In this document: positions 1-64,000 of the stretch, in pieces
Position numbering within the stretch: the stretch's first letter is position 1
Layout of the letters: every line of letters begins with the position of its first letter
Assembly: GCA_016787725.1 (NCBI GenBank)
Contig: JAEUTZ010000006.1
Location: 124,001-188,000 of the forward strand
Direction of reading: 5' to 3'
DNA from: Cyclobacteriaceae bacterium
GTDB lineage: Bacteria; Bacteroidota; Bacteroidia; Cytophagales; Cyclobacteriaceae
DNA: 64,000 nucleotides
Notes under the pieces: model-generated
The model's database searches: none
The model's input: the letters and a program-made list of their open reading frames with translations, nothing else
Told to the model about the DNA's origin: nothing
Program-made: the position numbers and the translations under genes

Positions 1-1
1 G

Positions 2-373
2 TTAATCAGTTTGTCTGAAGCGGTTACAACGTTGCCCAACCTGGAGGAACTTTATCTTTCCAATAACCGATTGGTGGAGCTTCCCTCATCCCTTTTTTCC
101 CTCCAAAAGCTGAAAGTATTACGTGTAAATAACAACCAGTTAAGTCAATTCCCCAATAATTTACCACGGTTAACGAATCTCGAGAGCCTTGACATCTCCG
201 GAAATCAGTTTGCCGAGATGCCTTCCGGGATCACGGAACTGCCCCGCCTGAAATTGCTGGTGATGATCAACAACCCGTGGGACGACCCTACCCGGCTCTA
301 CCTCACCGAACTGGCCGGATTGCTTCGCAGCAAAGAGATAATCGTGCATGTAGAGGAGGGCCCGGAACCTTAG
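2..373 (+). CDS. Leucine-rich repeat protein, C-terminal part (5' partial)
   Basis: The reading frame is open to the left window edge, so the gene starts upstream; a TTG at 11 is only an internal codon. About four LRR units of roughly 23 residues are visible (LxxLxLSNNxLxxLP type), followed by a capping segment with NPWDDP and an acidic end. LRR proteins of this type usually mediate protein-protein contacts; the partner and location cannot be told from this fragment. The stop codon overlaps the stop of the convergent PPK2 gene by 3 bases, so there is no room for an intergenic terminator. Function beyond the LRR fold is unknown. Confidence 0.8.
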   Translation, partial: LISLSEAVTTLPNLEELYLSNNRLVELPSSLFSLQKLKVLRVNNNQLSQFPNNLPRLTNLESLDISGNQFAEMPSGITELPRLKLLVMINNPWDDPTRLYLTELAGLLRSKEIIVHVEEGPEP

Positions 374-1314
374 GCCTTCTTCTTTTTCGATTTTTCCTTC
401 CCCTTCTTCCCGTTATCCTTTTCGCTCATCAATTGAAGCTTGGCCTTTTGGAGCTCTTCTTTCTGGGCCTGGCTAACCGTAGGGTATTTGATTTCCAACT
501 TGGCAAACTGCCGGGTGATGATGGCTGCTATGGCGAGTCGTGAAAACCACTTGTCATCGGCAGGGATTACAAACCAGGGGGCGTAGTCCGTTGAGGTGGC
601 ACTTAAGGCTTTTTCATAGGCCCGTTGATAATCATCCCAAAAGGCACGCTCTTTCAAATCCGACAACGAAAACTTCCAGTTTTTGCTGGGGTCGTCAATT
701 CTTTCCAGGAAGCGCTTCTTTTGTTCCTTCTTGGAAACGTGCAGGAAGAATTTCAGGATGATGGTACCATTGTCAGCCAGGTTCTTTTCGAACCTTCGAA
801 TTTGCTTATAGCGCTGCTCCCAAAACTTGTCATCAATTTTCTTAACGGATTCGACTCCCGGAATATGTTCATTTAAAATCCACTCCGGATGAACCCGGGT
901 GGCCAACACATTTTCATAATGCGAGCGATTATGAATCGCTATTTCTCCCCGGGCAGGAAGTGCCAGCTGGTGGCGCCAGAAATAGTCGTGGTCCAGTTCG
1001 GCCGAGTTCGGGGCTTTGAAACTGTACACCTTTACCCCTAATGGATTAAATCCGGACATGATGTGTTTCACGGCTCCATCCTTGCCGGCTGCATCCATGG
1101 CTTGAAAAATAATCAGTACGCTGTAACGGTTGTGTGCATACAGTTCGTCTTGTACCTCCGCCAGATGCTTTCGGCCATTTTCCAACAGCAGTTCTGAATC
1201 TTCTTTGTTGAGCAGCTTCCCTTTGTACTCGGTATCAAAGTCTTTCAGCTTGATATTTTTTCCTGGTTTAACGAGCAGTGATTTCAGTGAAATCAATTTT
1301 TCATCCGTAAGCAT
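370..1314 (-). CDS. Polyphosphate kinase 2 family (polyphosphate:nucleotide phosphotransferase)
   Basis: 314 residues, full PPK2 length. A P-loop AMDAAGKDG lies near residues 72-80 and the conserved NRSHYE segment near 129-134; the combination resembles class III PPK2 enzymes, which phosphorylate AMP and/or ADP from polyphosphate (family knowledge; class assignment is by eye). Likely cytosolic, role in nucleotide salvage or energy buffering. The C-terminus is a lysine-rich tail of about 18 residues, which could bind the polyanionic substrate (inference). ATG start at 1314; convergent with the LRR gene. No operon partner is visible. Confidence 0.9.
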   Translation of the reverse strand: MLTDEKLISLKSLLVKPGKNIKLKDFDTEYKGKLLNKEDSELLLENGRKHLAEVQDELYAHNRYSVLIIFQAMDAAGKDGAVKHIMSGFNPLGVKVYSFKAPNSAELDHDYFWRHQLALPARGEIAIHNRSHYENVLATRVHPEWILNEHIPGVESVKKIDDKFWEQRYKQIRRFEKNLADNGTIILKFFLHVSKKEQKKRFLERIDDPSKNWKFSLSDLKERAFWDDYQRAYEKALSATSTDYAPWFVIPADDKWFSRLAIAAIITRQFAKLEIKYPTVSQAQKEELQKAKLQLMSEKDNGKKGKEKSKKKKA

Positions 1315-1406
1315 AGTGGGTAAGTTTAATTCCCGAAGCTAACAATTAGCCCTTTACCGCCTTATGATTTATATCACTTTTTAGGACTTTATTCCACGAC
1401 TACGCG

Positions 1407-1414
1407 TACCTTTG
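1407..1414 (+). promoter_or_regulatory. Bacteroidota-type -7 box TACCTTTG
   Basis: TACCTTTG matches the Bacteroidota -7 consensus TAnnTTTG exactly and lies 17 bases before the GTG start at 1432. No convincing -33 TTG element was found at the usual spacing. Confidence 0.5.
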
Positions 1415-1431
1415 AAACTCTTCCTGAACCC

Positions 1432-1890
1432 GTGAAATTTCAGTTCCGTTATGTTGTTTTATTAACCCTGTTGGCCGGCAGCGGACCTGCGCTAACCTAT
1501 GGCCAATCCGATGTCGAACAAATTAAGGCCGTTATTGCCCGGGAAACCTCTTCGTACATGAACGTGGATTATAAAAGCTGGGCTGCCACCTGGCTTCAGG
1601 TACCGTACGCTTTCTGGGCCTATTCTGATAACGAAACCAGTCGCGTGTTGGAGAGCTGGAATACTATGAACCAGTCCTTTGCCGATTACTTTAAAAACTC
1701 AAAACCATCGCTCGGGGAAATCACCAACGACTGGATCGAAATCCGCGTATATGAAACCGGGGCTTTCGTCCGCTTTAATCAAAAGGTAGTTGACGATTTT
1801 GACACGCAAGTCACTTCACAGGTGCGGGTCCTTGAAAAAAAGGATGGCGCCTGGAAGATTGTCTGCATGAAGGCAGCCGCTAAAAACTGA
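1432..1890 (+). CDS. Secreted NTF2-like (SnoaL/ketosteroid-isomerase fold) protein, copy 1
   Basis: 152 residues starting at GTG, with a signal peptide (hydrophobic stretch, cleavage near TYGQ-S). The mature part follows the pattern of small NTF2-like proteins: an N-terminal helix (EQIKAVIARE), W-rich segment (SWAATWLQVPYAFW), and a C-terminal strand with the R-V-L-E-K-K-D-G-W-K-I pattern. It is a paralogue of the next gene (shared KAVI.xE, W..TWL..PY..W.YSD, W..I R VY..GAFVR). No enzyme activity can be assigned. Probably periplasmic. A perfect TAnnTTTG box precedes it. Confidence 0.75.
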   Translation: MKFQFRYVVLLTLLAGSGPALTYGQSDVEQIKAVIARETSSYMNVDYKSWAATWLQVPYAFWAYSDNETSRVLESWNTMNQSFADYFKNSKPSLGEITNDWIEIRVYETGAFVRFNQKVVDDFDTQVTSQVRVLEKKDGAWKIVCMKAAAKN

Positions 1891-1961
1891 TTAAAATTCC
1901 ATTAGCAGTATATAACTTTTTCTGAAAGTTTGGTATCTTTTAGTCCTAATCCCTTTTACTT

Positions 1962-2459
1962 ATGAAAGCTACCAGCCTATTTTTTACCGGGTTATTTTCA
2001 TTGGTTATGGCCACGGTATCCGCTCAGGATTCCAAGGATGTTGCCGCAATAAAAGCTGTGATTGAAAAAGAAACGTACGCTTTTCATACGGTAAATCGAA
2101 AAGACTGGGAAGACACCTGGCTGCATGCACCGTATTCGTATTGGTCCTATTCCGACTCCACAGGCACCAGTTTTATTGAAGGTTGGGATGCGATCAACAA
2201 GTCTTTTGATGAATATTTTAAGACCCAGGTTTCCAGCCGGACTATTGATGTGGCCAAGCAAAAGGGCGAGGTAAAAATTAACCGCAACTGGGTCCAAATC
2301 CGGGTATATGGAAATGGTGCCTTTGTGCGATACACACAGCATGTGAAGGATGACATTGACCGCGATGAGACTTCTCAGATCCGGATTCTGGAAAAGGGAA
2401 AAGATGGTAAATGGCGCATTGCCTGTGTGGGTGCAATTGCTGCCTATCCAAAAGAGTAA
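1962..2459 (+). CDS. Secreted NTF2-like (SnoaL-fold) protein, copy 2
   Basis: 165 residues with a signal peptide (cleavage near VSAQ-D). It is a tandem paralogue of the gene 71 bases upstream: both keep the WxxTWLxxPYxxWxYSD block, a central WxxIxSF block, and the NWVQIRVYxxGAFVR strand. Copy 2 has about 13 extra residues around residues 90-105. A TATCTTTT sequence, one mismatch from TAnnTTTG, lies about 30 bases upstream, so it may have its own promoter. Function unknown; NTF2-like folds hold small ligands or act as isomerases in other families. Confidence 0.75.
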   Translation: MKATSLFFTGLFSLVMATVSAQDSKDVAAIKAVIEKETYAFHTVNRKDWEDTWLHAPYSYWSYSDSTGTSFIEGWDAINKSFDEYFKTQVSSRTIDVAKQKGEVKINRNWVQIRVYGNGAFVRYTQHVKDDIDRDETSQIRILEKGKDGKWRIACVGAIAAYPKE

Positions 2460-2460
2460 T

Positions 2461-2829
2461 TCAATATTGGCCTGAGCGCAGCAGCACCAGGGTACAGGCT
2501 TCCATCACTTCCGTTCCGCTTTTCTCCAACAGTTCTTCAAATTCAGGGTTTTCGGTACCTGGGTTGAATATCACGCGTTTTGGTTTTAAGCTGAGAAGAT
2601 ACTGATAGAGCTCGGGTTGGTGGTGCGGACCGATATACAAGGTTACTGTATCCACGTCTGTGATTTCGGGCCGATCGGCAATGGATAAAATGGGGTTGCC
2701 AAACACTTCGCCCTTTTTAATTCCCACAGGTACAATGTTGTGTTCGTATTCCTTCAGCATGCCAGCCGCGAGGTAGGCGTAACGAGAAGGATTGGGGGTT
2801 GCCCCGATGATGACGGTTTTCTTACTCAT
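2461..2829 (-). CDS. CoA-binding (Rossmann) domain protein
   Basis: 122 residues from the ATG at 2829. A longer frame runs upstream, but this start overlaps the preceding gene's TGA in an ATGA arrangement, which argues for it by translational coupling. The N-terminus TVIIGATPNPSRYAYLA matches the nucleotide/CoA-binding loop of the CoA_binding_2 (YccU-like) family, and VIFNPGTENPEF matches the conserved C-terminal loop. Cytosolic; biochemical role not established for the family. Shares a transcript with the FAD-dependent dehydrogenase. Confidence 0.82.
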   Translation of the reverse strand: MSKKTVIIGATPNPSRYAYLAAGMLKEYEHNIVPVGIKKGEVFGNPILSIADRPEITDVDTVTLYIGPHHQPELYQYLLSLKPKRVIFNPGTENPEFEELLEKSGTEVMEACTLVLLRSGQY

Positions 2830-4403
2830 CGAACATAATATTTTTTTACCAGCGCTTCCGCGCAACGTTCACCATCCATCGCGGCCGAAACAATGCCTCC
2901 TGCATACCCTGCCCCTTCGCCACACGGAAAAAGACCTTTCATCTGCACATGCTCCAGCGTGTCCTTGTCGCGTGGAATTCGAACGGGTGATGAGGTTCTG
3001 CTCTCCACGCCTACGATCTGTGCTTCGTTAGTCAGGTAGCCCTTCATCTTTTTTCCAAAGCTAGTAAAACCCTGACGCAAACTCGCACTCACAAATTTCG
3101 GGAGCACGGCATCGAGCGACACCGATCGGATACCCGGTTGATAGGAAGTTTCGAGTAAGGAAGCCGATACTTTATCGGAAAGAAAATCCATCAATCGCTG
3201 GGCCGGTGCGGTTTGAGTTCCCCCGCTCAGTTCACACGCCCGTTGTTCAATTTCGGCCTGAAAAAACATACCGGCCAAAGGACCCTCTTTTTCATATTTG
3301 TTATAGTCCATTTCTTCCACTGCCACCACGATTCCAGAATTTGCGAAGCGCGAATCCCTTCGGGAGGGACTCATTCCATTCACAACAATTTCTCCCGGAG
3401 CGGTGGCGGCCGGTACAATAAACCCACCCGGACACATACAGAAGGAAAACACACCCCGCTCCTTTCCCTGATGCGTAGCCTGATGGACGAGGGCGTACGA
3501 TGATGCCGGAAGGTAGGGGCCCCGCTCCACTGCGCAATGATATTGAATCTGGTCGATCAGATTTTGCCGGTGTTCTACCCGCACGCCCAGGGCAAAGGGT
3601 TTGGCCTCCAGCATAACTCTCTTTGTATGCAACAATTGAAAAATGTCGCGGGCTGAATGACCGGTCGCCAGAATCACTGCCTTAGCTTCGAACCGGTGGC
3701 CGGCTTGGGTAACCACTCCATTAATTTCATTTTGGGTGCCCAGGAGATCCACCACACGGGTATTGAAATGAACCTCCCCGCCTGCCTGTACGATGGACTG
3801 CCGGAGCTCCGTCACCAACTTGGGCAACTTGTTCGTTCCGATGTGCGGATGTGCATCAAATAAGATATCCTCCTGCGCGCCATGGGCTACCAGAATTTCC
3901 AGAATTCTCCGAACGTCACCCCGTTTCTTCGACCGGGTATACAGCTTCCCATCCGAATAGGTACCGGCTCCCCCTTCGCCAAAGCAATAATTTGATTCGG
4001 GATTGACTAGGTGCGCCTTATTGATGGCCGCAATGTCGCGCCTGCGGGCTTGCACATCTTTGCCCCGCTCCAACACAATGGGTTTAATTCCCAGTTCAAT
4101 CAGCCTGAGGGCCGCAAACAATCCTGCCGGGCCGGCCCCGATGATGATGGCAGCTTCGGCTGAGCGTACGTCCGGATATTCTTTTCTAAAGATGATGTGA
4201 TCTTTGCGTTCTTCAGCCGGAGTGATCTCCACCTGAATTTTTACCCAGATCTTTTTCCCACGGGCATCGACAGAGCGTTTGAGTGGGGTGATGAACAAAC
4301 TTCCATCGTCCTTCAATCCCAACGACTTATACAGGGCGGGTTTGAATTGTTCTTCATCAAAAGCCTCTTGCGGGCTTAGTTGTACTTCGGCTGTTCGTTT
4401 CAT
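2826..4403 (-). CDS. FAD-dependent dehydrogenase (COG2509-like NAD(P)/FAD oxidoreductase)
   Basis: 525 residues. A leading region of about 80 residues precedes the dinucleotide-binding motif GAGPAGL at 89-95. A GEGGAGTYSDGKL block (about 144-156) and a C-terminal FAD-contacting segment with GEGAGYAGG (about 497) follow. This layout is that of the uncharacterised COG2509 dehydrogenases, distinct from geranylgeranyl reductases or succinate dehydrogenase. Substrate unknown. It overlaps the following CoA-binding gene by 4 bases. A box one mismatch from the -7 consensus (TATCTTTA) lies about 30 bases upstream of the start. Confidence 0.85.
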   Translation of the reverse strand: MKRTAEVQLSPQEAFDEEQFKPALYKSLGLKDDGSLFITPLKRSVDARGKKIWVKIQVEITPAEERKDHIIFRKEYPDVRSAEAAIIIGAGPAGLFAALRLIELGIKPIVLERGKDVQARRRDIAAINKAHLVNPESNYCFGEGGAGTYSDGKLYTRSKKRGDVRRILEILVAHGAQEDILFDAHPHIGTNKLPKLVTELRQSIVQAGGEVHFNTRVVDLLGTQNEINGVVTQAGHRFEAKAVILATGHSARDIFQLLHTKRVMLEAKPFALGVRVEHRQNLIDQIQYHCAVERGPYLPASSYALVHQATHQGKERGVFSFCMCPGGFIVPAATAPGEIVVNGMSPSRRDSRFANSGIVVAVEEMDYNKYEKEGPLAGMFFQAEIEQRACELSGGTQTAPAQRLMDFLSDKVSASLLETSYQPGIRSVSLDAVLPKFVSASLRQGFTSFGKKMKGYLTNEAQIVGVESRTSSPVRIPRDKDTLEHVQMKGLFPCGEGAGYAGGIVSAAMDGERCAEALVKKYYVR

Positions 4404-4462
4404 GGGGAAAGGTATTTATCCTTTCAATTCGTTTGTAAAGATAGTCTGTGAAAGCGAATTCA

Positions 4463-6253
4463 CTACCTGCGGCCATCAAACGAAAATGAATAGCCAAAAT
4501 TCAATCCGAAGCGGAAGGTTTGAGAAAACTTATCCTGATTGACCGAACTAAACACAGCTTCATAGCTTGGCTCGACATCGTACATGCGGTAGCCAATGGC
4601 GTACCCGATGAATGCATCGATGGTAAAGCCATCGCCATCATTGCGCTGCATCAAACGACTGCCCAGTAAAATTCCATACTCTGCCCGTTGCTCGGAGGAA
4701 CTTACCGTCAAGGTATTTCCGGGTGCCAATGGAAAATCGATGTTCGCAAAATGACTCAGGTTGGTGAACCGTGCTTCATGTGCGAAGTACCACATGCCGG
4801 TTTTCATCGGATTATAAAATTTCTGTTTGACGGCAATGGCATAGCCCCGGTCGAAGACTTCGTTCATCGGCACATCGGAGTCGGCCGTATAAAATGGTTT
4901 GCGGATCGCTTCAAACTCAAATTCGTGTCCCAGGCGTTCTTCGTTGTAGAATTCAATTCCAAAGGGCATAAAGCCGATAAAGCTGAAGGCCGGGTTGCCT
5001 TGGATAATCACTCCGCGGTATTCAGAATAGCGGGGGTTGAAATAACTAAATCCCCTGCGACCCTGTGGGGCTGCCTCGCGTTGAACCGTTGCCAGCGCGT
5101 TGATTTGGTTCGCGAGTTTATTATTTTCATAAATCGGTTTGTAGTACCCCGTCAATTTTCCATCCTCTTCATACAATTCCCAGGTACCCACCCGTAAATC
5201 ATCTTCAATGCGACCTTTTGTTTGCAGCGAACCGGAAGGATAATAGCCGGTATAGTTTCCTTTGCCCTCAACAAATTCGCATTCTCCTTCCAGCTTGCCA
5301 TCTTCATAGTAATAATTCCACAAGCCTTGACTTTTTCCGTTCTGAATGAGGCCTTTCAATTTCAACTTGCCGCTGGGGTAATATTCCCGGTATTCACCAC
5401 TGCCTAACTGATAGGTAATTTCGCTGATCAACTTACCCCCTGCGCCATGGGTACTCCAGTATCCATTTTTCGTTCCGCCCACGTACTCTCCCTGAGCACT
5501 GATGGTACCGTCTTCAAAATAATATTTCCAGGGTCCGGTCGGTTCATCATTTTCATACAGACCTTCCGCAGCAACTTTTCCCGAAGGGTAATAATTTTTC
5601 CACTCTCCGTTTTTCTTGCCTCCCATAAACTCCCCTTCACTTTCCAGGGTTCCGGTTTCGGAATAGTAGCGCCAATGTCCAACATTGCGGGCACCGGATT
5701 TGGGACCTTCGGCCAACACTTTGCCGGAGTGATAATATTCGGTATAGCGACCGTGATCATCGGTGTATTCAATTTCTCCGCGCAAGGTGCCGTCTTCAAA
5801 AAATGTTTTCCACAGTCCGTTGCGTTTGTTGTTGCTGTATTCTCCGGTCTCTTTCAACTTGCCACTTTCGTAATAGAGCTTCCAAACGCCTTCGCGCAGT
5901 TTGTTGTTGATGGTGCCCTCCATGCTTTTCTGCCCGTTTTCATAGAAGTACTCCCACAAGCCGTAGTTTGAGTTCTGCCGGAGAATCCCGCGCATTTTGA
6001 TATTGCCGGTTTCATAGTAAAACTCCCATACTCCGGAAGTTTCGTTGTTGACAAACTGCCCCTTCGACTCGATGTTTCCATTGAGAAAGTAGGAGATGTA
6101 GCGACCGTGCAAAATATTCTGGAGCGTATCCTTTACCTGATATTCCTCCTTCAGGTTCTTCTTTTCCGAATCATGATAAGTATGGCGCATCACACCTTGG
6201 GCGAGCAGCGACAAGGGCAAGAACAGGCAGGCACCGACCAGGAAGTTTTTCAT
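4463..6253 (-). CDS. YwqK/MORN-variant repeat protein with C-terminal outer-membrane-like domain
   Basis: 596 residues from the ATG at 6253. This start is chosen because it opens a clean signal peptide ending at LLAQ; the frame extends further upstream without one. Residues about 40-390 hold roughly 15 imperfect repeats of 23-24 residues of the form G-x-W-x-x-Y-Y-x-x-G-x-x-x-x-x-G-x-Y, the YwqK (MORN_2) type. After a linker (about 395-430) the last 170 residues lose the repeat and look like a small beta-barrel or beta-rich envelope domain ending in FGLNFGYSFSF. Likely exported to the outer membrane; function unknown. YwqK was named after a Bacillus antitoxin, but exported Bacteroidota members need not be antitoxins. 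Confidence 0.8.
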   Translation of the reverse strand: MKNFLVGACLFLPLSLLAQGVMRHTYHDSEKKNLKEEYQVKDTLQNILHGRYISYFLNGNIESKGQFVNNETSGVWEFYYETGNIKMRGILRQNSNYGLWEYFYENGQKSMEGTINNKLREGVWKLYYESGKLKETGEYSNNKRNGLWKTFFEDGTLRGEIEYTDDHGRYTEYYHSGKVLAEGPKSGARNVGHWRYYSETGTLESEGEFMGGKKNGEWKNYYPSGKVAAEGLYENDEPTGPWKYYFEDGTISAQGEYVGGTKNGYWSTHGAGGKLISEITYQLGSGEYREYYPSGKLKLKGLIQNGKSQGLWNYYYEDGKLEGECEFVEGKGNYTGYYPSGSLQTKGRIEDDLRVGTWELYEEDGKLTGYYKPIYENNKLANQINALATVQREAAPQGRRGFSYFNPRYSEYRGVIIQGNPAFSFIGFMPFGIEFYNEERLGHEFEFEAIRKPFYTADSDVPMNEVFDRGYAIAVKQKFYNPMKTGMWYFAHEARFTNLSHFANIDFPLAPGNTLTVSSSEQRAEYGILLGSRLMQRNDGDGFTIDAFIGYAIGYRMYDVEPSYEAVFSSVNQDKFSQTFRFGLNFGYSFSFDGRR

Positions 6254-6294
6254 GCTGTAAAAACACGACAAGGTACAAAAATTCAACCTAATGG

Positions 6295-7248
6295 TCAGAC
6301 GTCCAAGGCTTTGAGTACACCGGCTTTGCCCCAGTCCTGCTTTTCCTGTTCGGTCCACAATTCCGGGAAAAACATGATCTTCTGAAACCTTGGCGGCAGG
6401 TATTTTTGCCAGTTGGTACCCCCTGTCGCCTTGATGTCATCGGGATCTCGTTGCAGATAGCGGCCTGCGGATTTTAAGTGCGCCAAAGGCCATAGTACAT
6501 TGGCTAGTTGATCCAGGGTTTTTAGGGATGATTTGATACGCTCGGAGTCGGGGAAGTTGGTCTGATATAGTTTCCGAAGATTTTTATTCCGGTATTTCAT
6601 GCCGATTTCCTTAAACAGTTTCATGTACTTCTCCTCAAACTGTTGCAGTGTGAGTGTCTTCTTGCCGGAGGCGAGTTCGGTGGCGCCACTGCGCCAGTAC
6701 AGGTGTTCCACCTGTTGTTCGATGTCGCTGTATTCCAGGAGCGATTCGCGGAACTCCACGTGCACCAGGTTAACCAGGTCGGTACTGCAGATTTCAATAA
6801 GCCGGTATTGGGCCGATTGAAATCCGGAGGCGGGTAAAAGCGACATCCTGAATTTCAAAAACTGATCTTTCTCCATTCCCTCCACCATAACCGTAAAAGA
6901 ATCGACCAGCATTTCAAAATACCGGTTGATGCGATCCAGTCGGATTGCGAAGAAGTTCTCGTCCAACTTTTCTCGTTCTGCCAGTTGCTCCGTTTCCCAA
7001 AGAATTAAATTAAAATACAATTCGGTGATCTGATGGTAGATGATAAAGACTTTTTCATCCGGAAAGCGGGTCTTTGGATTTTGTAAACTGAGCAAGGTAT
7101 CGAGGTGGATGTAGTCCCAATAGGTGAGGTAATCGGAATACAAAAGTCCATCGAGGTAGGACGACAAGTCTTGCCCCATCACCGCATATTTCTGTTGCAG
7201 CTTCTTCAATTGTTCGGCCAAGGCCGGATCGAGCGAAGAATTGTCCAT
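6295..7248 (-). CDS. Tryptophan 2,3-dioxygenase family protein
   Basis: 317 residues from the ATG at 7248; an in-frame ATG at 7281 would add 11 residues but sits in the divergent promoter. TDO hallmarks are present: YLTYWDYIHLDTLL near the start, the helix IIYHQITELYFNLILWE with the distal His at about 72, SGFQSAQYR (about 141-149), a candidate proximal haem ligand His at about 257 (LAHLKSAGRY), and an ATGGTN loop at about 274-279 matching the GTGG substrate loop. The family opens the indole ring of L-tryptophan to N-formylkynurenine. It is transcribed divergently from glutaryl-CoA dehydrogenase. Sequence drift from classical TDO leaves some doubt about the exact substrate. Confidence 0.8.
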   Translation of the reverse strand: MDNSSLDPALAEQLKKLQQKYAVMGQDLSSYLDGLLYSDYLTYWDYIHLDTLLSLQNPKTRFPDEKVFIIYHQITELYFNLILWETEQLAEREKLDENFFAIRLDRINRYFEMLVDSFTVMVEGMEKDQFLKFRMSLLPASGFQSAQYRLIEICSTDLVNLVHVEFRESLLEYSDIEQQVEHLYWRSGATELASGKKTLTLQQFEEKYMKLFKEIGMKYRNKNLRKLYQTNFPDSERIKSSLKTLDQLANVLWPLAHLKSAGRYLQRDPDDIKATGGTNWQKYLPPRFQKIMFFPELWTEQEKQDWGKAGVLKALDV

Positions 7249-7266
7249 AGAGTTGTTATTCTTATG

Positions 7267-7274
7267 TAAATTTG
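7267..7274 (+). promoter_or_regulatory. Bacteroidota-type -7 box TAAATTTG
   Basis: Exact TAnnTTTG match 30 bases before the ATG at 7305, with a TTG at 7241-7243 at a plausible -33 distance (23-base gap). It probably drives the glutaryl-CoA dehydrogenase/epimerase pair. Confidence 0.55.
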
Positions 7275-7304
7275 ACCCCATTCACGAGAATAACCAAACT
7301 AATT

Positions 7305-8525
7305 ATGGCATCTCATCCTACCGCTGAGGCACCCGCAAAGAAGTCGTTAAAGCAAGACGTTTATGAACATCCCGATTTTTATGGGATTGACGACTTGCTT
7401 ACCGAAGAACATAAACTCATCCGCAGTTCCATTCGCGAATTCGTGAAAAAAGAGATTTCACCGTACATTGAAGATTGGGCCCAGCGCGCACACTTCCCCT
7501 ATGAGATCGTAAAAAAGTTTGGTGAGATCGGAGCCTTTGGTCCTACGATTCCTCAGGAATACGGTGGCGGAGGAATGGATTATATCGCCTATGGAATTTT
7601 GATGCAGGAAATTGAACGGGGGGATTCGGGCATGCGCTCCACGGCTTCCGTGCAAGGCTCGTTGGTGATGTATCCTATTTATAAGTTTGGATCTGAGGCG
7701 CAACGCAAGAAATACCTGCCCAAGTTGGCCAGCGGTGAGTGGCTTGGTTGTTTTGGGCTGACGGAGCCCGATCACGGTTCCAACCCCAGCGGCATGGTGA
7801 CCCACTTTCGCGATCAGGGTGATCATTATCTGTTGAATGGAGCGAAGATGTGGATTTCCAATTCACCAAAAGCGGATGTAGCTGTGGTGTGGGCGAAGAA
7901 TGAAGCCGGCCGCATTCACGGATTGATTGTAGAGCGTGGCATGCCGGGGTTTACAACTCCTGAAACACACGGCAAGTGGTCGTTGCGGGCCAGTGCCACC
8001 GGAGAGTTGGTGTTTGATAACGTTAAAGTTCCAAAAGAGAATCTGCTTCCCGGTAAAAACGGGTTGGGTGCTCCGATGATGTGTCTGGATTCGGCCCGGT
8101 ATGGAATCGCCTGGGGTGCTATCGGAGCCGCCATGGATTGTTATGATTCAGCCCGCAGGTATGCCCTTGAACGGATCCAATTTGGTAAACCCATTGGTTC
8201 GTTTCAATTGGTGCAAAAGAAACTGGCTGAGATGCTCACTGAAATCACTAAGGCACAATTACTTAATTGGCGCCTGGGAGTGTTAATGAATGAAGGCAAG
8301 GCCACCACCGCCCAGATCTCGCTGGCCAAGCGCAACAATGTTCATGTGGCCCTGGAAATTGCGCGGGAAGCGCGACAGATTCATGGTGGTATGGGCATTA
8401 CCGGAGAATATCCCATCATGCGCCACATGATGAACCTTGAATCGGTGGTAACGTATGAAGGCACCCATGACATCCACCTGTTAATATTGGGTCATTCGAT
8501 TACCGGCATTCCGGCCTTCTCGTAA
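7305..8525 (+). CDS. gcdH: Acyl-CoA dehydrogenase, glutaryl-CoA dehydrogenase type
   Basis: 406 residues from the ATG at 7305; an upstream in-frame ATG at 7272 would place the start inside the promoter box. The FAD-binding block FGLTEPDHGSNP, the WISNSPKADVAVVWAK strand, and the catalytic base in TYEGTHDIH (Glu at about 385) match glutaryl-CoA dehydrogenases, as does the ILGHSITGIPAF tail. The enzyme oxidatively decarboxylates glutaryl-CoA to crotonyl-CoA in lysine and tryptophan breakdown, cytosolic, passing electrons to ETF. It is one base from the following epimerase gene, so they are co-transcribed, although the two functions are unrelated. Confidence 0.9.
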   Translation: MASHPTAEAPAKKSLKQDVYEHPDFYGIDDLLTEEHKLIRSSIREFVKKEISPYIEDWAQRAHFPYEIVKKFGEIGAFGPTIPQEYGGGGMDYIAYGILMQEIERGDSGMRSTASVQGSLVMYPIYKFGSEAQRKKYLPKLASGEWLGCFGLTEPDHGSNPSGMVTHFRDQGDHYLLNGAKMWISNSPKADVAVVWAKNEAGRIHGLIVERGMPGFTTPETHGKWSLRASATGELVFDNVKVPKENLLPGKNGLGAPMMCLDSARYGIAWGAIGAAMDCYDSARRYALERIQFGKPIGSFQLVQKKLAEMLTEITKAQLLNWRLGVLMNEGKATTAQISLAKRNNVHVALEIAREARQIHGGMGITGEYPIMRHMMNLESVVTYEGTHDIHLLILGHSITGIPAFS

Positions 8526-8526
8526 C

Positions 8527-9600
8527 ATGAAGGTAGTAACCGTGCTAGGTGCCCGTCCCCAATTTATTAAGGCGGCTCCTGTATCCAGGGAATTCAAATC
8601 CGCGGGGATTGAGGAAGTACTTGTTCATACAGGGCAGCACTTTGACCATAATATGAGTCAGGTGTTTTTTGAGGAGATGGAAATTCCTACGCCTCAGTAC
8701 AACCTGGAAATCAGTGGCCTCCATCACGGAGCTATGACAGGCCGGATGCTGGAGAAAATTGAAGTCGCGCTGATGAACGAAAAGCCAGACTGGGTGTTGG
8801 TCTATGGCGATACTAATTCTACGCTGGCCGGGGCGATGGCGGCAGTCAAGTTGCACATTCCCGTAGCGCATGTGGAAGCCGGGTTGCGCAGTTTTGAAAT
8901 GAAGATGCCGGAAGAAGTGAACCGGATTCTGACTGACCGGATTAGCACGCTCTTATTCTGTCCCACCACAACCGCTGTCGATAATCTGGAAGCGGAGGGG
9001 TTTCGCACGTTTGGTAGCCGTCTTATTTTGTCGGGCGATGTGATGTTTGATGCCGTGGAATATTACCGGTCGAGAATTGATACGCACGCTACCGTGTTGG
9101 GTAAAGAAAACGTGAAGGCTCCCTTTTTACTGGCCACCCTGCACCGTGCAGAGAACACCAATGATCCGGTCCGGCTCAGCGCCATCTGTTCTGCTTTAAA
9201 TGCGATTAACCGGCAGGTGTCGATTGTATTGCCTTTGCACCCGCGCACAAAAGCATTTCTTGCCAGCCATCAAATTCAACTGGAGGCGCAAGTGATCGAC
9301 CCGGTCGGGTATTTCGACATGCTTGCGTTGTTACAAGCCTGCAGCCTGGTGTTAACAGACAGTGGTGGGCTGCAGAAGGAAGCGTATTTCTTCGGGAAGT
9401 TTTGCATCACGCTGCGCGACCAAACCGAATGGGTCGAGTTGGTGAAAGCCGGTGCCAATGCCCTGGCGGGCGCAGATTCAACTAAAATTATTGCCCTCTT
9501 TCAGCAACATTACCAACAGCCGGTGGCGATGCGATCAGGATTGTATGGCGATGGGCATGCCGCTGCCAAGATTGCCCGGGAGCTTATTGACTTTCGATGA
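8527..9600 (+). CDS. wecB: UDP-N-acetylglucosamine 2-epimerase (non-hydrolysing)
   Basis: 357 residues, full length. The N-terminal Rossmann start VVTVLGARPQFIKAAP, the HVEAGLRSF segment near residue 117, the HPRTK segment and the DSGGLQKEA motif (about 278-286) are characteristic of the WecB/MnaA family, which interconverts UDP-GlcNAc and UDP-ManNAc for surface polysaccharides. Cytosolic. Its start is one base after the stop of the dehydrogenase gene. Its end overlaps the convergent DUF1573 gene by 17 bases. Confidence 0.93.
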   Translation: MKVVTVLGARPQFIKAAPVSREFKSAGIEEVLVHTGQHFDHNMSQVFFEEMEIPTPQYNLEISGLHHGAMTGRMLEKIEVALMNEKPDWVLVYGDTNSTLAGAMAAVKLHIPVAHVEAGLRSFEMKMPEEVNRILTDRISTLLFCPTTTAVDNLEAEGFRTFGSRLILSGDVMFDAVEYYRSRIDTHATVLGKENVKAPFLLATLHRAENTNDPVRLSAICSALNAINRQVSIVLPLHPRTKAFLASHQIQLEAQVIDPVGYFDMLALLQACSLVLTDSGGLQKEAYFFGKFCITLRDQTEWVELVKAGANALAGADSTKIIALFQQHYQQPVAMRSGLYGDGHAAAKIARELIDFR

Positions 9601-10657
9601 ATCCACTGATGGTAATCCGTTGAACCGGATTGCGCGGATCGTTGCTATAAAGGGTGATGGCTTTGTTCTGGGTTCCAATCCGGCCGGCTGTTGACAACGT
9701 CCAGCGCAGTTTGGTTGACTCGCCCGGTTTTAAGGTATTCTTATCGGTTACAGCTGTCAGGCAGGTACAATTGCTTTGCACAAAGCGCAATTCCAGGTTC
9801 TGCTTGCCGCGATTGGTGAGAATACTTTCCTGGTTCACGTTCGAGCCTTGTTTAACACGAGCGAAGTCAGCCGCGTATTTATCCACCACCAGTGCGGGAG
9901 CTTTCGCCAGCTCATCCGCACTGAGAGTCGGGAAGAACTCTTCGGCCGTAGCGTACACAGAAAATGATTTCACCGGATTCTCTTTATCGGTGGTGACCAC
10001 TTCTATTCGGTCGGACAAGAAACCATATTGAATGCGGGCTTTGGAATTGTAAGCAATTCTGAATGTTCCTGTTTCGCCTGCCTTTAATGACTCCGGTGTG
10101 GTTACTTTTAGATACTCCGGAGCTTCTACTTTTGTAAACCTTATTTCTTCTGTACCGGCATTCTGTACGGCAAACTCTTTCGGTTCCCCGACTTTGTTTA
10201 CATAGATTTTTCCCAGGTTGAAGGAATTATTCCTGAAGCGTAAATGGCCGTTCGATGCTGACAGTAACGCGCCACCCGACAGTTGATCCACCACCGACCC
10301 TTTGATTTGCAGGACGATCGGATTGCGGTCGAAGTCGGTGGTAACCGAAAGGGTTTTGTTAAAATAGCCCGGACGACCTTTCGGATCAAAGCTGGCTTTT
10401 ATATACCCGGACTGACCTGGCGGAATCAGGTCTTTGCTCCAGCCAGGTGTTGTGCAGCCACAGGATGCCTGCACGGAAAGGATTTTTATTGGCCGGGTAC
10501 TGGTGTTGGTAAACGTAAATTCATGTTCGGCAGGTCCGGCAGCTTCCACGATCTCACCGAAGTCGTGGATTTTCTCTTTGAATGAAATGGGCTCCACCAG
10601 TTGCGCATAGCCCTTTGAAAACATCAATAACAACAACCCCAATGCGATCCGTCTCAT
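9584..10657 (-). CDS. Exported DUF1573 protein
   Basis: 357 residues with a signal peptide (cleavage near GYAQ-L). It contains DUF1573 modules, Ig-like domains recognised by the pattern ...FTNTSxxPIKILxVQASCGCTTPxW... (about 45-75); a degenerate middle module is followed by a second typical one near the C-terminus (NRGKQNLELRFVQSNCTCLTAV). The paired Cys residues in CGC and CTC are conserved in the family. DUF1573 domains are common in Bacteroidota periplasmic and surface proteins; function unknown. A TAGTTTTG box lies 5 bases upstream of the start. Confidence 0.85.
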   Translation of the reverse strand: MRRIALGLLLLMFSKGYAQLVEPISFKEKIHDFGEIVEAAGPAEHEFTFTNTSTRPIKILSVQASCGCTTPGWSKDLIPPGQSGYIKASFDPKGRPGYFNKTLSVTTDFDRNPIVLQIKGSVVDQLSGGALLSASNGHLRFRNNSFNLGKIYVNKVGEPKEFAVQNAGTEEIRFTKVEAPEYLKVTTPESLKAGETGTFRIAYNSKARIQYGFLSDRIEVVTTDKENPVKSFSVYATAEEFFPTLSADELAKAPALVVDKYAADFARVKQGSNVNQESILTNRGKQNLELRFVQSNCTCLTAVTDKNTLKPGESTKLRWTLSTAGRIGTQNKAITLYSNDPRNPVQRITISGFIESQ

Positions 10658-10661
10658 GGCG

Positions 10662-10669
10662 CAAAACTA
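10662..10669 (-). promoter_or_regulatory. -7 box TAGTTTTG for the DUF1573 gene
   Basis: Exact TAnnTTTG match on the minus strand, only 5 bases upstream of the ATG at 10657. If used, the transcript would be leaderless or nearly so. Confidence 0.45.
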
Positions 10670-10759
10670 GCAGTTAGGCGTCATATCCTAAACGACCTGT
10701 TGAACTTTATGATGGGCTGTGCTGGCAATTGGCAATACTTCATTTTCTTTGCATCCACT

Positions 10760-11728
10760 ATGGCGCGTATTTTAACGGGAATTCAGAGCAGTGGCCGGCC
10801 CCACCTCGGCAACTTGCTGGGAGCCATCCTTCCGGCAATCAAATTATCACAGCAACCGGGTAATGAGTCTTTCTTTTTCATTGCCGACCTGCATTCGCTT
10901 ACCTCCATCAAAGATGCGAAGCAACGGGTAGCCAATGTGCAGGCGGTAGCCGCGGCCTGGCTGGCGTTCGGGTTTGATGTGGAAAAGAATTTATTGTACC
11001 GGCAAAGCCGCATTCCGGAAGTGTGCGAGTTGACGTGGTACCTGAGTTGCTTAACTCCGTTTCCGATGCTGGCCAATTCGCACTCGTTTAAAGACAAGGC
11101 GGACCGGCTTGCGGATGTGAATGCGGGCTTGTTTACCTATCCGGTGCTGATGACAGCCGACATTATTTTATACGATGCCAACTTTGTGCCGGTCGGTAAA
11201 GACCAACGACAACACCTGGAAATGGCGCGCGACATTGCCAGTTCGTTCAATACCCTTTACGGGGATACGTTTGTGATTCCGGAAGCGAAGATTGAAGAGG
11301 CGGTGATGACCATCCCGGGCACGGACGGCCAGAAGATGAGCAAGTCGTATGGAAACATCATTGACATTTTTTTACCAGACAAGGAATTGCGCAAGCAAAT
11401 TATGTCTATCGTTACAGACAGTACGCCCATGGAGGCACCTAAAAATCCGGATACCGACACGGTGTTTTCGATTTATAAACTTCTGGCTACGGCTGAACAA
11501 ACTACTGCATTGAAACAAAACTACCTGGCAGGAAACTTCGGGTATGGCCATGCCAAACAGGCGTTGTATGAATTGATTCTTCAGAAATATGCCGAGGAGC
11601 GCAAGGCCTTCAATTATTATATGAGCAACCTGCCTGCGCTTGAAAAGAAACTGGAACAGGGCGAGAAGAAAGCAACGACCATCGCCCGGGAGGTGTTGGC
11701 GCGGGTGCGTGCGAAACTCGGGTATTGA
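10760..11728 (+). CDS. trpS: Tryptophanyl-tRNA synthetase
   Basis: 322 residues from the ATG at 10760, which opens the canonical N-terminus ARILTGIQSSGRPHLGN. Class I signatures are the HIGH-equivalent PHLGN (14-18) and the KMSKS loop (192-196). It charges tRNA-Trp in the cytosol and is essential. An upstream in-frame ATG adds 20 residues unlike the family and is rejected. TTTCTTTG (10744-10751), one mismatch from TAnnTTTG, lies 8 bases before the start. Its TGA directly abuts the stop of the convergent hypothetical gene. Confidence 0.96.
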   Translation: MARILTGIQSSGRPHLGNLLGAILPAIKLSQQPGNESFFFIADLHSLTSIKDAKQRVANVQAVAAAWLAFGFDVEKNLLYRQSRIPEVCELTWYLSCLTPFPMLANSHSFKDKADRLADVNAGLFTYPVLMTADIILYDANFVPVGKDQRQHLEMARDIASSFNTLYGDTFVIPEAKIEEAVMTIPGTDGQKMSKSYGNIIDIFLPDKELRKQIMSIVTDSTPMEAPKNPDTDTVFSIYKLLATAEQTTALKQNYLAGNFGYGHAKQALYELILQKYAEERKAFNYYMSNLPALEKKLEQGEKKATTIAREVLARVRAKLGY

Positions 11729-12136
11729 TTACTTGGCAGTCCAGACTATTTGCTGTTGATCTTTGCCAACGTTTAAAATCACCCGCAGCGGGTTGGGGAC
11801 GATAACGAGTTTGGTATCCTTTCCGGGAATGGAGTCCACTTCCACAAACACACCTTCGCTGGCGGCTACTGTAAATTCATTCTTGTCGTTGATTGCATAG
11901 GTCTTGGCCAGGTAAGCAATAGGAAAGAGCACATCGGTGTCGGGGCAATATTTGTCGTGCACATCCTGCAGTACGTCTTCCAGGTACTCCCCATATTTTA
12001 CGTGCAGGGAGTCTTCAAGGTCGTGAAGTTCTTCTTCCAGGTCATCGTATTTGGGATTGTTGTAGTCGATCTTGCTCAACGCATTTCTGCGAATCGCAAT
12101 TTCCTGAATGGCCTTATCGAGTTCCTTCACGTTCAT
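11729..12136 (-). CDS. Hypothetical cytosolic protein, N-terminal coiled coil
   Basis: 135 residues, no signal peptide. Residues 1-60 are strongly charged with heptad-like Leu/Ile (LEEELHDLEDSLHVKYGEYLEDVL), predicting a helical hairpin or coiled coil. The second half is beta-rich (TKLVIVPNPLRVILNVGKDQQQIVW). I do not recognise the family. It stands alone, convergent with trpS at zero spacing and divergent from hppD. TAATCTTG, one mismatch from the -7 consensus, lies about 17 bases upstream of its start. Confidence 0.7.
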   Translation of the reverse strand: MNVKELDKAIQEIAIRRNALSKIDYNNPKYDDLEEELHDLEDSLHVKYGEYLEDVLQDVHDKYCPDTDVLFPIAYLAKTYAINDKNEFTVAASEGVFVEVDSIPGKDTKLVIVPNPLRVILNVGKDQQQIVWTAK

Positions 12137-12196
12137 GACGTCAATTTTTTATCAAGATTATAGAAATGGGGGATAAATTAAAACTAGTGGAATGAT

Positions 12197-12204
12197 TAAT
12201 TTTG
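12197..12204 (+). promoter_or_regulatory. -7 box TAATTTTG for hppD
   Basis: Exact TAnnTTTG match 21 bases before the ATG at 12226. Its G lies within a TTG that could otherwise be mistaken for an upstream start codon. Confidence 0.5.
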
Positions 12205-12225
12205 AAGTCACAAACACGCGGCACC

Positions 12226-13320
12226 ATGAATCCGGATTTTGTACCCATCAACGGCACCGACCACATTGAATTTTATGTGGGCAATGCCAAGCAGGCAGCC
12301 TTGTTCTATCAGCATTGCATGGGGTTTCAGTTGGTGGCCTATGCGGGGCCGGAGACCGGTGTGCGCGACCGGGCTTCATACGTCTTGCAACAGGAGAAGA
12401 TCCGGTTTGTGCTCACCACCAGTTTGCAATCCAATCATGAGATCGCAGATCATGTGCGCACCCATGGCGATGGCGTGAAGGTGCTGGCCTTGTGGGTGGA
12501 CGATGCCACGCGTTCGTTTCGGGAGACTACGCTGCGCGGAGCCGAACCGGCAGCCCCACCCAAAAAACTTACTGATGAATTTGGCGAAGTGATTGTTTCG
12601 TCCATTAAAACGTATGGCGATACGCTGCACACCTTCGTGGAACGAAGCCGCTATAGCGGTCCTTTCCTGCCCGGGTTTAAACCTGTTTCGAGTTCCTTGA
12701 AGGTGACGCCTATTGGATTAAAGTATGTTGATCATTGTGTTGGCAATGTGGAGTTGGGTCAGATGAACCGGTGGGTGAATTTTTATGAGCAGGTGATGGG
12801 ATTTAAGTTGCTGATTACGTTCGATGACAAGGATATCTCCACCGAGTACAGTGCACTCATGTCGAAAGTGGTGTCGAATGGCAACGGTTACATCAAATTT
12901 CCGATAAACGAGCCGGCCAAAGGAAAAAAGAAATCGCAGATTGAAGAGTACCTGGACTTTTATCACGGTGCCGGGGTACAACACATTGCCATTGCCACCG
13001 ATGATATTATTCACACGGTAAGCGAATTGCGTCAACGCGGGGTTGAGTTTTTGCGGGTGCCGGATGTATATTACGATGATGTGCTGGACCGCGTGGGGCA
13101 CATTAACGAAGACCTGCAGGCGTTGAAGAAGCTGAACATTTTAATTGACCGAGATGAAGAGGGGTATCTGTTGCAGATCTTTACCAAGCCGGTCCAGGAT
13201 CGCCCTACCCTCTTCTTTGAAATCATTGAGCGCAATGGCGCCAAGTCGTTTGGAAAAGGAAACTTCAAGGCCTTGTTTGAAGCCATTGAGTTGGAGCAAG
13301 GGCTGCGCGGAAATTTGTGA
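12226..13320 (+). CDS. hppD: 4-hydroxyphenylpyruvate dioxygenase
   Basis: 364 residues, two vicinal-oxygen-chelate domains. The iron ligands of the family can be placed: His at about 170 (YVDHCVGNV), His at about 253 (GVQHIAIAT), and Glu at about 332 (LFFEIIERNG). Converts 4-hydroxyphenylpyruvate to homogentisate in tyrosine catabolism, cytosolic. The ATG at 12226 is preferred to a TTG at 12202 that lies inside the promoter box. Homogentisate dioxygenase is not in the window. The sugar mutase gene follows 30 bases later and may share the transcript. Confidence 0.93.
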   Translation: MNPDFVPINGTDHIEFYVGNAKQAALFYQHCMGFQLVAYAGPETGVRDRASYVLQQEKIRFVLTTSLQSNHEIADHVRTHGDGVKVLALWVDDATRSFRETTLRGAEPAAPPKKLTDEFGEVIVSSIKTYGDTLHTFVERSRYSGPFLPGFKPVSSSLKVTPIGLKYVDHCVGNVELGQMNRWVNFYEQVMGFKLLITFDDKDISTEYSALMSKVVSNGNGYIKFPINEPAKGKKKSQIEEYLDFYHGAGVQHIAIATDDIIHTVSELRQRGVEFLRVPDVYYDDVLDRVGHINEDLQALKKLNILIDRDEEGYLLQIFTKPVQDRPTLFFEIIERNGAKSFGKGNFKALFEAIELEQGLRGNL

Positions 13321-13350
13321 TCTTAATTCGATACTACGGAGAACTTCATC

Positions 13351-15078
13351 ATGGACTTACTTTCTGAATCAACACACCGGGCACAAACCTGGCTGAACAG
13401 TGCGGCAATGGATGCGGCCACAAAGGCGGGCATCCAACAACTCCTCAATCATCCGGACCCAAAAGGGTTAATCGACAGTTTTTACAAAGACCTTGAATTT
13501 GGCACCGGAGGGTTGCGGGGTATCATGGGCGTGGGTTCGAATTGCATGAACCGGTATACCGTAGGTGCTGCTACGCAGGGGTTGGCCAATTATTTACTAA
13601 AATCGGTTACAGGCGAAATCCGGGTTGCCATTGCCTATGATTGTCGTAATAGCAGTCAGGCTTTTGCGCAAATTACAGCCGATGTATTTTCCGCCAATGG
13701 GATTACGGTTTACCTCTTTCCGGAATTGCGGCCCACTCCATTGTTGTCTTTTGCGATCCGCTATTTGAAATGTCATTCGGGCGTGGTGATAACCGCTTCG
13801 CACAATCCGAAAGAGTACAATGGGTATAAAGCGTATTGGGCGGATGGTGCCCAGCTGGTGCCGCCTCACGACAAGAACGTGATTACGGAAGTGAATTCAA
13901 TTGGCGGATTTGAAAACATCCGGTTCAAGGCAGATGTTTCCCGGATTCATGCCATTGGAAAGGAAGTGGAAGATGCCTATTACCGCGAGGTTGAAAAATT
14001 GATTCCAAAGAAAGACAGCATTCAGCGGCAAGCGAACATCCCATTGGTGTATTCCAGTTTGCATGGAGCAGGGATCACCATGGTGCCGGAATGTTTGAAA
14101 CGGCTGGGATTCCGGAACCTGGGGGTGGTGGAAGAACAACAGACACCCGATGGCGATTTCCCAACGGTGCACTCGCCCAATCCCGAAGAGCAATCGGCTA
14201 TGGAGCTCGCGTTGAAGCAGGCCAAAGCGGTACAGGCTGAACTGGTGATGGCTACGGATCCGGATACCGATCGCGTAGGCATTGGCATCCGCGATGATCA
14301 AGGTGCCTTCTTTCTGTTGAATGGCAACCAGGCGTTCAGTCTGATGATGTGGTTTATTATGAAGAACCTGCCGGAGGCAGACCGGAAGACCGGGTACATC
14401 GCCAAGACCATCGTCACCACCGAATTGGTTGACACGATTGCCAGTATGCTGGGCATTGCCTGTTACAATACCCTTACCGGTTTTAAATACATTGCTGAGT
14501 TGATGGGGCAGCTGGAGGGAACGCAGAAGTTTATTGCTGCCGGGGAGGAAAGTTACGGGTACATGGTGGGTGACTTTGTACGCGACAAAGATGCCGTGTC
14601 GGCCTGTGCGTTCTTTGCAGCACTGGCTGCTTCGGCCAAGGATGAGGGCGCGACCTTGTACGACTGGCTGATTCAGATGTACATTGATTTCGGATTTTAT
14701 AAAGAGGGGTTGGTGAACCTGGTGCGCCAAGGGGCGGAAGGTGAGCAGGAGATCAAGCGTATGATGGAGAAATTCAGAACACAACCACCGCTGAAGCTCG
14801 GTGGCCACAAGACCGTGCGCATGTTGGATTATAAGAGTCGGATTGAAAAAGACCTGATTACCGGAAAAGAAACCCAGATTCAACTTCCGGCCTCGGATGT
14901 GCTGCAGTTTTATACAGCCGATGGCAGCAAAATTTCGGTGCGGCCCTCCGGTACGGAGCCGAAGATCAAGTTTTATATCAGTGTGCATACGAAGTTGCCC
15001 TCGAAAAAGGAATTCGAACGAATTGATCAGGAATTGGATCAGAAGATCGCGCAACTTTCGAAGGAGATCGCAGGCTGA
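13351..15078 (+). CDS. Phospho-sugar mutase (phosphoglucomutase/phosphomannomutase)
   Basis: 575 residues, alpha-D-phosphohexomutase superfamily. The phosphoserine loop TASHNP has its serine at about 150, the metal loop DPDTDR is at 303-308, the sugar-specificity loop AGEESYG is at about 396, and the phosphate loop RPSGTEPKIK lies near the C-terminus. The length and DPDTDR loop resemble PgcA-type phosphoglucomutases of Firmicutes and Bacteroidota rather than E. coli Pgm. Interconverts hexose 1- and 6-phosphates and supplies sugar nucleotides. A GGAG ribosome-binding-like sequence precedes the ATG. A 385-codon antisense open frame within it is an artefact of composition. Confidence 0.93.
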   Translation: MDLLSESTHRAQTWLNSAAMDAATKAGIQQLLNHPDPKGLIDSFYKDLEFGTGGLRGIMGVGSNCMNRYTVGAATQGLANYLLKSVTGEIRVAIAYDCRNSSQAFAQITADVFSANGITVYLFPELRPTPLLSFAIRYLKCHSGVVITASHNPKEYNGYKAYWADGAQLVPPHDKNVITEVNSIGGFENIRFKADVSRIHAIGKEVEDAYYREVEKLIPKKDSIQRQANIPLVYSSLHGAGITMVPECLKRLGFRNLGVVEEQQTPDGDFPTVHSPNPEEQSAMELALKQAKAVQAELVMATDPDTDRVGIGIRDDQGAFFLLNGNQAFSLMMWFIMKNLPEADRKTGYIAKTIVTTELVDTIASMLGIACYNTLTGFKYIAELMGQLEGTQKFIAAGEESYGYMVGDFVRDKDAVSACAFFAALAASAKDEGATLYDWLIQMYIDFGFYKEGLVNLVRQGAEGEQEIKRMMEKFRTQPPLKLGGHKTVRMLDYKSRIEKDLITGKETQIQLPASDVLQFYTADGSKISVRPSGTEPKIKFYISVHTKLPSKKEFERIDQELDQKIAQLSKEIAG

Positions 15079-15108
15079 AGCCGATTCCCAAGTCAGGCGT
15101 GATTTAAT

Positions 15109-15116
15109 TATCTTTG
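15109..15116 (+). promoter_or_regulatory. -7 box TATCTTTG for mtaB
   Basis: Exact TAnnTTTG match 9 bases before the ATG at 15126; it supports that start over an in-frame TTG at 15114 inside the box. Confidence 0.5.
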
Positions 15117-15125
15117 CGGTTCGGT

Positions 15126-16442
15126 ATGAAAAAAGTTGCTTTTTATACGCTGGGCTGCAAGCTGAACTATTCTGAAACGTCTACGATTTCGCGGACGTTT
15201 GAGGAGAAGGGGTATCAGAAGGTGGAGTTTACGGACCGGCCGGACATTTTCATTATCAATACCTGCTCCGTTACCGAAAATGCCGACAAGAAATGCCGCA
15301 AGGTGGTGAAAGAGGCGCGGGCCATTTCCCCGGATGCCTATGTGGCCATCATCGGGTGTTATGCACAACTCAAGCCCAAAGAAATTTCTGAAATTCCGGG
15401 TGTGGATGCCGTGCTGGGTGCCGCGGAGAAGTTCCGGCTGGTGGAGTTGCTGGACGGGTTTGTAAGACCAACATCACCCACCGTGTATGCTTCTGAAATT
15501 GAGACGGTGGAGACCTTTAACACTTCGTATTCATTGCACGATCGCACCCGCACCTTTCTGAAGGTACAGGATGGATGCGACTATTCGTGTACGTTTTGTA
15601 CCATTCCATTGGCCCGGGGGTCGAGTCGCAGCGATTCGATTGCCAATCTGGTTGGCCACGCTAATGAAATTGTCGCGGCCGGTGTGAAGGAGATTGTACT
15701 GACAGGCGTGAACACCGGGGACTTTGGGTTGCGGCAAGGCATTCGCCATGAACGCTTCATCGACTTAATCAGGGCGTTGGATGCCGTGGCAGTTGAGCGG
15801 TTCCGGATTTCTTCCATCGAACCCAATTTGTTGAGTGATGATATCATTGATTTTGTAAGTCAGTCAAAGCGGTTTGTTCCACACTTTCATATTCCGTTGC
15901 AGTCGGGCTCGAATGCCATCCTGAAACTGATGCGCAGGCGCTATCAGCGCGAGTTGTATGCGAGCCGCGTTGCGAAGATCAAGGCCGTGATGCCGCATTG
16001 TTGTATCGGGGTGGATGTGATTGTGGGCTTTCCCGGTGAAACGCACGTGCACTTTTTAGAAACGTATCAGTTCCTGAATGAATTAGACATTTCGTACCTG
16101 CATGTGTTCACCTATTCCGAGCGTGCGAATACCGTAGCGAGTACGTTACCCGGAGCAGTATCCATGCGGGAGCGGAATGAGCGTTCGCGGATGCTGCACA
16201 TCCTGTCGGATAAAAAGCGCAGGGCCTTCTACGAAAAGAATCTGAACCAGTCGTTTACCGTGTTGTTTGAAAATGATGTAGAAGACGGGAAGATGCATGG
16301 GTTTACGGAAAACTATATCCGGGTGGCGGCCCACTACGATCCGTTACTGATCAATGAAACAAAAAAGGTCGTGCTTACTGGCATCAATGAGCGCGGGTGT
16401 GTGGAGGTGGAGGAGGAAGTGACGATGATCAATGTGCAATGA
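15126..16442 (+). CDS. mtaB: tRNA t6A37 methylthiotransferase (MtaB)
   Basis: 438 residues. The N-terminal UPF0004 domain carries three cluster-binding Cys (TLGCKLNYSE, NTCSVTENAD, IGCYAQ). The radical-SAM motif CDYSCTFC has cysteines at 151, 155 and 158. A C-terminal TRAM-like segment follows. KLNYSET and NTCSVTENADKK are typical of MtaB rather than MiaB or RimO. It converts t6A to ms2t6A at position 37 of tRNAs with SAM, using two [4Fe-4S] clusters. Monocistronic by appearance: own -7 box, and about 200 repeat-like bases follow. Confidence 0.95.
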   Translation: MKKVAFYTLGCKLNYSETSTISRTFEEKGYQKVEFTDRPDIFIINTCSVTENADKKCRKVVKEARAISPDAYVAIIGCYAQLKPKEISEIPGVDAVLGAAEKFRLVELLDGFVRPTSPTVYASEIETVETFNTSYSLHDRTRTFLKVQDGCDYSCTFCTIPLARGSSRSDSIANLVGHANEIVAAGVKEIVLTGVNTGDFGLRQGIRHERFIDLIRALDAVAVERFRISSIEPNLLSDDIIDFVSQSKRFVPHFHIPLQSGSNAILKLMRRRYQRELYASRVAKIKAVMPHCCIGVDVIVGFPGETHVHFLETYQFLNELDISYLHVFTYSERANTVASTLPGAVSMRERNERSRMLHILSDKKRRAFYEKNLNQSFTVLFENDVEDGKMHGFTENYIRVAAHYDPLLINETKKVVLTGINERGCVEVEEEVTMINVQ

Positions 16443-16651
16443 TCGATGATCAATGATCAATTTTCAATTGTCAATGTTGTACGATTTCTAGGCTGTTTAC
16501 GAAGGCATTGCATTTTATTGATGCTGCTCTGCTGACCATAAGGGGATCCCGGGGCTCGTTTGAAGAGCAATCTACTTTAACCCATGTGAATACTCGCCCG
16601 GGATGACAGCTTCGTTTGAATTGGCCAATTGAGCATCGAATAATTGATCAT
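16443..16651. other. Intergenic stretch with AT dyads and one degenerate GGGATCCCGG REP
   Basis: Convergent gap between mtaB and the ABC ATPase. It starts with overlapping ATGATCAATGATCAA-type dyads, then holds a REP-like unit (16542-16608) and ends with a GAGCATCGAATAATTGATCATT segment. No RNA gene or open frame was recognised. Confidence 0.5.
16542..16608 (+). repeat. REP-like unit, GGGGATCCCG ... CCCGGGATGAC family
   Basis: Begins with GGGGATCCC and ends with CCCGGGATGAC, the same ends as the REP copies at 47.9, 50.0, 50.2, 50.4 and 51.6 kb, but with a longer and unrelated interior. Probably a diverged member. Confidence 0.45.
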
Positions 16652-17308
16652 TTATTTTCCCTGCATGCGACCGTCTTTGATTTCGAGTTTGCGGTCGGTC
16701 ATGGCAGCAAATTCCTGGTTATGGGTAACGATGACGAAGGTTTGATTGAATTCATCGCGCAGTTTGAAGAAGAGTTGGTGGAGGTCGCGGGCGTTGTTGG
16801 AGTCGAGGTTGCCGCTGGGTTCATCGGCAAAGATCAGGGCGGGTTCGTTGATGAGGGCGCGGGCTACGGCCACGCGTTGTTGTTCCCCGCCCGAAAGTTC
16901 GGAGGGTTTGTGATCGGCCCGGGGTTCCAGGCCTAAGGTCGATAGTAATTGGTTGGCGCGGGCTTTAATCTTGACATTATCCTTCTTTGCGATCCAGCCG
17001 GGGATCATCACGTTTTCGAGGGCGGAGAATTCGGGCAGGAGGTTGTGAAACTGAAATACGAAGCCGAGGTTCTGATTGCGGAAGTCGGCCAGCGATTTTG
17101 AGGATTGACTAAACACATCGCGGCCGTTGAGTTCCACCTTGCCGGCATCGGGTTTATCGAGGGTGCCGAGGATGTGGAGCAAGGTACTCTTTCCGGCCCC
17201 GGAGGCGCCTACGATGGCGATTACTTCCCCTTTGCGGATTTCGAGGTCCACTCCCTTCAGCACATTGAGTGCCCCGTATGATTTCTTCAGTCCTTCTGCG
17301 TGCAGCAT
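16652..17308 (-). CDS. ABC transporter ATP-binding protein (LolD/MacB type)
   Basis: 218 residues, a single nucleotide-binding domain. Walker [10 protein letters not shown] at 34-42, Q-loop [10 protein letters not shown], signature LSGGEQQRV, Walker [14 protein letters not shown], and the switch His in VTHN. This Q-loop and signature are typical of LolD/MacB/FtsE-type ATPases that act with FtsX-like permeases on lipoprotein release, efflux or cell-wall tasks. No permease gene is adjacent, so the substrate cannot be assigned. Cytosolic face of the inner membrane. A TAGTTTTG box at 17354-17361 points to it. Confidence 0.9.
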
Positions 17309-17353
17309 GGTTTTACTTCTTGAATTAAAGGTTTAAAAAAAGTAGCTTGCCTC

Positions 17354-17361
17354 CAAAACTA
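17354..17361 (-). promoter_or_regulatory. -7 box TAGTTTTG for the ABC ATPase gene
   Basis: Exact TAnnTTTG match on the minus strand, 45 bases upstream of the ATPase start, in the 58-base divergent region shared with sucC. Confidence 0.4.
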
Positions 17362-17366
17362 ATGGT

Positions 17367-18578
17367 ATGAACATCCACGAATATCAGGCTAAAGACATTC
17401 TAAAAAAATTCGGAGTAGCCGTGCAGCGCGGCATTGTTGCCGACACGCCCGACAAGGCCGTGGCTGCTGCCAAGCAGTTGGGTGCCGAGACGGGGTCGAA
17501 GTGGTTCGTGGTGAAGTCGCAAATCCATGCCGGAGGGCGGGGTAAGGGGACGGTGCAGGAAACCGGTTCGAAGGGTGTGGTGCTGGCAAAGAGTGCGGAC
17601 GAAGTGTTTGAGAAATCGAAGGCGATCCTGGGAGGCACCTTGGTGACCATCCAGACCGGGCCGGCCGGGAAGAAAGTAAATAAGGTGCTGATTGCTGAAG
17701 ATGTTTATTATCCGGGCGAGAGCGAGCCCAAGGAATATTACATGAGCATTTTGCTGGACCGGGCTACAAGCAAACCGGTGATCATGGCCAGCACCGAGGG
17801 CGGGATGAACATTGAAGAGGTGGCGGCCACGCACCCGGAGAAGATCGTAAAAGAATGGGTGGATCCGGCCATCGGGTTGCAGCCGTTTCAGGCGCGCAAG
17901 GTGGCGTTTGCGTTGGGTCTGGAAGGCAATGCCTTCAAGGAGATGGTGAAGTTTATCAACTCATTGTACAGCGCCTACATGGGATTGGATGCGTCCATGT
18001 TTGAGATCAATCCCGTGCTGAAAACTTCTGATAATAAAATCCTGGCGGTGGATGGCAAGGTGAACCTGGACGACAATGCGTTGTACCGCCACAAGGACCT
18101 GGAAGAGTTGCGAGATATTTCAGAGGAGGACCCGTTGGAGGTGGAAGCAGGGAAATCAGGCTTGAACTATGTGAAGCTGGATGGCAATGTGGGCTGTATG
18201 GTAAACGGGGCCGGGCTGGCGATGGCCACGATGGATATCATTAAATTATCAGGTGGTGAACCGGCCAACTTCCTGGATGTGGGCGGGGGTGCCAATGCCG
18301 AGACCGTGGAAGCGGGATTCCGGATCATTCTGAAAGACCCGAATGTGAAAGCGATTCTCATCAACATTTTTGGGGGCATTGTGCGGTGCGACCGCGTGGC
18401 TAATGGGGTTGTAGAGGCGTATAAGAAAGTCGGTAACATCCCGGTTCCGATTATCGTACGGTTGCAGGGCACGAATGCGGAGGAGGGCGCTAAAATCATT
18501 CAGGAATCGGGTTTAAAAGTGTTCTCGGCCATCCTGCTGAAAGATGCGGCTCAAAAAATCAAAGAGGTGCTGGCTTAG
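17367..18578 (+). CDS. sucC: Succinyl-CoA ligase (ADP-forming), beta subunit
   Basis: 403 residues, standard SucC length. N-terminus [20 protein letters not shown]-grasp domain with the [13 protein letters not shown] segment, and the CoA-ligase domain with [12 protein letters not shown] and [13 protein letters not shown] loops. It makes ATP or GTP from succinyl-CoA in the TCA cycle, cytosolic heterotetramer with SucD. No sucD gene adjoins it, which is common in Bacteroidota. It is divergent from the ABC ATPase. Confidence 0.96.
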
Positions 18579-18629
18579 GGTTTCCTATTTGGGGTAAAAA
18601 GCATAAATTAGAGGTTTAAAGGACTGCAG

Positions 18630-19514
18630 ATGAGGAAATGGCTTGCTTTCGTTGTTCTCACCGCCACTGCGGGCACGGCTTTGGGGCAGAGTTTTTATGC
18701 GATCCGGAAGAGCCGGTCTATGATTCTGGTTGCCGGTACTGGAACGTCCACTTACTTTGGAGAGCTTGCCAACCCCGGGGATTATATTGATGCCAAACCC
18801 AATATCAATGTGGGCCTGCAAATGTATTTTACTCCGCGAATCAGTGCCCGGGCTGAGGCCACGTGGTTTACACTAGAGGGGACTGATTCGAAGGCTGATG
18901 ACATTAGTCGAATACAAAGGAATTTATCATTCAAAAGTAATAATGTTGAAGTAAGCTTTACTGGAGCTATTAGTTTATTCCCAAATGGAAATCGCTATTA
19001 TAGGAGACCGTACTTCAATATTTATGCTTTTGGAGGAATTGGATTTATCTATTTCAATCCTAAAACTGAATATCAAGGTAAGACTTATGCGTTACAACCT
19101 TTGAATACTGAAGGTGCAGATTACAGTCGGATTGGATTGGTTGTTCCATATGGGTTGGGTGCAAGGTTTAAAGCTGGCCCAAATTTTAATATTGCCATTG
19201 AAGGGGGGTATCGTAAAACTTTTACTGACTATATTGATGATGTGAGTACAGTTCATTTAGACGTATCTTCTTTCTCGGATCCGATTGCTGCTGCCCTATC
19301 AGATAGAAGGCCAGAAATCGGAAGAGCTACTGTACCTCCCGGAACTAAAAGGGGTAACCCTGACGCAGATGATGGTTATTTTTTACTTAATGTAAAAGTC
19401 GAATATTATCTCCCTTGGGATTTCGGTGGTAACAACAGTGGCCGAACCTACAGTCAGAAACGCAGCTCCTTCTACCGGTATAATAAGAAGGGGGGCGTGA
19501 ATAGGAGACGGTGA
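18630..19514 (+). CDS. Outer-membrane beta-barrel protein (DUF6089-like)
   Basis: 294 residues with a signal peptide (cleavage near ALGQ-S). After it comes GTGTSTYFGELANPGDYI, typical of the DUF6089-like barrel family of Bacteroidota, then alternating hydrophobic strands (FNIYAFGGIGFIYFNP, NFNIAIEGGYRKTFTDYIDDVS) and a basic tail. Likely an 8-stranded outer-membrane barrel; function unknown. Base composition changes within the gene: the first 220 bases are GC-rich like the neighbours, the middle is clearly AT-rich. Confidence 0.78.
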   Translation: MRKWLAFVVLTATAGTALGQSFYAIRKSRSMILVAGTGTSTYFGELANPGDYIDAKPNINVGLQMYFTPRISARAEATWFTLEGTDSKADDISRIQRNLSFKSNNVEVSFTGAISLFPNGNRYYRRPYFNIYAFGGIGFIYFNPKTEYQGKTYALQPLNTEGADYSRIGLVVPYGLGARFKAGPNFNIAIEGGYRKTFTDYIDDVSTVHLDVSSFSDPIAAALSDRRPEIGRATVPPGTKRGNPDADDGYFLLNVKVEYYLPWDFGGNNSGRTYSQKRSSFYRYNKKGGVNRRR

Positions 19515-19782
19515 AAGTTGAAAGTTCAAAGCTAAAAGCTTAAAGTATCCCCACCCAACCGACTAATTAAAGTCAATCCAGAGCGGATCGGATGGATACG
19601 CATCGGGGAAACCAAGTATTCGTAGCGATTCAGTCTATGAAATAAAAAAGATAAACTGAGCGAAGGATCTCCTCCATAGAAGCTTGTTATCTGGCCTTGT
19701 GTAGTTCTCAAAGTTCAACATTCGAGCGTGACCAGAACTATGAACCTAGGTGATTTTGAATCTAGAGATTGGAATTTTGAAA
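19515..19782. other. Convergent intergenic region with two repeat relics
   Basis: Starts with an AAAGTTGAAAGTTCAAAGC-type stretch (19510-19545), followed by a diverged left half of the MITE-like element (CAATCCAGAGCGGA at 19574 to about 19700) including its GCGAAGGATC inner block. No gene or terminator-like hairpin with a T-run was seen. Confidence 0.5.
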
Positions 19783-21702
19783 TCAGGATTTGTCGAGGAT
19801 TTCGTAGCGGGAGTAGTTGCTGCGAAATTCGGGGATCAACTCTTTCATGAGGGCCACCATCTTCAGCTCGTTGCGGTCGTTCACGAAATCATAAAACAAT
19901 TCGATGTATTTGTTGATCTCCTCATAAGCATAGGGTTCCACCTTGCCGATCAGAATTTTCTCGTGGTGGGTGGGCAGGGTATCTTCGGAGTTGTTCAGCA
20001 ACTCTTCGTACAACTTCTCCCCTTCCCGCAGGCCCGTGTACACAATTTCAATATCCTTTTCGGGTTGCAGACCGGATAAGGAGATCATCTTGCGGGCGAG
20101 GTCCACGATTTTGATCGGACTGCCCATATCAAACACAAATACCTCCCCGCCTTTGCCCATGGTGCCGGCTTCGAGCACCAACTGACAGGCTTCGGGGATG
20201 GTCATGAAGAACCGCGTCACCTCCGGATGGGTAACCGTAACCGGACCGCCCAATTCAATCTGTTTTTTAAACAACGGAATCACCGAACCATTGGAGCCGA
20301 GCACGTTGCCAAAACGCGTGGTGACGAAGGCGGTAGTGTACTTGCCCTTTTCCTGGTTGTGCACGTTCAAGGCCTGGACATACACCTCGGCAATGCGCTT
20401 GGAGCAGCCCATCACGTTGGTGGGGTTCACCGCTTTGTCGGTGGAGATCATGACGAATTTACGCACGTTAAACTCCACGGCCAGGTCGGCCAGGTTTTTC
20501 GTGCCGAGAATGTTGCAATGAATGGCCTCGCCCGGATTGCCTTCCATGAGGGGAACGTGCTTGTAGGCGGCTGCGTGGTAGATGATCTCCGGTTTGTTGT
20601 CGGCAAAGATCGCGGAGATGCGGGGTTGGTTGGTGATGTCGGCCAGGTAAGCGAGTACCTTTACAGCACTGGAGGCTTTGATCTCACGCTCAATTTCATA
20701 GAGGGGCGATTCGGCCTGGTCGATGAGGATAATCCGCTCCGGATTGTGGCGGATGACCTGGCGCACCAGTTCGCTGCCGATGGAGCCCGCTGCCCCGGTG
20801 ATGCAGACGCGCTTGCCGCGCAGGTCGTGGTCAACACTCTGGTTGTTGAGTTGGATGGCCTCGCGGCCCAGCAGCTCTTCAATCTTGATTTCGCGGATCT
20901 GATTTAAACTCAACTCCCCGCCCACCCACTTCTCCACAGGCGGCACCGTCCGGACTTTTACCTTGTTGCGCAGGCAGGCATCGACCAATTCGTTTTTGCG
21001 TTCGAGGGAGATGTCGCGGACCGTGATGATCAGTTCGTCAATGTTCAGTTCGTCCAGAAAGTAATCGAGGTTTTCCCTGCGGGCGTCAAAGATCTTGGTA
21101 CCGTCCACCACCTTGCCGATTTTGTTCTGGTCGTCTTCGAGGAAGCCGGCAATCCGCATGTTGGGGGTAGAGTCGATGACGTGGCGGGTGATGATGCCGG
21201 TTTGACCGGCTCCAAAGATGATGACGCGGGATTTTTTTATCAATGCATTGCGGTAATAGGAGAAAATGTATTTTACCAGCAACCGGTAATTGAATAAGAA
21301 TAGGAAGGAAGCGATCAGGCTGATGATCACTACCGAATACGGAATCAGGAAATGGCCGATGCGATAGTAGGAAAATACATTGGCGGCCACCACCAGCAAC
21401 CCGTTGGACAACAACATAAAAAAGATCCGCACCCCGTCCTGGATGCCCGTATAGCGAATGATGCCTTTGTAACTTCCCGTCAGCAGGATGGCCATTACCG
21501 CACAAGCCGTATAGATGATGAGGCCCTGGCCATACTGTTGCTGAACTAAGTCCGATGTGGAAAAATTAAAACGAAGCAAATAGCCCAATAAGGCTGAAAA
21601 GAAAATGATTGTAGAGTCAATGAGAATGATGACCCAACGCGGAAGTATCCGCAGGTTGCGGAGGGAGACGATCAGTCTTTTGGTTGTTCTTTCCGGAGCC
21701 AT
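19783..21702 (-). CDS. Membrane-bound UDP-GlcNAc 4,6-dehydratase (PglF/WbpM/CapD family)
   Basis: 639 residues. Four to five transmembrane helices (about 20-135), a first Rossmann domain (FGAGQTG, about 160), then the extended SDR catalytic domain with GAAGSIGSELVRQ (about 300) and ISTDKAVNPTNVMGCSK. The last shows the S-M-K triad of WbpM-type enzymes in place of S-Y-K. The family makes UDP-4-keto-6-deoxy-GlcNAc (or its C5 epimer) at the inner membrane. Its start overlaps the end of the small sorting-tail gene by 31 bases. It can supply both the PglE/PglD/PglC-like genes upstream and the WbpV/WbpL-like pair at 52 kb. Confidence 0.92.
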   Translation of the reverse strand: MAPERTTKRLIVSLRNLRILPRWVIILIDSTIIFFSALLGYLLRFNFSTSDLVQQQYGQGLIIYTACAVMAILLTGSYKGIIRYTGIQDGVRIFFMLLSNGLLVVAANVFSYYRIGHFLIPYSVVIISLIASFLFLFNYRLLVKYIFSYYRNALIKKSRVIIFGAGQTGIITRHVIDSTPNMRIAGFLEDDQNKIGKVVDGTKIFDARRENLDYFLDELNIDELIITVRDISLERKNELVDACLRNKVKVRTVPPVEKWVGGELSLNQIREIKIEELLGREAIQLNNQSVDHDLRGKRVCITGAAGSIGSELVRQVIRHNPERIILIDQAESPLYEIEREIKASSAVKVLAYLADITNQPRISAIFADNKPEIIYHAAAYKHVPLMEGNPGEAIHCNILGTKNLADLAVEFNVRKFVMISTDKAVNPTNVMGCSKRIAEVYVQALNVHNQEKGKYTTAFVTTRFGNVLGSNGSVIPLFKKQIELGGPVTVTHPEVTRFFMTIPEACQLVLEAGTMGKGGEVFVFDMGSPIKIVDLARKMISLSGLQPEKDIEIVYTGLREGEKLYEELLNNSEDTLPTHHEKILIGKVEPYAYEEINKYIELFYDFVNDRNELKMVALMKELIPEFRSNYSRYEILDKS

Positions 21703-21854
21703 TTTCGGGTAATACCATATGCTACCCCCATGCCGATGAGCAATTCAATGCCTGAAATGGGTACTGTTGGGTTGCCCCCACCCCCTGGGTCACCGGGTTG
21801 TGCCAGCAGCACATTTGCACTGATCAGAAATAACACGACCAAATACTTTCTCAT
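21672..21854 (-). CDS. Small exported protein with PID-CTERM-like sorting tail (candidate exosortase substrate)
   Basis: 60 residues: signal peptide (cleavage near LLAQ-P at 19), a Gly/Pro linker PGDPGGGGNP, then VPISGIELLIGMGVAYGI (conserved-looking motif plus one transmembrane helix), and a basic end RKWLRKEQPKD. Short motif, helix, basic tail is the tripartite plan of exosortase targets, and the PIS-G start resembles the PID-CTERM tails of small Bacteroidota proteins (from memory; not a search result). The mature part before the motif is only about 12 residues. It is 5 bases after the T9SS giant and overlaps the dehydratase start, in the gene run that contains XrtF. Confidence 0.7.
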   Translation of the reverse strand: MRKYLVVLFLISANVLLAQPGDPGGGGNPTVPISGIELLIGMGVAYGITRKWLRKEQPKD

Positions 21855-21859
21855 ACCTG

Positions 21860-24800
21860 CTATCTCTTTAGGACCCGGATTACTTTTTTCTGTTCGCCCA
21901 ATTGAATTGCAATCAGGTATAAGCCGGCAGGTCTTTCCCGTAAGTCAAGCACCTGTTTACCGGAAGGACGGATGGTGGAATCAAAATTTTCCTGACTCAA
22001 GTTTGCCCCCATCGCATTTAACAGTGCAATCGACTTAAGGTTATTGCGTTCCACTTCTGATAATTCAATGTATACATAATCGGTAGTCGGGTTTGGATAG
22101 ACTTGTAATTCTGTCAGGTAAGGAGGGAAGTCTTTGGCCGGCTCGCCATTGATCCGGAGATAGAACCGCCCCATGCCTGTACTTTGCCTTTCCTCTGTAA
22201 TCTGAAATACATATTCCGATCCATCGGTAATGTCTGTTTCCTTTCTTCCATAAAGGTCAACCAAAACCACCCGGTAACCCGAGGACAACAGCGCAAGATC
22301 CGAAAACTTCAGTACGTATTCGCCCGGTTCAACATCGGCTATGTTCAGGTTTATGATTTTCTCCCCGGTTAGTTTTGCCACCGAGTTGATGGCATACTCC
22401 TCCATCGGGTTGTTTACGTAGGAGGACAAATTGAATGACGGTGTGGTTTCAATTGAAGTCGGGTTTTTCAATTGGTCGTTCTTCAATTTGAAGGCATCCC
22501 ATTCGGGATCATAGCCATCCGAGGCATTGTCGGCAAACCGGATGACAATTTCATCGCTGCGGCCCGATTCCGCATTCAGGGAAATCCGGAAATAATCATC
22601 CGGAGATTTGGTGCGCAAAAAGTAATTGTTGTTTCCCGTTTTATCGGCTTCGCGCAAGGTAAAGGTTGTGCCGCCACCGCTGGAGACCACCCAAAATGCC
22701 TGACCGGTACTGATTTCACCTGTCCAGCCTCCGAAAGGGGGATTCGTAGCAACACCGCCTACGTAGGAAGAAAATACATTGTTATCCACACGCAGATACA
22801 TTGCGTTGGTAACATTTATTTTATTCACGTTGTCCCAATCCAATGACGATGGATACGGGTTGGGCACCAGATTAAAATTGCCATTTGTATTCGAGATCGT
22901 AATAGGGACATCTCCGCGCTCAGGTATACCCCGGTAGGAAACCGTAACTGCGCCATTATTAAAGTCATAAGCACTGTACCCCAGGCGGCTGCTGATGCCA
23001 GTTGCCGAAGTGAGGCCACCCGACCCGTTGACGGCTGTAAATGTCTGAGTCGTACTGTTGTATGTAAATACGGAGGGGTTAGTATTTCCCGAATCGACAA
23101 TGTTGGAGTTATCAGCGTTTGTGCTCCGGTCGCTGAAATTACCGGTAACGTGGATAAAGTTGCGCCAGATGCTCAGGTTGGCATTGGTAGTAATGGGCAT
23201 GGAGAGGTAGCGGTAGTCGCCCCCGGTTTTTCCATGGATGTAGCGTTCAATGGTTACCTGACCGGTTAAGTTCGTGGGATTGGGAAGGGCTGCAATCCGC
23301 CCCCCCACCGTTTGGGAGGTTGAACTCACAATAAAAACACCGGTTCCACTGGGTCCATCGGCATCCATAAAGGCCCCTGAAGTCAGGGTAAGGGTACCGT
23401 TTAACCGGGAAGTATTGGCTATTTGAACGCCCGGTGACACCGGATTGCTTACCGTAACATTATTAAAGGTAGTGGCCGAACCAGAAACCGTTTGGGCCAA
23501 GACTGTTCCGTTGAAGACTACAGTGCCGCCATTATTATTGAAGGTTCCACTGTTCGTGAAATTCCCGGCTATTCCCAATGAGCTTGTTGGTGCGGTAAGG
23601 GTTCCGGACACGGTAACTGTAAAGAAATTGGATTGGTTCGAGCCAGCAATGGTGGTGGTGCCGTTAAAGTTAACCGCGCCATTGTTATTGTTAAAGGTAC
23701 CGTTGTTCGTCCAGTTGCCGGCCACATTAAACGTTCCGGTTGGTGCTGTCAGGGATCCCGAGATGACGATGTTATTAAATGAAGAGGTACTACTGCCGGA
23801 GATTGTCGTGGTGCCGCCAAAGGTTGTAGTTGCAGTACCTGCATTCAGCGTGCCGTTATTGACAAGATTGCCGTTGATTTGAAAATTGGACGAAGGTGTT
23901 AATGCTCCCGTAATTGTGATTGAACCAAATGTTGGTGTTGCCGATCCTGAAATGGCCGTGGTACCCGAGAATGTAATGGTGCTGGAAGTAAGGGTTGAGC
24001 CTGCATTGCTCACGAAATTACCTTTCAGATCAATGGCGTTAGAGCCAGCATTAAAAGTGCCGTTGGAAAGTGTTAAAATTCCATTGATGGTAATAGCCTT
24101 GCTCAGGGTGAGCGTGCCCGATCCGATTTTGGATAAATTGGCCAGTGCCGTGGTATTATCTGGTAGTTCCGGTCCCGATGAAATCGTACCCGTTGTGTAA
24201 ACAACATTATAGGTATCCACAGTATTTGCGAGCAGAGAATTCATTGTTCCGCCTGAACGCGTTACCGTTCCGCCCGCGGCCATGGAAATACCCGTACCAT
24301 TTGCAAAGGTTCCTGCATTCAAATTCAGATTTGTAAGGGTGCTCGTTGAAGTTGTTGTAAACGATGTACTGGCACGGGCCATTGTGAGGGTACCCAGTGC
24401 ACCGCCAGCCAAAGAGATATCTGAAGGCAGGGTTCCTGTACCATTGATGATTAAGGTTGATGCCGATGTTGTTGACAAGTCATCGGGTGTAGACGGCCCG
24501 TAGGCACCGCTGATCGTAAGCGTATTTGAGCCAATTGCCAAGGTACCTGTTGTATGAGTAAATGTTCCAAGGACGGTGAGGTTGCCACCTAAGGTAACGA
24601 GGCCAGCTCCTCCGGTGCGGTTTAATGTAAAATTATTCAGTTGTGTAGTACCGTTGAAAGTCAGTGTACCGAAATCACCAGTACCCCCGATCACCAGATT
24701 AGACGAGGGACCTCCTACAAGGCCACCCGAGCCGGTTACAGTTCCATTAATGGTCAATGTTTGGGTCCCTATAGAAATATTTCCAGAGGTTAATGTTAAA

Positions 24801-26167
24801 GTACGAAGCGCAACAATATCCAGGCTGGTGCTTAAGCTTACCCCATTAGCGTTGTTGATTGTTAAATTAACATCGCTTCCGGAAGGGAAGCCGTTACCGA
24901 TAAATTGTGCAGCCACCCCATTGTAGACAATAGTGGAGTTTGCAGCATAGGTTCTTGTACCCGAAACTCGGATATTCCCACCCGTGGCACCTGTTTGTAT
25001 GGCGCCTGCTGCATCAGTTGCTCCGACACGGAGTGTTCCGTTTAAGGTGAAGGTACCACTTCCAGAGAGGATAGAGGTGCCAAGGTCTAAAGTCGATAAA
25101 GAAGCAACTGAGAAATTAACAGAGCCGGAAATAGTTCCTGAATTTGAAAAAGTATGTGTAGCAGCTCCGTTAAAATTCAGGTTTGCTGTTCCTGAGCCAG
25201 CTCTTGTAACAGTACCTGCTTGTAAAGTAAAATTTCCAAGTAAGTCGATAATACCATTTCCTGATGATTCATTAAAGTAGGTTGTAGCTGAGGGAGAATT
25301 CATATTGAAATTCCCGGTTATACTTAGAGTACCGTTTCCTGAGCTGCCGCTCAGAACAAAAGCATATCCAGGATCAATGTTTATATCCGCATTCCCCAAC
25401 ACATTCAGCGTCACATTAGCACCTCCAGAATATCCTGACAAGTACACATAAGAATCATTACTCACTAAAAAGTTGCCACCAACCGTTACAGTTCTATCAG
25501 CACCATCCGATAAAAGAAGGAACCAAAAATCCGGTCCCGTTGAAGTTACACTGAAATTTCCATTAATGGTCGATAAAATCCCATCCAAATCTATATCGTT
25601 ACCCTGGGAAGTGCAATTCCATATTACATGGTGAAAGGTTTTAGGACTGACTGCCAACGTAGGTGCTACTGCTGAGCCACTCGTATAACCCGTAAACTCT
25701 AAGTTAGAACCTGATTGAAAATCACCATCATAAATAATTCCACCAGAAGTATAATTCATTCTGTACGTTCCTCCTGATTGAATAATTAATCGTTGAAATG
25801 CATGATTAACAATCGTGCTTCCATCGTCCATCTGCAAAATCCCGGCTACTTCAATACGGCCACGATTTGAAGTGGTGCCCAGTGTCAATGTACCTGACAA
25901 ATTAAGTTGCCCCCCATTATTAATTACGACCCGAGAATTGACATTTGATGTAATTGAAACAGCAACCGCACTTTCTGTATTTCTTACGGTAACTGTATGG
26001 CCTGAGGCGATTGAAACAAGAGTTGAGTTAGCATTGGTGGGTACTACGCCACCTACCCATGTACCAGGAACATCCCAAAATCCAGATCCTGCGGATGTAA
26101 TTGTCTGAGCAAATGCACCACTTACAAGAACAAAGGATAGTACAAGCGACAGTAATGTTCTTATCAT
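21860..26167 (-). CDS. Giant repetitive secreted protein with T9SS type A sorting domain
   Basis: 1435 residues from the ATG at 26167, chosen because it opens the signal peptide (ends AFAQ-T) and follows a -7 box. The N-terminal SGFWDVPGTWVGGVVP block and dozens of short repeats (GTLTL..., NNGTFNNNGGTVxFNGT, about 60-950) predict a right-handed beta-helix. A non-repetitive region (about 960-1340) follows. The last 80 residues (YPNPTTDYVYIEL ... GLYLIAIQLGEQKKVIRVLKR) are a type A T9SS signal. Cell-surface or secreted, probably adhesive or structural (inference). Sits between the aminotransferase and the PID-CTERM-like gene. Confidence 0.88.
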   Translation of the reverse strand: MIRTLLSLVLSFVLVSGAFAQTITSAGSGFWDVPGTWVGGVVPTNANSTLVSIASGHTVTVRNTESAVAVSITSNVNSRVVINNGGQLNLSGTLTLGTTSNRGRIEVAGILQMDDGSTIVNHAFQRLIIQSGGTYRMNYTSGGIIYDGDFQSGSNLEFTGYTSGSAVAPTLAVSPKTFHHVIWNCTSQGNDIDLDGILSTINGNFSVTSTGPDFWFLLLSDGADRTVTVGGNFLVSNDSYVYLSGYSGGANVTLNVLGNADINIDPGYAFVLSGSSGNGTLSITGNFNMNSPSATTYFNESSGNGIIDLLGNFTLQAGTVTRAGSGTANLNFNGAATHTFSNSGTISGSVNFSVASLSTLDLGTSILSGSGTFTLNGTLRVGATDAAGAIQTGATGGNIRVSGTRTYAANSTIVYNGVAAQFIGNGFPSGSDVNLTINNANGVSLSTSLDIVALRTLTLTSGNISIGTQTLTINGTVTGSGGLVGGPSSNLVIGGTGDFGTLTFNGTTQLNNFTLNRTGGAGLVTLGGNLTVLGTFTHTTGTLAIGSNTLTISGAYGPSTPDDLSTTSASTLIINGTGTLPSDISLAGGALGTLTMARASTSFTTTSTSTLTNLNLNAGTFANGTGISMAAGGTVTRSGGTMNSLLANTVDTYNVVYTTGTISSGPELPDNTTALANLSKIGSGTLTLSKAITINGILTLSNGTFNAGSNAIDLKGNFVSNAGSTLTSSTITFSGTTAISGSATPTFGSITITGALTPSSNFQINGNLVNNGTLNAGTATTTFGGTTTISGSSTSSFNNIVISGSLTAPTGTFNVAGNWTNNGTFNNNNGAVNFNGTTTIAGSNQSNFFTVTVSGTLTAPTSSLGIAGNFTNSGTFNNNGGTVVFNGTVLAQTVSGSATTFNNVTVSNPVSPGVQIANTSRLNGTLTLTSGAFMDADGPSGTGVFIVSSTSQTVGGRIAALPNPTNLTGQVTIERYIHGKTGGDYRYLSMPITTNANLSIWRNFIHVTGNFSDRSTNADNSNIVDSGNTNPSVFTYNSTTQTFTAVNGSGGLTSATGISSRLGYSAYDFNNGAVTVSYRGIPERGDVPITISNTNGNFNLVPNPYPSSLDWDNVNKINVTNAMYLRVDNNVFSSYVGGVATNPPFGGWTGEISTGQAFWVVSSGGGTTFTLREADKTGNNNYFLRTKSPDDYFRISLNAESGRSDEIVIRFADNASDGYDPEWDAFKLKNDQLKNPTSIETTPSFNLSSYVNNPMEEYAINSVAKLTGEKIINLNIADVEPGEYVLKFSDLALLSSGYRVVLVDLYGRKETDITDGSEYVFQITEERQSTGMGRFYLRINGEPAKDFPPYLTELQVYPNPTTDYVYIELSEVERNNLKSIALLNAMGANLSQENFDSTIRPSGKQVLDLRERPAGLYLIAIQLGEQKKVIRVLKR

Positions 26168-26190
26168 AGGATTCAACTTATACGAATCTA

Positions 26191-26198
26191 CAAAATTA
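26191..26198 (-). promoter_or_regulatory. -7 box TAATTTTG for the T9SS giant gene
   Basis: Exact TAnnTTTG match on the minus strand 23 bases before the ATG at 26167, inside the 109-base gap after the aminotransferase gene. It suggests a separate transcription start for the cargo, small protein and dehydratase genes. Confidence 0.45.
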
Positions 26199-26276
26199 AC
26201 CAAAAATCATCAATTCTACCCTAAACCTTACACTAAATACGGGTTGGCAGAAAGAACGTAACCGAGATTTGCGATT

Positions 26277-27365
26277 TTAAGAACTTGGCTTATTTAAGGA
26301 GCTTACAACCGCCTCACAAAAACCCGAGCTTGGTAAGCAGACGGTTTCTTTAAACAATTGTTCTGACACACCCCGTAAAAACAATGGGTACCCTGATAAA
26401 TGGGACATTTTATGCAAGGGATTCCACCCAACCCTCGTTTCAATGCCTTGATTTTCAAGCTCTTTAATCCAGGCACTTCTCTTTTTCTTAATCGGGTACC
26501 GAAATGCTGAGAGCCACCGGGAAGCAATGTGCCCTCCGAGCGGCTGGGCCCAACTTACCGCAGGAATTTTATCAAAGGACTTGCAATAGTTACGAAAAAC
26601 CTGCTGACGGTCATGAACCAACTTATCATCCTGTTGTACACTCATGATGCCATAAGCCGCCACTAACGGACTGATCCTATAATTATAGCCCACCTCCTTA
26701 AACAGATAATACGGCCTGGGCAACCGGGCCTGGGTGGACAGCAGTCGGACGCGGGCGGCTAACTGCTTGCTTTTGGTTACCACCAGGCCACCCCCGAATG
26801 CCGTTACCGTTTTATTGTTATTGAAGGAGAACACGCCAATATCGCCCACGGTGCCGCTGGGTTGGCCCTGCAAAGTGGCGCCCCAGGCTTCGGCCGCGTC
26901 TTCGATCACCGGTACTTCGTACGCACGGGCCAGCTTCATAATCCGGTCCATGTCGGCAGGCACTCCGTAGTTGTGCACCACGATGATGGCCTTAAGGCGT
27001 TTTTTACCGGTCGATTTTTTCAAGGCTTGCTCGAGTAATTCCGGATCGAGGTTCCAGGTAGTTTCTTCGGAATCGATCCATACGGGGATGGCCTGTTGAT
27101 AGAGAATTGGATTGACCGAGGCCACGTAGCTGAACGTGGGGACGGCCACATGATCTCCGGCCTTAATGCCCAGGGCCATGAGCGCCAGGTGGAGTGCAGC
27201 CGTGCCGGAGGTCACCGCGATGGTGTGATACTTTAGGAGGCGTGATGCGGTGAGCGATTCAAAATCCAAAATGAGTTGTTCGTGGTGGCGGCCTTCGTAC
27301 TGCTTTAAAAGTTTGTGTAAGCCATCCGCATCGATGGGGTTGTATGAGAGGGGTACTTTATACAC
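26277..27365 (-). CDS. DegT/DnrJ/EryC1/StrS-family sugar aminotransferase (PglE-like)
   Basis: 362 residues, PLP-dependent fold type I. VTSGTAALHLAL (51-62) contacts the cofactor phosphate, IEDAAEAWGA (154-163) holds the PLP Asp, and SFNNNKTVTAFGGG carries the Schiff-base lysine at about 185. These enzymes transaminate keto-sugar nucleotides; with the 4,6-dehydratase and the PglD-like acetyltransferase nearby, UDP-4-amino-4,6-dideoxy-GlcNAc is the likely product (inference). It overlaps the XrtF-associated gene by 8 bases, so it is translated from the same mRNA. Confidence 0.9.
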   Translation of the reverse strand: MYKVPLSYNPIDADGLHKLLKQYEGRHHEQLILDFESLTASRLLKYHTIAVTSGTAALHLALMALGIKAGDHVAVPTFSYVASVNPILYQQAIPVWIDSEETTWNLDPELLEQALKKSTGKKRLKAIIVVHNYGVPADMDRIMKLARAYEVPVIEDAAEAWGATLQGQPSGTVGDIGVFSFNNNKTVTAFGGGLVVTKSKQLAARVRLLSTQARLPRPYYLFKEVGYNYRISPLVAAYGIMSVQQDDKLVHDRQQVFRNYCKSFDKIPAVSWAQPLGGHIASRWLSAFRYPIKKKRSAWIKELENQGIETRVGWNPLHKMSHLSGYPLFLRGVSEQLFKETVCLPSSGFCEAVVSSLNKPSS

Positions 27366-27786
27366 GGGGTTTGGTTTTCAACTCCTGAATGTAACATGCG
27401 GCCAGTAGAATTCCCATCAGCAACGGGTTGACGATCATGCGGTGGATGGTGGACAGCCAGGGCGAAGAAATTTCGGTGGGACCTTCCAGCATCAACTTTA
27501 CCACCAGGTAAACGGGGAGGATCACCAAGATTTCTATCAAAAACAAGCTCCATGCCCAGCGGAGATAGGCGGGGCGGTGCGTAAATAAAACCCGGAACAC
27601 GAGCAGGAAGATACTATCGTTCAGGAGCAAGCGCACCGTGCGGTTGAATGCAAAGGTGAAGTTGGGGCCGGCATCGATGCCCGCGGCAGCCGCGTAGGTC
27701 CATTGCTGCGACAGATAGATGAGCAATAAGCCGAGGCCACTGCCTGTTAACACAAGCCACGCTTTCCAGGTAAGGTGATTAGTCAT
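27358..27786 (-). CDS. Exosortase F system-associated membrane protein
   Basis: 142 residues with about four transmembrane helices and no signal peptide. The pattern RLLLNDSIFLLVFRVLFTHR..., then SPWLSTIHRMIVNPLLMGILLAACYIQE near the C-terminus matches the small protein regularly encoded next to XrtF in Bacteroidota (exosortase F-associated family). Inner membrane; biochemical role unknown. Overlaps xrtF (8 bases) on one side and the aminotransferase (8 bases) on the other. Confidence 0.85.
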   Translation of the reverse strand: MTNHLTWKAWLVLTGSGLGLLLIYLSQQWTYAAAAGIDAGPNFTFAFNRTVRLLLNDSIFLLVFRVLFTHRPAYLRWAWSLFLIEILVILPVYLVVKLMLEGPTEISSPWLSTIHRMIVNPLLMGILLAACYIQELKTKPRV

Positions 27787-28288
27787 GCCATCTGATCCAG
27801 ATCCACCACGCTACAAAAACAAAGGCATACAGAAATGCCGTAAACAGATATTTATGAAAATAATAGAACCAGGTACTGTCCGTCTCCGCCAGCCAGAAGA
27901 GAAAGCCCACGCGCACCAGGTTCAAGCCATGAATCAATAAAAGACCACCGAGGATAAATGGGATCATCTTCCGTACGGGCCCACCGAAGGCGATGACAAA
28001 GGAGATGAATACGATCATCACGTTGATGCCGTTGCAGCCCTCAAAAAGATTGATGACTGCATCGTTGTTATTTACAAAACCAATTAAGGGTTTATCGGAA
28101 ACCGGAACCAATTCAAGGTGATACCCTCCCCAGCGGAGACAAGCGGCAGTCTGCTGACCCACCCACCGCGTGGCGGGGTCGGCTTGCGGGTACCACCCTG
28201 CGATCCAGAGGCCGTATAGTCCGTTGAGCACCAGGTAGAGGACAATAAAGATCAATAAGAAGCGCAGGGCCGGAGGCAGGGACTTCAT
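27779..28288 (-). CDS. xrtF: Exosortase family protein XrtF
   Basis: 169 residues, four to five helices. The catalytic residues of exosortases can be placed: Cys at 85 in EGCNGINVMIVFISFVIAF, Arg at 126 in HGLNLVRVGFLFW, and His at 145 in YFHKYLFTAF. Size and motif flanks fit XrtF rather than the larger EpsH-type enzymes. Exosortases are membrane transpeptidase-like proteases that process C-terminal sorting tails, usually coupled to exopolysaccharide export. It is embedded between an acetyltransferase (4-base overlap) and its associated protein. A candidate target lies about 6 kb downstream in the same orientation. Confidence 0.88.
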   Translation of the reverse strand: MKSLPPALRFLLIFIVLYLVLNGLYGLWIAGWYPQADPATRWVGQQTAACLRWGGYHLELVPVSDKPLIGFVNNNDAVINLFEGCNGINVMIVFISFVIAFGGPVRKMIPFILGGLLLIHGLNLVRVGFLFWLAETDSTWFYYFHKYLFTAFLYAFVFVAWWIWIRWHD

Positions 28289-28926
28289 GGTGCTTTGGGT
28301 TTAGCGGGTACACCAACAACCGTAGTAGCCGATGGAACTGATTGCAATACTATGGCCCCCGCCCCTACGCGCGCCTGATCGCCAATGGAAATGCTCTGCA
28401 GTACGGAAGCCCCGCTACCCAGCAACACTTCGTTACCCAGGTGCACATGACCCGACAGGTGCACGCCCGGCATAATGGATGAAAAATCTCCGATCGTGAC
28501 ATCATGCCCGATGGTGGAGTTGAGATTGATCAGCACGTGGCGACCGAGTGTGATATCCACGGTAAGGTGACAGCCTGCGGTGATGATGGAGCCGGCACCC
28601 ACATTGATATTAAGCCCGAGCGTAGCGGCCGGGTGAATGAGTACCGGAAATGCGAGGTGTGGGTTTGAAATTTTTGAGAGCACTGTGGCTTTGGTTTGGG
28701 GATCGCCCATGGCTACTACCACCGCGAGGGGATAATCGATTGTATTCAGATCTGCGATCGCACCCAACACCAATTGGCCGGCCAGTTTTTTTCCTTTGGG
28801 GAGCCCATCATCATAGAAGCCCACCAGGTTCCAGGTTAGTTGTTGCTGGTTGATCTGGCGGATCAGGACGGCTACTTCTTTTCCGAGGCCGCCTGCGCCT
28901 ATGATTGCAATGTCTTTCAGAACCAT
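28285..28926 (-). CDS. NeuD/PglD-family sugar O/N-acetyltransferase
   Basis: 213 residues. An N-terminal Rossmann-like subdomain (IAIIGAGGLGKEVAVLI, PglD_N type) is followed by a left-handed beta-helix of hexapeptide repeats (about 95-205: AATLGLNINVGAGSIITAGC, GRHVLINLNSTIGHDVTIGD, GNEVLLGSGASVLQ). The catalytic His of PglD corresponds to the one in STIGHDVTIG. Uses acetyl-CoA to acetylate an amino or hydroxy sugar nucleotide; with the aminotransferase and dehydratase a diacetamido-trideoxyhexose is plausible (inference). Overlaps xrtF by 4 bases. Confidence 0.9.
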   Translation of the reverse strand: MVLKDIAIIGAGGLGKEVAVLIRQINQQQLTWNLVGFYDDGLPKGKKLAGQLVLGAIADLNTIDYPLAVVVAMGDPQTKATVLSKISNPHLAFPVLIHPAATLGLNINVGAGSIITAGCHLTVDITLGRHVLINLNSTIGHDVTIGDFSSIMPGVHLSGHVHLGNEVLLGSGASVLQSISIGDQARVGAGAIVLQSVPSATTVVGVPAKPKAP

Positions 28927-28927
28927 T

Positions 28928-29018
28928 TTAGAAGTTAAAAGTCTAAAGTTAAAAGTTTAAAGAATAAAAATGCTTAAGCGGAAAGCTTGAAAGCTAAAAG
29001 CTTTAAGGCTAAAAGCTG
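28928..29018 (+). repeat. Degenerate AAAGTTAAAAGTTTAAAG-type repeat tract
   Basis: Tract of R-rich 9-10 base units (AAAAGTCTAAAGTTAAAAG, GAAAGCTTGAAAGCTAAAAG) filling the gap between the acetyltransferase and the sugar transferase. Similar tracts occur at 19.5, 29.6, 47.1, 48.1, 49.3 and 51.5 kb, all with the purine-rich strand on plus. Confidence 0.6.
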
Positions 29019-29026
29019 GTGTGGTG

Positions 29027-29602
29027 TTATCCGGAAAATTTTTCTTCGTTAAGGGAAGTGTCTTGTTTTAGGGAGAGGGCTAGTAGGAAGGTTTTGAACA
29101 AGATTGTTAGGTCAAGCCAGAGGGAGCAGCGAGTGATGTAGTCCAGATCATGCTTAAATTTTTCGGGCCAGGGCAGGTTGTTCTTGCCGGAGATTTGGGC
29201 GAGGCCGGTGATGCCGGGCCGGACTTCATGACGTTTGTTTTGCTCGGGCGAGAATAAAGGTTGGTATTCCAGCGGCAACGGCCGCGGGCCGATGATGGAC
29301 ATGTCCCCTCTCAGTACATTCCAGAGTTGCGGCAACTCATCGAGGTTTGTTATTCGTAGGAGGTTGCCCCAGGCAAATCTGCGGGCTGTTAACGATTGGG
29401 TTGTATCGGTTGAGAGGGTACGGAACTTGTGCATGATGAAGGGCTTGCCGTTTTTGCCGATTCGATATTGGGAAAACAGGATGGGGAATTGGGCCTGGAA
29501 CAAGTACCCAACTAAAATCAAGAATGTAATTATAAGAATGGGGATCAGGAATAGTAAAATCAGCATATAGTCAAACACCGGCTTTAAGGATTTGTAACTC
29601 AT
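29027..29602 (-). CDS. Undecaprenyl-phosphate sugar-1-phosphate transferase (PglC/short Bac_transf family)
   Basis: 191 residues. One N-terminal membrane (re-entrant) helix (about 8-35), the RIGKNGKPFIMHKFRT block, the catalytic DELPQLWNVLRGDMS segment (Asp-Glu dyad) with IGPRPLP, and the C-terminal VRPGITGLAQISGKN. The short length is that of monotopic PglC-type enzymes, not of WcaJ-type ones. Transfers a sugar-1-phosphate from UDP to undecaprenyl phosphate, the first membrane step of glycan assembly. It heads the minus-strand cluster, and TATCTTTA (one mismatch from the -7 box) lies just upstream. Confidence 0.9.
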   Translation of the reverse strand: MSYKSLKPVFDYMLILLFLIPILIITFLILVGYLFQAQFPILFSQYRIGKNGKPFIMHKFRTLSTDTTQSLTARRFAWGNLLRITNLDELPQLWNVLRGDMSIIGPRPLPLEYQPLFSPEQNKRHEVRPGITGLAQISGKNNLPWPEKFKHDLDYITRCSLWLDLTILFKTFLLALSLKQDTSLNEEKFSG

Positions 29603-30191
29603 TTAGGATAAAGATATAGAAAGTTGAAAGTTAAAAGTATAAAGTTCAAAGTCTGCTGTGCTAAAGCTTCGTGGCACTTGATTGGTGATCCTTTCCGACA
29701 TAGGGCGGACAAGCAGCTGATTTACTTAATCAAACGCTGCCCTGGATTGTTTCCTATTTTCTTTCGAACTGTGACAAATAAAAAAATGGATCAATTCAGA
29801 GCGGATAGCAAGTCCGCATTACTTTTGAAATAATGCTTTTGGCTTTTGAGAACTGAAGGAAGTAGCCTTGAAGCGAGCGAAGAATCCCCTCGACCGAAGT
29901 CTGTTATCCCGATTTCTGATTTGGGGGTCCTTCCGCCAAAGGTCGGACAGGTTCCGCCAGATGGCGGAATGGCAGCCTCAAATGGATTTCCAGTCCAGCT
30001 CTCGATTGAGATTTATTCTCTTGACCATAGGTCAGTGTTGTTACCGACCAAACACTTCTTTGATTTATTAGTTACGAACTGAGTCCGAAATACCATTGAA
30101 TGCAATTCAGAGAAGATAATGTATCATTTACTGAATGAAACAACCTCGACTCCTCTTTACCAAGTGGCCTTTCATTTTAAAATATGAAAGG
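29603..30191. other. Gene-free region holding repeats
   Basis: 589 bases between the sugar transferase and the FG-GAP gene. It holds an AAAGTTGAAAGTTAAAAG tract (29619-29652), a right-end relic of the MITE-like element (around 29738-29750, CCCTGGATTG), and one full element (29792-30008). The remainder to 30191 shows nothing recognisable. Confidence 0.6.
29792..30008 (+). mobile_element. MITE-like foldback element, copy 1
   Basis: Begins CAATTCAGAGCGGA and ends CTCTCGATTG, imperfect terminal inverted repeats. Internal GCGGATAG..TCCGC hairpin, the GCGAAGAATCCCCTCG block, and CCGCC/GGCGG palindromes in the right half. No coding capacity. Right terminal repeat is degenerate in this copy. Confidence 0.6.
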
Positions 30192-33100
30192 TTATCGACT
30201 GATCAGTACCTTGGTGTATACCTCATTACCTGCCGATAAAAAATAAAGTCCCGCTGATATATTGGATACATCAACCCGGCTTTCCCCGGCATGTGCCTCT
30301 GCCGATAATTGAAATTGTGCCCCTTGTGAAGAAGTCAATGTTACCACGCGTACTTCAATCCCATGAAGGATAATTATGCCAGACGCTGGGATTGGCGACA
30401 CAACCATTCTCGCCATTTCCTCTATCCCGGTAACTATATCAGACATCGCGCTACAGCCACCATAATTTACTAGGACGGTATAGGTGCCTCCGGATTCTGC
30501 AACGTAAGATGGATTAATCGCTCCGGGTATCGGCAAGCCATTTAGTATCCATTGATTGTTCGAACTGCTGCTCGAGGTAAGAATTATTTGGGTTCCGGAC
30601 GATGTTAAAGTAATAACCGGCTGAGCGGGATTCACACAAAATGACTGGCTTACAGCTGGGGCAGGCATATATTCTTCGTTGCCACCCTGGGTGGCAGTTA
30701 TCGTAACCGGACCAGGTCCCACTATGCTGACCTGACCTTGGCTCAATACAACATTCGTGTTTGACGAACTAAACTCAACCGGCAGTCCTGATGAAGCTTG
30801 TGCGGTTACAAGAAATGAAGGATCCCCTTCTGTTTTAGAGGTTAAAGCTGAAAAGGAAATGGTTTGGGTGCTTTTTGTTTTAAAGGCAATAGCAGGATAG
30901 GAAGACGTCAAGTAATTGTTAATTAACCTTGCCAGATCATCGCGGTACTCGAAAACGGTGGCAACATACTCTGTACCCGCTTGTAGTCCGGTAATGGTTA
31001 CTTCCGTTTGGTCACCTCTCAAAACAACGAAATTGCTGTTTCCAATATTCGCTCCCTGGCCGAATTGATTGTTGGCGGAATAGAATGCATCGTCTTCCGG
31101 GAGTTCAGCAGGAAAAGTATTTTTCCTCAGCAATACGATTCTCCCATCGCCAGCCCCCTTTCCAAATCCCAGCTTAGCCGATATGTCTGTGCGGTCTAAG
31201 ACGGTAATTGGCCCCGCCTGGCTGGTGGGTTCGGCAATGAAGAATCCCGGATAGACCTCAATACCATGAATGACTGAGAACCCAATGAGGTCCGGGCTTC
31301 CATCGTTGTTCAAGTCTGCTGAGGTGATATCCTGTTGCCCATCCGACTGGGCAAGCAGCTCCGTTTTCAGTTTGTATGTATTATTCTGCCTCTGTACATA
31401 GATTGCAATTTTAGGAACATAAATTCCTGCATTATTCCGGTTGACACGAATCGCAACGTCTCCCCGGCCGTCCTGATTAAAATCGGCCACAGTAAACAAA
31501 TAGTCGCTGGAAATAGTGAGGGGTTGTTGCACCGAAAAAACAAATTCCTGAAATACGCCAACACCCGTATTTTGGAATACAGAAAAAGTATTGTTATCAG
31601 ATATAGTGAAGATATCAGTAAGGTTATCGGTATCGTAATGACCGACCTCAAGCCTTGCTACGCGCCTGGTACTCGCAAGTTTAACAGGATCTGCAAAATT
31701 ACCATTACCGGAGTTCAGCAAGGTCCACGCATCGACAGCGTCACCAATCACAAGGTCTGGGGCGCCATCCGCATTCAGATTTGCTATTTTGGCATAATTT
31801 GGATACACCCCCAGTGACATAGCCTGGTGATTAAATGAGCCATCCCCGTTTCCGAAGAAGACACCATTCCAACAAAAAAAATCCTGTTTACCATCCAGGT
31901 TGAAGTCACCCGCTACCATTATGCCTGATGCCTGACTGACTTCGAATGGCGCCTGATGGTGTCCTTGGTTGTCGGTAAGGGAAAGTTTGACCCTGGATAT
32001 GCCGGAAAGATAGAGTTCCATAAAGAGTATGTCATCAAAACCATCTGAGTTAAAATCAGCTGTTTCTACATACTCAACCCTATACCCTGCCCCCAGAAGA
32101 TACGTATTACTTTCGAATGTCAGATTGCCATTGCCACGCTTTATTGTGGCTGCACCATTTGAGATTGATGCATTAACCAGATCAATATTCCCATCATGAT
32201 CTACATCGCGTGCTAATCCACGGAGCGGGCTGTTTCCAAGTATTTCTTTGTGCACCAGTTCAAAGCTGTCATTTACTCTTTTGAGAACTGACAGGCTCGG
32301 GAACCCCGAAAGGCTCACTAACTCGGGGCCTCCGTTGTTGTCTAAATCCACAAACGTGAGGTTCAGAACATCATTTACACGTTCATCAGAAAATGGATCT
32401 TTGACAAATGCACCTCCCGTGTTTAACAGAATTGCAGGGCCGGTGCCATTGTACGTGGCTATTGCCAGGTCTTGAAGACCATCATCATTATAATCTGCAC
32501 TCGCCAGACGAGAGGAGGCGGATGTAGAAGATGGAATCAGGACCGGGTTCGAAAACCCGCCAGACCCGTTATTTGTCATTCCGGCAATGTACACTGTACC
32601 ACTCGAAGAAAATGAACCAACGATATCCGTATTGTTGTCGTTGTTAAGGTCTGATGCAATTATATATATCGGAGTAGTTCCAAGGCTGACAGTGGTTTTA
32701 GCAAAGGTTGTGCTTGAAGAAAGATAAATATCCATTTGCTGACCCCGCCCGATAGCAAAGTCGTTTTTAGAGTCGTTATTGAAATCGGCAACAACTAAGC
32801 TACTTCCACCAATGACGTTGTTGTCAGTTTGTTGTGAAAAACCACCCAGTCCATTACCCTTGTACCAGGTAAGTGCTTGTCCAATATTAGGTACTACCAC
32901 GTCAGCGTGTCCATCGTTGTCAAAATCATCCGTTGATATTGAGTAAATATCAGTTGGGCCTGGAATAGTGAAATTAGACTTGGTAAATGACGTGCCGGTT
33001 GAAATCAAGATGATCAGTCGTTCACTGACAGGATTGTTTCTGTTTACGATCGCAAGGTCACTCTTACCATCTTCATTAAAATCAGCGGACACCAGTCGAT

Positions 33101-33455
33101 AATCAAAGTTTACTCCACCCGCGTCTGTCGAGGAGTTGGTATATACGTAAGTGCCATTGTTGTAGAGTACATGCAACTTACCCTCCGTGGAAGTAATGTA
33201 TGCTATGTCCTTGAAACCATTGTTATCAAAGTCTCCGATTGCCAAATCTTCCGGAGAGCCTTCTCCATCGACTTTTCGAGACATATCGAAAGTGAATTGA
33301 GCCGGTGCCTCCTGGTACATGGTGGCAAGGCAGGCGAATAGAACAACTGATAAAGCTAACTTACCAGGGTTGCCAAAATGAAAGTACCCGACCAGCCAGT
33401 TTCTTTTGGAGCTGGGTCTGAAATGGTGAAACTGTAGTCTATAAATCTTATCCAT
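30192..33455 (-). CDS. FG-GAP/VCBS repeat secreted protein with T9SS sorting domain
   Basis: 1087 residues. An extended N-terminus (about 34 residues) precedes the hydrophobic signal segment (LALSVVLFACLATMY, cleavage near APAQ-F). About a dozen FG-GAP/VCBS units (pattern DFNxDGxxDLxI with Asp-rich calcium loops) fill residues 60-760, as in a beta-propeller. Ig-like segments follow (SFSALTSKTEGDPSF..., ITLTSSGTQIIL), and the last 75 residues (VVSPIPASGIIILHG ... GLYFLSAGNEVYTKVLISR) are a type A T9SS signal. Cell surface or secreted; ligand unknown. Monocistronic in appearance. Confidence 0.88.
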   Translation of the reverse strand: MDKIYRLQFHHFRPSSKRNWLVGYFHFGNPGKLALSVVLFACLATMYQEAPAQFTFDMSRKVDGEGSPEDLAIGDFDNNGFKDIAYITSTEGKLHVLYNNGTYVYTNSSTDAGGVNFDYRLVSADFNEDGKSDLAIVNRNNPVSERLIILISTGTSFTKSNFTIPGPTDIYSISTDDFDNDGHADVVVPNIGQALTWYKGNGLGGFSQQTDNNVIGGSSLVVADFNNDSKNDFAIGRGQQMDIYLSSSTTFAKTTVSLGTTPIYIIASDLNNDNNTDIVGSFSSSGTVYIAGMTNNGSGGFSNPVLIPSSTSASSRLASADYNDDGLQDLAIATYNGTGPAILLNTGGAFVKDPFSDERVNDVLNLTFVDLDNNGGPELVSLSGFPSLSVLKRVNDSFELVHKEILGNSPLRGLARDVDHDGNIDLVNASISNGAATIKRGNGNLTFESNTYLLGAGYRVEYVETADFNSDGFDDILFMELYLSGISRVKLSLTDNQGHHQAPFEVSQASGIMVAGDFNLDGKQDFFCWNGVFFGNGDGSFNHQAMSLGVYPNYAKIANLNADGAPDLVIGDAVDAWTLLNSGNGNFADPVKLASTRRVARLEVGHYDTDNLTDIFTISDNNTFSVFQNTGVGVFQEFVFSVQQPLTISSDYLFTVADFNQDGRGDVAIRVNRNNAGIYVPKIAIYVQRQNNTYKLKTELLAQSDGQQDITSADLNNDGSPDLIGFSVIHGIEVYPGFFIAEPTSQAGPITVLDRTDISAKLGFGKGAGDGRIVLLRKNTFPAELPEDDAFYSANNQFGQGANIGNSNFVVLRGDQTEVTITGLQAGTEYVATVFEYRDDLARLINNYLTSSYPAIAFKTKSTQTISFSALTSKTEGDPSFLVTAQASSGLPVEFSSSNTNVVLSQGQVSIVGPGPVTITATQGGNEEYMPAPAVSQSFCVNPAQPVITLTSSGTQIILTSSSSSNNQWILNGLPIPGAINPSYVAESGGTYTVLVNYGGCSAMSDIVTGIEEMARMVVSPIPASGIIILHGIEVRVVTLTSSQGAQFQLSAEAHAGESRVDVSNISAGLYFLSAGNEVYTKVLISR

Positions 33456-33532
33456 TCCTTAGTATTTCAAGATAAAAATCAGGAAGGAACAACGCGTCAT
33501 CATGGCTAAAAAAGTTTGAAATACATAGCTAA

Positions 33533-36500
33533 TCACTTCTTAAAATTATAAGCCATTGTTTTCAGAATATTACCACTCTCATCGCGCACGGTTCGCAGGC
33601 GATTAAACTCATCATACTCATATCGCTGAACTGCTTGTGCTTTATCCGTGACACTTGTTACTCCGATCCCCGGCAAATAGGTGTAGGAAGTTATCTGGGC
33701 CGCGGGAGGTGTGATGCGCAGGTCATCGATTTTTGTACCGTCCTGAATCAACAGTGAACCTCCAGAATATGCAACCTCCTTATAATTCCATTTTGAATTG
33801 CTCCAATACCAATACGATAGCTTACTATTCGCCTGCACCGTTATTCCAGCCGGTTGTGTAAATGTGAAGTTGCTTGCCCGACTGAACCTTCCTGACCGAG
33901 CTTGGGAATCGAAAGTTCCACCTCCATACTCATACCCCTCAAAATAAAATTGACCAGGTTGGGTATTGACGCCCTCGGCAATCAGTTCAGGGGTTGTTGA
34001 ATTTGACCACAAAAATGATAGCGTAAGGTCATCCGTCTTTTGAATGGCGCTGAGATTACCAGCATTATCATATTGGTAAGTTGCCTTTAATTTATAAACT
34101 ATTGGTGGGGAGTTTATATTAGAGATAGTTGAAGCAGTAGTGTAACTCAAAGGCGCAGGTTCTTCGAGATCATAATATCTTTTCATCCTGATTGAGCCAT
34201 CAAAATTATCAACCTCATAATTTAAAAGCCTGCCTTGAAGCACATTTCCATCTTTCGTATTTCGTGTAAGACTTAGTACAGGCTCTAACTTATTTCGCGA
34301 TAACATATTAGCCAGCACCGTTGAGCCCACTGGATCAGTAAAGTCAAATGCATACCTTAACTCTTGACTTATCAAATAGCCATCTGATTTTTGGGTATCC
34401 ATCTTGCGGATTACATAATACGAATCCCTGTCGGTTAGACCATTCCTGAAGACATAGTTCATTGTCTTCGATTCCGTTAATGTGGAGCCACCCGGCTGAT
34501 AAGTATTAGTTACGGATGTTGCAGATTCAACCGCATAGCTCAAAAACCAATATTGTCTGAATGCAAAATTGCAATAACCACAGTTTTCGAATTTTGCCGG
34601 TGCAGCTTGCCACCCGACAATTGAATCAATTTGACTAATCGTATACGTATAGTCAACTGCACTGAGAAGCACATTATCCTGACGATATACTTTCTGATTT
34701 TTAGCCTTGCCAGTAAGGCCCGGATATACTGTGATCGGCAAATTTAAGCTACCTTCAATAGGCGAAATGAAACCCCAATTATTGAATTCATTATAAAATT
34801 CATAGATAGTTCTTCCAACCGGTGCTTGAGTGTCACTCGGGGAAGATACCACAATCTCCTCAACCTTATCGTAACCAAGAAGAGCAGTTTGGTTTACAAA
34901 AGTATTGAGCGAGCCTGACTCCAAAACTCTTAATCTATACTCGTAATAATTATTCTCACAAGTAGGCACCGTTGTTCCACCCACTGAATTATTTACACCT
35001 TTGTAATCATAGTCATACCGAAGTATATCATGCAACAGCCCACTTGATACGCCAGGCGTCAACTCATATTTAAACTTCCTTACAGTTGTGGCTGTGACTG
35101 CGGGATTTTCAAATTGTTGAATACTTTTTACACGAAGGCCTGGCCCTGTCTTATTCACAATCTGACTCCCCTTAGTGTACCACTTTATGGTGGCACCAAT
35201 GACATCTGCGCGATAAATGGAAATTGTGGCCCTCAATCTATAGGTACCCCGGAAAAGCTTGTATAAGGCAGCCGTTGATCCATTTATTAACTGCTGACTA
35301 TAAGACACATTTGTACCTGTAATAATGATACCACAATCTGCCGGAAGTCCACCACCTGGCGCTTCACAAGTTGATATGGCATCAACCCATAAATACGTTG
35401 TATCTTGTGTGAGCGTAAAAAATTCGTCATCTACATAGAACAGACCTTCCTGCGAATTTCCCGATTGACTGGGATTAATGAATACAGCGCGTGAGTTTTC
35501 AATCTGTTCATATTCTGTACCAAATCTGGAGTAGGTATTAGGCTCGTACTCTACTTTAACTGCCCCACCGGTTGGATAGTTGATCTGCTGCAACATGCCA
35601 TATTGTGTATAGTCAAATGCAGGATTACGATTGGCACCTTTGAAATTTATAAAATAATCATAGTTATAAAACTGTAGCAAATTGGGCTTGAAATACCGGG
35701 GTAATAGCGTAGAATTATTAGCACCATTAAAATATCCCCAATGATCGATGCTGTACGAGTTCTTTGTTGGTTTGGTAAGCGCATCATAATAACTGAATTT
35801 ATGAGCAGGCATCCGAACGCCACCTTTTCCAAATTCTACAAGACTATCTAAACGTAGGTACTCGGCATTACCCGCAATAGAAGTAAAGTAGGAGTGAAAG
35901 AACTTAAAATTCTTGATAGTATCAGAATTATGAAGCACCACCACTTGCTTGAGACGATGTCCTCCTGTGAGATCAAGCCGGTCAGTGTTCTCAGCAATAA
36001 AATTGACAGTATACCCTCTGAAGGTTATGCTGCTCAATCGTTGGCCACTTACTGTATTGTTGCTATGATTAGTGTAATCTGTATTGGCATAGTCGGGACC
36101 AACCGGGTCTGAAATATTAGGAGGAACCACCAGAAAGCCTTTCGATTCATGATCGGGCGTGCGATAACTAGTGGTCTCGGGCACGTAGGCAAATGAAATT
36201 GTTTCGCGGGCAGAGCCAGAACGTATCTGACTCACATACCATGAATTCTTTGGTTGCATCTCGCCCAACCGCGACTGGCCATTCATCTGAAAATTGGTTG
36301 ACTGAATAATGGATTGAATCCGCTCCGAAGCACTAAACTGATAAAGCGTGCCAGCCTCATCATACACGGCAAACTCGAAGTCATCAATGCCGCCTCCCGT
36401 TGTAATCAGTTCGATTTTCGTGCGGGTTTTTGGTAATGCCCGCACCCGACCGTTCCGGTCAAGAACAAATTTGCCTGATCCACCTCCCGGAAGCGCGTAC

Positions 36501-37012
36501 GAGTACAAATCAGGCTCGGTATCATAAAATGTTGGCTGTCCATTTGCACTTGAATTAAGAAGCTGATAAAAGATAAAGGCAGAGGAGTTGAGCCCGGTTG
36601 CTCCGGCACACTCATTCAATTTGGGTTTACCGGCTGCCGTGTAATAATTATCCATAGCATCCCGATAATAACCAAAGGCGAAATTATCAGGGGAATCCTG
36701 GATGGTACGGCTAATGGCACCCGAACTAGAAAGTGACCAACCATACCCTACCCAACCGGGAGTTTCATTCACTTTAAACCCGTTGGCGTTGTATGTAAGG
36801 GTAATGGGAAGATTAAGGTCACGGCCGCTGAGTTGAAACAAAGGAATGGAAATATCTGCGGTGCCGGTATAATAGCTTACCGGCAGATCAGCCACCTTGG
36901 TGATTGCGTACGCAGCGGGGGAAGGGGGCACCGGTGCGTTGAGCACATTCAGGTTTTGCGCGTAGATTTTGTGTAGGCTCAGTGCAAGCAAAATGGTTAG
37001 CAGTGATTTCAT
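33533..37012 (-). CDS. Large exported RHS/YD-repeat-type protein
   Basis: 1159 residues with signal peptide (cleavage near IYAQ-N). The N-terminal third (VADLPVSYYTGTADISIPLFQLSGRDLNLPITLTYNANGFKVNETPGWVG in part) is the conserved head of Bacteroidota RHS-type proteins. YD-like repeats appear at the end (QRYEYDEFNRLRTVRDESGNILKTMAYNFKK in part), with no toxin tip after them. No T9SS tail is visible. Such proteins probably form a beta-shell at the cell surface; role unknown. Stands apart from the RHS toxin unit by the RAYT locus. Confidence 0.82.
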   Translation of the reverse strand: MKSLLTILLALSLHKIYAQNLNVLNAPVPPSPAAYAITKVADLPVSYYTGTADISIPLFQLSGRDLNLPITLTYNANGFKVNETPGWVGYGWSLSSSGAISRTIQDSPDNFAFGYYRDAMDNYYTAAGKPKLNECAGATGLNSSAFIFYQLLNSSANGQPTFYDTEPDLYSYALPGGGSGKFVLDRNGRVRALPKTRTKIELITTGGGIDDFEFAVYDEAGTLYQFSASERIQSIIQSTNFQMNGQSRLGEMQPKNSWYVSQIRSGSARETISFAYVPETTSYRTPDHESKGFLVVPPNISDPVGPDYANTDYTNHSNNTVSGQRLSSITFRGYTVNFIAENTDRLDLTGGHRLKQVVVLHNSDTIKNFKFFHSYFTSIAGNAEYLRLDSLVEFGKGGVRMPAHKFSYYDALTKPTKNSYSIDHWGYFNGANNSTLLPRYFKPNLLQFYNYDYFINFKGANRNPAFDYTQYGMLQQINYPTGGAVKVEYEPNTYSRFGTEYEQIENSRAVFINPSQSGNSQEGLFYVDDEFFTLTQDTTYLWVDAISTCEAPGGGLPADCGIIITGTNVSYSQQLINGSTAALYKLFRGTYRLRATISIYRADVIGATIKWYTKGSQIVNKTGPGLRVKSIQQFENPAVTATTVRKFKYELTPGVSSGLLHDILRYDYDYKGVNNSVGGTTVPTCENNYYEYRLRVLESGSLNTFVNQTALLGYDKVEEIVVSSPSDTQAPVGRTIYEFYNEFNNWGFISPIEGSLNLPITVYPGLTGKAKNQKVYRQDNVLLSAVDYTYTISQIDSIVGWQAAPAKFENCGYCNFAFRQYWFLSYAVESATSVTNTYQPGGSTLTESKTMNYVFRNGLTDRDSYYVIRKMDTQKSDGYLISQELRYAFDFTDPVGSTVLANMLSRNKLEPVLSLTRNTKDGNVLQGRLLNYEVDNFDGSIRMKRYYDLEEPAPLSYTTASTISNINSPPIVYKLKATYQYDNAGNLSAIQKTDDLTLSFLWSNSTTPELIAEGVNTQPGQFYFEGYEYGGGTFDSQARSGRFSRASNFTFTQPAGITVQANSKLSYWYWSNSKWNYKEVAYSGGSLLIQDGTKIDDLRITPPAAQITSYTYLPGIGVTSVTDKAQAVQRYEYDEFNRLRTVRDESGNILKTMAYNFKK

Positions 37013-37127
37013 AACTGCATTTGGGTTTAATAGATCCTTATTTAATTCCTCATTCCTTTAACTATACCTGCCCTTCAATGGGACTTTGATTTCAATCAAA
37101 ACTGTCAGGTTGGAAGACCATTTCCAA

Positions 37128-37155
37128 GCGGAGTCTCCCGCCTCGGGGACTCCGC
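37128..37155. repeat. REP element downstream of the RAYT gene
   Basis: Imperfect palindrome with arms GCGGAGTCTCCCG and CGGGGACTCCGC and a 3-base loop. Apart from the loop it is the exact reverse complement of the REP at 37834-37861 on the other side of the transposase gene. Confidence 0.8.
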
Positions 37156-37166
37156 GTATTACAGAC

Positions 37167-37763
37167 TTATTCATCTACTATTGCTTTTGATAAATCCACG
37201 TCTTCCAACTGTCCACAAAGAAATACTTCAAAAACTCCTTGCTCTCCGGTAAGATAAAAATGAGCTGAGCTATGCTCATACTCAACCGGATTAGCTACCA
37301 GGTTCCACTTTCCCCGGCATGGATTATCATGCATGTACCCTAGCTTTTGGTTGATGAACTTAGTGCTTCGACACTCCTTCCAATCAAAGGATGGTTGGAA
37401 CACTTCATGGAGTTTACCCCGCCTACTCTCGCGGTTACTGACTGCCTCCGTCAGCTTGTTAAGCACATTTACTTGTGGGTAAGCCTTCAGCCTTTTTACG
37501 ATCTCATACGCCATAAAACGCTTTCCATCTCCCACTATTGAATTAATCGATTTATCGCTATGCGCGAAGGCGATCAATGCATGCAAATGATTGGGCATGA
37601 TTACATAGCCAGTTATATAATGACCTTCCTGCTTTAAGTAATCAAACCACTTGTAGACAAGATCATACCCTTTGGTGAGTTCAAATAAGGGCAACCATTC
37701 ATGACATGTGATGGTTACGAAATAAATACCTTCTGATTCCGCTATCTTACGCTTTGTACTCAC
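37167..37763 (-). CDS. REP-associated tyrosine transposase (RAYT, Y1_Tnp/HUH)
   Basis: 198 residues from the GTG at 37763. This start is favoured because family members begin with (M/V)STK followed by a short basic stretch; an ATG at 37814 would add 17 residues. The HUH motif is MPNHLHALI (HLH core). KRFMAYEIVKRL then FDWKECRSTKFINQKLGYMHDNPCRGKWNL matches the C-terminal region with the catalytic Tyr. RAYTs cut single-stranded REP hairpins and are tied to REP/REPIN spread. REPs of inverted orientation flank the gene closely, and a decayed copy of its 5' end with upstream region lies at 37921-38042. Confidence 0.9.
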   Translation of the reverse strand: MSTKRKIAESEGIYFVTITCHEWLPLFELTKGYDLVYKWFDYLKQEGHYITGYVIMPNHLHALIAFAHSDKSINSIVGDGKRFMAYEIVKRLKAYPQVNVLNKLTEAVSNRESRRGKLHEVFQPSFDWKECRSTKFINQKLGYMHDNPCRGKWNLVANPVEYEHSSAHFYLTGEQGVFEVFLCGQLEDVDLSKAIVDE

Positions 37764-37862
37764 TGTGGGTTCACTTCTTTTACATTCATTTATTTTTACT
37801 ATTATAACTATCACTTACTATCTTTCATTCTACGCGGAGTCCCCGAAACGGGAGACTCCGCT
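37729..37862. repeat. Direct repeat, copy 1: RAYT 5' end plus upstream region plus REP
   Basis: Covers the first about 12 codons of the RAYT gene, its upstream AT-rich region and the REP at 37834-37861. It is repeated 192 bases later (37921-38042) with about 85-90 percent identity by eye and a deletion in the REP. Confidence 0.75.
37834..37861. repeat. REP element upstream of the RAYT gene
   Basis: Arms GCGGAGTCCCCG and CGGGAGACTCCGC around an AAA loop, 71 bases upstream of the RAYT start. Mirror image of the REP at 37128-37155. Confidence 0.8.
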
Positions 37863-37896
37863 AGGAAGGGTCCCTGCTCCCACTCATTCAATCGCT

Positions 37897-37910
37897 CCCG
37901 GAGACTCCGC
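37897..37910. repeat. Half REP (CCCGGAGACTCCGC)
   Basis: Only the right arm of the REP remains, followed by TGGGAAGGAA, at the junction just before copy 2 of the direct repeat. Confidence 0.6.
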
Positions 37911-37920
37911 TGGGAAGGAA

Positions 37921-38042
37921 CCTTCTGATTCCGTTATCTTACGTTTTATGCTCACTGCGGTTTGCTTCTTTTACGTTCATCTATTCTTACCACTTATAAC
38001 TATCAATTAATATCTTTCACTCTACGCGGAGTCGACTCCGCT
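37921..38042 (-). pseudogene. Fragment of RAYT 5' end with upstream region and collapsed REP
   Basis: Second copy of 37729-37862. On the minus strand it still reads V-S-I-K-R-K-I-T-E-S-E-G in frame from a GTG, parallel to V-S-T-K-R-K-I-A-E-S-E-G of the intact gene, then runs into a half REP. Its own REP has lost the centre, giving the perfect palindrome GCGGAGTCGACTCCGC at 38026-38041. Not expected to make a functional protein. Confidence 0.7.
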
Positions 38043-38090
38043 GGAAGGGGACGGGAAGACGACACTGCGACCAATAATAAATTAATGAAT

Positions 38091-38621
38091 CTACTTCAGA
38101 TACTCTAATTTCTTTAGCCCACCTTCTTGATCAACTAAATATCTCACAAAACGAATTGAGTCCGACACAGTTAATCCTTCATTATTGGGCCTAGCAATCC
38201 GTGTTGTCAAAATTAAGGTATCACCACTGAAACTATATTTTGTTGATCTCGAATATCCCAAGTCTAAGTAATCTTCACCTACAAAGAGTACAGATTTCGC
38301 ACTATCATTCTTGAAGGAAATGAGATATAATTCTTGACATTTTCCTCCAGCAAAACATTTCAATCGGGCTATACAATAAGTAACTGAACCATTTCGAATC
38401 TTCTCATATGAATAACAAGCAGAGTATTGATCTCTTCCATCAGGCATTCCCAAGATTTCATAACAAATAGTGTCAGGAATAATATTATTGGGCTTTTCAA
38501 AATATTTCAAGAATTGCAATTCTAAACTATTAGAGTTAGTTTCATGAGTATCAATTTTTCTATTTGAATTACTGCATGAATAAAATAGGTAAATACAAAT
38601 TAAAACTAATCTAATTTTCAT
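38091..38621 (-). CDS. Lipoprotein, candidate immunity protein for the RHS toxin
   Basis: 176 residues from the ATG at 38621. A short hydrophobic signal (IRLVLICIYLFYS) ends at a lipobox-like FYSC, then S-N-S-N-R, so it is probably a lipoprotein anchored facing the periplasm. The rest is beta-rich with several Cys (TICYEIL, SACYSYE, TYCIARLKCFAGGKCQEL). I recognise no family. It overlaps the 3' end of the giant RHS gene by 11 bases. A small, unique gene directly after the variable tip of an RHS protein is the usual place for an immunity gene, and a lipoprotein would suit a peptidoglycan-directed toxin. Immunity function is inference. Confidence 0.65.
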   Translation of the reverse strand: MKIRLVLICIYLFYSCSNSNRKIDTHETNSNSLELQFLKYFEKPNNIIPDTICYEILGMPDGRDQYSACYSYEKIRNGSVTYCIARLKCFAGGKCQELYLISFKNDSAKSVLFVGEDYLDLGYSRSTKYSFSGDTLILTTRIARPNNEGLTVSDSIRFVRYLVDQEGGLKKLEYLK

Positions 38622-41600
38622 TCGAATTCCTTTGATATTTCTGAACAAAATTTGATAATCGTATTCGGTCCTTGCTATCTCTTACAGGACCTTCCCTAAC
38701 CAGATCAGTTTTTCTGAAAGTATGGCCAATACGTTGGTTATCATCTACTCTCCTCCATTTGTATCGAACTTTATCTCCACTCTCCGTAGCTTCAATTGTT
38801 CTAAACCGAGTTACGTTACCGTCAGCATCCTTTTTTACATCTCCTGTTGCCACCATTGTATGGTAAACATTTTTATCCTCATCCAGCTTAAAAATTATAT
38901 CACCCATTCCAATCAGATTAAAATCATTATGTAAAGCTCCAGTACCACTAAGTTCTGCACTTATAAAAGAATTCATTTGATCTCCCGCGGCTCCTAAAAC
39001 TAAATTACCCATAAGTTTATCTGGATCTGAATTGAACGCCTGCCCCACTAATCCTGAACAGTCAATACCGAAAGATGCTCCACTTTTTACTCCAAATGTA
39101 AAATAGACATCTGACTTGACTTCTGAATAGGTATCCAAGCCCCAATTATTTCTTAATTGAATCGATGCTCCTGTGTGATACTTTTCTGTTCCACTACCAT
39201 CTTTAAGTCTATCCCGTGCCCCTAATAATCTTCCTCGAGGATTTTTTCCACCCCATTCATAATTTGTGCCTAAATATTGTATCGCTTTGTTGAGTACATC
39301 ACCCGGATCCATACCATCTGGATCAAACAACCTTATCGGATTATTGAATACGTAATTATATGGACTAAATTCTAAGAACTTGTCCGCAAGCGGATCGACA
39401 GCCAACCATCTACCAATTAAGTTGTCATACATCCTCGCCCCATAATCCAACCAATCCAATCCTAACTCATCCTGCTTCTCTTTCCCATTGTATAAGAATT
39501 GATTGATGCTGGAATTTTCTCTCTGATAAGAATTAAACGTCAACCCAAATGGATAGTAATCATCCTGTTGGATGACGGGGGATTTGGTGTGGGTTACTTT
39601 TAGGTCATCGAAGTAGACTTCCACGGGGGTGAGGCTTTCGTTGCTCAGGTAAATATACACATAGCCGGGTTGGGTAATGGTGATGGGGCTGGTGTTGAAG
39701 ATGTGTTCATGCGGGACATCGGTGCCGGTTTCGCGGGCGGCCGTGGTAATCTGCTTGAAGCCTCCGGTTATAAACACATAGTTGCGATCGAACACCAGCC
39801 AGTTGAGGTAGGCGCGCGGGGCGCCATTGTCGGTGGTGCCCTGCAAGCCCGCAAACCCGGCCGGGAAGCTGGCCGTGCTTTGGGTGTATTGCACCCCGTC
39901 CACCACCACCCCGGCCGTGTTGGCAGTGATCTGACTCATGAGCGTGGCGAGCGCGGCTGTCCAGTTGCTGGTGTTGGGGTCCACATACTTGGCAAAGACT
40001 TCGGCATTGATCACATCGCCCGGCATCACACTCAGGGATTTGGCGAGACCATACTTTTCGTTTGCTGAACCATTCAACCGCTGGGCATAGCCGGTAGTCG
40101 TGGTGGGTGCGCTGCCGTTGGTGCGATCGAATAAACTCGTGTTCACCAGCTTCGCATTATCGTATCGCAGAAACTGACCGCGCTCCGTGTTGGCATTGGC
40201 CGGTTCCAATGTGGCGGTGTTGGTTTCCGTCTCGTCTTTGGTGGTGAAGGTGAGCCGCACATTGCCGAGGTGGTCTTTGAGGTGGTATTGGTATTCTGGA
40301 GTTGTGTTCGCAGTCAGTTTTACAATTTCAAATTCATTGAGAAAGAATTGCTGTCCAGCCGTAACGGTATTCCATACCACTCCAGCCTGCAGACTGGTAT
40401 GACCTGTTGGGATGGTAATAATCTGTTCGGTATAGGCTTCGGCCACAGTCCCATTAGCCAGCGCCCCGCCCGGCCAATTCAGGTCGATGCCATTCGTGCG
40501 AATGTAGAGATGAACTGCATTCGCTCCGGTACGGTATCCCTTCGCACGGATCTTGTATTGCTCACCGGCCTGCACGGCAATCGTACCTCCGATCGGGAAC
40601 ATGCCCTGTTTAACCGTGGTGCCATTGGCAGTACCACGGATATAGGTTTGTCCGTTTTGAGTAATAGCAGCAAGCGTTGAGGTAACAGCCGTGATATTAG
40701 TGAGCCCATCCCCTGCATGGGTGAAGATGGTTTTGTTGGCGGCCATCGCGATGCGGCCCTCCTCATGACTGATGAACTGAACCTGATCATTCTCATACTG
40801 AAATTCTCCGGAGTAGTCTACCTGTTTTTGCTGACCGCCAAAGGTGGTTACCTGCGCAAGTTTTCGGCCACCCGCATCGTAAATGTAGCGGATGCTGTTG
40901 TTGCCTTTGGTGACGGTTTCGGGCAGGTTAAGGTAGTTGTAAGTGATCCTGTTGGCAGCATCTGTTAATGACGTCCCAATACCCTTATTAAGGTCGTGCG
41001 TCATATTACCATTGTCGTCATATTTATAATCGTTACCGGGTCCCGGTTGTCCGTCAATGAAGCCGGCAAAGTCATCCCCATTGTCGGTTACCCCAAGTAA
41101 TTGATTTCCTGAATAAGTGTACGCAAGGTTATCCATCCAACCTGAGGCCCGCTTGTCGTTGCGTTGAAGGGTTGTGATGTTTCCATTGAGATCGTAATTG
41201 AAGCCGGTCTCGGATAAGGCGCTGTTGGCAGGGATTACCCAAGCGGTATTCTTTTCTTTGAAGGATGATGTCTTTATGCGGTTCAGCGGGTCATATGTGT
41301 AGGTGTAGCCATTTTGTTTGATGGGGCCGGTGGCGAGGTGATTGCTCCACGTGATGGCGCTGATGTTGCCGTTGTACAAAGGCGTATTGCCTAACCCGGG
41401 GTCGGTAGTGTTGTAGGCCAGGTTCATGCCAAACAAATCGTTGGTATCATCGTTGGTCAACTGGCCATCATTGGTTAATTGAGCATTGTTCATTGACACG
41501 AGCCACCCGCGGATGTTGTAGCGGTAGTCAACACTCTGTTTAGCGTTGCTGCCGGTACTTACCGTGCTGTGAAGTTTTTTATCCACCAGCTGACCGAGAT

Positions 41601-44600
41601 CATTGTACTCGTTTAATGCCAACAAGATCTCAGGTTGAGCATCCAGTTGATGCCAGGTTCGGATCAGCCGGCCAGCATGGTCGTATTCGAATCTGCGGGA
41701 GATGGTTTTGGTGGTGGAACTGAATGAAGAACGGACATCAGCGATGGTTGTTGCTGTTGTGTGGAAGGAGGCATCCACCATCAACACCGTTGATGATGGA
41801 ATGGTAGAGGTATATTTCAGCACATTGTTTTGGTAATACCGAATGGTTGAACCAGTGCGTTCAATTTTAAAGTTGTCGCCCGATTTATAGGTACCAAATG
41901 AACCCCTACTGGTACCGCTCTCGTAAATATTAAGGGTGCCATTATTTAATAAATACCAGGCATAATCTATGGAAGTATAAACTGCATCCACGTCAGAATC
42001 GGCAAAGCCAATCATTCGGTAGGTATTGGTCTCCGTGGCAATAAATTCCATAAACCCTGACTGACCTGCAGGAATAAACTGTATGGATGATGCACCTGCA
42101 TTCCAAATTCCACCTGTGGTAGTCCGGGCTAATTTGTTTCCAGTTGCAGCAGTTGCCACAAAATTCTTCCATTGAACATCCGATTCAACATGCGTTGACT
42201 TTGACTCCAATACTTTTCCAACAAAATCAATAACGTTTGTCACCCGATCCGTACCACCTTTATAATTATCGCTTACTGTCTGCACAACCCGGTACTTATC
42301 ATCATAGTAACTCACTGATTTCAACCAGGTATAACCCCCTGTCACTCCGCCATCCAATACCTTTATTTTCGTACCCGTCACCTGCCCTACCACGCGCAGA
42401 TTTTCTGTGGCCGGTTGTTGGTAGGTAATACCATTCGCGACTTCACTCAGATTTTCGTTCAAGAATGCATAGTTGCCAGACCAGAGCGAACGGAAATCAT
42501 AATTATCATAATAGGTAACGGTCAGGTAATCGTGGGGATTACTTACCGGGGGGAAACTCACATTGCTATAACCGTGAATAGCTCCGGTTAAATTGAATGT
42601 TTCGAAATACGGATTTGTACCATAGTGGGCATTCACCACAGTTTGTAATGCTGTTCTATCGCCTGCATTCACGTAGATCCCCGTCAGGATTGGACGGTTC
42701 AAAACATCGTACTTCGTGAACGTCCAGTATTTTGTACTGGTTGAACGCTGGTTAGCATCCTGGGTAAGCACCAGGCGGTCGCGCTTATCGTACACCATGT
42801 ACACCCAACCGGCTCCAGGAACTTTCTTTTCGCTCATCCGCTTGCGTTCGTCATAGCGGTATTGGAATGCCCAGGGATCCAGATCGGTGGTTGTAGAGAT
42901 TACGTAGGCATCAGCATTGGTATGCAGGAGTTTACTTAACTCAGGCGGAAACACGTAGCGTAAGTTGCCCAGGTCATCATACACATAATAGGTGAGTGCC
43001 CAGCCCGGTGTAATCCCAATCACGTCATTGAGATTGGTTGCACCGGCAGTAGTGGCCTGCACTTTCTTCAGCACAACCCGGCCAAGTTTATCAGTGTATT
43101 CGCGCACTTCGTTGCCTTCTTCGTCTTTTGTACTTTTAATGCTCAACTGGCCGGTGTCATAGTATCCTCCAGAGACAATGTACCCGTTCAACATTTCGGC
43201 CCGCACTGGCATACCGAGGCCATTCACATTCCAGGCAATAATTTTCTCTTCGGTGATATTCGATCCGGTACCATGTTTGTTGATCTGATAGGCATGCTGA
43301 ACAGGCTTGTTGCTGCCGCCTGCTGCGGATGACCAGACGAGTCCAACCCCATAGTCCTTTTCGGGCCGATTCAAGGGCGAAGCTTCAAAGACTGTTTCGC
43401 TAAACGGCCGGGTATCGTCTGCAATTTTATCGGAGGTGTTGCTGTAGGTATTTACCAGATAATTTCCGGCTGCATCCATCAACCCCTCCTGGTAGCGACC
43501 GGTGTTTCCGGAAACTACGGGCAGGTATTTTTTTGCTTCGCGGCCAAAGGCATCGTATACCACGGGTGCTATCAGGTCGGACTTGTTAACCGAGGCTTGC
43601 GTGGAAACGGTTTGAGACGGCCGGCCGAGTCCATCGAAGTAGGCCACCTGCTGTGCTACCTTTTCGGCAGACAGGGATTGCACCAGCGTGGGATCCGTAA
43701 TACCCGGTATCTGCGTGGTATTGGTGACCACGTAATTCTTGTTCATGCCCGTAAATTGAGAACCGCTGAGTATAAATGGGTTTGATACTCCCGTTGCCCC
43801 GGTCTTTGTTACGGTGACGGTGTAGGTTGAAGGAATGGCTGTTGTTAAGGTGCGGATTGTACCGACCACGGTATTGGAAGAATTCCGCCAGGTGTACGTA
43901 TCATACCCGGCTCCGGCATCGAGCGTTACCGGGGTTTCTTTCACGACATAATTTTGAGGCGCGCTCACTACGGGAACCGGATACACCACCACATTAATTG
44001 CCACTGACGCACTTTCGCACCCTGCTGAACTGACTGCCCGCAGGTACATGTAGTTATTTACACTTGCAGACACAGAGGGAACCGGATAGGTAAGTGCCGT
44101 GATCAAATAGGTACCTGCACCGTTATACCATTTATAACTTCCCCCTGCCGGTGTACCGGTGCCCGTTAATGTCAGCGGACCGGTACCGAACCTGATTTGA
44201 CCACCGTACCCCGGATTTGCCGGCACGCTGTTGACGGTGGCTGTTACGAGGGTGCGTGTCGGGCTTTCACACCCGGTGGTTGTATTGTACGAGGCTGCCC
44301 AATAGTTGGTGGTGGATGCCAGGCTACCGGTTGTATAACTTGTGGATGTTGCCAATAATGTACCCCCGGTACTCGCGGTGTACCAACGGATATTATTTCC
44401 ATGGGTGCCGGACGCAGCGCTGAGATTCACCGTTCCGGAACCACATCGCGAGCCATGCGTGACTGTTGGGGTGACTGGAATCGGATTAACCGTAGCGGAA
44501 GCTGTCCCCGAAAGGGTAACGAAGCAACCGCTGATGGCATCGGTGGCACGAACGGTGATGGTTGTACTTGCTGAAAGTGTTGACGTTGCCAGGTTGATGG

Positions 44601-46332
44601 TGCCTCCGCCCGACACGGTTGAACTGAGGGCGGTGCTCCCACTGAAGAGTTGATAATTCACTCCGGATTGACTACCGGTAATGGTTACGGTGGCAATACC
44701 GCTGCCACAAAGATTAGTTGTGGCAGGGCTTACCGTTGGTGACGTCCACGGGTTTGCATAGATGGTTACCGGCTTGGGTGCCGACATGGCCGAGTTGCAG
44801 CCTGCGCTGGTTTGCATCACCGTATAGTTGCCGCTGTTTGCCGGGGTTCGGGTGATGTCGAGCAGATGGCTGGTGGCGCCACTGATCGGACTTCCATTGA
44901 AGTACCATTGATTACCGGAGGCAGCTGAACTGGTTAAGCGAATGGTGGCGCTCGCTTCACAAACGGCAATGGTTCCCGGAGTATCTATGACGGGGGTTGG
45001 TGGAACGGCATTGACTGTGACTGTAAATTCACCGGTTAGCGAAGTGGCGCAGCCGCCTACCGGGTTCACTGCCTGCACGACAAAAGAGCGACTGGATGTG
45101 ATGGTATAACTTGTAATGGACAATGTGCCACCATTTCCAGCCACGGGATCAGAGACGGCTCCGGCATCACTTTGCAACCGGTAGTTTGCTCCTACCCGCG
45201 AATTATACACAGGTACCGTAACGGAATTACTGCCGCAGAGTGAAAATGACTGCGGGGAAATGTAGGCTCCGCCTGGTGGTAATTGTCCGGTGGAGATAGC
45301 GATTGAGTTTGAATGGGCAGAGGTGCAGCCTGATGCGGACTGAATGACGGAATACGAACCGGTGCTGGAAGCGGCTAATGGAACATAGTAATTCTGACTC
45401 GTGGCACCACTGATGGGGCTGCCGTCTTTATACCATTGAATGCCGGAAGAAGCGTTGCTGGTGAGGATGGTGGTGGTGTAACTGCCTTCGCAGGTGGAGG
45501 TTGGGCCGGTAACACCTATGGATGGCGTAGATGGGATCGGATTCACCACTCCGGTAACTGCAACACGAGTAGCACTGGCGCAGCCATAGGTAGAATTATA
45601 GGAACCCGCATAATAGGTTGTGGAGGACGAGAGCCAGACATCAAACGTATTGCCCGTTGCCACCGGAGAACCACCCGAAGCCGTAGTAAACCATTGCACT
45701 ACATCAGACTGAGACCCCGGGGTGCCGGTAAAGCGGACGGTGCCTGTTCCACAAATTGTCCATGCTGACGCAGAAGGCTGACCTGGATTAATAACAACCA
45801 CATGGGTTGAACCCAAGGCATCACTCCAAACTCCACACGCATACGCGCGGAGATAATAATTTTTGGAGGTGGTTACTACATAAGAAGGTGATGCGTAGGA
45901 GAGATCGGTACCATCACTGCGGTCTTGCCAATACCAACCGACACCACCGGGGGGAGTACCGCTCCAGGTGATGGTGGTTGATTGACATCCTTGTGAAATC
46001 GAAAAGGTTGCAACCGGTGCCGGGGGTGCCGATGGGGAGACGGTAACGTTGTATACTCCAATGGTGCTGGTTGACCCTTGCATGAACGTGAGTGTGCCGA
46101 TGGTACTACAACCGGTATTCCAGGTTACTGAAACAAAGTAAGTGGTGCCCGAAGCCCAGTTCGAAACGAGCGAGCCTTCCTGAATTACCCACCGCGCGCG
46201 GGTATAGAAATTTCCATTGTCGAACGAGTAGGTATAGGTCTGACCTGCGGTTGCGGGATTGGGTCCGGAGAATTGACTCCATCCGGTCAGGGTTGAAGTT
46301 AACAGGAGGCCGATGAAAATAATTTGCCTCAT
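38611..46332 (-). CDS. Giant RHS-repeat protein with C-terminal NlpC/P60 peptidase domain (polymorphic-toxin-like)
   Basis: 2573 residues, signal peptide at 1-19 (GWSQ-F). Residues about 20-840 are serial Ig/PKD-like modules (SNASSGIQWYKDGSPISGATS type). A DUF6443-like head follows (NYVVTNTTQIPGITDP, about 870), then RHS/YD repeats. The late HLKDHLGNVRLTF block and the RHS core (YYPFGLTFNSYQREN ... YNYVFNNPIRLFDPDG) end near 2340. The 233-residue tip has AIQYLGTNYEWGG, GIDCSGLVGQAF (Cys at about 2425) and VYHTMVATG (His at about 2491), the NlpC/P60 Cys-His plan, with about 55 extra residues between the first two motifs. Likely a peptidoglycan hydrolase tip. Starts by ATGA overlap with the small exported protein gene. 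Confidence 0.88.
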   Translation of the reverse strand: MRQIIFIGLLLTSTLTGWSQFSGPNPATAGQTYTYSFDNGNFYTRARWVIQEGSLVSNWASGTTYFVSVTWNTGCSTIGTLTFMQGSTSTIGVYNVTVSPSAPPAPVATFSISQGCQSTTITWSGTPPGGVGWYWQDRSDGTDLSYASPSYVVTTSKNYYLRAYACGVWSDALGSTHVVVINPGQPSASAWTICGTGTVRFTGTPGSQSDVVQWFTTASGGSPVATGNTFDVWLSSSTTYYAGSYNSTYGCASATRVAVTGVVNPIPSTPSIGVTGPTSTCEGSYTTTILTSNASSGIQWYKDGSPISGATSQNYYVPLAASSTGSYSVIQSASGCTSAHSNSIAISTGQLPPGGAYISPQSFSLCGSNSVTVPVYNSRVGANYRLQSDAGAVSDPVAGNGGTLSITSYTITSSRSFVVQAVNPVGGCATSLTGEFTVTVNAVPPTPVIDTPGTIAVCEASATIRLTSSAASGNQWYFNGSPISGATSHLLDITRTPANSGNYTVMQTSAGCNSAMSAPKPVTIYANPWTSPTVSPATTNLCGSGIATVTITGSQSGVNYQLFSGSTALSSTVSGGGTINLATSTLSASTTITVRATDAISGCFVTLSGTASATVNPIPVTPTVTHGSRCGSGTVNLSAASGTHGNNIRWYTASTGGTLLATSTSYTTGSLASTTNYWAASYNTTTGCESPTRTLVTATVNSVPANPGYGGQIRFGTGPLTLTGTGTPAGGSYKWYNGAGTYLITALTYPVPSVSASVNNYMYLRAVSSAGCESASVAINVVVYPVPVVSAPQNYVVKETPVTLDAGAGYDTYTWRNSSNTVVGTIRTLTTAIPSTYTVTVTKTGATGVSNPFILSGSQFTGMNKNYVVTNTTQIPGITDPTLVQSLSAEKVAQQVAYFDGLGRPSQTVSTQASVNKSDLIAPVVYDAFGREAKKYLPVVSGNTGRYQEGLMDAAGNYLVNTYSNTSDKIADDTRPFSETVFEASPLNRPEKDYGVGLVWSSAAGGSNKPVQHAYQINKHGTGSNITEEKIIAWNVNGLGMPVRAEMLNGYIVSGGYYDTGQLSIKSTKDEEGNEVREYTDKLGRVVLKKVQATTAGATNLNDVIGITPGWALTYYVYDDLGNLRYVFPPELSKLLHTNADAYVISTTTDLDPWAFQYRYDERKRMSEKKVPGAGWVYMVYDKRDRLVLTQDANQRSTSTKYWTFTKYDVLNRPILTGIYVNAGDRTALQTVVNAHYGTNPYFETFNLTGAIHGYSNVSFPPVSNPHDYLTVTYYDNYDFRSLWSGNYAFLNENLSEVANGITYQQPATENLRVVGQVTGTKIKVLDGGVTGGYTWLKSVSYYDDKYRVVQTVSDNYKGGTDRVTNVIDFVGKVLESKSTHVESDVQWKNFVATAATGNKLARTTTGGIWNAGASSIQFIPAGQSGFMEFIATETNTYRMIGFADSDVDAVYTSIDYAWYLLNNGTLNIYESGTSRGSFGTYKSGDNFKIERTGSTIRYYQNNVLKYTSTIPSSTVLMVDASFHTTATTIADVRSSFSSTTKTISRRFEYDHAGRLIRTWHQLDAQPEILLALNEYNDLGQLVDKKLHSTVSTGSNAKQSVDYRYNIRGWLVSMNNAQLTNDGQLTNDDTNDLFGMNLAYNTTDPGLGNTPLYNGNISAITWSNHLATGPIKQNGYTYTYDPLNRIKTSSFKEKNTAWVIPANSALSETGFNYDLNGNITTLQRNDKRASGWMDNLAYTYSGNQLLGVTDNGDDFAGFIDGQPGPGNDYKYDDNGNMTHDLNKGIGTSLTDAANRITYNYLNLPETVTKGNNSIRYIYDAGGRKLAQVTTFGGQQKQVDYSGEFQYENDQVQFISHEEGRIAMAANKTIFTHAGDGLTNITAVTSTLAAITQNGQTYIRGTANGTTVKQGMFPIGGTIAVQAGEQYKIRAKGYRTGANAVHLYIRTNGIDLNWPGGALANGTVAEAYTEQIITIPTGHTSLQAGVVWNTVTAGQQFFLNEFEIVKLTANTTPEYQYHLKDHLGNVRLTFTTKDETETNTATLEPANANTERGQFLRYDNAKLVNTSLFDRTNGSAPTTTTGYAQRLNGSANEKYGLAKSLSVMPGDVINAEVFAKYVDPNTSNWTAALATLMSQITANTAGVVVDGVQYTQSTASFPAGFAGLQGTTDNGAPRAYLNWLVFDRNYVFITGGFKQITTAARETGTDVPHEHIFNTSPITITQPGYVYIYLSNESLTPVEVYFDDLKVTHTKSPVIQQDDYYPFGLTFNSYQRENSSINQFLYNGKEKQDELGLDWLDYGARMYDNLIGRWLAVDPLADKFLEFSPYNYVFNNPIRLFDPDGMDPGDVLNKAIQYLGTNYEWGGKNPRGRLLGARDRLKDGSGTEKYHTGASIQLRNNWGLDTYSEVKSDVYFTFGVKSGASFGIDCSGLVGQAFNSDPDKLMGNLVLGAAGDQMNSFISAELSGTGALHNDFNLIGMGDIIFKLDEDKNVYHTMVATGDVKKDADGNVTRFRTIEATESGDKVRYKWRRVDDNQRIGHTFRKTDLVREGPVRDSKDRIRLSNFVQKYQRNSNEN

Positions 46333-46724
46333 TCTGAAACAGGTTTTCGTTGAGCCACTTCAAACATGTACTCAAGGCCCTCGGGCAGCACCTGCATATG
46401 AATGGTGATCCGGGAACTGCGCTTTGAAAATTTCAACACCACCTTTCCATCGCTATCTTCTGTCGTTAACGTGATTGATCCTGGTTTTTGCAGATCCGCC
46501 CAAGTCCCTTCCACCGCCCGAATTTTGTATTCTGTGGTGAGACCGGGTTGCTTCCAGGTAATGGTTTCTTTATTGGATACAAAGGTGCTTGTGAGAATGG
46601 ATTTTTTGTTGGAGCCATCGGTGACTGTGGAGACTATCCACACCTGCGGCTGGGCAAAAAAACTCTGCGAGTAAGAAACCAGGGCGGGCAGTGTGAAAAG
46701 CAGCAGCAATACAGTTCTTTTCAT
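46329..46724 (-). CDS. Small exported protein preceding the RHS gene
   Basis: 131 residues from the ATG at 46724, chosen because it opens a signal peptide (MKRTVLLLLFTLPALVSYSQ). The mature part looks like a single beta-sandwich (VWIVSTVTDGSNKKSILTS, EYKIRAVEGTW, SITLTTEDSDGKVVLKFSK). No family recognised. Its TGA overlaps the RHS start (ATGA), so the two are translationally coupled and probably act in one process, for example export or attachment of the RHS protein (inference). Confidence 0.7.
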   Translation of the reverse strand: MKRTVLLLLFTLPALVSYSQSFFAQPQVWIVSTVTDGSNKKSILTSTFVSNKETITWKQPGLTTEYKIRAVEGTWADLQKPGSITLTTEDSDGKVVLKFSKRSSRITIHMQVLPEGLEYMFEVAQRKPVSE

Positions 46725-47175
46725 TATCAATCTGGCGGTTTTTTTGATCTGAAAGAATGTATACAATGATAACCCCTGAACCGGAGTCAATTTTTCAAAA
46801 TCGGAAGGTGTTCTTACATGGGACTTTTTAGGATTTATTCTACTCATTCGGATGTCTGTTAGTCAAACGGAGCAAGGAATTTCGAAGGTTTCAGAAATTC
46901 AGTTTTGGAATTCCGTGATACGTTCTAAGAAAAAGTGAAGGTGATTTCCCGATTTATAAATTTCTATACCGGGGTAATTTTTAATAATTGGTGGGATATC
47001 ATACATGCCCGCCTTCGCTATCAACTACGCCATGTCTTCGTTGATTAAAAAAGCTATGGCGGGTGGAGAAGTTGAAAGTCTAAAGTTCAAAGTTGAAAGT
47101 TGAAAGCTTAAAGCTGAACGCCTCCGTCTCTACTTTCACCATTCCCTCCTGGAGACTCCGCTGGAAAGTGAGCTT

Positions 47176-47202
47176 GTCACGCTGAGGCCCTCGAAGCGTG
47201 AC
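47176..47202. repeat. GTCACGCTGAGG..CGAAGCGTGAC hairpin repeat
   Basis: Inverted repeat of the widespread GTCATGCTGAGCCTGTCGAA type, with related copies at 47251-47277, 50766-50792 and, inverted, 51025-51051. Confidence 0.65.
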
Positions 47203-47303
47203 TGACAATGAATTGAATAAAAAAATGAGATCCTTAAGATAAATCATCAAGTCAGTCTTCGAGAGCCTCAGACTGACGAGAATTACCGGTCTCTTCTGCC
47301 CTT

Positions 47304-47324
47304 GGTTGGTGTTTTCCGACCAAC
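47304..47324 (+). repeat. GTTGGTGTTTTCCGACCAAC hairpin repeat, copy 1
   Basis: Preceded by TGCCCTTG as in the copies at 47683 and 50918. Stem of 5-7 base pairs, T-rich loop. Confidence 0.6.
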
Positions 47325-47337
47325 TACCCACCTTGAC

Positions 47338-47384
47338 GCGGAGTCCCTCCTCATACGCAAATCCATCCTTCCTGGAAACTCCGC
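47338..47384. repeat. Split REP of the RAYT family
   Basis: GCGGAGTCCC and GGAAACTCCGC arms as in the RAYT-flanking REPs, separated here by about 26 unrelated bases. Confidence 0.55.
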
Positions 47385-47449
47385 TGGGAAGTGGCTCTGG
47401 ATTGTGTATTTATTTTTCTCAGTAAGGGAGCACAATAAAAAACTGAGAG

Positions 47450-47623
47450 CAATTCAGAGCGGCCAGCAAGAAAGCGTAGCTTTTTGAAACAATCTCACTC
47501 GGCTTGGAGGATTGAAGAGAGCAGATTGCTTGAGCGAAGAATCCCTTTGCCAATGTATATTATCCGGCATCCGATTGGGGGATCCTTCGCTGCCTGTGCT
47601 CAGCCCTACCTTGCTCTGGATTG
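47450..47623 (+). mobile_element. MITE-like foldback element, copy 2
   Basis: Ends CAATTCAGAGCGG and TTGCTCTGGATTG form terminal inverted repeats. Internal GCGAAGAATCCC and GGGGGATCCTTCGC pair as a nested inverted repeat. 174 bases, no coding capacity. Confidence 0.7.
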
Positions 47624-47682
47624 TTTTCTATTTTTTCTAGTGAACAGTACCTATAAAATAAATTGAAGTAATTTTTGCCCTT

Positions 47683-47702
47683 GGTTGGTGTTTTCACCAA
47701 CC
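47683..47702 (+). repeat. Perfect hairpin GGTTGGTGTTTTCACCAACC
   Basis: 8-base-pair stem with TTTT loop, copy 2 of the TGCCCTTGGTTGG family. No T-run follows, so it is not a canonical terminator. Confidence 0.7.
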
Positions 47703-47911
47703 AACCGCCTTTTATTTGAACGTTCAGAGGCTGAATGACTGGACTCAACCCCTACCCAACCCTGCTCTGGATGGGTTTCATTTTTTTTTGGTTTGGTAAT
47801 GGTGCCTTGTGAAATAACCTTGACGCGGAGCCTCTCCAATTACCTTTCCATCCCACCAGAGGATTTGTAAGGGACAGTATTTTCAAAGCAGCTTCCGTTA
47901 CAAAACTTCAT

Positions 47912-47949
47912 GGGGATCCCGACCCAGATGCCGGGATGACATTTCATAG
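47912..47949 (+). repeat. GGGATCCCG..CCGGGATGACATTTCATAG REP
   Basis: Short inverted repeat (GATCCCG / CCGGGAT) with a conserved ATGACATTTCATAG tail; same family as 50013, 50223, 50421 and 51635. Confidence 0.7.
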
Positions 47950-48015
47950 ATCGCATGTGAACTGGCCCATTTCGGTGACTCCACTTTCGATATAGATACC
48001 TCAGGGCTATGGTAT

Positions 48016-48059
48016 GGGTAGAGAAGGTGTAGGGAAGGTGTAGAGAAGGGGTAGAGAAG
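48016..48059 (+). repeat. 11-base tandem repeat, four units
   Basis: Units GGGTAGAGAAG, GTGTAGGGAAG, GTGTAGAGAAG and GGGTAGAGAAG in direct succession. Purine-rich; no gene is nearby. Confidence 0.8.
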
Positions 48060-48395
48060 CCCCTGGGAAGCCGGCTAGAAAAGTTAAAAGTTTAAAGCTG
48101 AAAGTTGAAAGCTTTAAGCTTCCAAACTCTTGCCAGGCTTTGTGCACATGACTCCATGTAAAGACTGATCATTTTCTAGTTGTGTATGGCGAAAACCGGA
48201 AGGGGTGGAAAGAACGGAACAGTTGTCGTGTTCTGGAAGTAATCAACAAAAACAGATTGGTTGGAAAGAGAAGGATCAAACGGCACAGCGCTGTATCTAA
48301 TTTATGATGAAGGCGTTCTTGTCTATAACTGATCAGCAAGGCGAATCAACCGGCCTGAGAACAAGGTTGAACAATTTAAACAACAATTAAATTTT

Positions 48396-49151
48396 ATGGC
48401 AAGACAAGATGGGGTAATTAAAGTAACGGGTCAGATGGACGGAATTTCCTTCTATCGGACACAAGACGGGTATCTCATGCGGAAGAAAAGTTCTATTAGC
48501 GGTGAACGGATCAAGAACGATCCGGCCTATGCGCGGACTCGGGAAAACCTGGCTGAATTCAAAGGCGCAATGAGTGCTGGAAAAGTACTCAAAAAAGCGT
48601 TTCGACCACTCATCATGAACGTGGCAGATAACCGGATGGCGAACCGGCTCTCCCAACAAATGATGAAGGTCGTTCAAGCCGACACGATCAACCCACGCGG
48701 TGAGCGGAATGTACTTGACGGAGACCTGGAACTTTTGACCGGCTTCGAGTTCAATGAAAACGGGCGGCTGGATCAAACCCTGTTCGCACCGTACAGTTGG
48801 ACCATCAACCGGGCAACCGGAGTGTTAACCATCACCATTCCGGAGTTTACTGCCGCCAATCTGATTGCCGTACCACCAGGCTCGACCCATTTCAAATTTG
48901 TTGCCGGTGGTTCAGCAATTGATTTCGGAGAGGGAACCCATATCAGTGGCACGACCGACAGTGGCGACCAAAAGATCGACACCGTTCCAACTGCCGCCCA
49001 GGTATTGACGGTCAACCTTTTTCCGAACAGTACCCACCCGTTGTTCCTAGCCTTAGGGATCGTATTCTCCCAGGAGGTGAATGGAACGTACTATCCGTTG
49101 CGAAACGGAGCGTTCAATGCCCTGGCATTGGTAGGCGTGGATGGCGCTTAA
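48396..49151 (+). CDS. Hypothetical protein of a Bacteroidota-restricted family
   Basis: 251 residues, no signal peptide or membrane helix. The N-terminus MARQDGVIKVTGQMDGISFYRTQDGYL (in part) and the ISGERIKNDPAYARTRENLAEF block form a basic first half (about 1-110). The second half is beta-rich (WTINRATGVLTITIPEF, HFKFVAGGSAIDFGEGT) and ends LRNGAFNALALVGVDGA. I recall similar unnamed proteins in Bacteroidota but no function. An AT-rich leader AACAACAATTAAATTTT precedes the ATG, typical of expressed genes in this phylum. It is the only gene of size in a 5 kb repeat island and the only plus-strand gene after 19.5 kb. Confidence 0.8.
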   Translation: MARQDGVIKVTGQMDGISFYRTQDGYLMRKKSSISGERIKNDPAYARTRENLAEFKGAMSAGKVLKKAFRPLIMNVADNRMANRLSQQMMKVVQADTINPRGERNVLDGDLELLTGFEFNENGRLDQTLFAPYSWTINRATGVLTITIPEFTAANLIAVPPGSTHFKFVAGGSAIDFGEGTHISGTTDSGDQKIDTVPTAAQVLTVNLFPNSTHPLFLALGIVFSQEVNGTYYPLRNGAFNALALVGVDGA

Positions 49152-49400
49152 CGATGAAGGGGTAATGCAAAGTCACCTGCTCAATCCAACTTATCTACGG
49201 AGGATATCCAGAAAAGAAAAAATAAGAGGTTGGTATTGGGGGGTGACTTTCTTTTTAGTTAAAAGTTAAAAGTTTAAAGCATAAAGCTTAAAAGCTTAAA
49301 GCGAATTCAATTCAAAATTGTGGATGAGAACCTACGATAAGACACACCTGGCTGGGAGATCTACACACTGCCTACAGTCAAATCCAAAAAAAATTTACAG

Positions 49401-49594
49401 CAATTCAGAGTGGATCGATAGTCCGCAGTGTATTTGAAAAAAATTCATACTGTTTGGAGGAATGAAGTAATTAGGGTACATGAGCTGCCTGCCCGCCTTT
49501 TGGCGGGAAGAGCCCCCTCGGCCGAAGCATTTTATTACGGACTACTAATTGGGGATCCTTCGCCCCTACCCACGACCCTACCCTGCTCTGGATA
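49401..49594 (+). mobile_element. MITE-like foldback element, copy 3
   Basis: Begins CAATTCAGAGTGGA and ends CCTGCTCTGGAT. Carries the CCCCTCGGCCGAAG and TTGGGGATCCTTCGCCCC core and a CCGCC/GGCGG hairpin. Right terminal repeat slightly decayed. Confidence 0.65.
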
Positions 49595-49657
49595 TCGGTT
49601 GATTTTTTTAGGTTTTTACTGGTGATCATTTCAACCCTACCCTAAATAAATGGAAAC

Positions 49658-49831
49658 CAATTCAGAGCGGATAGGGAGTCCGCACTGCTATTAAAACAAA
49701 AGGCTTTGGGTTTGGGGATTGATAAAAGTAACCGAAAGCTAGCGATGAATCCCCTCGGCCGAAGCGTGTTATCCGGCTTCTTATTGGGGGATCCTTCGCC
49801 CCCAACCACGACCCTACCCTGCTCTGGATTG
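49658..49831 (+). mobile_element. MITE-like foldback element, copy 4
   Basis: Cleanest copy: CAATTCAGAGCGG at the left and CCTGCTCTGGATTG at the right as terminal inverted repeats, GCGGATAG/GTCCGC hairpin at the left, GATGAATCCCCTCGG / GGGGGATCCTTCGC inner pairing. 174 bases. Confidence 0.75.
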
Positions 49832-50012
49832 GCTTATGTTTTTTAAGCGGAAAGCTAAAAGCGGCCCGCCTTCGTTATCAATTACGCCAAAGATTCATTG
49901 ATTAAAAGCTTTGGTGGGTAAAAAAGCTGTAAGGAGGGAAACGGGGTTAGTACGGTCCGAGAATCAATTGATTGAAGGGTAGTATTTCATAGCGCGCTGC
50001 TGCTGATCTTAT

Positions 50013-50050
50013 GGGGATCCCGGCACTAAGGCCGGGATGACATTTCATAG
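50013..50050 (+). repeat. GGGATCCCGGCACTAAGGCCGGGAT REP with ATGACATTTCATAG tail
   Basis: Stem ATCCCGGC / GCCGGGAT with a 6-base loop. With its upstream flank (49937-50050) it forms a 114-base unit repeated at 51560-51671. Confidence 0.75.
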
Positions 50051-50458
50051 TTGGTACGTGGCATTAATCCATTGTTGTCATTCCGGGCAAGCCAGGGTAG
50101 CTACTCTAAGTAATCCATTATGTAAGTCGAAATCGTATTCCGTATGGAAACTGGCGCACGACCCCGAATCCCCTTAGGCAAAGACTGCTTTCATAACGGC
50201 TACACTGCAGACTTCAAGGAGAGCCCGGCACTAAGGCCGGGATGACATTTCATAGATGGTAGTGGCATTTATCCATTGTTGTCATTCCGGGCAAGTCAGG
50301 GTACCTACTCTAAGTAATCCATTATGTAGGTTGAAATCGTATTCCGTATGGAAACTGGCGCGGCCCGGAATCCCCTTAGGCAAAGACTGCTTTTCATAGC
50401 GGCTACACTGCAGACTTCAAGGAGATCCCGGCTCTAAGGCCGGGATGACATTTCATAG
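50036..50458 (+). repeat. Tandem duplication, two units of about 205 bases
   Basis: GATGACATTTCATAG recurs at 50036, 50241 and 50444. Between them the same sequence follows twice (TCATTCCGGGCAAG, CTACTCTAAGTAATCCATTATGTA, CCCCTTAGGCAAAGACTGCTT, CTGCAGACTTCAAGGAG), more than 90 percent identical by eye. Each unit ends in a GGCCGGGATGAC REP. Confidence 0.85.
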
Positions 50459-50524
50459 AAGAAAATTCGTAAGAGCTTCCAAAGGAGGGCAATTCTATCA
50501 ACCCCGCCCTAAAATAAATTGAAA

Positions 50525-50732
50525 CAATTCAGAGCGGATAGCTAGACCGCATTGCTTTGAAGGAACCTACTTTGGTTTAGAAGATTGAAGTAAGGGCTGA
50601 AAGTGAGCGAAGAATCCCCTCGGCCGAAGGGCATTCTCTGGGACTTCTTATTGGGGATCCTTCCGCCAAAAGGCGGACAGGTTCCGCCATGGGGCGGACT
50701 GGCTGCCTCAACCCTACCCTGTTCTGGGTTGG
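50525..50732 (+). mobile_element. MITE-like foldback element, copy 5
   Basis: CAATTCAGAGCGGA left end, CCTGTTCTGGGTTGG right end. Internal CCGCCAAAAGGCGG and CCGCCATGGGGCGG palindromes as in copy 1, plus the GAGCGAAGAATCCCCTCGG block. Confidence 0.65.
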
Positions 50733-50765
50733 GGATATTGAAGTTGTGTACTGCTATCAAAGCTT

Positions 50766-50792
50766 GTCATGCTGAGCCTGTCGAAGCGTGAC
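50766..50792. repeat. GTCATGCTGAGCCTGTCGAAGCGTGAC hairpin repeat
   Basis: Arms GTCATGCT / AGCGTGAC (with one G-T pair) around GAGCCTGTCGA. An inverted copy is at 51025-51051. Confidence 0.65.
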
Positions 50793-50917
50793 TGACATTG
50801 CTTGAATAGAGGAATGACACTTAGAATCCTCTTGTTGTTGGTCGCGGCCAATAACTAAACCTAAACTTCCTTTACTGTTTACAAAAGATTAGAAAAAGAT
50901 TAGAGCATTTTGCCCTT

Positions 50918-50935
50918 GGTTGGTGTTTTCCAACC
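50918..50935 (+). repeat. GGTTGGTGTTTTCCAACC hairpin repeat, copy 3
   Basis: Preceded by TTTTGCCCTT like the 47.68 kb copy; 5-6 base-pair stem. Confidence 0.6.
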
Positions 50936-51176
50936 GACTTTTACTGCTTGCGGGGTATCCTGGCAGTCTGAAAGGTAATTGTACGATGAAAGATTGAAAA
51001 AGATTTCTTTTCCATACCGAGTAGTCATACTTCGACAGGCTCAGTATGACAGGCTACGAATTCATGATTAAGGCACTAAGGTTGGGGTGACCTTTCATTG
51101 ATGGGCTGTTGGTTGGCAGGGGACAATCGGCTAAACCTGAACTTCCTTTCCTGTTTTATAAAAGATTAGAAGTAGA

Positions 51177-51362
51177 TTAGAGGAGTCGTTTGACGTCTTC
51201 GGCTTTGAGGCCGGTGTAGAGGCAGAACTCTTCGATGGTGACGAACTGGTGGTTGAGTTTGTGGAAGTGAGTCTTGATTTTACACAACAGCATGCGGCCA
51301 TAGCGATCACTGCGTCCGGTGATCCGCTGGATATCTTTGGGATATATGGTGAGCCGATTCAT
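51177..51362 (-). CDS. Small conserved helical protein (helix-turn-helix-like)
   Basis: 61 residues, complete. NRLTIYPKDIQRITGRSDRYGRMLL then a spacer, then FVTIEEFCLYTGLKAEDVKRLL. Each half has a helix-turn-helix-like pattern, Y/F-x-x-x-D/E-F/I-x-x-x-T-G-x-S/K. I know this as a recurrent unnamed small protein in Bacteroidota; DNA binding is suggested by the pattern only. It lies alone, upstream of the polysaccharide operon's 3' end, between repeats. Confidence 0.7.
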   Translation of the reverse strand: MNRLTIYPKDIQRITGRSDRYGRMLLCKIKTHFHKLNHQFVTIEEFCLYTGLKAEDVKRLL

Positions 51363-51709
51363 ACTGTTGATTCATTAATTTCATTATAGTGCAATTAACG
51401 AGAGGTGAACAAAATTTGTGCTAAGAAAAATGAAAAATATTTTTTGTGATGTTCGTGTCAATGTCATGCGAACTTTTGGTTGTAAAGGTTGAAGGAAGAT
51501 GGAGTTAGTAGTTAGGATGTAGGAGTTGGGAGATAGGAGGAAAGTTAAAAGTTGAAGTTGGAAACGGTGTTAGTGCGGACGGGAATCACTTGATTGAAGG
51601 GTTGTGTTTCATAGCGCTTCGCTGCGAACCTCAAGGGATCCCGGCACTAGGGCCGGGATGACATTTCATAGAACTTAGGTCCGGCTCCTCAGGTATTTGG
51701 TCAGAGGTG
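51363..51709. other. Gene-free gap with REP-containing unit
   Basis: First about 120 bases are AT-rich and probably hold the promoter of the 61-residue gene. A purine-rich tract (51490-51556) follows, then a 112-base unit (51560-51671) that repeats 49937-50050 and ends in the GGGATCCCGG REP at 51635-51671. Confidence 0.6.
51560..51671 (+). repeat. Second copy of the 114-base REP-containing unit
   Basis: Shares GGAAACGG.GTTAG, GAATCA.TTGATTGAAGGGT.GT.TTTCATAGCGC and the REP with 49937-50050. A weaker third copy is 47868-47949. Confidence 0.7.
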
Positions 51710-51867
51710 CTATCTAAAGATGGAGACCAGGGTGCGGAAGATGATGACAAGATCGCCCCAGAAGGATTGCGTTTGGAGGTACTTTAAATTCAGGGCAAGT
51801 TTGACGGGCATGATTTCGCGGATGTAAAAATCGATGGGATCGGGTTTGCCGGCCAGCAATCTTATTT
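51710..51867 (-). pseudogene. C-terminal fragment of an undecaprenyl-phosphate sugar transferase
   Basis: The frame reads AGKPDPIDFYIREIMPVKLALNLKYLQTQSFWGDLVIIFRTLVSIFR (split here only for reference to its parts: PIDFYIREIMPVKL, NLKYL, SFWGDLVIIFRTL). This is the look of the end of Bac_transf-type transferases (PEKLxLxLxYxxxxSFWxDxxIIxxT). The catalytic core is absent: upstream, the frame runs through the WbpL-like gene in a different phase. Probably a remnant left by deletion or replacement of an initiating transferase. Assignment is by pattern memory. Confidence 0.45.
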
Positions 51868-52833
51868 GGCGGCTTGCTTGATGGAGCTGGAGACTTGTAA
51901 ACGGATAACCAGATAGAAGGAAGCACTCATGAAGCCGGTAACCCATATCAACCAGAGGTGGTTAAACTGGAAGCTGATAACCGCCATTGTATTAATCAGG
52001 ATCTGACAGGCACCGTAGAGGATGGCAATGAGCCGGTGATCCCACCCCCATTCGTTAGCCAGGTATTGGTACAGGTGGGTGCGGTGGGGTTTGAAGATAT
52101 TCTCTTTCCGGCTGAGTCGATAAACAATGGTCAGGACTGAATCTATACCAAAAACCAACACCAGTAAAACCCATCCAAGGTATTGGGTTTTTTGAATCAG
52201 CTGAAGCAATAGAAAAATCTGAACAAACGCCAGAACAACACTGCCTACATCCCCGGCAAAACAAACGGCCTTTTTGCGGAAGTTAAAGAAGAGAAAGATC
52301 AGAACTGCCATAACCAACGTGATGACAAGTCCCGGATCGGTAAAGGGCGCGATCCGTTCGTGGATCAGAATAAAAGTACTGAGGGTGACCAAGGCATAGA
52401 TGCCGGTAATGCCGTTAATGCCGTCCATAAAATTAAAGGCGCTTAATGAACCGATGCTAATGATGAGGGCAGAACCCAGTAACAGTACTGGCCAATCCAG
52501 CATGGGAACCTGATAAAATAAAAGCATCATGGAAACCAGGTGAATGAAAAAACGGAGCAACCCCGATTGTGGCCGTTGGTCATCCAGGAAACTGATGATG
52601 GCCACCCCGCACAACCCCACAAAGAACCAGGGCCATTCGAAGCCTGAGTAGATAAACCAAGCCAGCGCAGCAAACAAAAAAATGATGCCCCCACCCCGGA
52701 TGGTGGGTTCTTGGTGCGAACTGCGGGCGTTGGGCTTATCCAGGATGCCCTTGCGACCGGCCCACCGAAAGTATCCCAGCTCCAACAGGACTGTACCCAG
52801 GAAGGTTACTATATAATAAACTGTTAAACTTAT
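51862..52833 (-). CDS. WecA/WbpL/MraY-like undecaprenyl-phosphate N-acetylaminosugar-1-P transferase (GT4 family)
   Basis: About 323 residues, roughly 10 membrane helices. Motifs in order: DKPNARSSHQEPTIRGGG, SFLDDQRP, NFMDGINGI, CFAGDVGS and the His-loop PHRTHLYQYLA. The sequence after the only standard start in frame (TTG at 52785) lacks the first helix; the residues just upstream (SLTVYYIVTFLGTVLLELGYF) supply it. The only place to begin there is an ATA at 52833 overlapping the previous gene's TAA, so an unusual start or a sequence error is likely. It transfers a HexNAc-1-P, probably QuiNAc-type given the reductase upstream, to undecaprenyl phosphate. Confidence 0.85.
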   Translation of the reverse strand: MSLTVYYIVTFLGTVLLELGYFRWAGRKGILDKPNARSSHQEPTIRGGGIIFLFAALAWFIYSGFEWPWFFVGLCGVAIISFLDDQRPQSGLLRFFIHLVSMMLLFYQVPMLDWPVLLLGSALIISIGSLSAFNFMDGINGITGIYALVTLSTFILIHERIAPFTDPGLVITLVMAVLIFLFFNFRKKAVCFAGDVGSVVLAFVQIFLLLQLIQKTQYLGWVLLVLVFGIDSVLTIVYRLSRKENIFKPHRTHLYQYLANEWGWDHRLIAILYGACQILINTMAVISFQFNHLWLIWVTGFMSASFYLVIRLQVSSSIKQAAK

Positions 52834-53726
52834 AGGTCGGGTGGTAAATGTTCGATTACTGACCGAGATTGCCAGCCTATCTGGCGGGCTTTGACATCGC
52901 TGAAGGTGAGGGAAGCAGTTAGTTTATTCAGCCGGCTGGAATTTAGCGGAAACCAGGCCCCAAGCCAATCTCCTACCCTCGCAGCTCCTTTTAATAGCGT
53001 GGGTGGAAATCGAAAGGGTTGCCGTTTACCTAACCGCTGCGACAAGGCAATCTCGAATTCACGCATGGAAGGATGTACCCCATCGGTGAGGTTGTAAATT
53101 CCGCCCTTCGCAGACACTACCGGAATAAAACGGGCGACATCGGAAGCCAGCACCATGCTTTTTCGGGCACTCCCCGAACCTACGCCAACGTACCATCCCT
53201 CTTTAATCACCTTCAGCATCCGCCCTAGGTTGCCAGGAGCACCCTTCCCTACCAACAAAGGCAACCGCACTATTGAAAGACAGACCTGGTTTTTTAAACA
53301 CCAATCCGCAATGATCTTTTCACACTCAATTTTGCTTTTGGCATATGAAGAAGTACCAGCCAGCGGAGCTTCTTCTGTTATTCCGGTTCCAGACTCACGA
53401 CCATACACCGCTACAGATGAAATAAAAACGAACTTTTCCAGGACTGGGTTGAGTAGTTCTAAAGCAGAAAGTAGGTTATTAGTACCAGTAACATTTATAT
53501 CATAAAACCGTGCTTCTTCTTGTTCCGACAGAGGTATTATATGGGCAAGTCCGGAAGCATGGATCACGCTATCCACAGGAGGTAGTGATGGGACGCTTCT
53601 TGAAAGATCTACGACTACCTGATTACCGGCTGAACGCCCTAAGGTAATGAAATGAACATTGTTCAATTCATGTTGGATAACTTTGCCTAAAAATCCAGAA
53701 GCCCCTGTAAGTAAGACTTTATCCAT
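52830..53726 (-). CDS. NAD-dependent epimerase/dehydratase (WbpV-like 4-ketoreductase candidate)
   Basis: 298 residues, extended SDR. TGASGFLG near the N-terminus binds NAD(P); the active-site Ser is in FISSVAVYG and the Tyr-Lys pair in SSYAKSKIECE (about 140). In O-antigen clusters an SDR directly before a WbpL/WecA-type transferase is often the reductase that makes UDP-QuiNAc from the WbpM-type dehydratase product, and such a dehydratase is encoded at 19.8-21.7 kb. A GalE-like epimerase is the alternative. Overlaps the upstream glycosyltransferase by 8 bases. Confidence 0.82.
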   Translation of the reverse strand: MDKVLLTGASGFLGKVIQHELNNVHFITLGRSAGNQVVVDLSRSVPSLPPVDSVIHASGLAHIIPLSEQEEARFYDINVTGTNNLLSALELLNPVLEKFVFISSVAVYGRESGTGITEEAPLAGTSSYAKSKIECEKIIADWCLKNQVCLSIVRLPLLVGKGAPGNLGRMLKVIKEGWYVGVGSGSARKSMVLASDVARFIPVVSAKGGIYNLTDGVHPSMREFEIALSQRLGKRQPFRFPPTLLKGAARVGDWLGAWFPLNSSRLNKLTASLTFSDVKARQIGWQSRSVIEHLPPDL

Positions 53727-54924
53727 TTAAGGAGGCAACAAGTCTTTGAGCTAAAACCGCATAAGTATGATTCTTTTCCAGAAAGGATCTACCATTGCGA
53801 CCATATTTTTCACGCATTTCCTTGGAAAGATTAAACATGTCTAAAATTGCTTTTGCTATTGCATCTCCGCTTTCTGGTTCAACACATATTCCAGATTTCG
53901 AAAGTTCTACTGGGTTATCAGCTAGATTACCCGCAATAACAATGGGCTTAGATGCCAACATGTAATCAAAAAGTTTATTAGCAGAAACCCCAAATTGATA
54001 TAAGTCTGATTTATTCCAACTAATAATACATGTATCAAATTTTGAAATAACTTTAGAGACAACTCCTTTTTTTACTTTCGGTAAGAAAGTCACATTGCTA
54101 ATATCTTTGGCTTTTTCAACTAAGTATTTCTTTTGATATCCTTCCCCAAGTATAACAAAATGAATATTGGTATTATTGCGCAATATTCTCGCGGCATCTA
54201 CAACGTATTCCATTGCATTTGCAATACCTAAACTTCCAGCATAACCAACAACGAACTTGTTCGCAGGTATTATGTTCATTGATGCAAACGGCAATTCTTC
54301 ATTCGTATTAACCTGTTCACTTATTCCGTTGGGCAGATAAACAAACTTATTCGGGTATCCGGTAATTGGGTTAATGTACTTGTCTGCCCTTGGTAATAAG
54401 GATAAGATAATATCTGAACGTTTATAAGCAATCCGCTCAATAATTTTCATTAAGATAACCATGGGATTATACTTTGAGACATTCCCCAGATACACCGGAG
54501 TTAACGGCCATAGATCTCTGACTTCGAAAGCAAGCTTCTTTACTTTGAATTTCCTCTTAAAATAAAGTGCAGGCAACACCGGGAACATGGGCATGGATGA
54601 AACTATTATATATTCAGGCACTCCAGCCCTTTTAAATGGAAATAAAAATAATCGCATTGTAAAAACCCACATACTCCAAAACCGCATCACACTTGTTGGG
54701 GAGTATTTCGGTACTTTCACCCAACAAAAATCCACTCCCTCGTAGTTTTCAAAAGTAAATGTCTTCTTTGATTCAATTGCCTGATCAAACATGTGATTTG
54801 AAGCTGAAGAAATAATTAATAACTTACACCCCTTCTTCAGCAACTCTTTGCCTATAAAAAAATGCCTTTCTCCCCAACCAGAATCCCGGTTTCCAGCAAA
54901 ATAATTTATAATACAGATTTTCAC
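53719..54924 (-). CDS. Glycosyltransferase family 4 (WbuB-like)
   Basis: 401 residues, GT-B fold. N-terminal acceptor half MKICIINYFAGNRDSGWGERHFF with EVRDLWPLTPVYLG (about 145), and a C-terminal donor half with VGYAGSLGIANAMEYVVDA (about 230), VILGEGYQKKYL and EPESGDAIAKAI in the place of the EX7E motif. EVRDLWP and NGI are typical of WbuB-like FucNAc transferases of O-antigen clusters. Cytosolic face of the inner membrane; sugar specificity uncertain. Confidence 0.85.
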   Translation of the reverse strand: MKICIINYFAGNRDSGWGERHFFIGKELLKKGCKLLIISSASNHMFDQAIESKKTFTFENYEGVDFCWVKVPKYSPTSVMRFWSMWVFTMRLFLFPFKRAGVPEYIIVSSMPMFPVLPALYFKRKFKVKKLAFEVRDLWPLTPVYLGNVSKYNPMVILMKIIERIAYKRSDIILSLLPRADKYINPITGYPNKFVYLPNGISEQVNTNEELPFASMNIIPANKFVVGYAGSLGIANAMEYVVDAARILRNNTNIHFVILGEGYQKKYLVEKAKDISNVTFLPKVKKGVVSKVISKFDTCIISWNKSDLYQFGVSANKLFDYMLASKPIVIAGNLADNPVELSKSGICVEPESGDAIAKAILDMFNLSKEMREKYGRNGRSFLEKNHTYAVLAQRLVASLNG

Positions 54925-54928
54925 AATA

Positions 54929-55747
54929 TCATTTTTTGGCCAGGAGCATGGTCACATTCATCGCTCTTCTGAACCAATAGGAATCTTTCGTTAAATCCGC
55001 AAGATCCTTCTTGTGAAGCGAGTTTGCCCAATTATTAATTATTCGGCTTTTTTTACTAATAAAGAAAAACGGAAATCCCATAACAGATTTTCCAAAGTAG
55101 CCTTGTGCAGCATGGATATTAAATTTATTAACAATCTTGTCAAAGGCTGAATTCGTAAAGGGGAATTCCCATTCAGCATCTGGCTGGAAAGGTCTGTATA
55201 ATGCTCTTATAAGTTTTGAAACTAGGCTTACATTGGTTGGATCATATGTGAGAATAATGCCATCTGTTTCGAGGCATTGATCAAGTCTGACAAGCAATAC
55301 ATCCATATCCTTAAAGTGATGCATTACACCAAAGGCATAGATCACATCAAACTTTGGAGGATTAAACTGGTAATTAAGAAAATCATCAGAAATAAACTGA
55401 CCGTTTGTAATGCCCTTGTTTCTTAATTTCGTCTGAAGTTTTTGAATTAATACATCGCTTAAATCCATCGCAACATACCGTTTGGCATATTTTGCCAAAT
55501 AAGGGCTCAATAAATTTCCGGCCCCACAACCAAAATCCAATACTGACTTATTTTGAATATCACCCAGCCAGTTTGTGTGAAGTTGTACAACATGATCATC
55601 GATGCCCAGGAACTGGCGATAGGCCCAAAAACCCTTTTTTCGCAAAGTATCCCAAAACCTATAAATTAAATTTTTGCTTGTATCAATTTTCTTTGAATAA
55701 AACTCGGTTTGAGTCTTATTCACTTCTATCATACTTTCCTTTGACAT
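54929..55747 (-). CDS. Class I SAM-dependent methyltransferase
   Basis: 272 residues. Motif I VLDFGCGAGNLL (about 69-80), then YVAMDLSDVLI and the post-II segment FDVIYAFGVMHHFKDMD. Typical of small-molecule methyltransferases in polysaccharide clusters that methylate a sugar or a lipid-linked intermediate; the substrate is unknown. Four bases from the glycosyltransferase downstream and 3 from the deacetylase upstream, so co-transcribed. Confidence 0.82.
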   Translation of the reverse strand: MSKESMIEVNKTQTEFYSKKIDTSKNLIYRFWDTLRKKGFWAYRQFLGIDDHVVQLHTNWLGDIQNKSVLDFGCGAGNLLSPYLAKYAKRYVAMDLSDVLIQKLQTKLRNKGITNGQFISDDFLNYQFNPPKFDVIYAFGVMHHFKDMDVLLVRLDQCLETDGIILTYDPTNVSLVSKLIRALYRPFQPDAEWEFPFTNSAFDKIVNKFNIHAAQGYFGKSVMGFPFFFISKKSRIINNWANSLHKKDLADLTKDSYWFRRAMNVTMLLAKK

Positions 55748-55750
55748 CCG

Positions 55751-56668
55751 TTAACGATTATATTTCACTCTCTTCTTTAACCTTGATAAAAGCCAACGTG
55801 CATTTAACTTCAACAGATAATTACGGTGAACAAAGTCATCAGACTTCTTTTTTGACCGCAAGTGTGATAAAATTTTACCAGCTGGTACAAACCACCCATT
55901 CTGTTTCACTAAATTCTCCATTCTAGATTTGAACCTTTGGTCTAATTTCCCATCATGATTTACAAATCCACTGGCAAAATGGGTATATACTATGCAACAC
56001 CCGCCTTCTTTCACTAGTTGGTTTATATTCTCTTGATCAATCAAATCTACAAACTCCTCAACCGTATGGCCATCCGAAGAGCTAAACCAATAGTTTGAAA
56101 ACAATGATTTACTTCTTTCGCGATAAGGCATTTCCGGATCACATTTCAACGTATTGATTTCACTAAATACAAGGTTGCGTATGAATGCAACATGCTTCTT
56201 CGCGAAATCGCCCCAAAAAAAAATACTCCCTTCCCGCTCACCCTGAAATTCCATTTGCACAAGTTTCATAAACCATGACAATGGCCATATAAATCGTTTT
56301 GCCCCCCAATAGAGGTTGTTTTCATTTTGTGAGTGGTTGATGTGAATCTTAGGGTATCGATTCAGAACCGATTGATAGTAGTCAAACCCTTCTATAATCT
56401 CTGTTCGGGTAAATTTGCCAGACCCAACGCCATGAGATGCGATTTCAAAACCCTTGTTATCTAACTCTAGAATAAATTTCTTGTACTCCTCATCTTGCAA
56501 GCAGTCGCCAGTGTAAGAATCCTTTGGGGGATAAATCCAGACTGTCTTTGTTGTTTTTAATCCAATTGAATACAGAAAGTCGTACACGGGTTTAACATTT
56601 GAGAGCGTAGCATTGTCAGTATCGTCAATAATCGTAAAAGCAAACTGTTTTCCCTCGGGCCAAATCAT
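55751..56668 (-). CDS. Polysaccharide deacetylase-like protein (NodB-homology fold)
   Basis: 305 residues, no signal peptide. FAFTIIDDTDNATLSNVKPVYDFL carries the Asp-Asp start motif of the deacetylase barrel, and GFEIASHGVGSGKF matches the second motif (S-H-G). The usual second metal His is not evident (ASHGVGSG in place of HSxxH), so activity is uncertain. The rest (YWGAKRFIWPLSWFMKL, SSDGHTVEEFVDLI, VYTHFASGFVN) is cluster-specific. Cytosolic prediction suggests a role on a precursor, not on exported polymer. Confidence 0.7.
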   Translation of the reverse strand: MIWPEGKQFAFTIIDDTDNATLSNVKPVYDFLYSIGLKTTKTVWIYPPKDSYTGDCLQDEEYKKFILELDNKGFEIASHGVGSGKFTRTEIIEGFDYYQSVLNRYPKIHINHSQNENNLYWGAKRFIWPLSWFMKLVQMEFQGEREGSIFFWGDFAKKHVAFIRNLVFSEINTLKCDPEMPYRERSKSLFSNYWFSSSDGHTVEEFVDLIDQENINQLVKEGGCCIVYTHFASGFVNHDGKLDQRFKSRMENLVKQNGWFVPAGKILSHLRSKKKSDDFVHRNYLLKLNARWLLSRLKKRVKYNR

Positions 56669-56669
56669 G

Positions 56670-57455
56670 TCAATCTAATTTTCTGCACAGAAGAATTATT
56701 TCTTTGTTGAAACCAAATTTCTTTTGCTGGTCTGGAGAAAACTTCGAAGCATAATCAATTTTATCAACTTCAAATCCGCAACCACTAAATCGATCAATAA
56801 TGTCAAATCCATAAATACGGCAAAGATCTTCTTGACCGTATACTTTTTTCCTTTCTTCACTGGTTAATGGGCCTGGCACTTCATAAGTAGGCTTGGTAAA
56901 ATCTATTGTTGTAGTCACGACCATCCATCCACCTTTCGATAAAACCCGATTCATCTCCATCATGGCCTTGATGTCACTTTCCACATGCGCCAAAACATGA
57001 TTACACAGAATTACATCGTACGATTGCTCCTCAAGTTGAAGATTCATAATATCCATCTTTATCATAGCTAATGGAGAATACAAGTCAACACTGAGGTAAG
57101 AAAGATTGGGGTCTAGTTTAAAAATACGCTGTAATACATCTTCAGGAGCAAAATGCAGTAGGCGGTTTTTCCTGGAAAATAATGGTGAGTCTTTCCTTAA
57201 AAATGCCATCATTAAGCGATGTCTTTCCAGCGAACCACATCCAGGACATTGTGCATTATTTCTAACCTGTTTACTATACGTGCTATAAGGAAGAAATTTT
57301 CGGTAGTTCGTATTGCAACAATTGCAGTACACGCTATTTCCAGAATAGAGAATTCCAAGGATTGAAAAGTAAGCCCTGTTTACCAATGGTCTTAATCGAG
57401 AACTAATCATTTTTTTCGCTAACGGACGTACTTTATTTACAATAGAATTAATCAT
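56670..57455 (-). CDS. SAM-dependent methyltransferase with N-terminal zinc-binding motif
   Basis: 261 residues. YCNCCNTNYRKF (about 45) and CPGCGSLERHR (about 75) form a probable zinc ribbon. LLHFAPEDVLQRIF, YLSVDLYSPLAMIKMDIM, and YDVILCNHVLAHVESDIKAMMEMNRVLSKGGW are the nucleotide-binding and post-motif segments of class I methyltransferases. This zinc-plus-methyltransferase layout is common in polysaccharide clusters; substrate unknown. Overlaps asnB by 8 bases. Confidence 0.8.
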   Translation of the reverse strand: MINSIVNKVRPLAKKMISSRLRPLVNRAYFSILGILYSGNSVYCNCCNTNYRKFLPYSTYSKQVRNNAQCPGCGSLERHRLMMAFLRKDSPLFSRKNRLLHFAPEDVLQRIFKLDPNLSYLSVDLYSPLAMIKMDIMNLQLEEQSYDVILCNHVLAHVESDIKAMMEMNRVLSKGGWMVVTTTIDFTKPTYEVPGPLTSEERKKVYGQEDLCRIYGFDIIDRFSGCGFEVDKIDYASKFSPDQQKKFGFNKEIILLCRKLD

Positions 57456-59310
57456 GCTTTATCGTAAATATTTCCAACCAAAGGTCTAAAAAATGCAATC
57501 TCACAAAAACTTCCTGGTTTGCTTTCTTGCCGGTCAGAATCTGATGAAACATATCTTTTACATACTGCTGTGGCACCAATTCCCAAATTGGTCTTGATTT
57601 ATTATCAACCCAATTCACGAAATAGTCCTTTAATTCTTGAATCCATTCTACTTGAGGAACAGGATAACCCCATTTTGATTTACGCCTGGCGACAGCCGGA
57701 GGAAGTAAATCCTTAAACCCATTCCTGATGGGTTGCTTGGTCCATCCCCGATTGTATAATGCATCGGGTGGAAGACTCAAACAAAATTCAATCAATTCAT
57801 GGTCAAGAAAAGGATATCTACCCTCTACTGAAAATGCCATAGTATTCCTGTCATCATACTTTAATAACTTGGGTAAAATCAGATACCGTAGTTCAAACAA
57901 TCTTCTTTCATTTGAATTCAATGTCAGGTACTGATTCAAGAAATTTGAACCCATGTAAGAATCGGAGAGTGAAATCCATGGAATTTGAAAATTGCGTTTG
58001 TTCCTGATCCTTGATGCGTAGTAAAACATCTGAGAAATCAATCCCGGATTCCCGTTGGGCAATAATGAACCTGCCGTGTGTTTTAGGAATTCTGTTAGGT
58101 TCAGGTTCTTCAAGGATGCCCTCAGAAAGGCTAAATAATTTTGCCAATAGCCTCCTAATACTTCATCACCACCCTGACCATTCAAGGTTACCTTAACTCC
58201 CTCCTGTTGAACATTTTTAGCCAATAGAAAACTTGCAAAAGGAGAGAATGCAACAGGGGGTTCGTCATTGTGCCAGATAAAATCTTTTGCATGCCTACTG
58301 AAGTCACTGCTGGAAGGTGTGTTGAAATGAGGTACTGCATTAATTCTAGACAACACTTCATTTATATAGGGCTGCTCATTTAACTTATGCCCCGAAAAAA
58401 CAGTACTAAACGTATGAAAAGCCGAAGGGTTCAACGTATTCATCACCATCGCCACCGTACTGGAATCCAACCCTCCGCTTAATGCACACGCAACAGGGAC
58501 GTCACTTCTCAAATGTACCTTCACGCTATCTTCAAACTTCGAGCGAAAAGCAACTCCAGCCTCATGACGGCTAAGGGTAGTCAAAGTAACCTGTGGGTTC
58601 CAATATGGAACAGATTCTGACGTTATTCCATTTTCAAGATTAACCGTTAGATAATTTCCGGGCGATACAACACGAACATCTCTAAAAAAAGACTGATTAT
58701 AATTTTCATACCCCGTTTGACACCATTCTATAATTACATGTGAATTCATACGAGGTTCAAATCCAGGTATTTTTAAAAACTGTTTTATCTCCGATGCAAC
58801 AACAATACATGCATCAACTTCTGTATAGTAAAGTGGTTTAATCCCCAATCTGTCACGACAAAGAATTACCTGGTTTTTTATTTTATCAAGAATCACAAAA
58901 CCCCACATTCCTCTAAGACGATTAAAGGATTTTTGGCCCCAAGCAACATATGCTGCTAGTACAACCTCGGTGTCAGACTGAGTTTGAAATAGGAAGCCTT
59001 CTTGGATTAATTCATTGCGTAGCTCAATATAATTATAAACCTCTCCGTTAAATACTATCCAATAGTCGCTGCCATAGTTCATGGGTTGGTGACCCCGTGG
59101 AGAAAGGTCAATAATAGACAGACGTCTATGCCCAAATCCGACTTGCCAATGATCGCTTGATTCACCTGGCCAGGTTTTGCCTTCACTTGAAAAAAATTGG
59201 AATCCGGAATCATCCGGGCCGCGGTGACTGATAATATCTGTCATCGCTTTCAAAACCGATTCGCTAACGCCTTTTCCAGGTTTTACAATAACACCACTAA
59301 TTCCGCACAT
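57448..59310 (-). CDS. asnB: Asparagine synthetase B-type amidotransferase
   Basis: 620 residues. Begins MCGISGVI with the Cys2 glutaminase nucleophile, followed by RGPDDSG and GHRRLSIIDLSPRGHQPM. The synthetase domain has the ATP-pyrophosphatase loop CALSGGLDSSTVA (about 273) and later GQGGDEVLGGY. Glutamine-dependent amide transfer; in surface-polysaccharide loci AsnB homologues often amidate uronic acid residues instead of making free asparagine (family knowledge). Overlaps the methyltransferase gene downstream. Confidence 0.92.
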   Translation of the reverse strand: MCGISGVIVKPGKGVSESVLKAMTDIISHRGPDDSGFQFFSSEGKTWPGESSDHWQVGFGHRRLSIIDLSPRGHQPMNYGSDYWIVFNGEVYNYIELRNELIQEGFLFQTQSDTEVVLAAYVAWGQKSFNRLRGMWGFVILDKIKNQVILCRDRLGIKPLYYTEVDACIVVASEIKQFLKIPGFEPRMNSHVIIEWCQTGYENYNQSFFRDVRVVSPGNYLTVNLENGITSESVPYWNPQVTLTTLSRHEAGVAFRSKFEDSVKVHLRSDVPVACALSGGLDSSTVAMVMNTLNPSAFHTFSTVFSGHKLNEQPYINEVLSRINAVPHFNTPSSSDFSRHAKDFIWHNDEPPVAFSPFASFLLAKNVQQEGVKVTLNGQGGDEVLGGYWQNYLAFLRASLKNLNLTEFLKHTAGSLLPNGNPGLISQMFYYASRIRNKRNFQIPWISLSDSYMGSNFLNQYLTLNSNERRLFELRYLILPKLLKYDDRNTMAFSVEGRYPFLDHELIEFCLSLPPDALYNRGWTKQPIRNGFKDLLPPAVARRKSKWGYPVPQVEWIQELKDYFVNWVDNKSRPIWELVPQQYVKDMFHQILTGKKANQEVFVRLHFLDLWLEIFTIKHD

Positions 59311-59311
59311 C

Positions 59312-60313
59312 TCACTTACTTAAAACCAGATTATAAACCAATTCAATTTTTTTACTCACATCCTCTGTGCTTAATCCTTGTTTAATTAAACTATCCCTGC
59401 CTGTTGAGCTTCGGTTATCTTTTAATATCAAAACTATTTTATCAGCAAGTTCTTCTGCATCGTAGGGGCAAACATATCCAATGGAATCATCTGTAATTCT
59501 TTCCAATGCATCTCCACAAGGAACACTTACAACCGGAACATTGCTAGCCATGGCTTCCTTGATGATATTAGGTGAGCCTTCATGCAAGGATGTAAGCAGG
59601 ACCACATCTGCAGAATTGATATAAAGAGGCATTTGATGATGTGGAACTCTACCTGTAACTAACAATTCAACTTCAGGGAAGTGAAGTTTAACTTTGTTAA
59701 TAGCTGCATCAGCAAGCGGCTTATTCTTTCTTAGAAGGTTATTTCCAACACTATGATTAAATAAAACATAGTACTTACCATTTGATAGTCCAAGTTCTTT
59801 TCGGGAATCAAGTTTATCAAGTGGTCTAAAAAATGAGGTATCTACTCCGTTTGGAATAATAGTCACTTTTCTATGCCAGATTCCCGGTAATGCTCTTTTT
59901 ATGTTCTCGCTCTTTACAATAATATGGTCTGCCGCAAAAGCTGTTACCAGACTAAGAAACTTTGCAACAGCCTCTCGAATTCTCCACTTTATCCCTGGCT
60001 GAATAGTGCCTAAAAGATCATCTCCGCAAAAAGAAACAACGAATGGTTTACCTTTCGTTGCCATCATCGCAATGAAAGAATTTATGGATCCATATTGAGC
60101 ATGCACAATCGATAAGTCAGAATTCTTATTAAGCTCTCTTAGTTTTAAAATATTGAGGAACATCGATTTCAAACTAGTACTATCCCAACCCGTAAGCCCC
60201 CAAATTACTTCCCAATGATGTGAAAGTGACAAGGCCTGCGACTGTACAAACGAGGATGTCTCAATCCTGTCACCCCTGATAATACCCGAATTAACAAACA
60301 TTACCTTTTTCAT
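59312..60313 (-). CDS. Glycosyltransferase family 4
   Basis: 333 residues, GT-B fold. KVTIIPNGVDTSFF at about 155 (start of donor domain), ELLVTGRVPHHQMPLYINSADVVLLTS, and the EX7E motif in EGSPNIIKEAMASNVPVVS (about 245). Retaining transferase at the cytosolic membrane face; donor and acceptor unknown. One base from asnB and overlapping the preceding GT gene by 4 bases. Confidence 0.88.
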   Translation of the reverse strand: MKKVMFVNSGIIRGDRIETSSFVQSQALSLSHHWEVIWGLTGWDSTSLKSMFLNILKLRELNKNSDLSIVHAQYGSINSFIAMMATKGKPFVVSFCGDDLLGTIQPGIKWRIREAVAKFLSLVTAFAADHIIVKSENIKRALPGIWHRKVTIIPNGVDTSFFRPLDKLDSRKELGLSNGKYYVLFNHSVGNNLLRKNKPLADAAINKVKLHFPEVELLVTGRVPHHQMPLYINSADVVLLTSLHEGSPNIIKEAMASNVPVVSVPCGDALERITDDSIGYVCPYDAEELADKIVLILKDNRSSTGRDSLIKQGLSTEDVSKKIELVYNLVLSK

Positions 60314-61434
60314 ACTAAAGCAGAAGTCAATTCTGAATAAAGGTTCACATGATGGGACACCATTGTTGATGTACTTAACTGAAGTCTCTCAAATTTCTGG
60401 TAGGCTAACGCACCTCTATCCATAAGCTCCTTGGTAGACATGCAAGCAATTAAATTAAACGTTTCAATTAGTGCATTGTGATCCCGCACTGGGAGTATCC
60501 ACCCAAAAGAATCATCCACAAAATATTTGACATCACCTACATCACTGGAGATGACCGGTCTCGAAGTGGCCATCGCCTCCAGAACAACATTTGGAGATCC
60601 TTCAAAATCCGAAAACAACAACACTACTTCTGAAACTGAATAGTAAAGTGATATGCTATTTGATGCGTTCAGTATATACACATTTTTAGATAGATCATTT
60701 TTGCCAATGAAGTTGTTTATGATAACCCCATACTCAGTGTCAGAATTTCCCACAAACAATAAAATAAAATTATCCTTAGCCGAAGAGTTGGTATAGGCAT
60801 CCAGAACCAACAACTGGTTTTTCAGTCTGGTAATTCTACCAACCATCAGGATGATTCTTTTGTTATGCGGGAAAGAAGCATTTTTTCTGAAATCCTCCAT
60901 TTGGTCATGGGAGGGATTCAGTCGACCTGTATCAATTCCATTCCTGATTATTTTGATTTTCCTTTCATTTACACCCAGCTGCGCTAGATACTTCGCACCA
61001 GCGTAACTATTGGCTATTGTCATATCTGCTAAAAAGTGCGACACGGGTTTATGTATTTTCTGTAACCGCGTTAGGTTTTTAAATGAACTTCTTTCCGTTG
61101 CAATAAAGATGATCCTCCTGAAAAATAATTTACAAACGGCCCCATAGAAACAAGCTGAATCCAGGTAAGCATGAATAATATTAATTTTTTGAGACCTTAT
61201 TATTTTAAATGCTTTTATTAAAGGACTGAAATCATACCTGGATTTTCTCTTTACCTCCCACCATTCGACACCCGTTATCACACATAATTCTTCATAAAAG
61301 TTTCCAGGATACCAAGAGATAATTGTAATATCATATCTCAATTTGTCAAGCCCTTTTACCAGTTCAAAGAGTTGTTGCTGTGCTCCGCCCGCATTCAGAC
61401 TATCAATCAAAAACAGGAGTTTAATTTTCTGCAT
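60310..61434 (-). CDS. Glycosyltransferase family 4
   Basis: 374 residues. The N-terminus KIKLLFLIDSLNAGGAQQQLFELVKGL is typical of GT4 enzymes, KIIRNGIDTGRLNP starts the donor domain, and EGSPNVVLEAMATSRPVISSDVGD (about 285) holds the EX7E motif. Overlaps the polymerase gene by 14 bases and the next GT by 4. Confidence 0.88.
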   Translation of the reverse strand: MQKIKLLFLIDSLNAGGAQQQLFELVKGLDKLRYDITIISWYPGNFYEELCVITGVEWWEVKRKSRYDFSPLIKAFKIIRSQKINIIHAYLDSACFYGAVCKLFFRRIIFIATERSSFKNLTRLQKIHKPVSHFLADMTIANSYAGAKYLAQLGVNERKIKIIRNGIDTGRLNPSHDQMEDFRKNASFPHNKRIILMVGRITRLKNQLLVLDAYTNSSAKDNFILLFVGNSDTEYGVIINNFIGKNDLSKNVYILNASNSISLYYSVSEVVLLFSDFEGSPNVVLEAMATSRPVISSDVGDVKYFVDDSFGWILPVRDHNALIETFNLIACMSTKELMDRGALAYQKFERLQLSTSTMVSHHVNLYSELTSALV

Positions 61435-62656
61435 GCTTTACTTCAGATCGCCTCGAAAAAAAATAACTCATGCCTATTACACTAAATAATATTTTATCGT
61501 AATGCTCGTGCTTGGTCATACCACCAATCAAAATAACAATAAAGCACATCAACCAAACGGTGGAAATCCCAACTCTCTTTTCACTCACTCCAGAAATGAA
61601 ATAAATTCGTAAGGCTCTTACGATGAAACCCATAAAAATCAAAAATCCAAAGATTCCGGTCTCAAAAAGTATGCTTAAGTATGTGTTGTGCAGGCCAATT
61701 CCAGTTTCAAGTCCTGGTAAATAGGAAACAACTACTGCCTTGAATTGCCCAATTCCTATTCCTAAGAAAATATTTGAATTCACCCATAAGTCGTACCCAA
61801 TCCCCCACAAGTAAAATCGAATATTAGTATCAATTGAACTGTAGTCTACTTTCCCCGGATTTCTCAGATTTGGCTTGTCAGAAAAGTCAGTCTGGATTGA
61901 ATTGATTACATCTTCTGGGACTAAATAATAGATCAACAGCCCCCCCAGCAGAATAACGATGACACTTCGTAATGATAAATTATAGTCCTTGTACAAGATA
62001 TAAATCAAGGCTATAAACAATAAGATGATTCCAGTTCTTGATTGCGATAAAACAATTCCCGCACATTGTATAAGTAATAATATAATGAGCAGGTACTTAT
62101 TTTTTGATGCTTTTTTTAAATGGTAATAGGTAAAGAGTGCTGCTATAATAAAAGCCCGTGTATACAGATTTGCCCCTTCGATCAAACCCTCTTGCCCGCT
62201 TTCGCTAAGAATAAAAATAATATTTGCAAAATAGAGTACTGAGCCAATCGAAAACCACAACATGAGATTTTCAATATCGTTTCTTGAAGTAATTACATTT
62301 TCAATTAACACGACCAACGCAAATAACTGAAGATACGTTGAAAACCAATTTCGTTCCGTAGAATTTAAAGCAACTCCATAATTTGATATCAATAAGAATA
62401 TGGCAAAAAACAAAATTAGTAAAGCCGTAGGGCTTACCCGAAATAAGGATCTATTGGCGCGATGGACATAATTTAAAAAATATCCAAAAATTGTAGCGGC
62501 ACCAAAAACCTGGAAAAAAAGTTCACTATCCTCCAACCAATCTCCTATCAAGCCCTGAAACGATATCAATCCGAGTATAGTGGCAATACCAATATAAGGC
62601 TTCCTTAAAATCAGGATTACAAAGACAAATGATACTATATAAATTACGGTTATCAC
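61421..62656 (-). CDS. O-antigen polymerase/ligase-like membrane protein (Wzy/WaaL family)
   Basis: 411 residues, 10-12 predicted helices. A long periplasmic loop (about 245-300, SIQTDFSDKPNLRNPGKVDYSSIDTN in part) is followed by GIGIGQFKAVVVSYLPGLETGIGLHNTYLSILFETG, whose G-LHNTYL element is the conserved Wzy_C signature. Polymerises or ligates undecaprenyl-linked repeat units at the periplasmic face. Very AT-rich, as usual for wzy. Confidence 0.87.
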   Translation of the reverse strand: MITVIYIVSFVFVILILRKPYIGIATILGLISFQGLIGDWLEDSELFFQVFGAATIFGYFLNYVHRANRSLFRVSPTALLILFFAIFLLISNYGVALNSTERNWFSTYLQLFALVVLIENVITSRNDIENLMLWFSIGSVLYFANIIFILSESGQEGLIEGANLYTRAFIIAALFTYYHLKKASKNKYLLIILLLIQCAGIVLSQSRTGIILLFIALIYILYKDYNLSLRSVIVILLGGLLIYYLVPEDVINSIQTDFSDKPNLRNPGKVDYSSIDTNIRFYLWGIGYDLWVNSNIFLGIGIGQFKAVVVSYLPGLETGIGLHNTYLSILFETGIFGFLIFMGFIVRALRIYFISGVSEKRVGISTVWLMCFIVILIGGMTKHEHYDKILFSVIGMSYFFSRRSEVKHAEN

Positions 62657-63255
62657 TTGCCTATAATCTCTGTAGCACGGATCAAATGATCATCCACCTT
62701 GGGTACTCCAATAACTTTTGCCGGTACACCACCAATAACAACATTACCCTCCTCAAATGATTTATTCACAACTGCATTTGCCCCAATTAATGTATTGTTA
62801 CCAATTTTTATATCACCGAAAATTTTAGCCCCTGGACCTATGTACACATTATTGCCAATCGTGGGTGCTTGTGACGACTTTCCTACCGCACCAATATTTA
62901 CATCAATATGAATCCTGCAGTTACTACCAATCCTTGCATTACCATTGATAACGATAGTACCTCGATGAGCAATTGAAAGGCCTGGGCCAAATACATTTGG
63001 TGGAATTGTATATCCAAGTCTTACAGAGAGAACCCTGAATCTGTAGTGCACTAAATACTTTGTGAATAAACTCAAAAAACCTCGCTTACAATTCAGATGA
63101 TATTCATGAAGCCTGAGTAATTTTTGAAAAGCCCAAATAAGGTCCGTAGGAAGAAACAACGAGATAAATGTGTGGTCAAAAAATGACCGGGTACGCTTGG
63201 ATGCAATCCTGTCGCATTCAATATAATAGCAATATTCTTTATATGAACTGATCAC
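62653..63255 (-). CDS. Serine-acetyltransferase-like hexapeptide acyltransferase
   Basis: 200 residues. A helical N-terminal half (about 1-80) precedes left-handed beta-helix repeats (GTIVINGNARIGSNCRIHIDVNIGA, TIGNNVYIGPGAKIFGDIKIGNNTLIGANAVVNK, GGVPAKVIG). The arrangement resembles short CysE-type proteins found in polysaccharide loci, which likely O-acetylate sugars rather than make O-acetylserine (inference). Overlaps neighbours by 4 bases on both sides. Confidence 0.85.
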   Translation of the reverse strand: MISSYKEYCYYIECDRIASKRTRSFFDHTFISLFLPTDLIWAFQKLLRLHEYHLNCKRGFLSLFTKYLVHYRFRVLSVRLGYTIPPNVFGPGLSIAHRGTIVINGNARIGSNCRIHIDVNIGAVGKSSQAPTIGNNVYIGPGAKIFGDIKIGNNTLIGANAVVNKSFEEGNVVIGGVPAKVIGVPKVDDHLIRATEIIGK

Positions 63256-64000
63256 ATTTTTTTAAATAATCGTAACATCCGCAACAAAACAATCGTAAAT
63301 GGAAGAAATAGAAGCATCAACAGGTTAATATAAAATAACTTTTGCTTAACAGCATGTCCAGGAAAAGAAGCCAGGCTGAAGAAAAAGGTTCTCCATGCAT
63401 GCGTGTATCTGCCATTTTTGATGCTACTGAGTGAAAAGCCGAAGCAAAACCGATTCAGGTAATTATTAATTAATGTATCTCTGTTCAGGCCAATTTTCTT
63501 CTCAAATGTATCTCCCAGGTCCAGAATATTTAAATAGTCATCAACTTGTTGCTTGAGCGTAGAGAAATAAGATCTAATGTTCGCTGATTCATGAAATCTG
63601 TATTTAAATAAAGCCTGATTTACATAAATCGTTTTCGGGTTTTGCAACAACAACTTATAGTTGAAGTATTTATCGGGGCCAATGGATCTAACAGCATTGT
63701 AACCAGAAACTCTTTCCCATAATTTTCTTGAGTAAACTATTGTCAAAAAACCTGCCAGCGTATTTAAATCAGGAGCAAGTGAACGCAACAACTCAATTCC
63801 CATAAATTGGGTATTGTTACTTGCGTTCTTTAAATATGTTTCATACTGTTTGGCGTCCGACCAGTTACCTTTTAAAGCAGTAGTATCAAAATACTTATAA
63901 CCAGTAAGGACATCGTCATTGTTGATAACTTCGTTATCGCTTGCCAATATTAGATCATCATAAGATTCAGCATGTTCCACAATTAACCTTGCATACGTTT
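63252..64000 (-). CDS. Glycosyltransferase family 2-like protein (5' end beyond window)
   Basis: The frame stays open to the right window edge; a GTG at 63980 is not a credible start because coding sequence (T-Y-A-R-L-I) continues upstream. Seen: YDDLILASDNEVINNDDVL (a D-x-D-like acceptor region), GFLTIVYSRKLWERVSGYNAVRSIGPDKYFNYKLLL (GT2-like ED/xxY segment), and a hydrophobic C-terminus (LLMLLFLPFTIVLLRML) that may anchor it in the membrane. The nucleotide-binding N-terminal part lies outside. 4-base overlap with the acyltransferase gene. Confidence 0.7.
   Translation of the reverse strand, partial: TYARLIVEHAESYDDLILASDNEVINNDDVLTGYKYFDTTALKGNWSDAKQYETYLKNASNNTQFMGIELLRSLAPDLNTLAGFLTIVYSRKLWERVSGYNAVRSIGPDKYFNYKLLLQNPKTIYVNQALFKYRFHESANIRSYFSTLKQQVDDYLNILDLGDTFEKKIGLNRDTLINNYLNRFCFGFSLSSIKNGRYTHAWRTFFFSLASFPGHAVKQKLFYINLLMLLFLPFTIVLLRMLRLFKKM

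Follow-up and report, generated by a model that had tools for sequence, protein, structure and literature searches.

A PID-CTERM-like microprotein as a probable exosortase F target, genetically coupled to a T9SS giant in Cyclobacteriaceae

Introduction

A closely related enzyme system is that of Flavobacterium johnsoniae, with exosortase F (XrtF) and a partner protein (Fjoh_1448/1449, TIGR04127). According to the parts available to us of a recent study, XrtF is needed there for normal biofilm formation and colonisation, and the xrtF and partner deletions share a table row with the porU and porZ deletions (PMC10936215). The accessible passages of reports from 2024–2025 state that the target of XrtF is unknown (PMC12188702, PMC10936215). 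A second related system, PID-CTERM (NF046080) with exosortase X (NF046081), is known in the form of database models; the term PID-CTERM was not found in the literature searched, and our guess is that XrtX is the intended partner of NF046080.

Here, we describe a gene block from a Cyclobacteriaceae bacterium, located in a stretch of 64,000 nt that was analysed as a whole (the window). An earlier note on this DNA read the block as XrtF with a PID-CTERM-like target, and proposed that a lipid-linked sugar made by neighbouring genes is used when XrtF processes the small protein, which may then be a glycan anchor or priming peptide.

Organization of the gene block

The block spans positions 19783–29602 on the minus strand, to which all coordinates given here refer, and holds eight genes. 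A pglC-like gene for a small phosphoglycosyltransferase (29027–29602, 191 aa; PF02397, 178 bits) and a pglD-like gene for a sugar N-acetyltransferase (28285–28926, 213 aa; TIGR03570, 191 bits, cut-off 161) are followed by xrtF (27779–28288, 169 aa), the gene for an XrtF-associated membrane protein (27358–27786, 142 aa) and a pglE-like DegT aminotransferase gene with a GTG start (26277–27365, 362 aa; PF01041, 258 bits). Downstream lie the genes for a T9SS-tailed giant surface protein (21860–26203, 1447 aa as listed), a 60-aa microprotein (21672–21854) and a pglF/wbpM-like membrane UDP-GlcNAc 4,6-dehydratase (19783–21702, 639 aa; PF02719, 399 bits). The ORFs overlap by 4 nt (PglD/XrtF), 8 nt (XrtF/partner), 8 nt (partner/PglE) and 31 nt (microprotein/PglF), and 5 nt separate the stop of the giant from the start of the microprotein, forming an operon; the eight ORFs, their strand and the 4–8 base overlaps from PglD to PglE are as first noted.

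The exosortase is best matched, among the exosortase models listed, by the XrtF model TIGR04128 (116 bits, cut-off 90), in agreement with its earlier naming, and C85, R126 and H145 are invariant in 68/68 sequences (67 named loci of this lineage and the window). In two sets from elsewhere, both including the window, the Cys and Arg are kept in 40/40 and 41/41 and the His in 37/40 and 41/41. Cleavage or transpeptidase activity is thus far a prediction from its sequence. The partner protein of the window scores 22.9 bits against TIGR04127 (E 7.5e-5), below the cut-off of 35, and its gene adjoins xrtF. A homologue is found beside XrtF in 59/67 named loci by an own-lineage model; this count, like the other XrtF, partner, Pgl and T9SS-tail profile counts in this work, is partly circular, as the profiles were built from those loci. 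The leave-out PID profile, the closest solved structures and the checks of T9SS-tail and L108 scores are independent of that circularity.

A diverged PID-CTERM microprotein

On its own, the small protein of the window has no family match in NCBIfam or Pfam, and NF046080 (cut-off 26 bits) does not match it at E<=1. Its relationship emerges from a leave-out profile, built solely on 18 PID sequences that lie outside the pgl-xrtF operons and searched over 19,334 ORFs. This profile gave 40 matches at E<=1, 37 of which lie in the slot between giant and pglF (36 named loci and the window; 32/37 at E<=0.01); the others are two PID genes beside other exosortases and one stray. The window's own protein scores weakly (E 0.021). 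The 60-aa protein is a diverged PID-CTERM microprotein judging by these sequence comparisons, which upholds the PID-CTERM-like assignment of the earlier note, the miss by NF046080 itself notwithstanding.

By sequence pattern, a signal peptide, a short motif, a helix and a basic tail occur in 37/37 of the same-slot proteins, so that the absence of homologues with this architecture, named beforehand as a refuting outcome, was not what we found. The signal peptide was assigned by eye to residues 1–18 (21801–21854), where a signal-peptidase-like boundary of Ala or Ser followed by Gln is present in 37/37. It is followed by a 15-residue spacer, QPGDPGGGGNPTVPI (21756–21800), the expected exported product, with spacers of 12–21 aa in 37/37. 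The recognition motif PISG (residues 32–35, 21750–21761) overlaps the end of the spacer, and P[ILF][STGQ]G stands in the equivalent place in 37/37; PI[ST]GI(E) is the form that this lineage carries in place of PIDGG. The sequence around the predicted XrtF cut reads QPGDPGGGGNPTVPI before and SGIELL... after the cut, and alignment places the transmembrane helix and basic tail at residues 36–60 (21675–21749). Two cuts would leave just 12–21 residues of the microprotein.

The small gene lies between giant and pglF in 36/67 named loci, the remaining loci mostly ending too early or carrying a small gene elsewhere. Its dN/dS is 0.12–0.16 in the three closest pairs, with a median of 0.40 over the 214/666 pairs that could be scored, most other pairs being saturated. 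Because the slot is shared by 36 named loci, the Ala/Ser-Gln boundary is found in 37/37 and dN/dS is low, we regard the small protein as the product of a real gene.

Co-occurrence of PID-type genes with XrtF

The association with XrtF extends beyond the operon. In a family of 119 genomes (f71), Flavobacteriaceae-like judging from scores above 200 bits against the model named after Fjoh_1448, a PID-type gene is present in 65/82 genomes with XrtF and 0/37 without (E<=1e-3), or in 60/77 with XrtF once five seed genomes are set aside; 11/82 XrtF-positive genomes have no PID match even at E<=0.01. Across 396 genomes of the class, 153 have both, 28 the exosortase only, 32 PID only (with no match to the XrtF model, the one exosortase model searched) and 183 neither. 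In the window's own family, PID is found in 6/6 genomes with an exosortase and is absent in 6/6 without; the Fisher p values for such tables overstate independence, because the genomes share ancestry. At one locus (L108), PID, XrtF and partner genes are consecutive, all above the NCBI cut-offs (NF046080 50 against 26, XrtF 106.6 against 90, TIGR04127 65.4 against 35).

Given this co-occurrence and the L108 gene row, PID-type microproteins are very probably XrtF targets, and the related genomes make the 60-aa microprotein of the window a probable one. Six genomes of f71 carry a second exosortase that comes with a PID gene of its own, and part of the co-occurrence in this family may therefore belong to that enzyme. 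In Fulvivirga kasyanovii, xrtF is present and a target was not found, possibly due to an incomplete assembly.

At the canonical, high-scoring XrtF loci (L083–L097), no PID gene lies within the fetched stretch in 15/15. When tagged small ORFs around XrtF were sought with no motif imposed, the canonical loci yielded nothing but xrtF itself, its partner and a single unrelated membrane protein; the target is therefore not beside xrtF at these loci, and whole-genome profiles find candidate targets elsewhere. The PID-type candidate is usually single-copy. The PID genes fetched from f71 lie away from xrtF; 19/20 share one chromosomal place, surrounded by housekeeping genes (riboflavin-synthase-, pdxA-, fabH- and accB-like) and lacking a giant upstream.

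The T9SS giant as steadiest neighbour

The giant bears the C-terminal sorting domain of a T9SS type A cargo, matching PF18962 (31.6 bits, cut-off 27) and TIGR04183 (25.3, cut-off 23). The listed TTG start probably lies too far upstream, with Met13 (about 26167), in front of a signal-like sequence, the more likely start. The giant had been listed earlier with no role assigned to it.

Of all neighbours of the small gene, the giant is the most constant. Wherever the small gene is present among the named loci (36/36), a large ORF occupies the giant slot, at gaps of -8 to +19 nt, and in Marivirga, including M. sericea and M. aurantiaca with their PITGIE gene, giant and small gene are paired in 3/3, 16–34 nt apart, away from xrtF. 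Outside the own operons, a large ORF lies directly upstream of the PID gene at 20/29 PID loci, and 15 of those 20 ORFs have a T9SS-tail match, to be set against 27 T9SS tails in the entire own genome of 4.2 Mb. Exceptions exist: 9/33 PID loci at order and class level break the rule, and the unlinked PID genes of XrtF genomes have a T9SS-tailed ORF directly upstream in only 4/17.

A bacillosamine-type gene set

By closest solved structures, the bacillosamine-type set is complete, with dehydratase, aminotransferase, acetyltransferase and small phosphoglycosyltransferase. PglF is nearest to 5bju, labelled WlaL (E 2e-90), which we take to be C. jejuni PglF. PglC is nearest to 8g1n, a diacetylbacillosaminyl-1-phosphate transferase (E 7e-40) and presumably Campylobacter PglC, ahead of undecaprenyl-phosphate galactose phosphotransferases (7e-25). 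PglE matches 7b0m (6e-63), 1o61 (1e-55) and 4ztc (1e-54), and PglD matches VioB (4e-33), the pilin glycosylation protein 4m98 (8e-25) and the UDP-N-acetylbacillosamine N-acetyltransferase 3bss (5e-14). The putative product is a lipid-linked diacetamido sugar.

In the window's lineage, both the small gene and genes of the pgl type accompany XrtF, as the earlier note expected: PglD is found near XrtF in 59/67 named loci and PglE in 56/67. Comparable sets stand beside XrtF in other families (L110, with PglC-PglD-XrtF-126-PglE-PglF, L101 and L104). XrtF neighbourhoods without pgl-type and small genes, the outcome said to count against the note, are thus not what this lineage shows, but they do occur at the canonical loci, 14/15 of which have no pgl-type match within the fetched stretch. 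In Marivirga, PglD-like genes lie beside xrtF, with no PglC, PglE or PglF match nearby. Seven XrtF-less relatives in the same family retain pglC, pglE and pglF, two of them also a PglD-like gene. We rejected an obligate link between XrtF and the sugar on account of these relatives. Enzymes of PF02397, PF02719 and PF01041 occur widely in ordinary gene clusters for O-antigen and EPS.

Proposed mechanism and alternatives

We propose, with a probability of about 0.6, that XrtF, aided by its partner, is a dedicated processor of essentially one microprotein, the peptide of which serves the co-translated T9SS giant. The target would be the 60-aa PI[ST]GIE protein here and its PID-type relatives in other XrtF genomes. 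Following Sec export, signal peptidase I would cut between Ala and Gln, leaving an N-terminal Gln that should, by the Bacteroidetes Q-rule, be converted to pyroglutamate. The Cys, His and Arg of XrtF would then cleave the protein at its PI[ST]G motif, with the helix and basic tail staying in the inner membrane, and the remaining Gly/Pro/Asp-rich peptide of 12–21 residues would be transferred to an envelope acceptor that bears an amine. The giant would cross the outer membrane by the T9SS and may need the peptide for its placement or anchoring, and the pgl enzymes may equip the surface glycan, where peptide transfer would happen, with a lipid-linked diacetamido sugar. A more specific version, which we consider rather unlikely, has XrtF moving a pyroglutamyl peptide of ~15 residues onto an undecaprenyl-linked diacetamido-sugar glycan at the inner membrane, the peptide-glycolipid being the outer-surface anchor or receptor for the giant; if true, exosortase and T9SS would work one after the other on a single, genetically coupled pair.

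In an alternative reading, XrtF joins the microprotein to the PglF/E/D/C-made sugar lipid, and the resulting peptide-sugar primes or anchors a polysaccharide. The frequency of PglD and PglE near XrtF, including PglD-like genes in Marivirga, the similar sets in other families and an expected peptide too short for an enzyme speak for it; the XrtF-less relatives, the canonical loci without pgl-type matches and the wide occurrence of these enzyme families in other clusters speak against it. As relatives without XrtF retain pglC/E/F, such a primer is possible but unproven, and we consider it unlikely. Neither a use of the lipid-linked sugar by XrtF nor a glycan-priming small protein, as put forward earlier, is supported as stated, in view of the same relatives and of the Marivirga xrtF genes with no PglC/E/F match nearby.

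The tightest coupling of the microprotein is to the giant, which would also fit a microprotein that stays in the membrane, uncut by XrtF, and helps the giant as an assembly factor or chaperone. We find this quite unlikely, given the strong XrtF co-occurrence in f71, where the giant neighbour is absent, and the presence of a PID-CTERM-type signal. The expected product is very short and conserved and begins with Gln, and XrtF might instead free it as a secreted, pheromone-like signal, but the product is alike across many contigs rather than strain-specific and the eight genes include no regulator, making this very unlikely. Least probable of all, and hardly credible, is a neighbourhood coincidence, with an EPS cluster that gained xrtF and a surface-protein gene by insertion in one ancestor: pgl genes do exist without XrtF, but giant and small gene are paired away from xrtF in Marivirga and PID genes co-occur with exosortases across the class.

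Comparison with known systems

The Campylobacter Pgl bacillosamine pathway shares homologues of PglF, PglE, PglD and PglC with the block, whose eight genes include no oligosaccharyltransferase and whose sugar product is putative. With PID-CTERM/exosortase X, the block shares a small protein with motif, helix and basic tail and, in many relatives, an adjacent exosortase; it differs in carrying PI[ST]GI(E) rather than PIDGG, in missing NF046080 and in having XrtF and its partner as the enzyme. The PEP-CTERM/EpsH exosortase of Proteobacteria, as presented in the consulted parts of its description (PMC1569441), also combines a Cys/Arg/His membrane enzyme and a tripartite tag with nearby polysaccharide genes; here, essentially one microprotein takes the place of a set of larger substrates, the motif is another one and a T9SS giant is coupled. 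T9SS/PorU sorting with its Wbp/Vim linking sugar, likewise in Bacteroidota, shares C-terminal processing and a surface sugar; in the accessible text, PorU has the T9SS signal as its substrate and works at the cell surface (PMC7468200), whereas the block described here links an exosortase of the inner membrane genetically to a T9SS cargo. The consulted passages of papers that mention both systems describe no such coupling of an exosortase target to a T9SS giant.

The F. johnsoniae system shares the enzyme family and the partner protein, and where its target is stated to be unknown, the operon in the window holds a probable one. Here, a very probable XrtF target lies in one block with XrtF and with a T9SS giant. 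A dedicated candidate makes the question of the XrtF target approachable through one gene, and an exosortase target coupled to a T9SS giant would, if true, join two export systems.

The XrtF block and its conservation

All eight genes that the earlier note had placed at window positions 19783–29602 on the minus strand (PglC, PglD, XrtF, its partner, PglE, a T9SS-tailed giant, a 60-aa small protein and PglF) were confirmed in position by ORF listing. The exosortase was correctly named: a model search gives 116 bits against the XrtF model TIGR04128 (cut-off 90), and none of the rival exosortase models listed outscores it, with exosortase X at 99.7 bits (cut-off 170) and exosortase H also lower. 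It is the sole TIGR04128 match at E ≤ 10 in its own 4.2 Mb genome, where no second copy of the small protein was found. The partner gene, 3′ of xrtF, matches TIGR04127 weakly. The nearest solved structures are 5bju (WlaL; 2e-90) for PglF, 8g1n (diacetylbacillosaminyl-1-phosphate transferase; 7e-40) for PglC, the sugar aminotransferases 7b0m, 1o61 and 4ztc for PglE, and VioB, a pilin glycosylation protein and 3bss for PglD; we take WlaL, 1o61/4ztc and 8g1n to be the Campylobacter PglF, PglE and PglC, respectively. Because these closest structures are bacillosamine-type or sugar enzymes, a lipid-linked diacetamido-trideoxyhexose is a fair prediction for the pathway product. The left flank holds a convergent gene for a beta-barrel protein and a gene for an ATP-grasp protein of CoA-ligase type; on the right, upstream of pglC and outside the block, lie minus-strand genes for an FG-GAP-repeat protein with a sub-threshold T9SS tail (30192–33455) and an RHS-repeat protein (33533–37012).

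A contig scan with six XrtF query sequences yielded 67 named loci, 32 of them titled Cyclobacteriaceae or Flammeovirgaceae and the others Cytophagales, Bacteroidetes, Bacteroidia, Cytophagaceae, Marivirga, Fulvivirga(ceae), Spirosoma or Flavobacteriales. The operon, with pgl-type genes and small gene, recurs in the window's lineage: the 42 loci with full context (3 kb or more upstream, 9 kb or more downstream) contain the partner in 38, PglC in 34, PglD in 37, PglE in 36, PglF in 34, a T9SS-tailed large ORF in 35 and the small gene in 32. Across all 67, many cut short by a contig end, the counts are 59 (partner), 53 (PglC), 59 (PglD), 56 (PglE), 38 (PglF), 41 (T9SS ORF) and 36 (small gene). 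Ten full-context loci miss the small gene: L160 and L169 terminate within a large ORF (the genome of L160 has the gene in L080), for three Marivirga loci, L214 (genome G006) and L215 (G200) a PID-type gene was found at another site of the genome, in L216 and L218 a PID gene adjoins the exosortase, and the tenth, L219, is a Flavobacteriales contig. The XrtF of L050, also from G006, belongs to a sugar cluster of another kind; by eye, the oxidoreductase and hexapeptide acetyltransferase there resemble WlbA/WlbB.

The small protein as a PID-CTERM relative

In the same order, small ORFs with a VPIDGG motif, helix and basic tail were found near exosortase genes. At E ≤ 1, the PID_CTERM model NF046080 is matched by 13 of 16 aligned proteins (best 1.3e-13) and gave no match to the window's small protein. 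A non-circular profile was built from 18 rows of our PID-type alignment A3, none from pgl–xrtF operons (the G097 row comes from the window's own family, but its motif is PIDGG and its exosortase falls under the XrtF cut-off). Searched against the 67 loci and the window (19,334 ORFs), it had 40 matches at E ≤ 1, of which 37 occupy the giant–pglF slot (32 at E ≤ 0.01, the window at 0.021, the weakest at 0.34); the others are PID genes next to sub-cut-off exosortases in L216 and L218, and one stray. This recovery bears out the PID-CTERM likeness: judged by sequence, the small protein belongs among the relatives of PID-CTERM.

All 37 proteins (36 loci plus the window) share a signal-like stretch ending in A or S just before a Gln (assigned by pattern and by eye), a spacer of 12–21 residues (median 15) from that Gln to a P[ILF][STGQ]G motif, and a helix and basic tail thereafter. 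The VPITG/VPISG form is, to our eyes, reminiscent of LPXTG logic. Under the Bacteroidetes Q-rule (PMC5837995, PMC10653852), the Gln exposed here would be converted to pyroglutamate. The three closest small-gene pairs have dN/dS of 0.12–0.16; the median is 0.40 over the 214 of 666 pairs that could be scored, the test being weak beyond close pairs. A Cys pair, PCP[KR]PPC or CPGGPPC, occurs in some spacers (L174, L177, L183, L197, L199, L200, L217; L164, L179), which suggests disulphide or thiol chemistry in the expected short product.

Co-occurrence of XrtF and PID-type genes

XrtF targets are described as not yet known in a passage of PMC12188702 (2025) and are left to future work in one of PMC10936215 (2024). 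Among 396 class genomes, 181 have an exosortase (TIGR04128, E ≤ 1e-12) and 185 a PID match (A3, E ≤ 1e-3): 153 have both, 28 the exosortase only, 32 PID only and 183 neither (Fisher p 3e-47, a test that ignores shared ancestry). The 32 genomes with PID and no XrtF-model match at that cut-off may be served by other exosortase types. In the sampled genomes of the window's family, PID occurs in 6/6 exosortase-positive and 0/6 exosortase-negative genomes.

The 15 top-scoring XrtF loci of the class (L083–L097, above 200 bits; 13 from family f71, 2 from f40) have no PID gene within the roughly 20 kb fetched, and whole-genome search found diverged PID proteins elsewhere in some of their genomes. With these added to A3 (profile A4), we searched 119 genomes, nearly all of different genera, from f71, by inference a Flavobacteriaceae-like family. 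XrtF is present in 82, all above cut-off, and PID in 73 at E ≤ 0.01: both in 71, PID only in 2 (partial matches within 524- and 392-aa frames), XrtF only in 11, neither in 35. At E ≤ 1e-3, PID is found in 65/82 XrtF-positive versus 0/37 XrtF-negative genomes, or 60/77 versus 0/37 with five seed genomes left out.

Twenty strong f71 PID matches were fetched with their loci (L249–L268, from 20 of the 73 PID genomes), and 19 share one chromosomal place away from xrtF, divergent to a riboflavin-synthase-like ribE and beside pdxA-, DUF177-, fabH-, accB- and accC-like genes (names read by eye from L253). In the exception, L251, the PID gene of G237 lies near contractile-tail-sheath-like genes (by eye); G237 has a second, weaker PID match elsewhere. 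PID, XrtF and partner are consecutive in L108, each above the NCBI cut-off. In six f71 genomes (G561, G585, G625, G536, G617, G634), an additional low-scoring exosortase adjoins a PID gene of its own; some f71 PID genes, and with them part of the co-occurrence, may therefore belong to that enzyme, and these genomes may contain two parallel enzyme–target pairs. Some genomes (G011, G349, G464) have five PID-type genes each, so one enzyme with one target is not a universal rule. We put the probability that the PID-type microprotein is the XrtF target at about 0.85.

Pairing with T9SS giants

In all 36 named loci with the small gene, a 733–2055-aa ORF precedes it at a gap of −8 to +19 nt, and the gap to the following pglF is −59 to +64 nt. 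Three Marivirga species have their PITGIE gene away from xrtF, yet 16–34 nt after a 1538–1554-aa T9SS-tailed giant. Among 33 PID matches in order and class loci, 24 lie within 100 nt after a same-strand ORF of 677–2071 aa (the 677-aa one shortened by the locus end), 19 of these ORFs matching a tail model built from own-lineage tails, and nine do not fit. Leaving out four pgl–xrtF-operon loci (L040, L042, L043, L080), 20/29 have the large upstream ORF, 15/20 tailed. Pfam confirms the tail in 5/5 giants scanned. In XrtF genomes, four of the 17 scored unlinked PID genes (an eighteenth went unscored) have a T9SS-tail ORF directly upstream. The background frequency of tails is 27 in the own genome and ranges from 25 to at least 150 across nine other genomes. 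Because the pairing repeats in the window's own type of operon, in Marivirga and in most order and class PID loci, giant and microprotein form a recurrent two-gene unit, though not a universal one.

Proposed processing and possible role of the sugar

On the best reading, XrtF and its partner would process one dedicated microprotein. A cut at the motif, if it happens, would leave just a peptide outside, and this short peptide would serve placement of the T9SS giant in the envelope, a link we favour with some reserve. The earlier note had instead proposed that XrtF uses the lipid-linked sugar, with the small protein as glycan anchor or primer. PglD and PglE do adjoin XrtF in most loci of the window's lineage, PglD-like genes lie beside xrtF even in Marivirga, and pgl-type genes neighbour XrtF in other families (L101, L104, L107, L110). 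However, 14 of the 15 canonical loci have no pgl-type match within the stretch fetched, and seven XrtF-less members of the window's family keep pglC/E/F clusters whose PglE homologues show 39–42% identity. A PglD-like gene accompanies two of these clusters, and L276 has a 932-aa T9SS-tail ORF four genes away; XrtF, partner and small gene were not found in their fetched stretches. We regard transfer of the XrtF peptide to a sugar as unlikely, and the diacetamido sugar would be surface-glycan context and possibly an acceptor.

In a Flavobacterium johnsoniae phenotype table (PMC10936215), deletions of xrtF and its partner show the same profile as those of porU, porZ, the aminotransferase gene Fjoh_0334 and Fjoh_0651: sand colonisation lower, biofilm much lower and zorbs abolished. 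In that table, sprA and porV deletions depart from the pattern solely in B. cereus colony expansion. This fits a shared surface process and does not prove it.

Relation to known systems

Exosortases, PID-CTERM proteins and T9SS are known kinds. As far as the open-licence literature was searched, what is new is the naming of PID-type microproteins as probable XrtF targets (a pairing that NCBIfam model notes may already hold), the PI[ST]GIE variant in the pgl–xrtF operon, and the coupling of the PID-type gene to T9SS giants.
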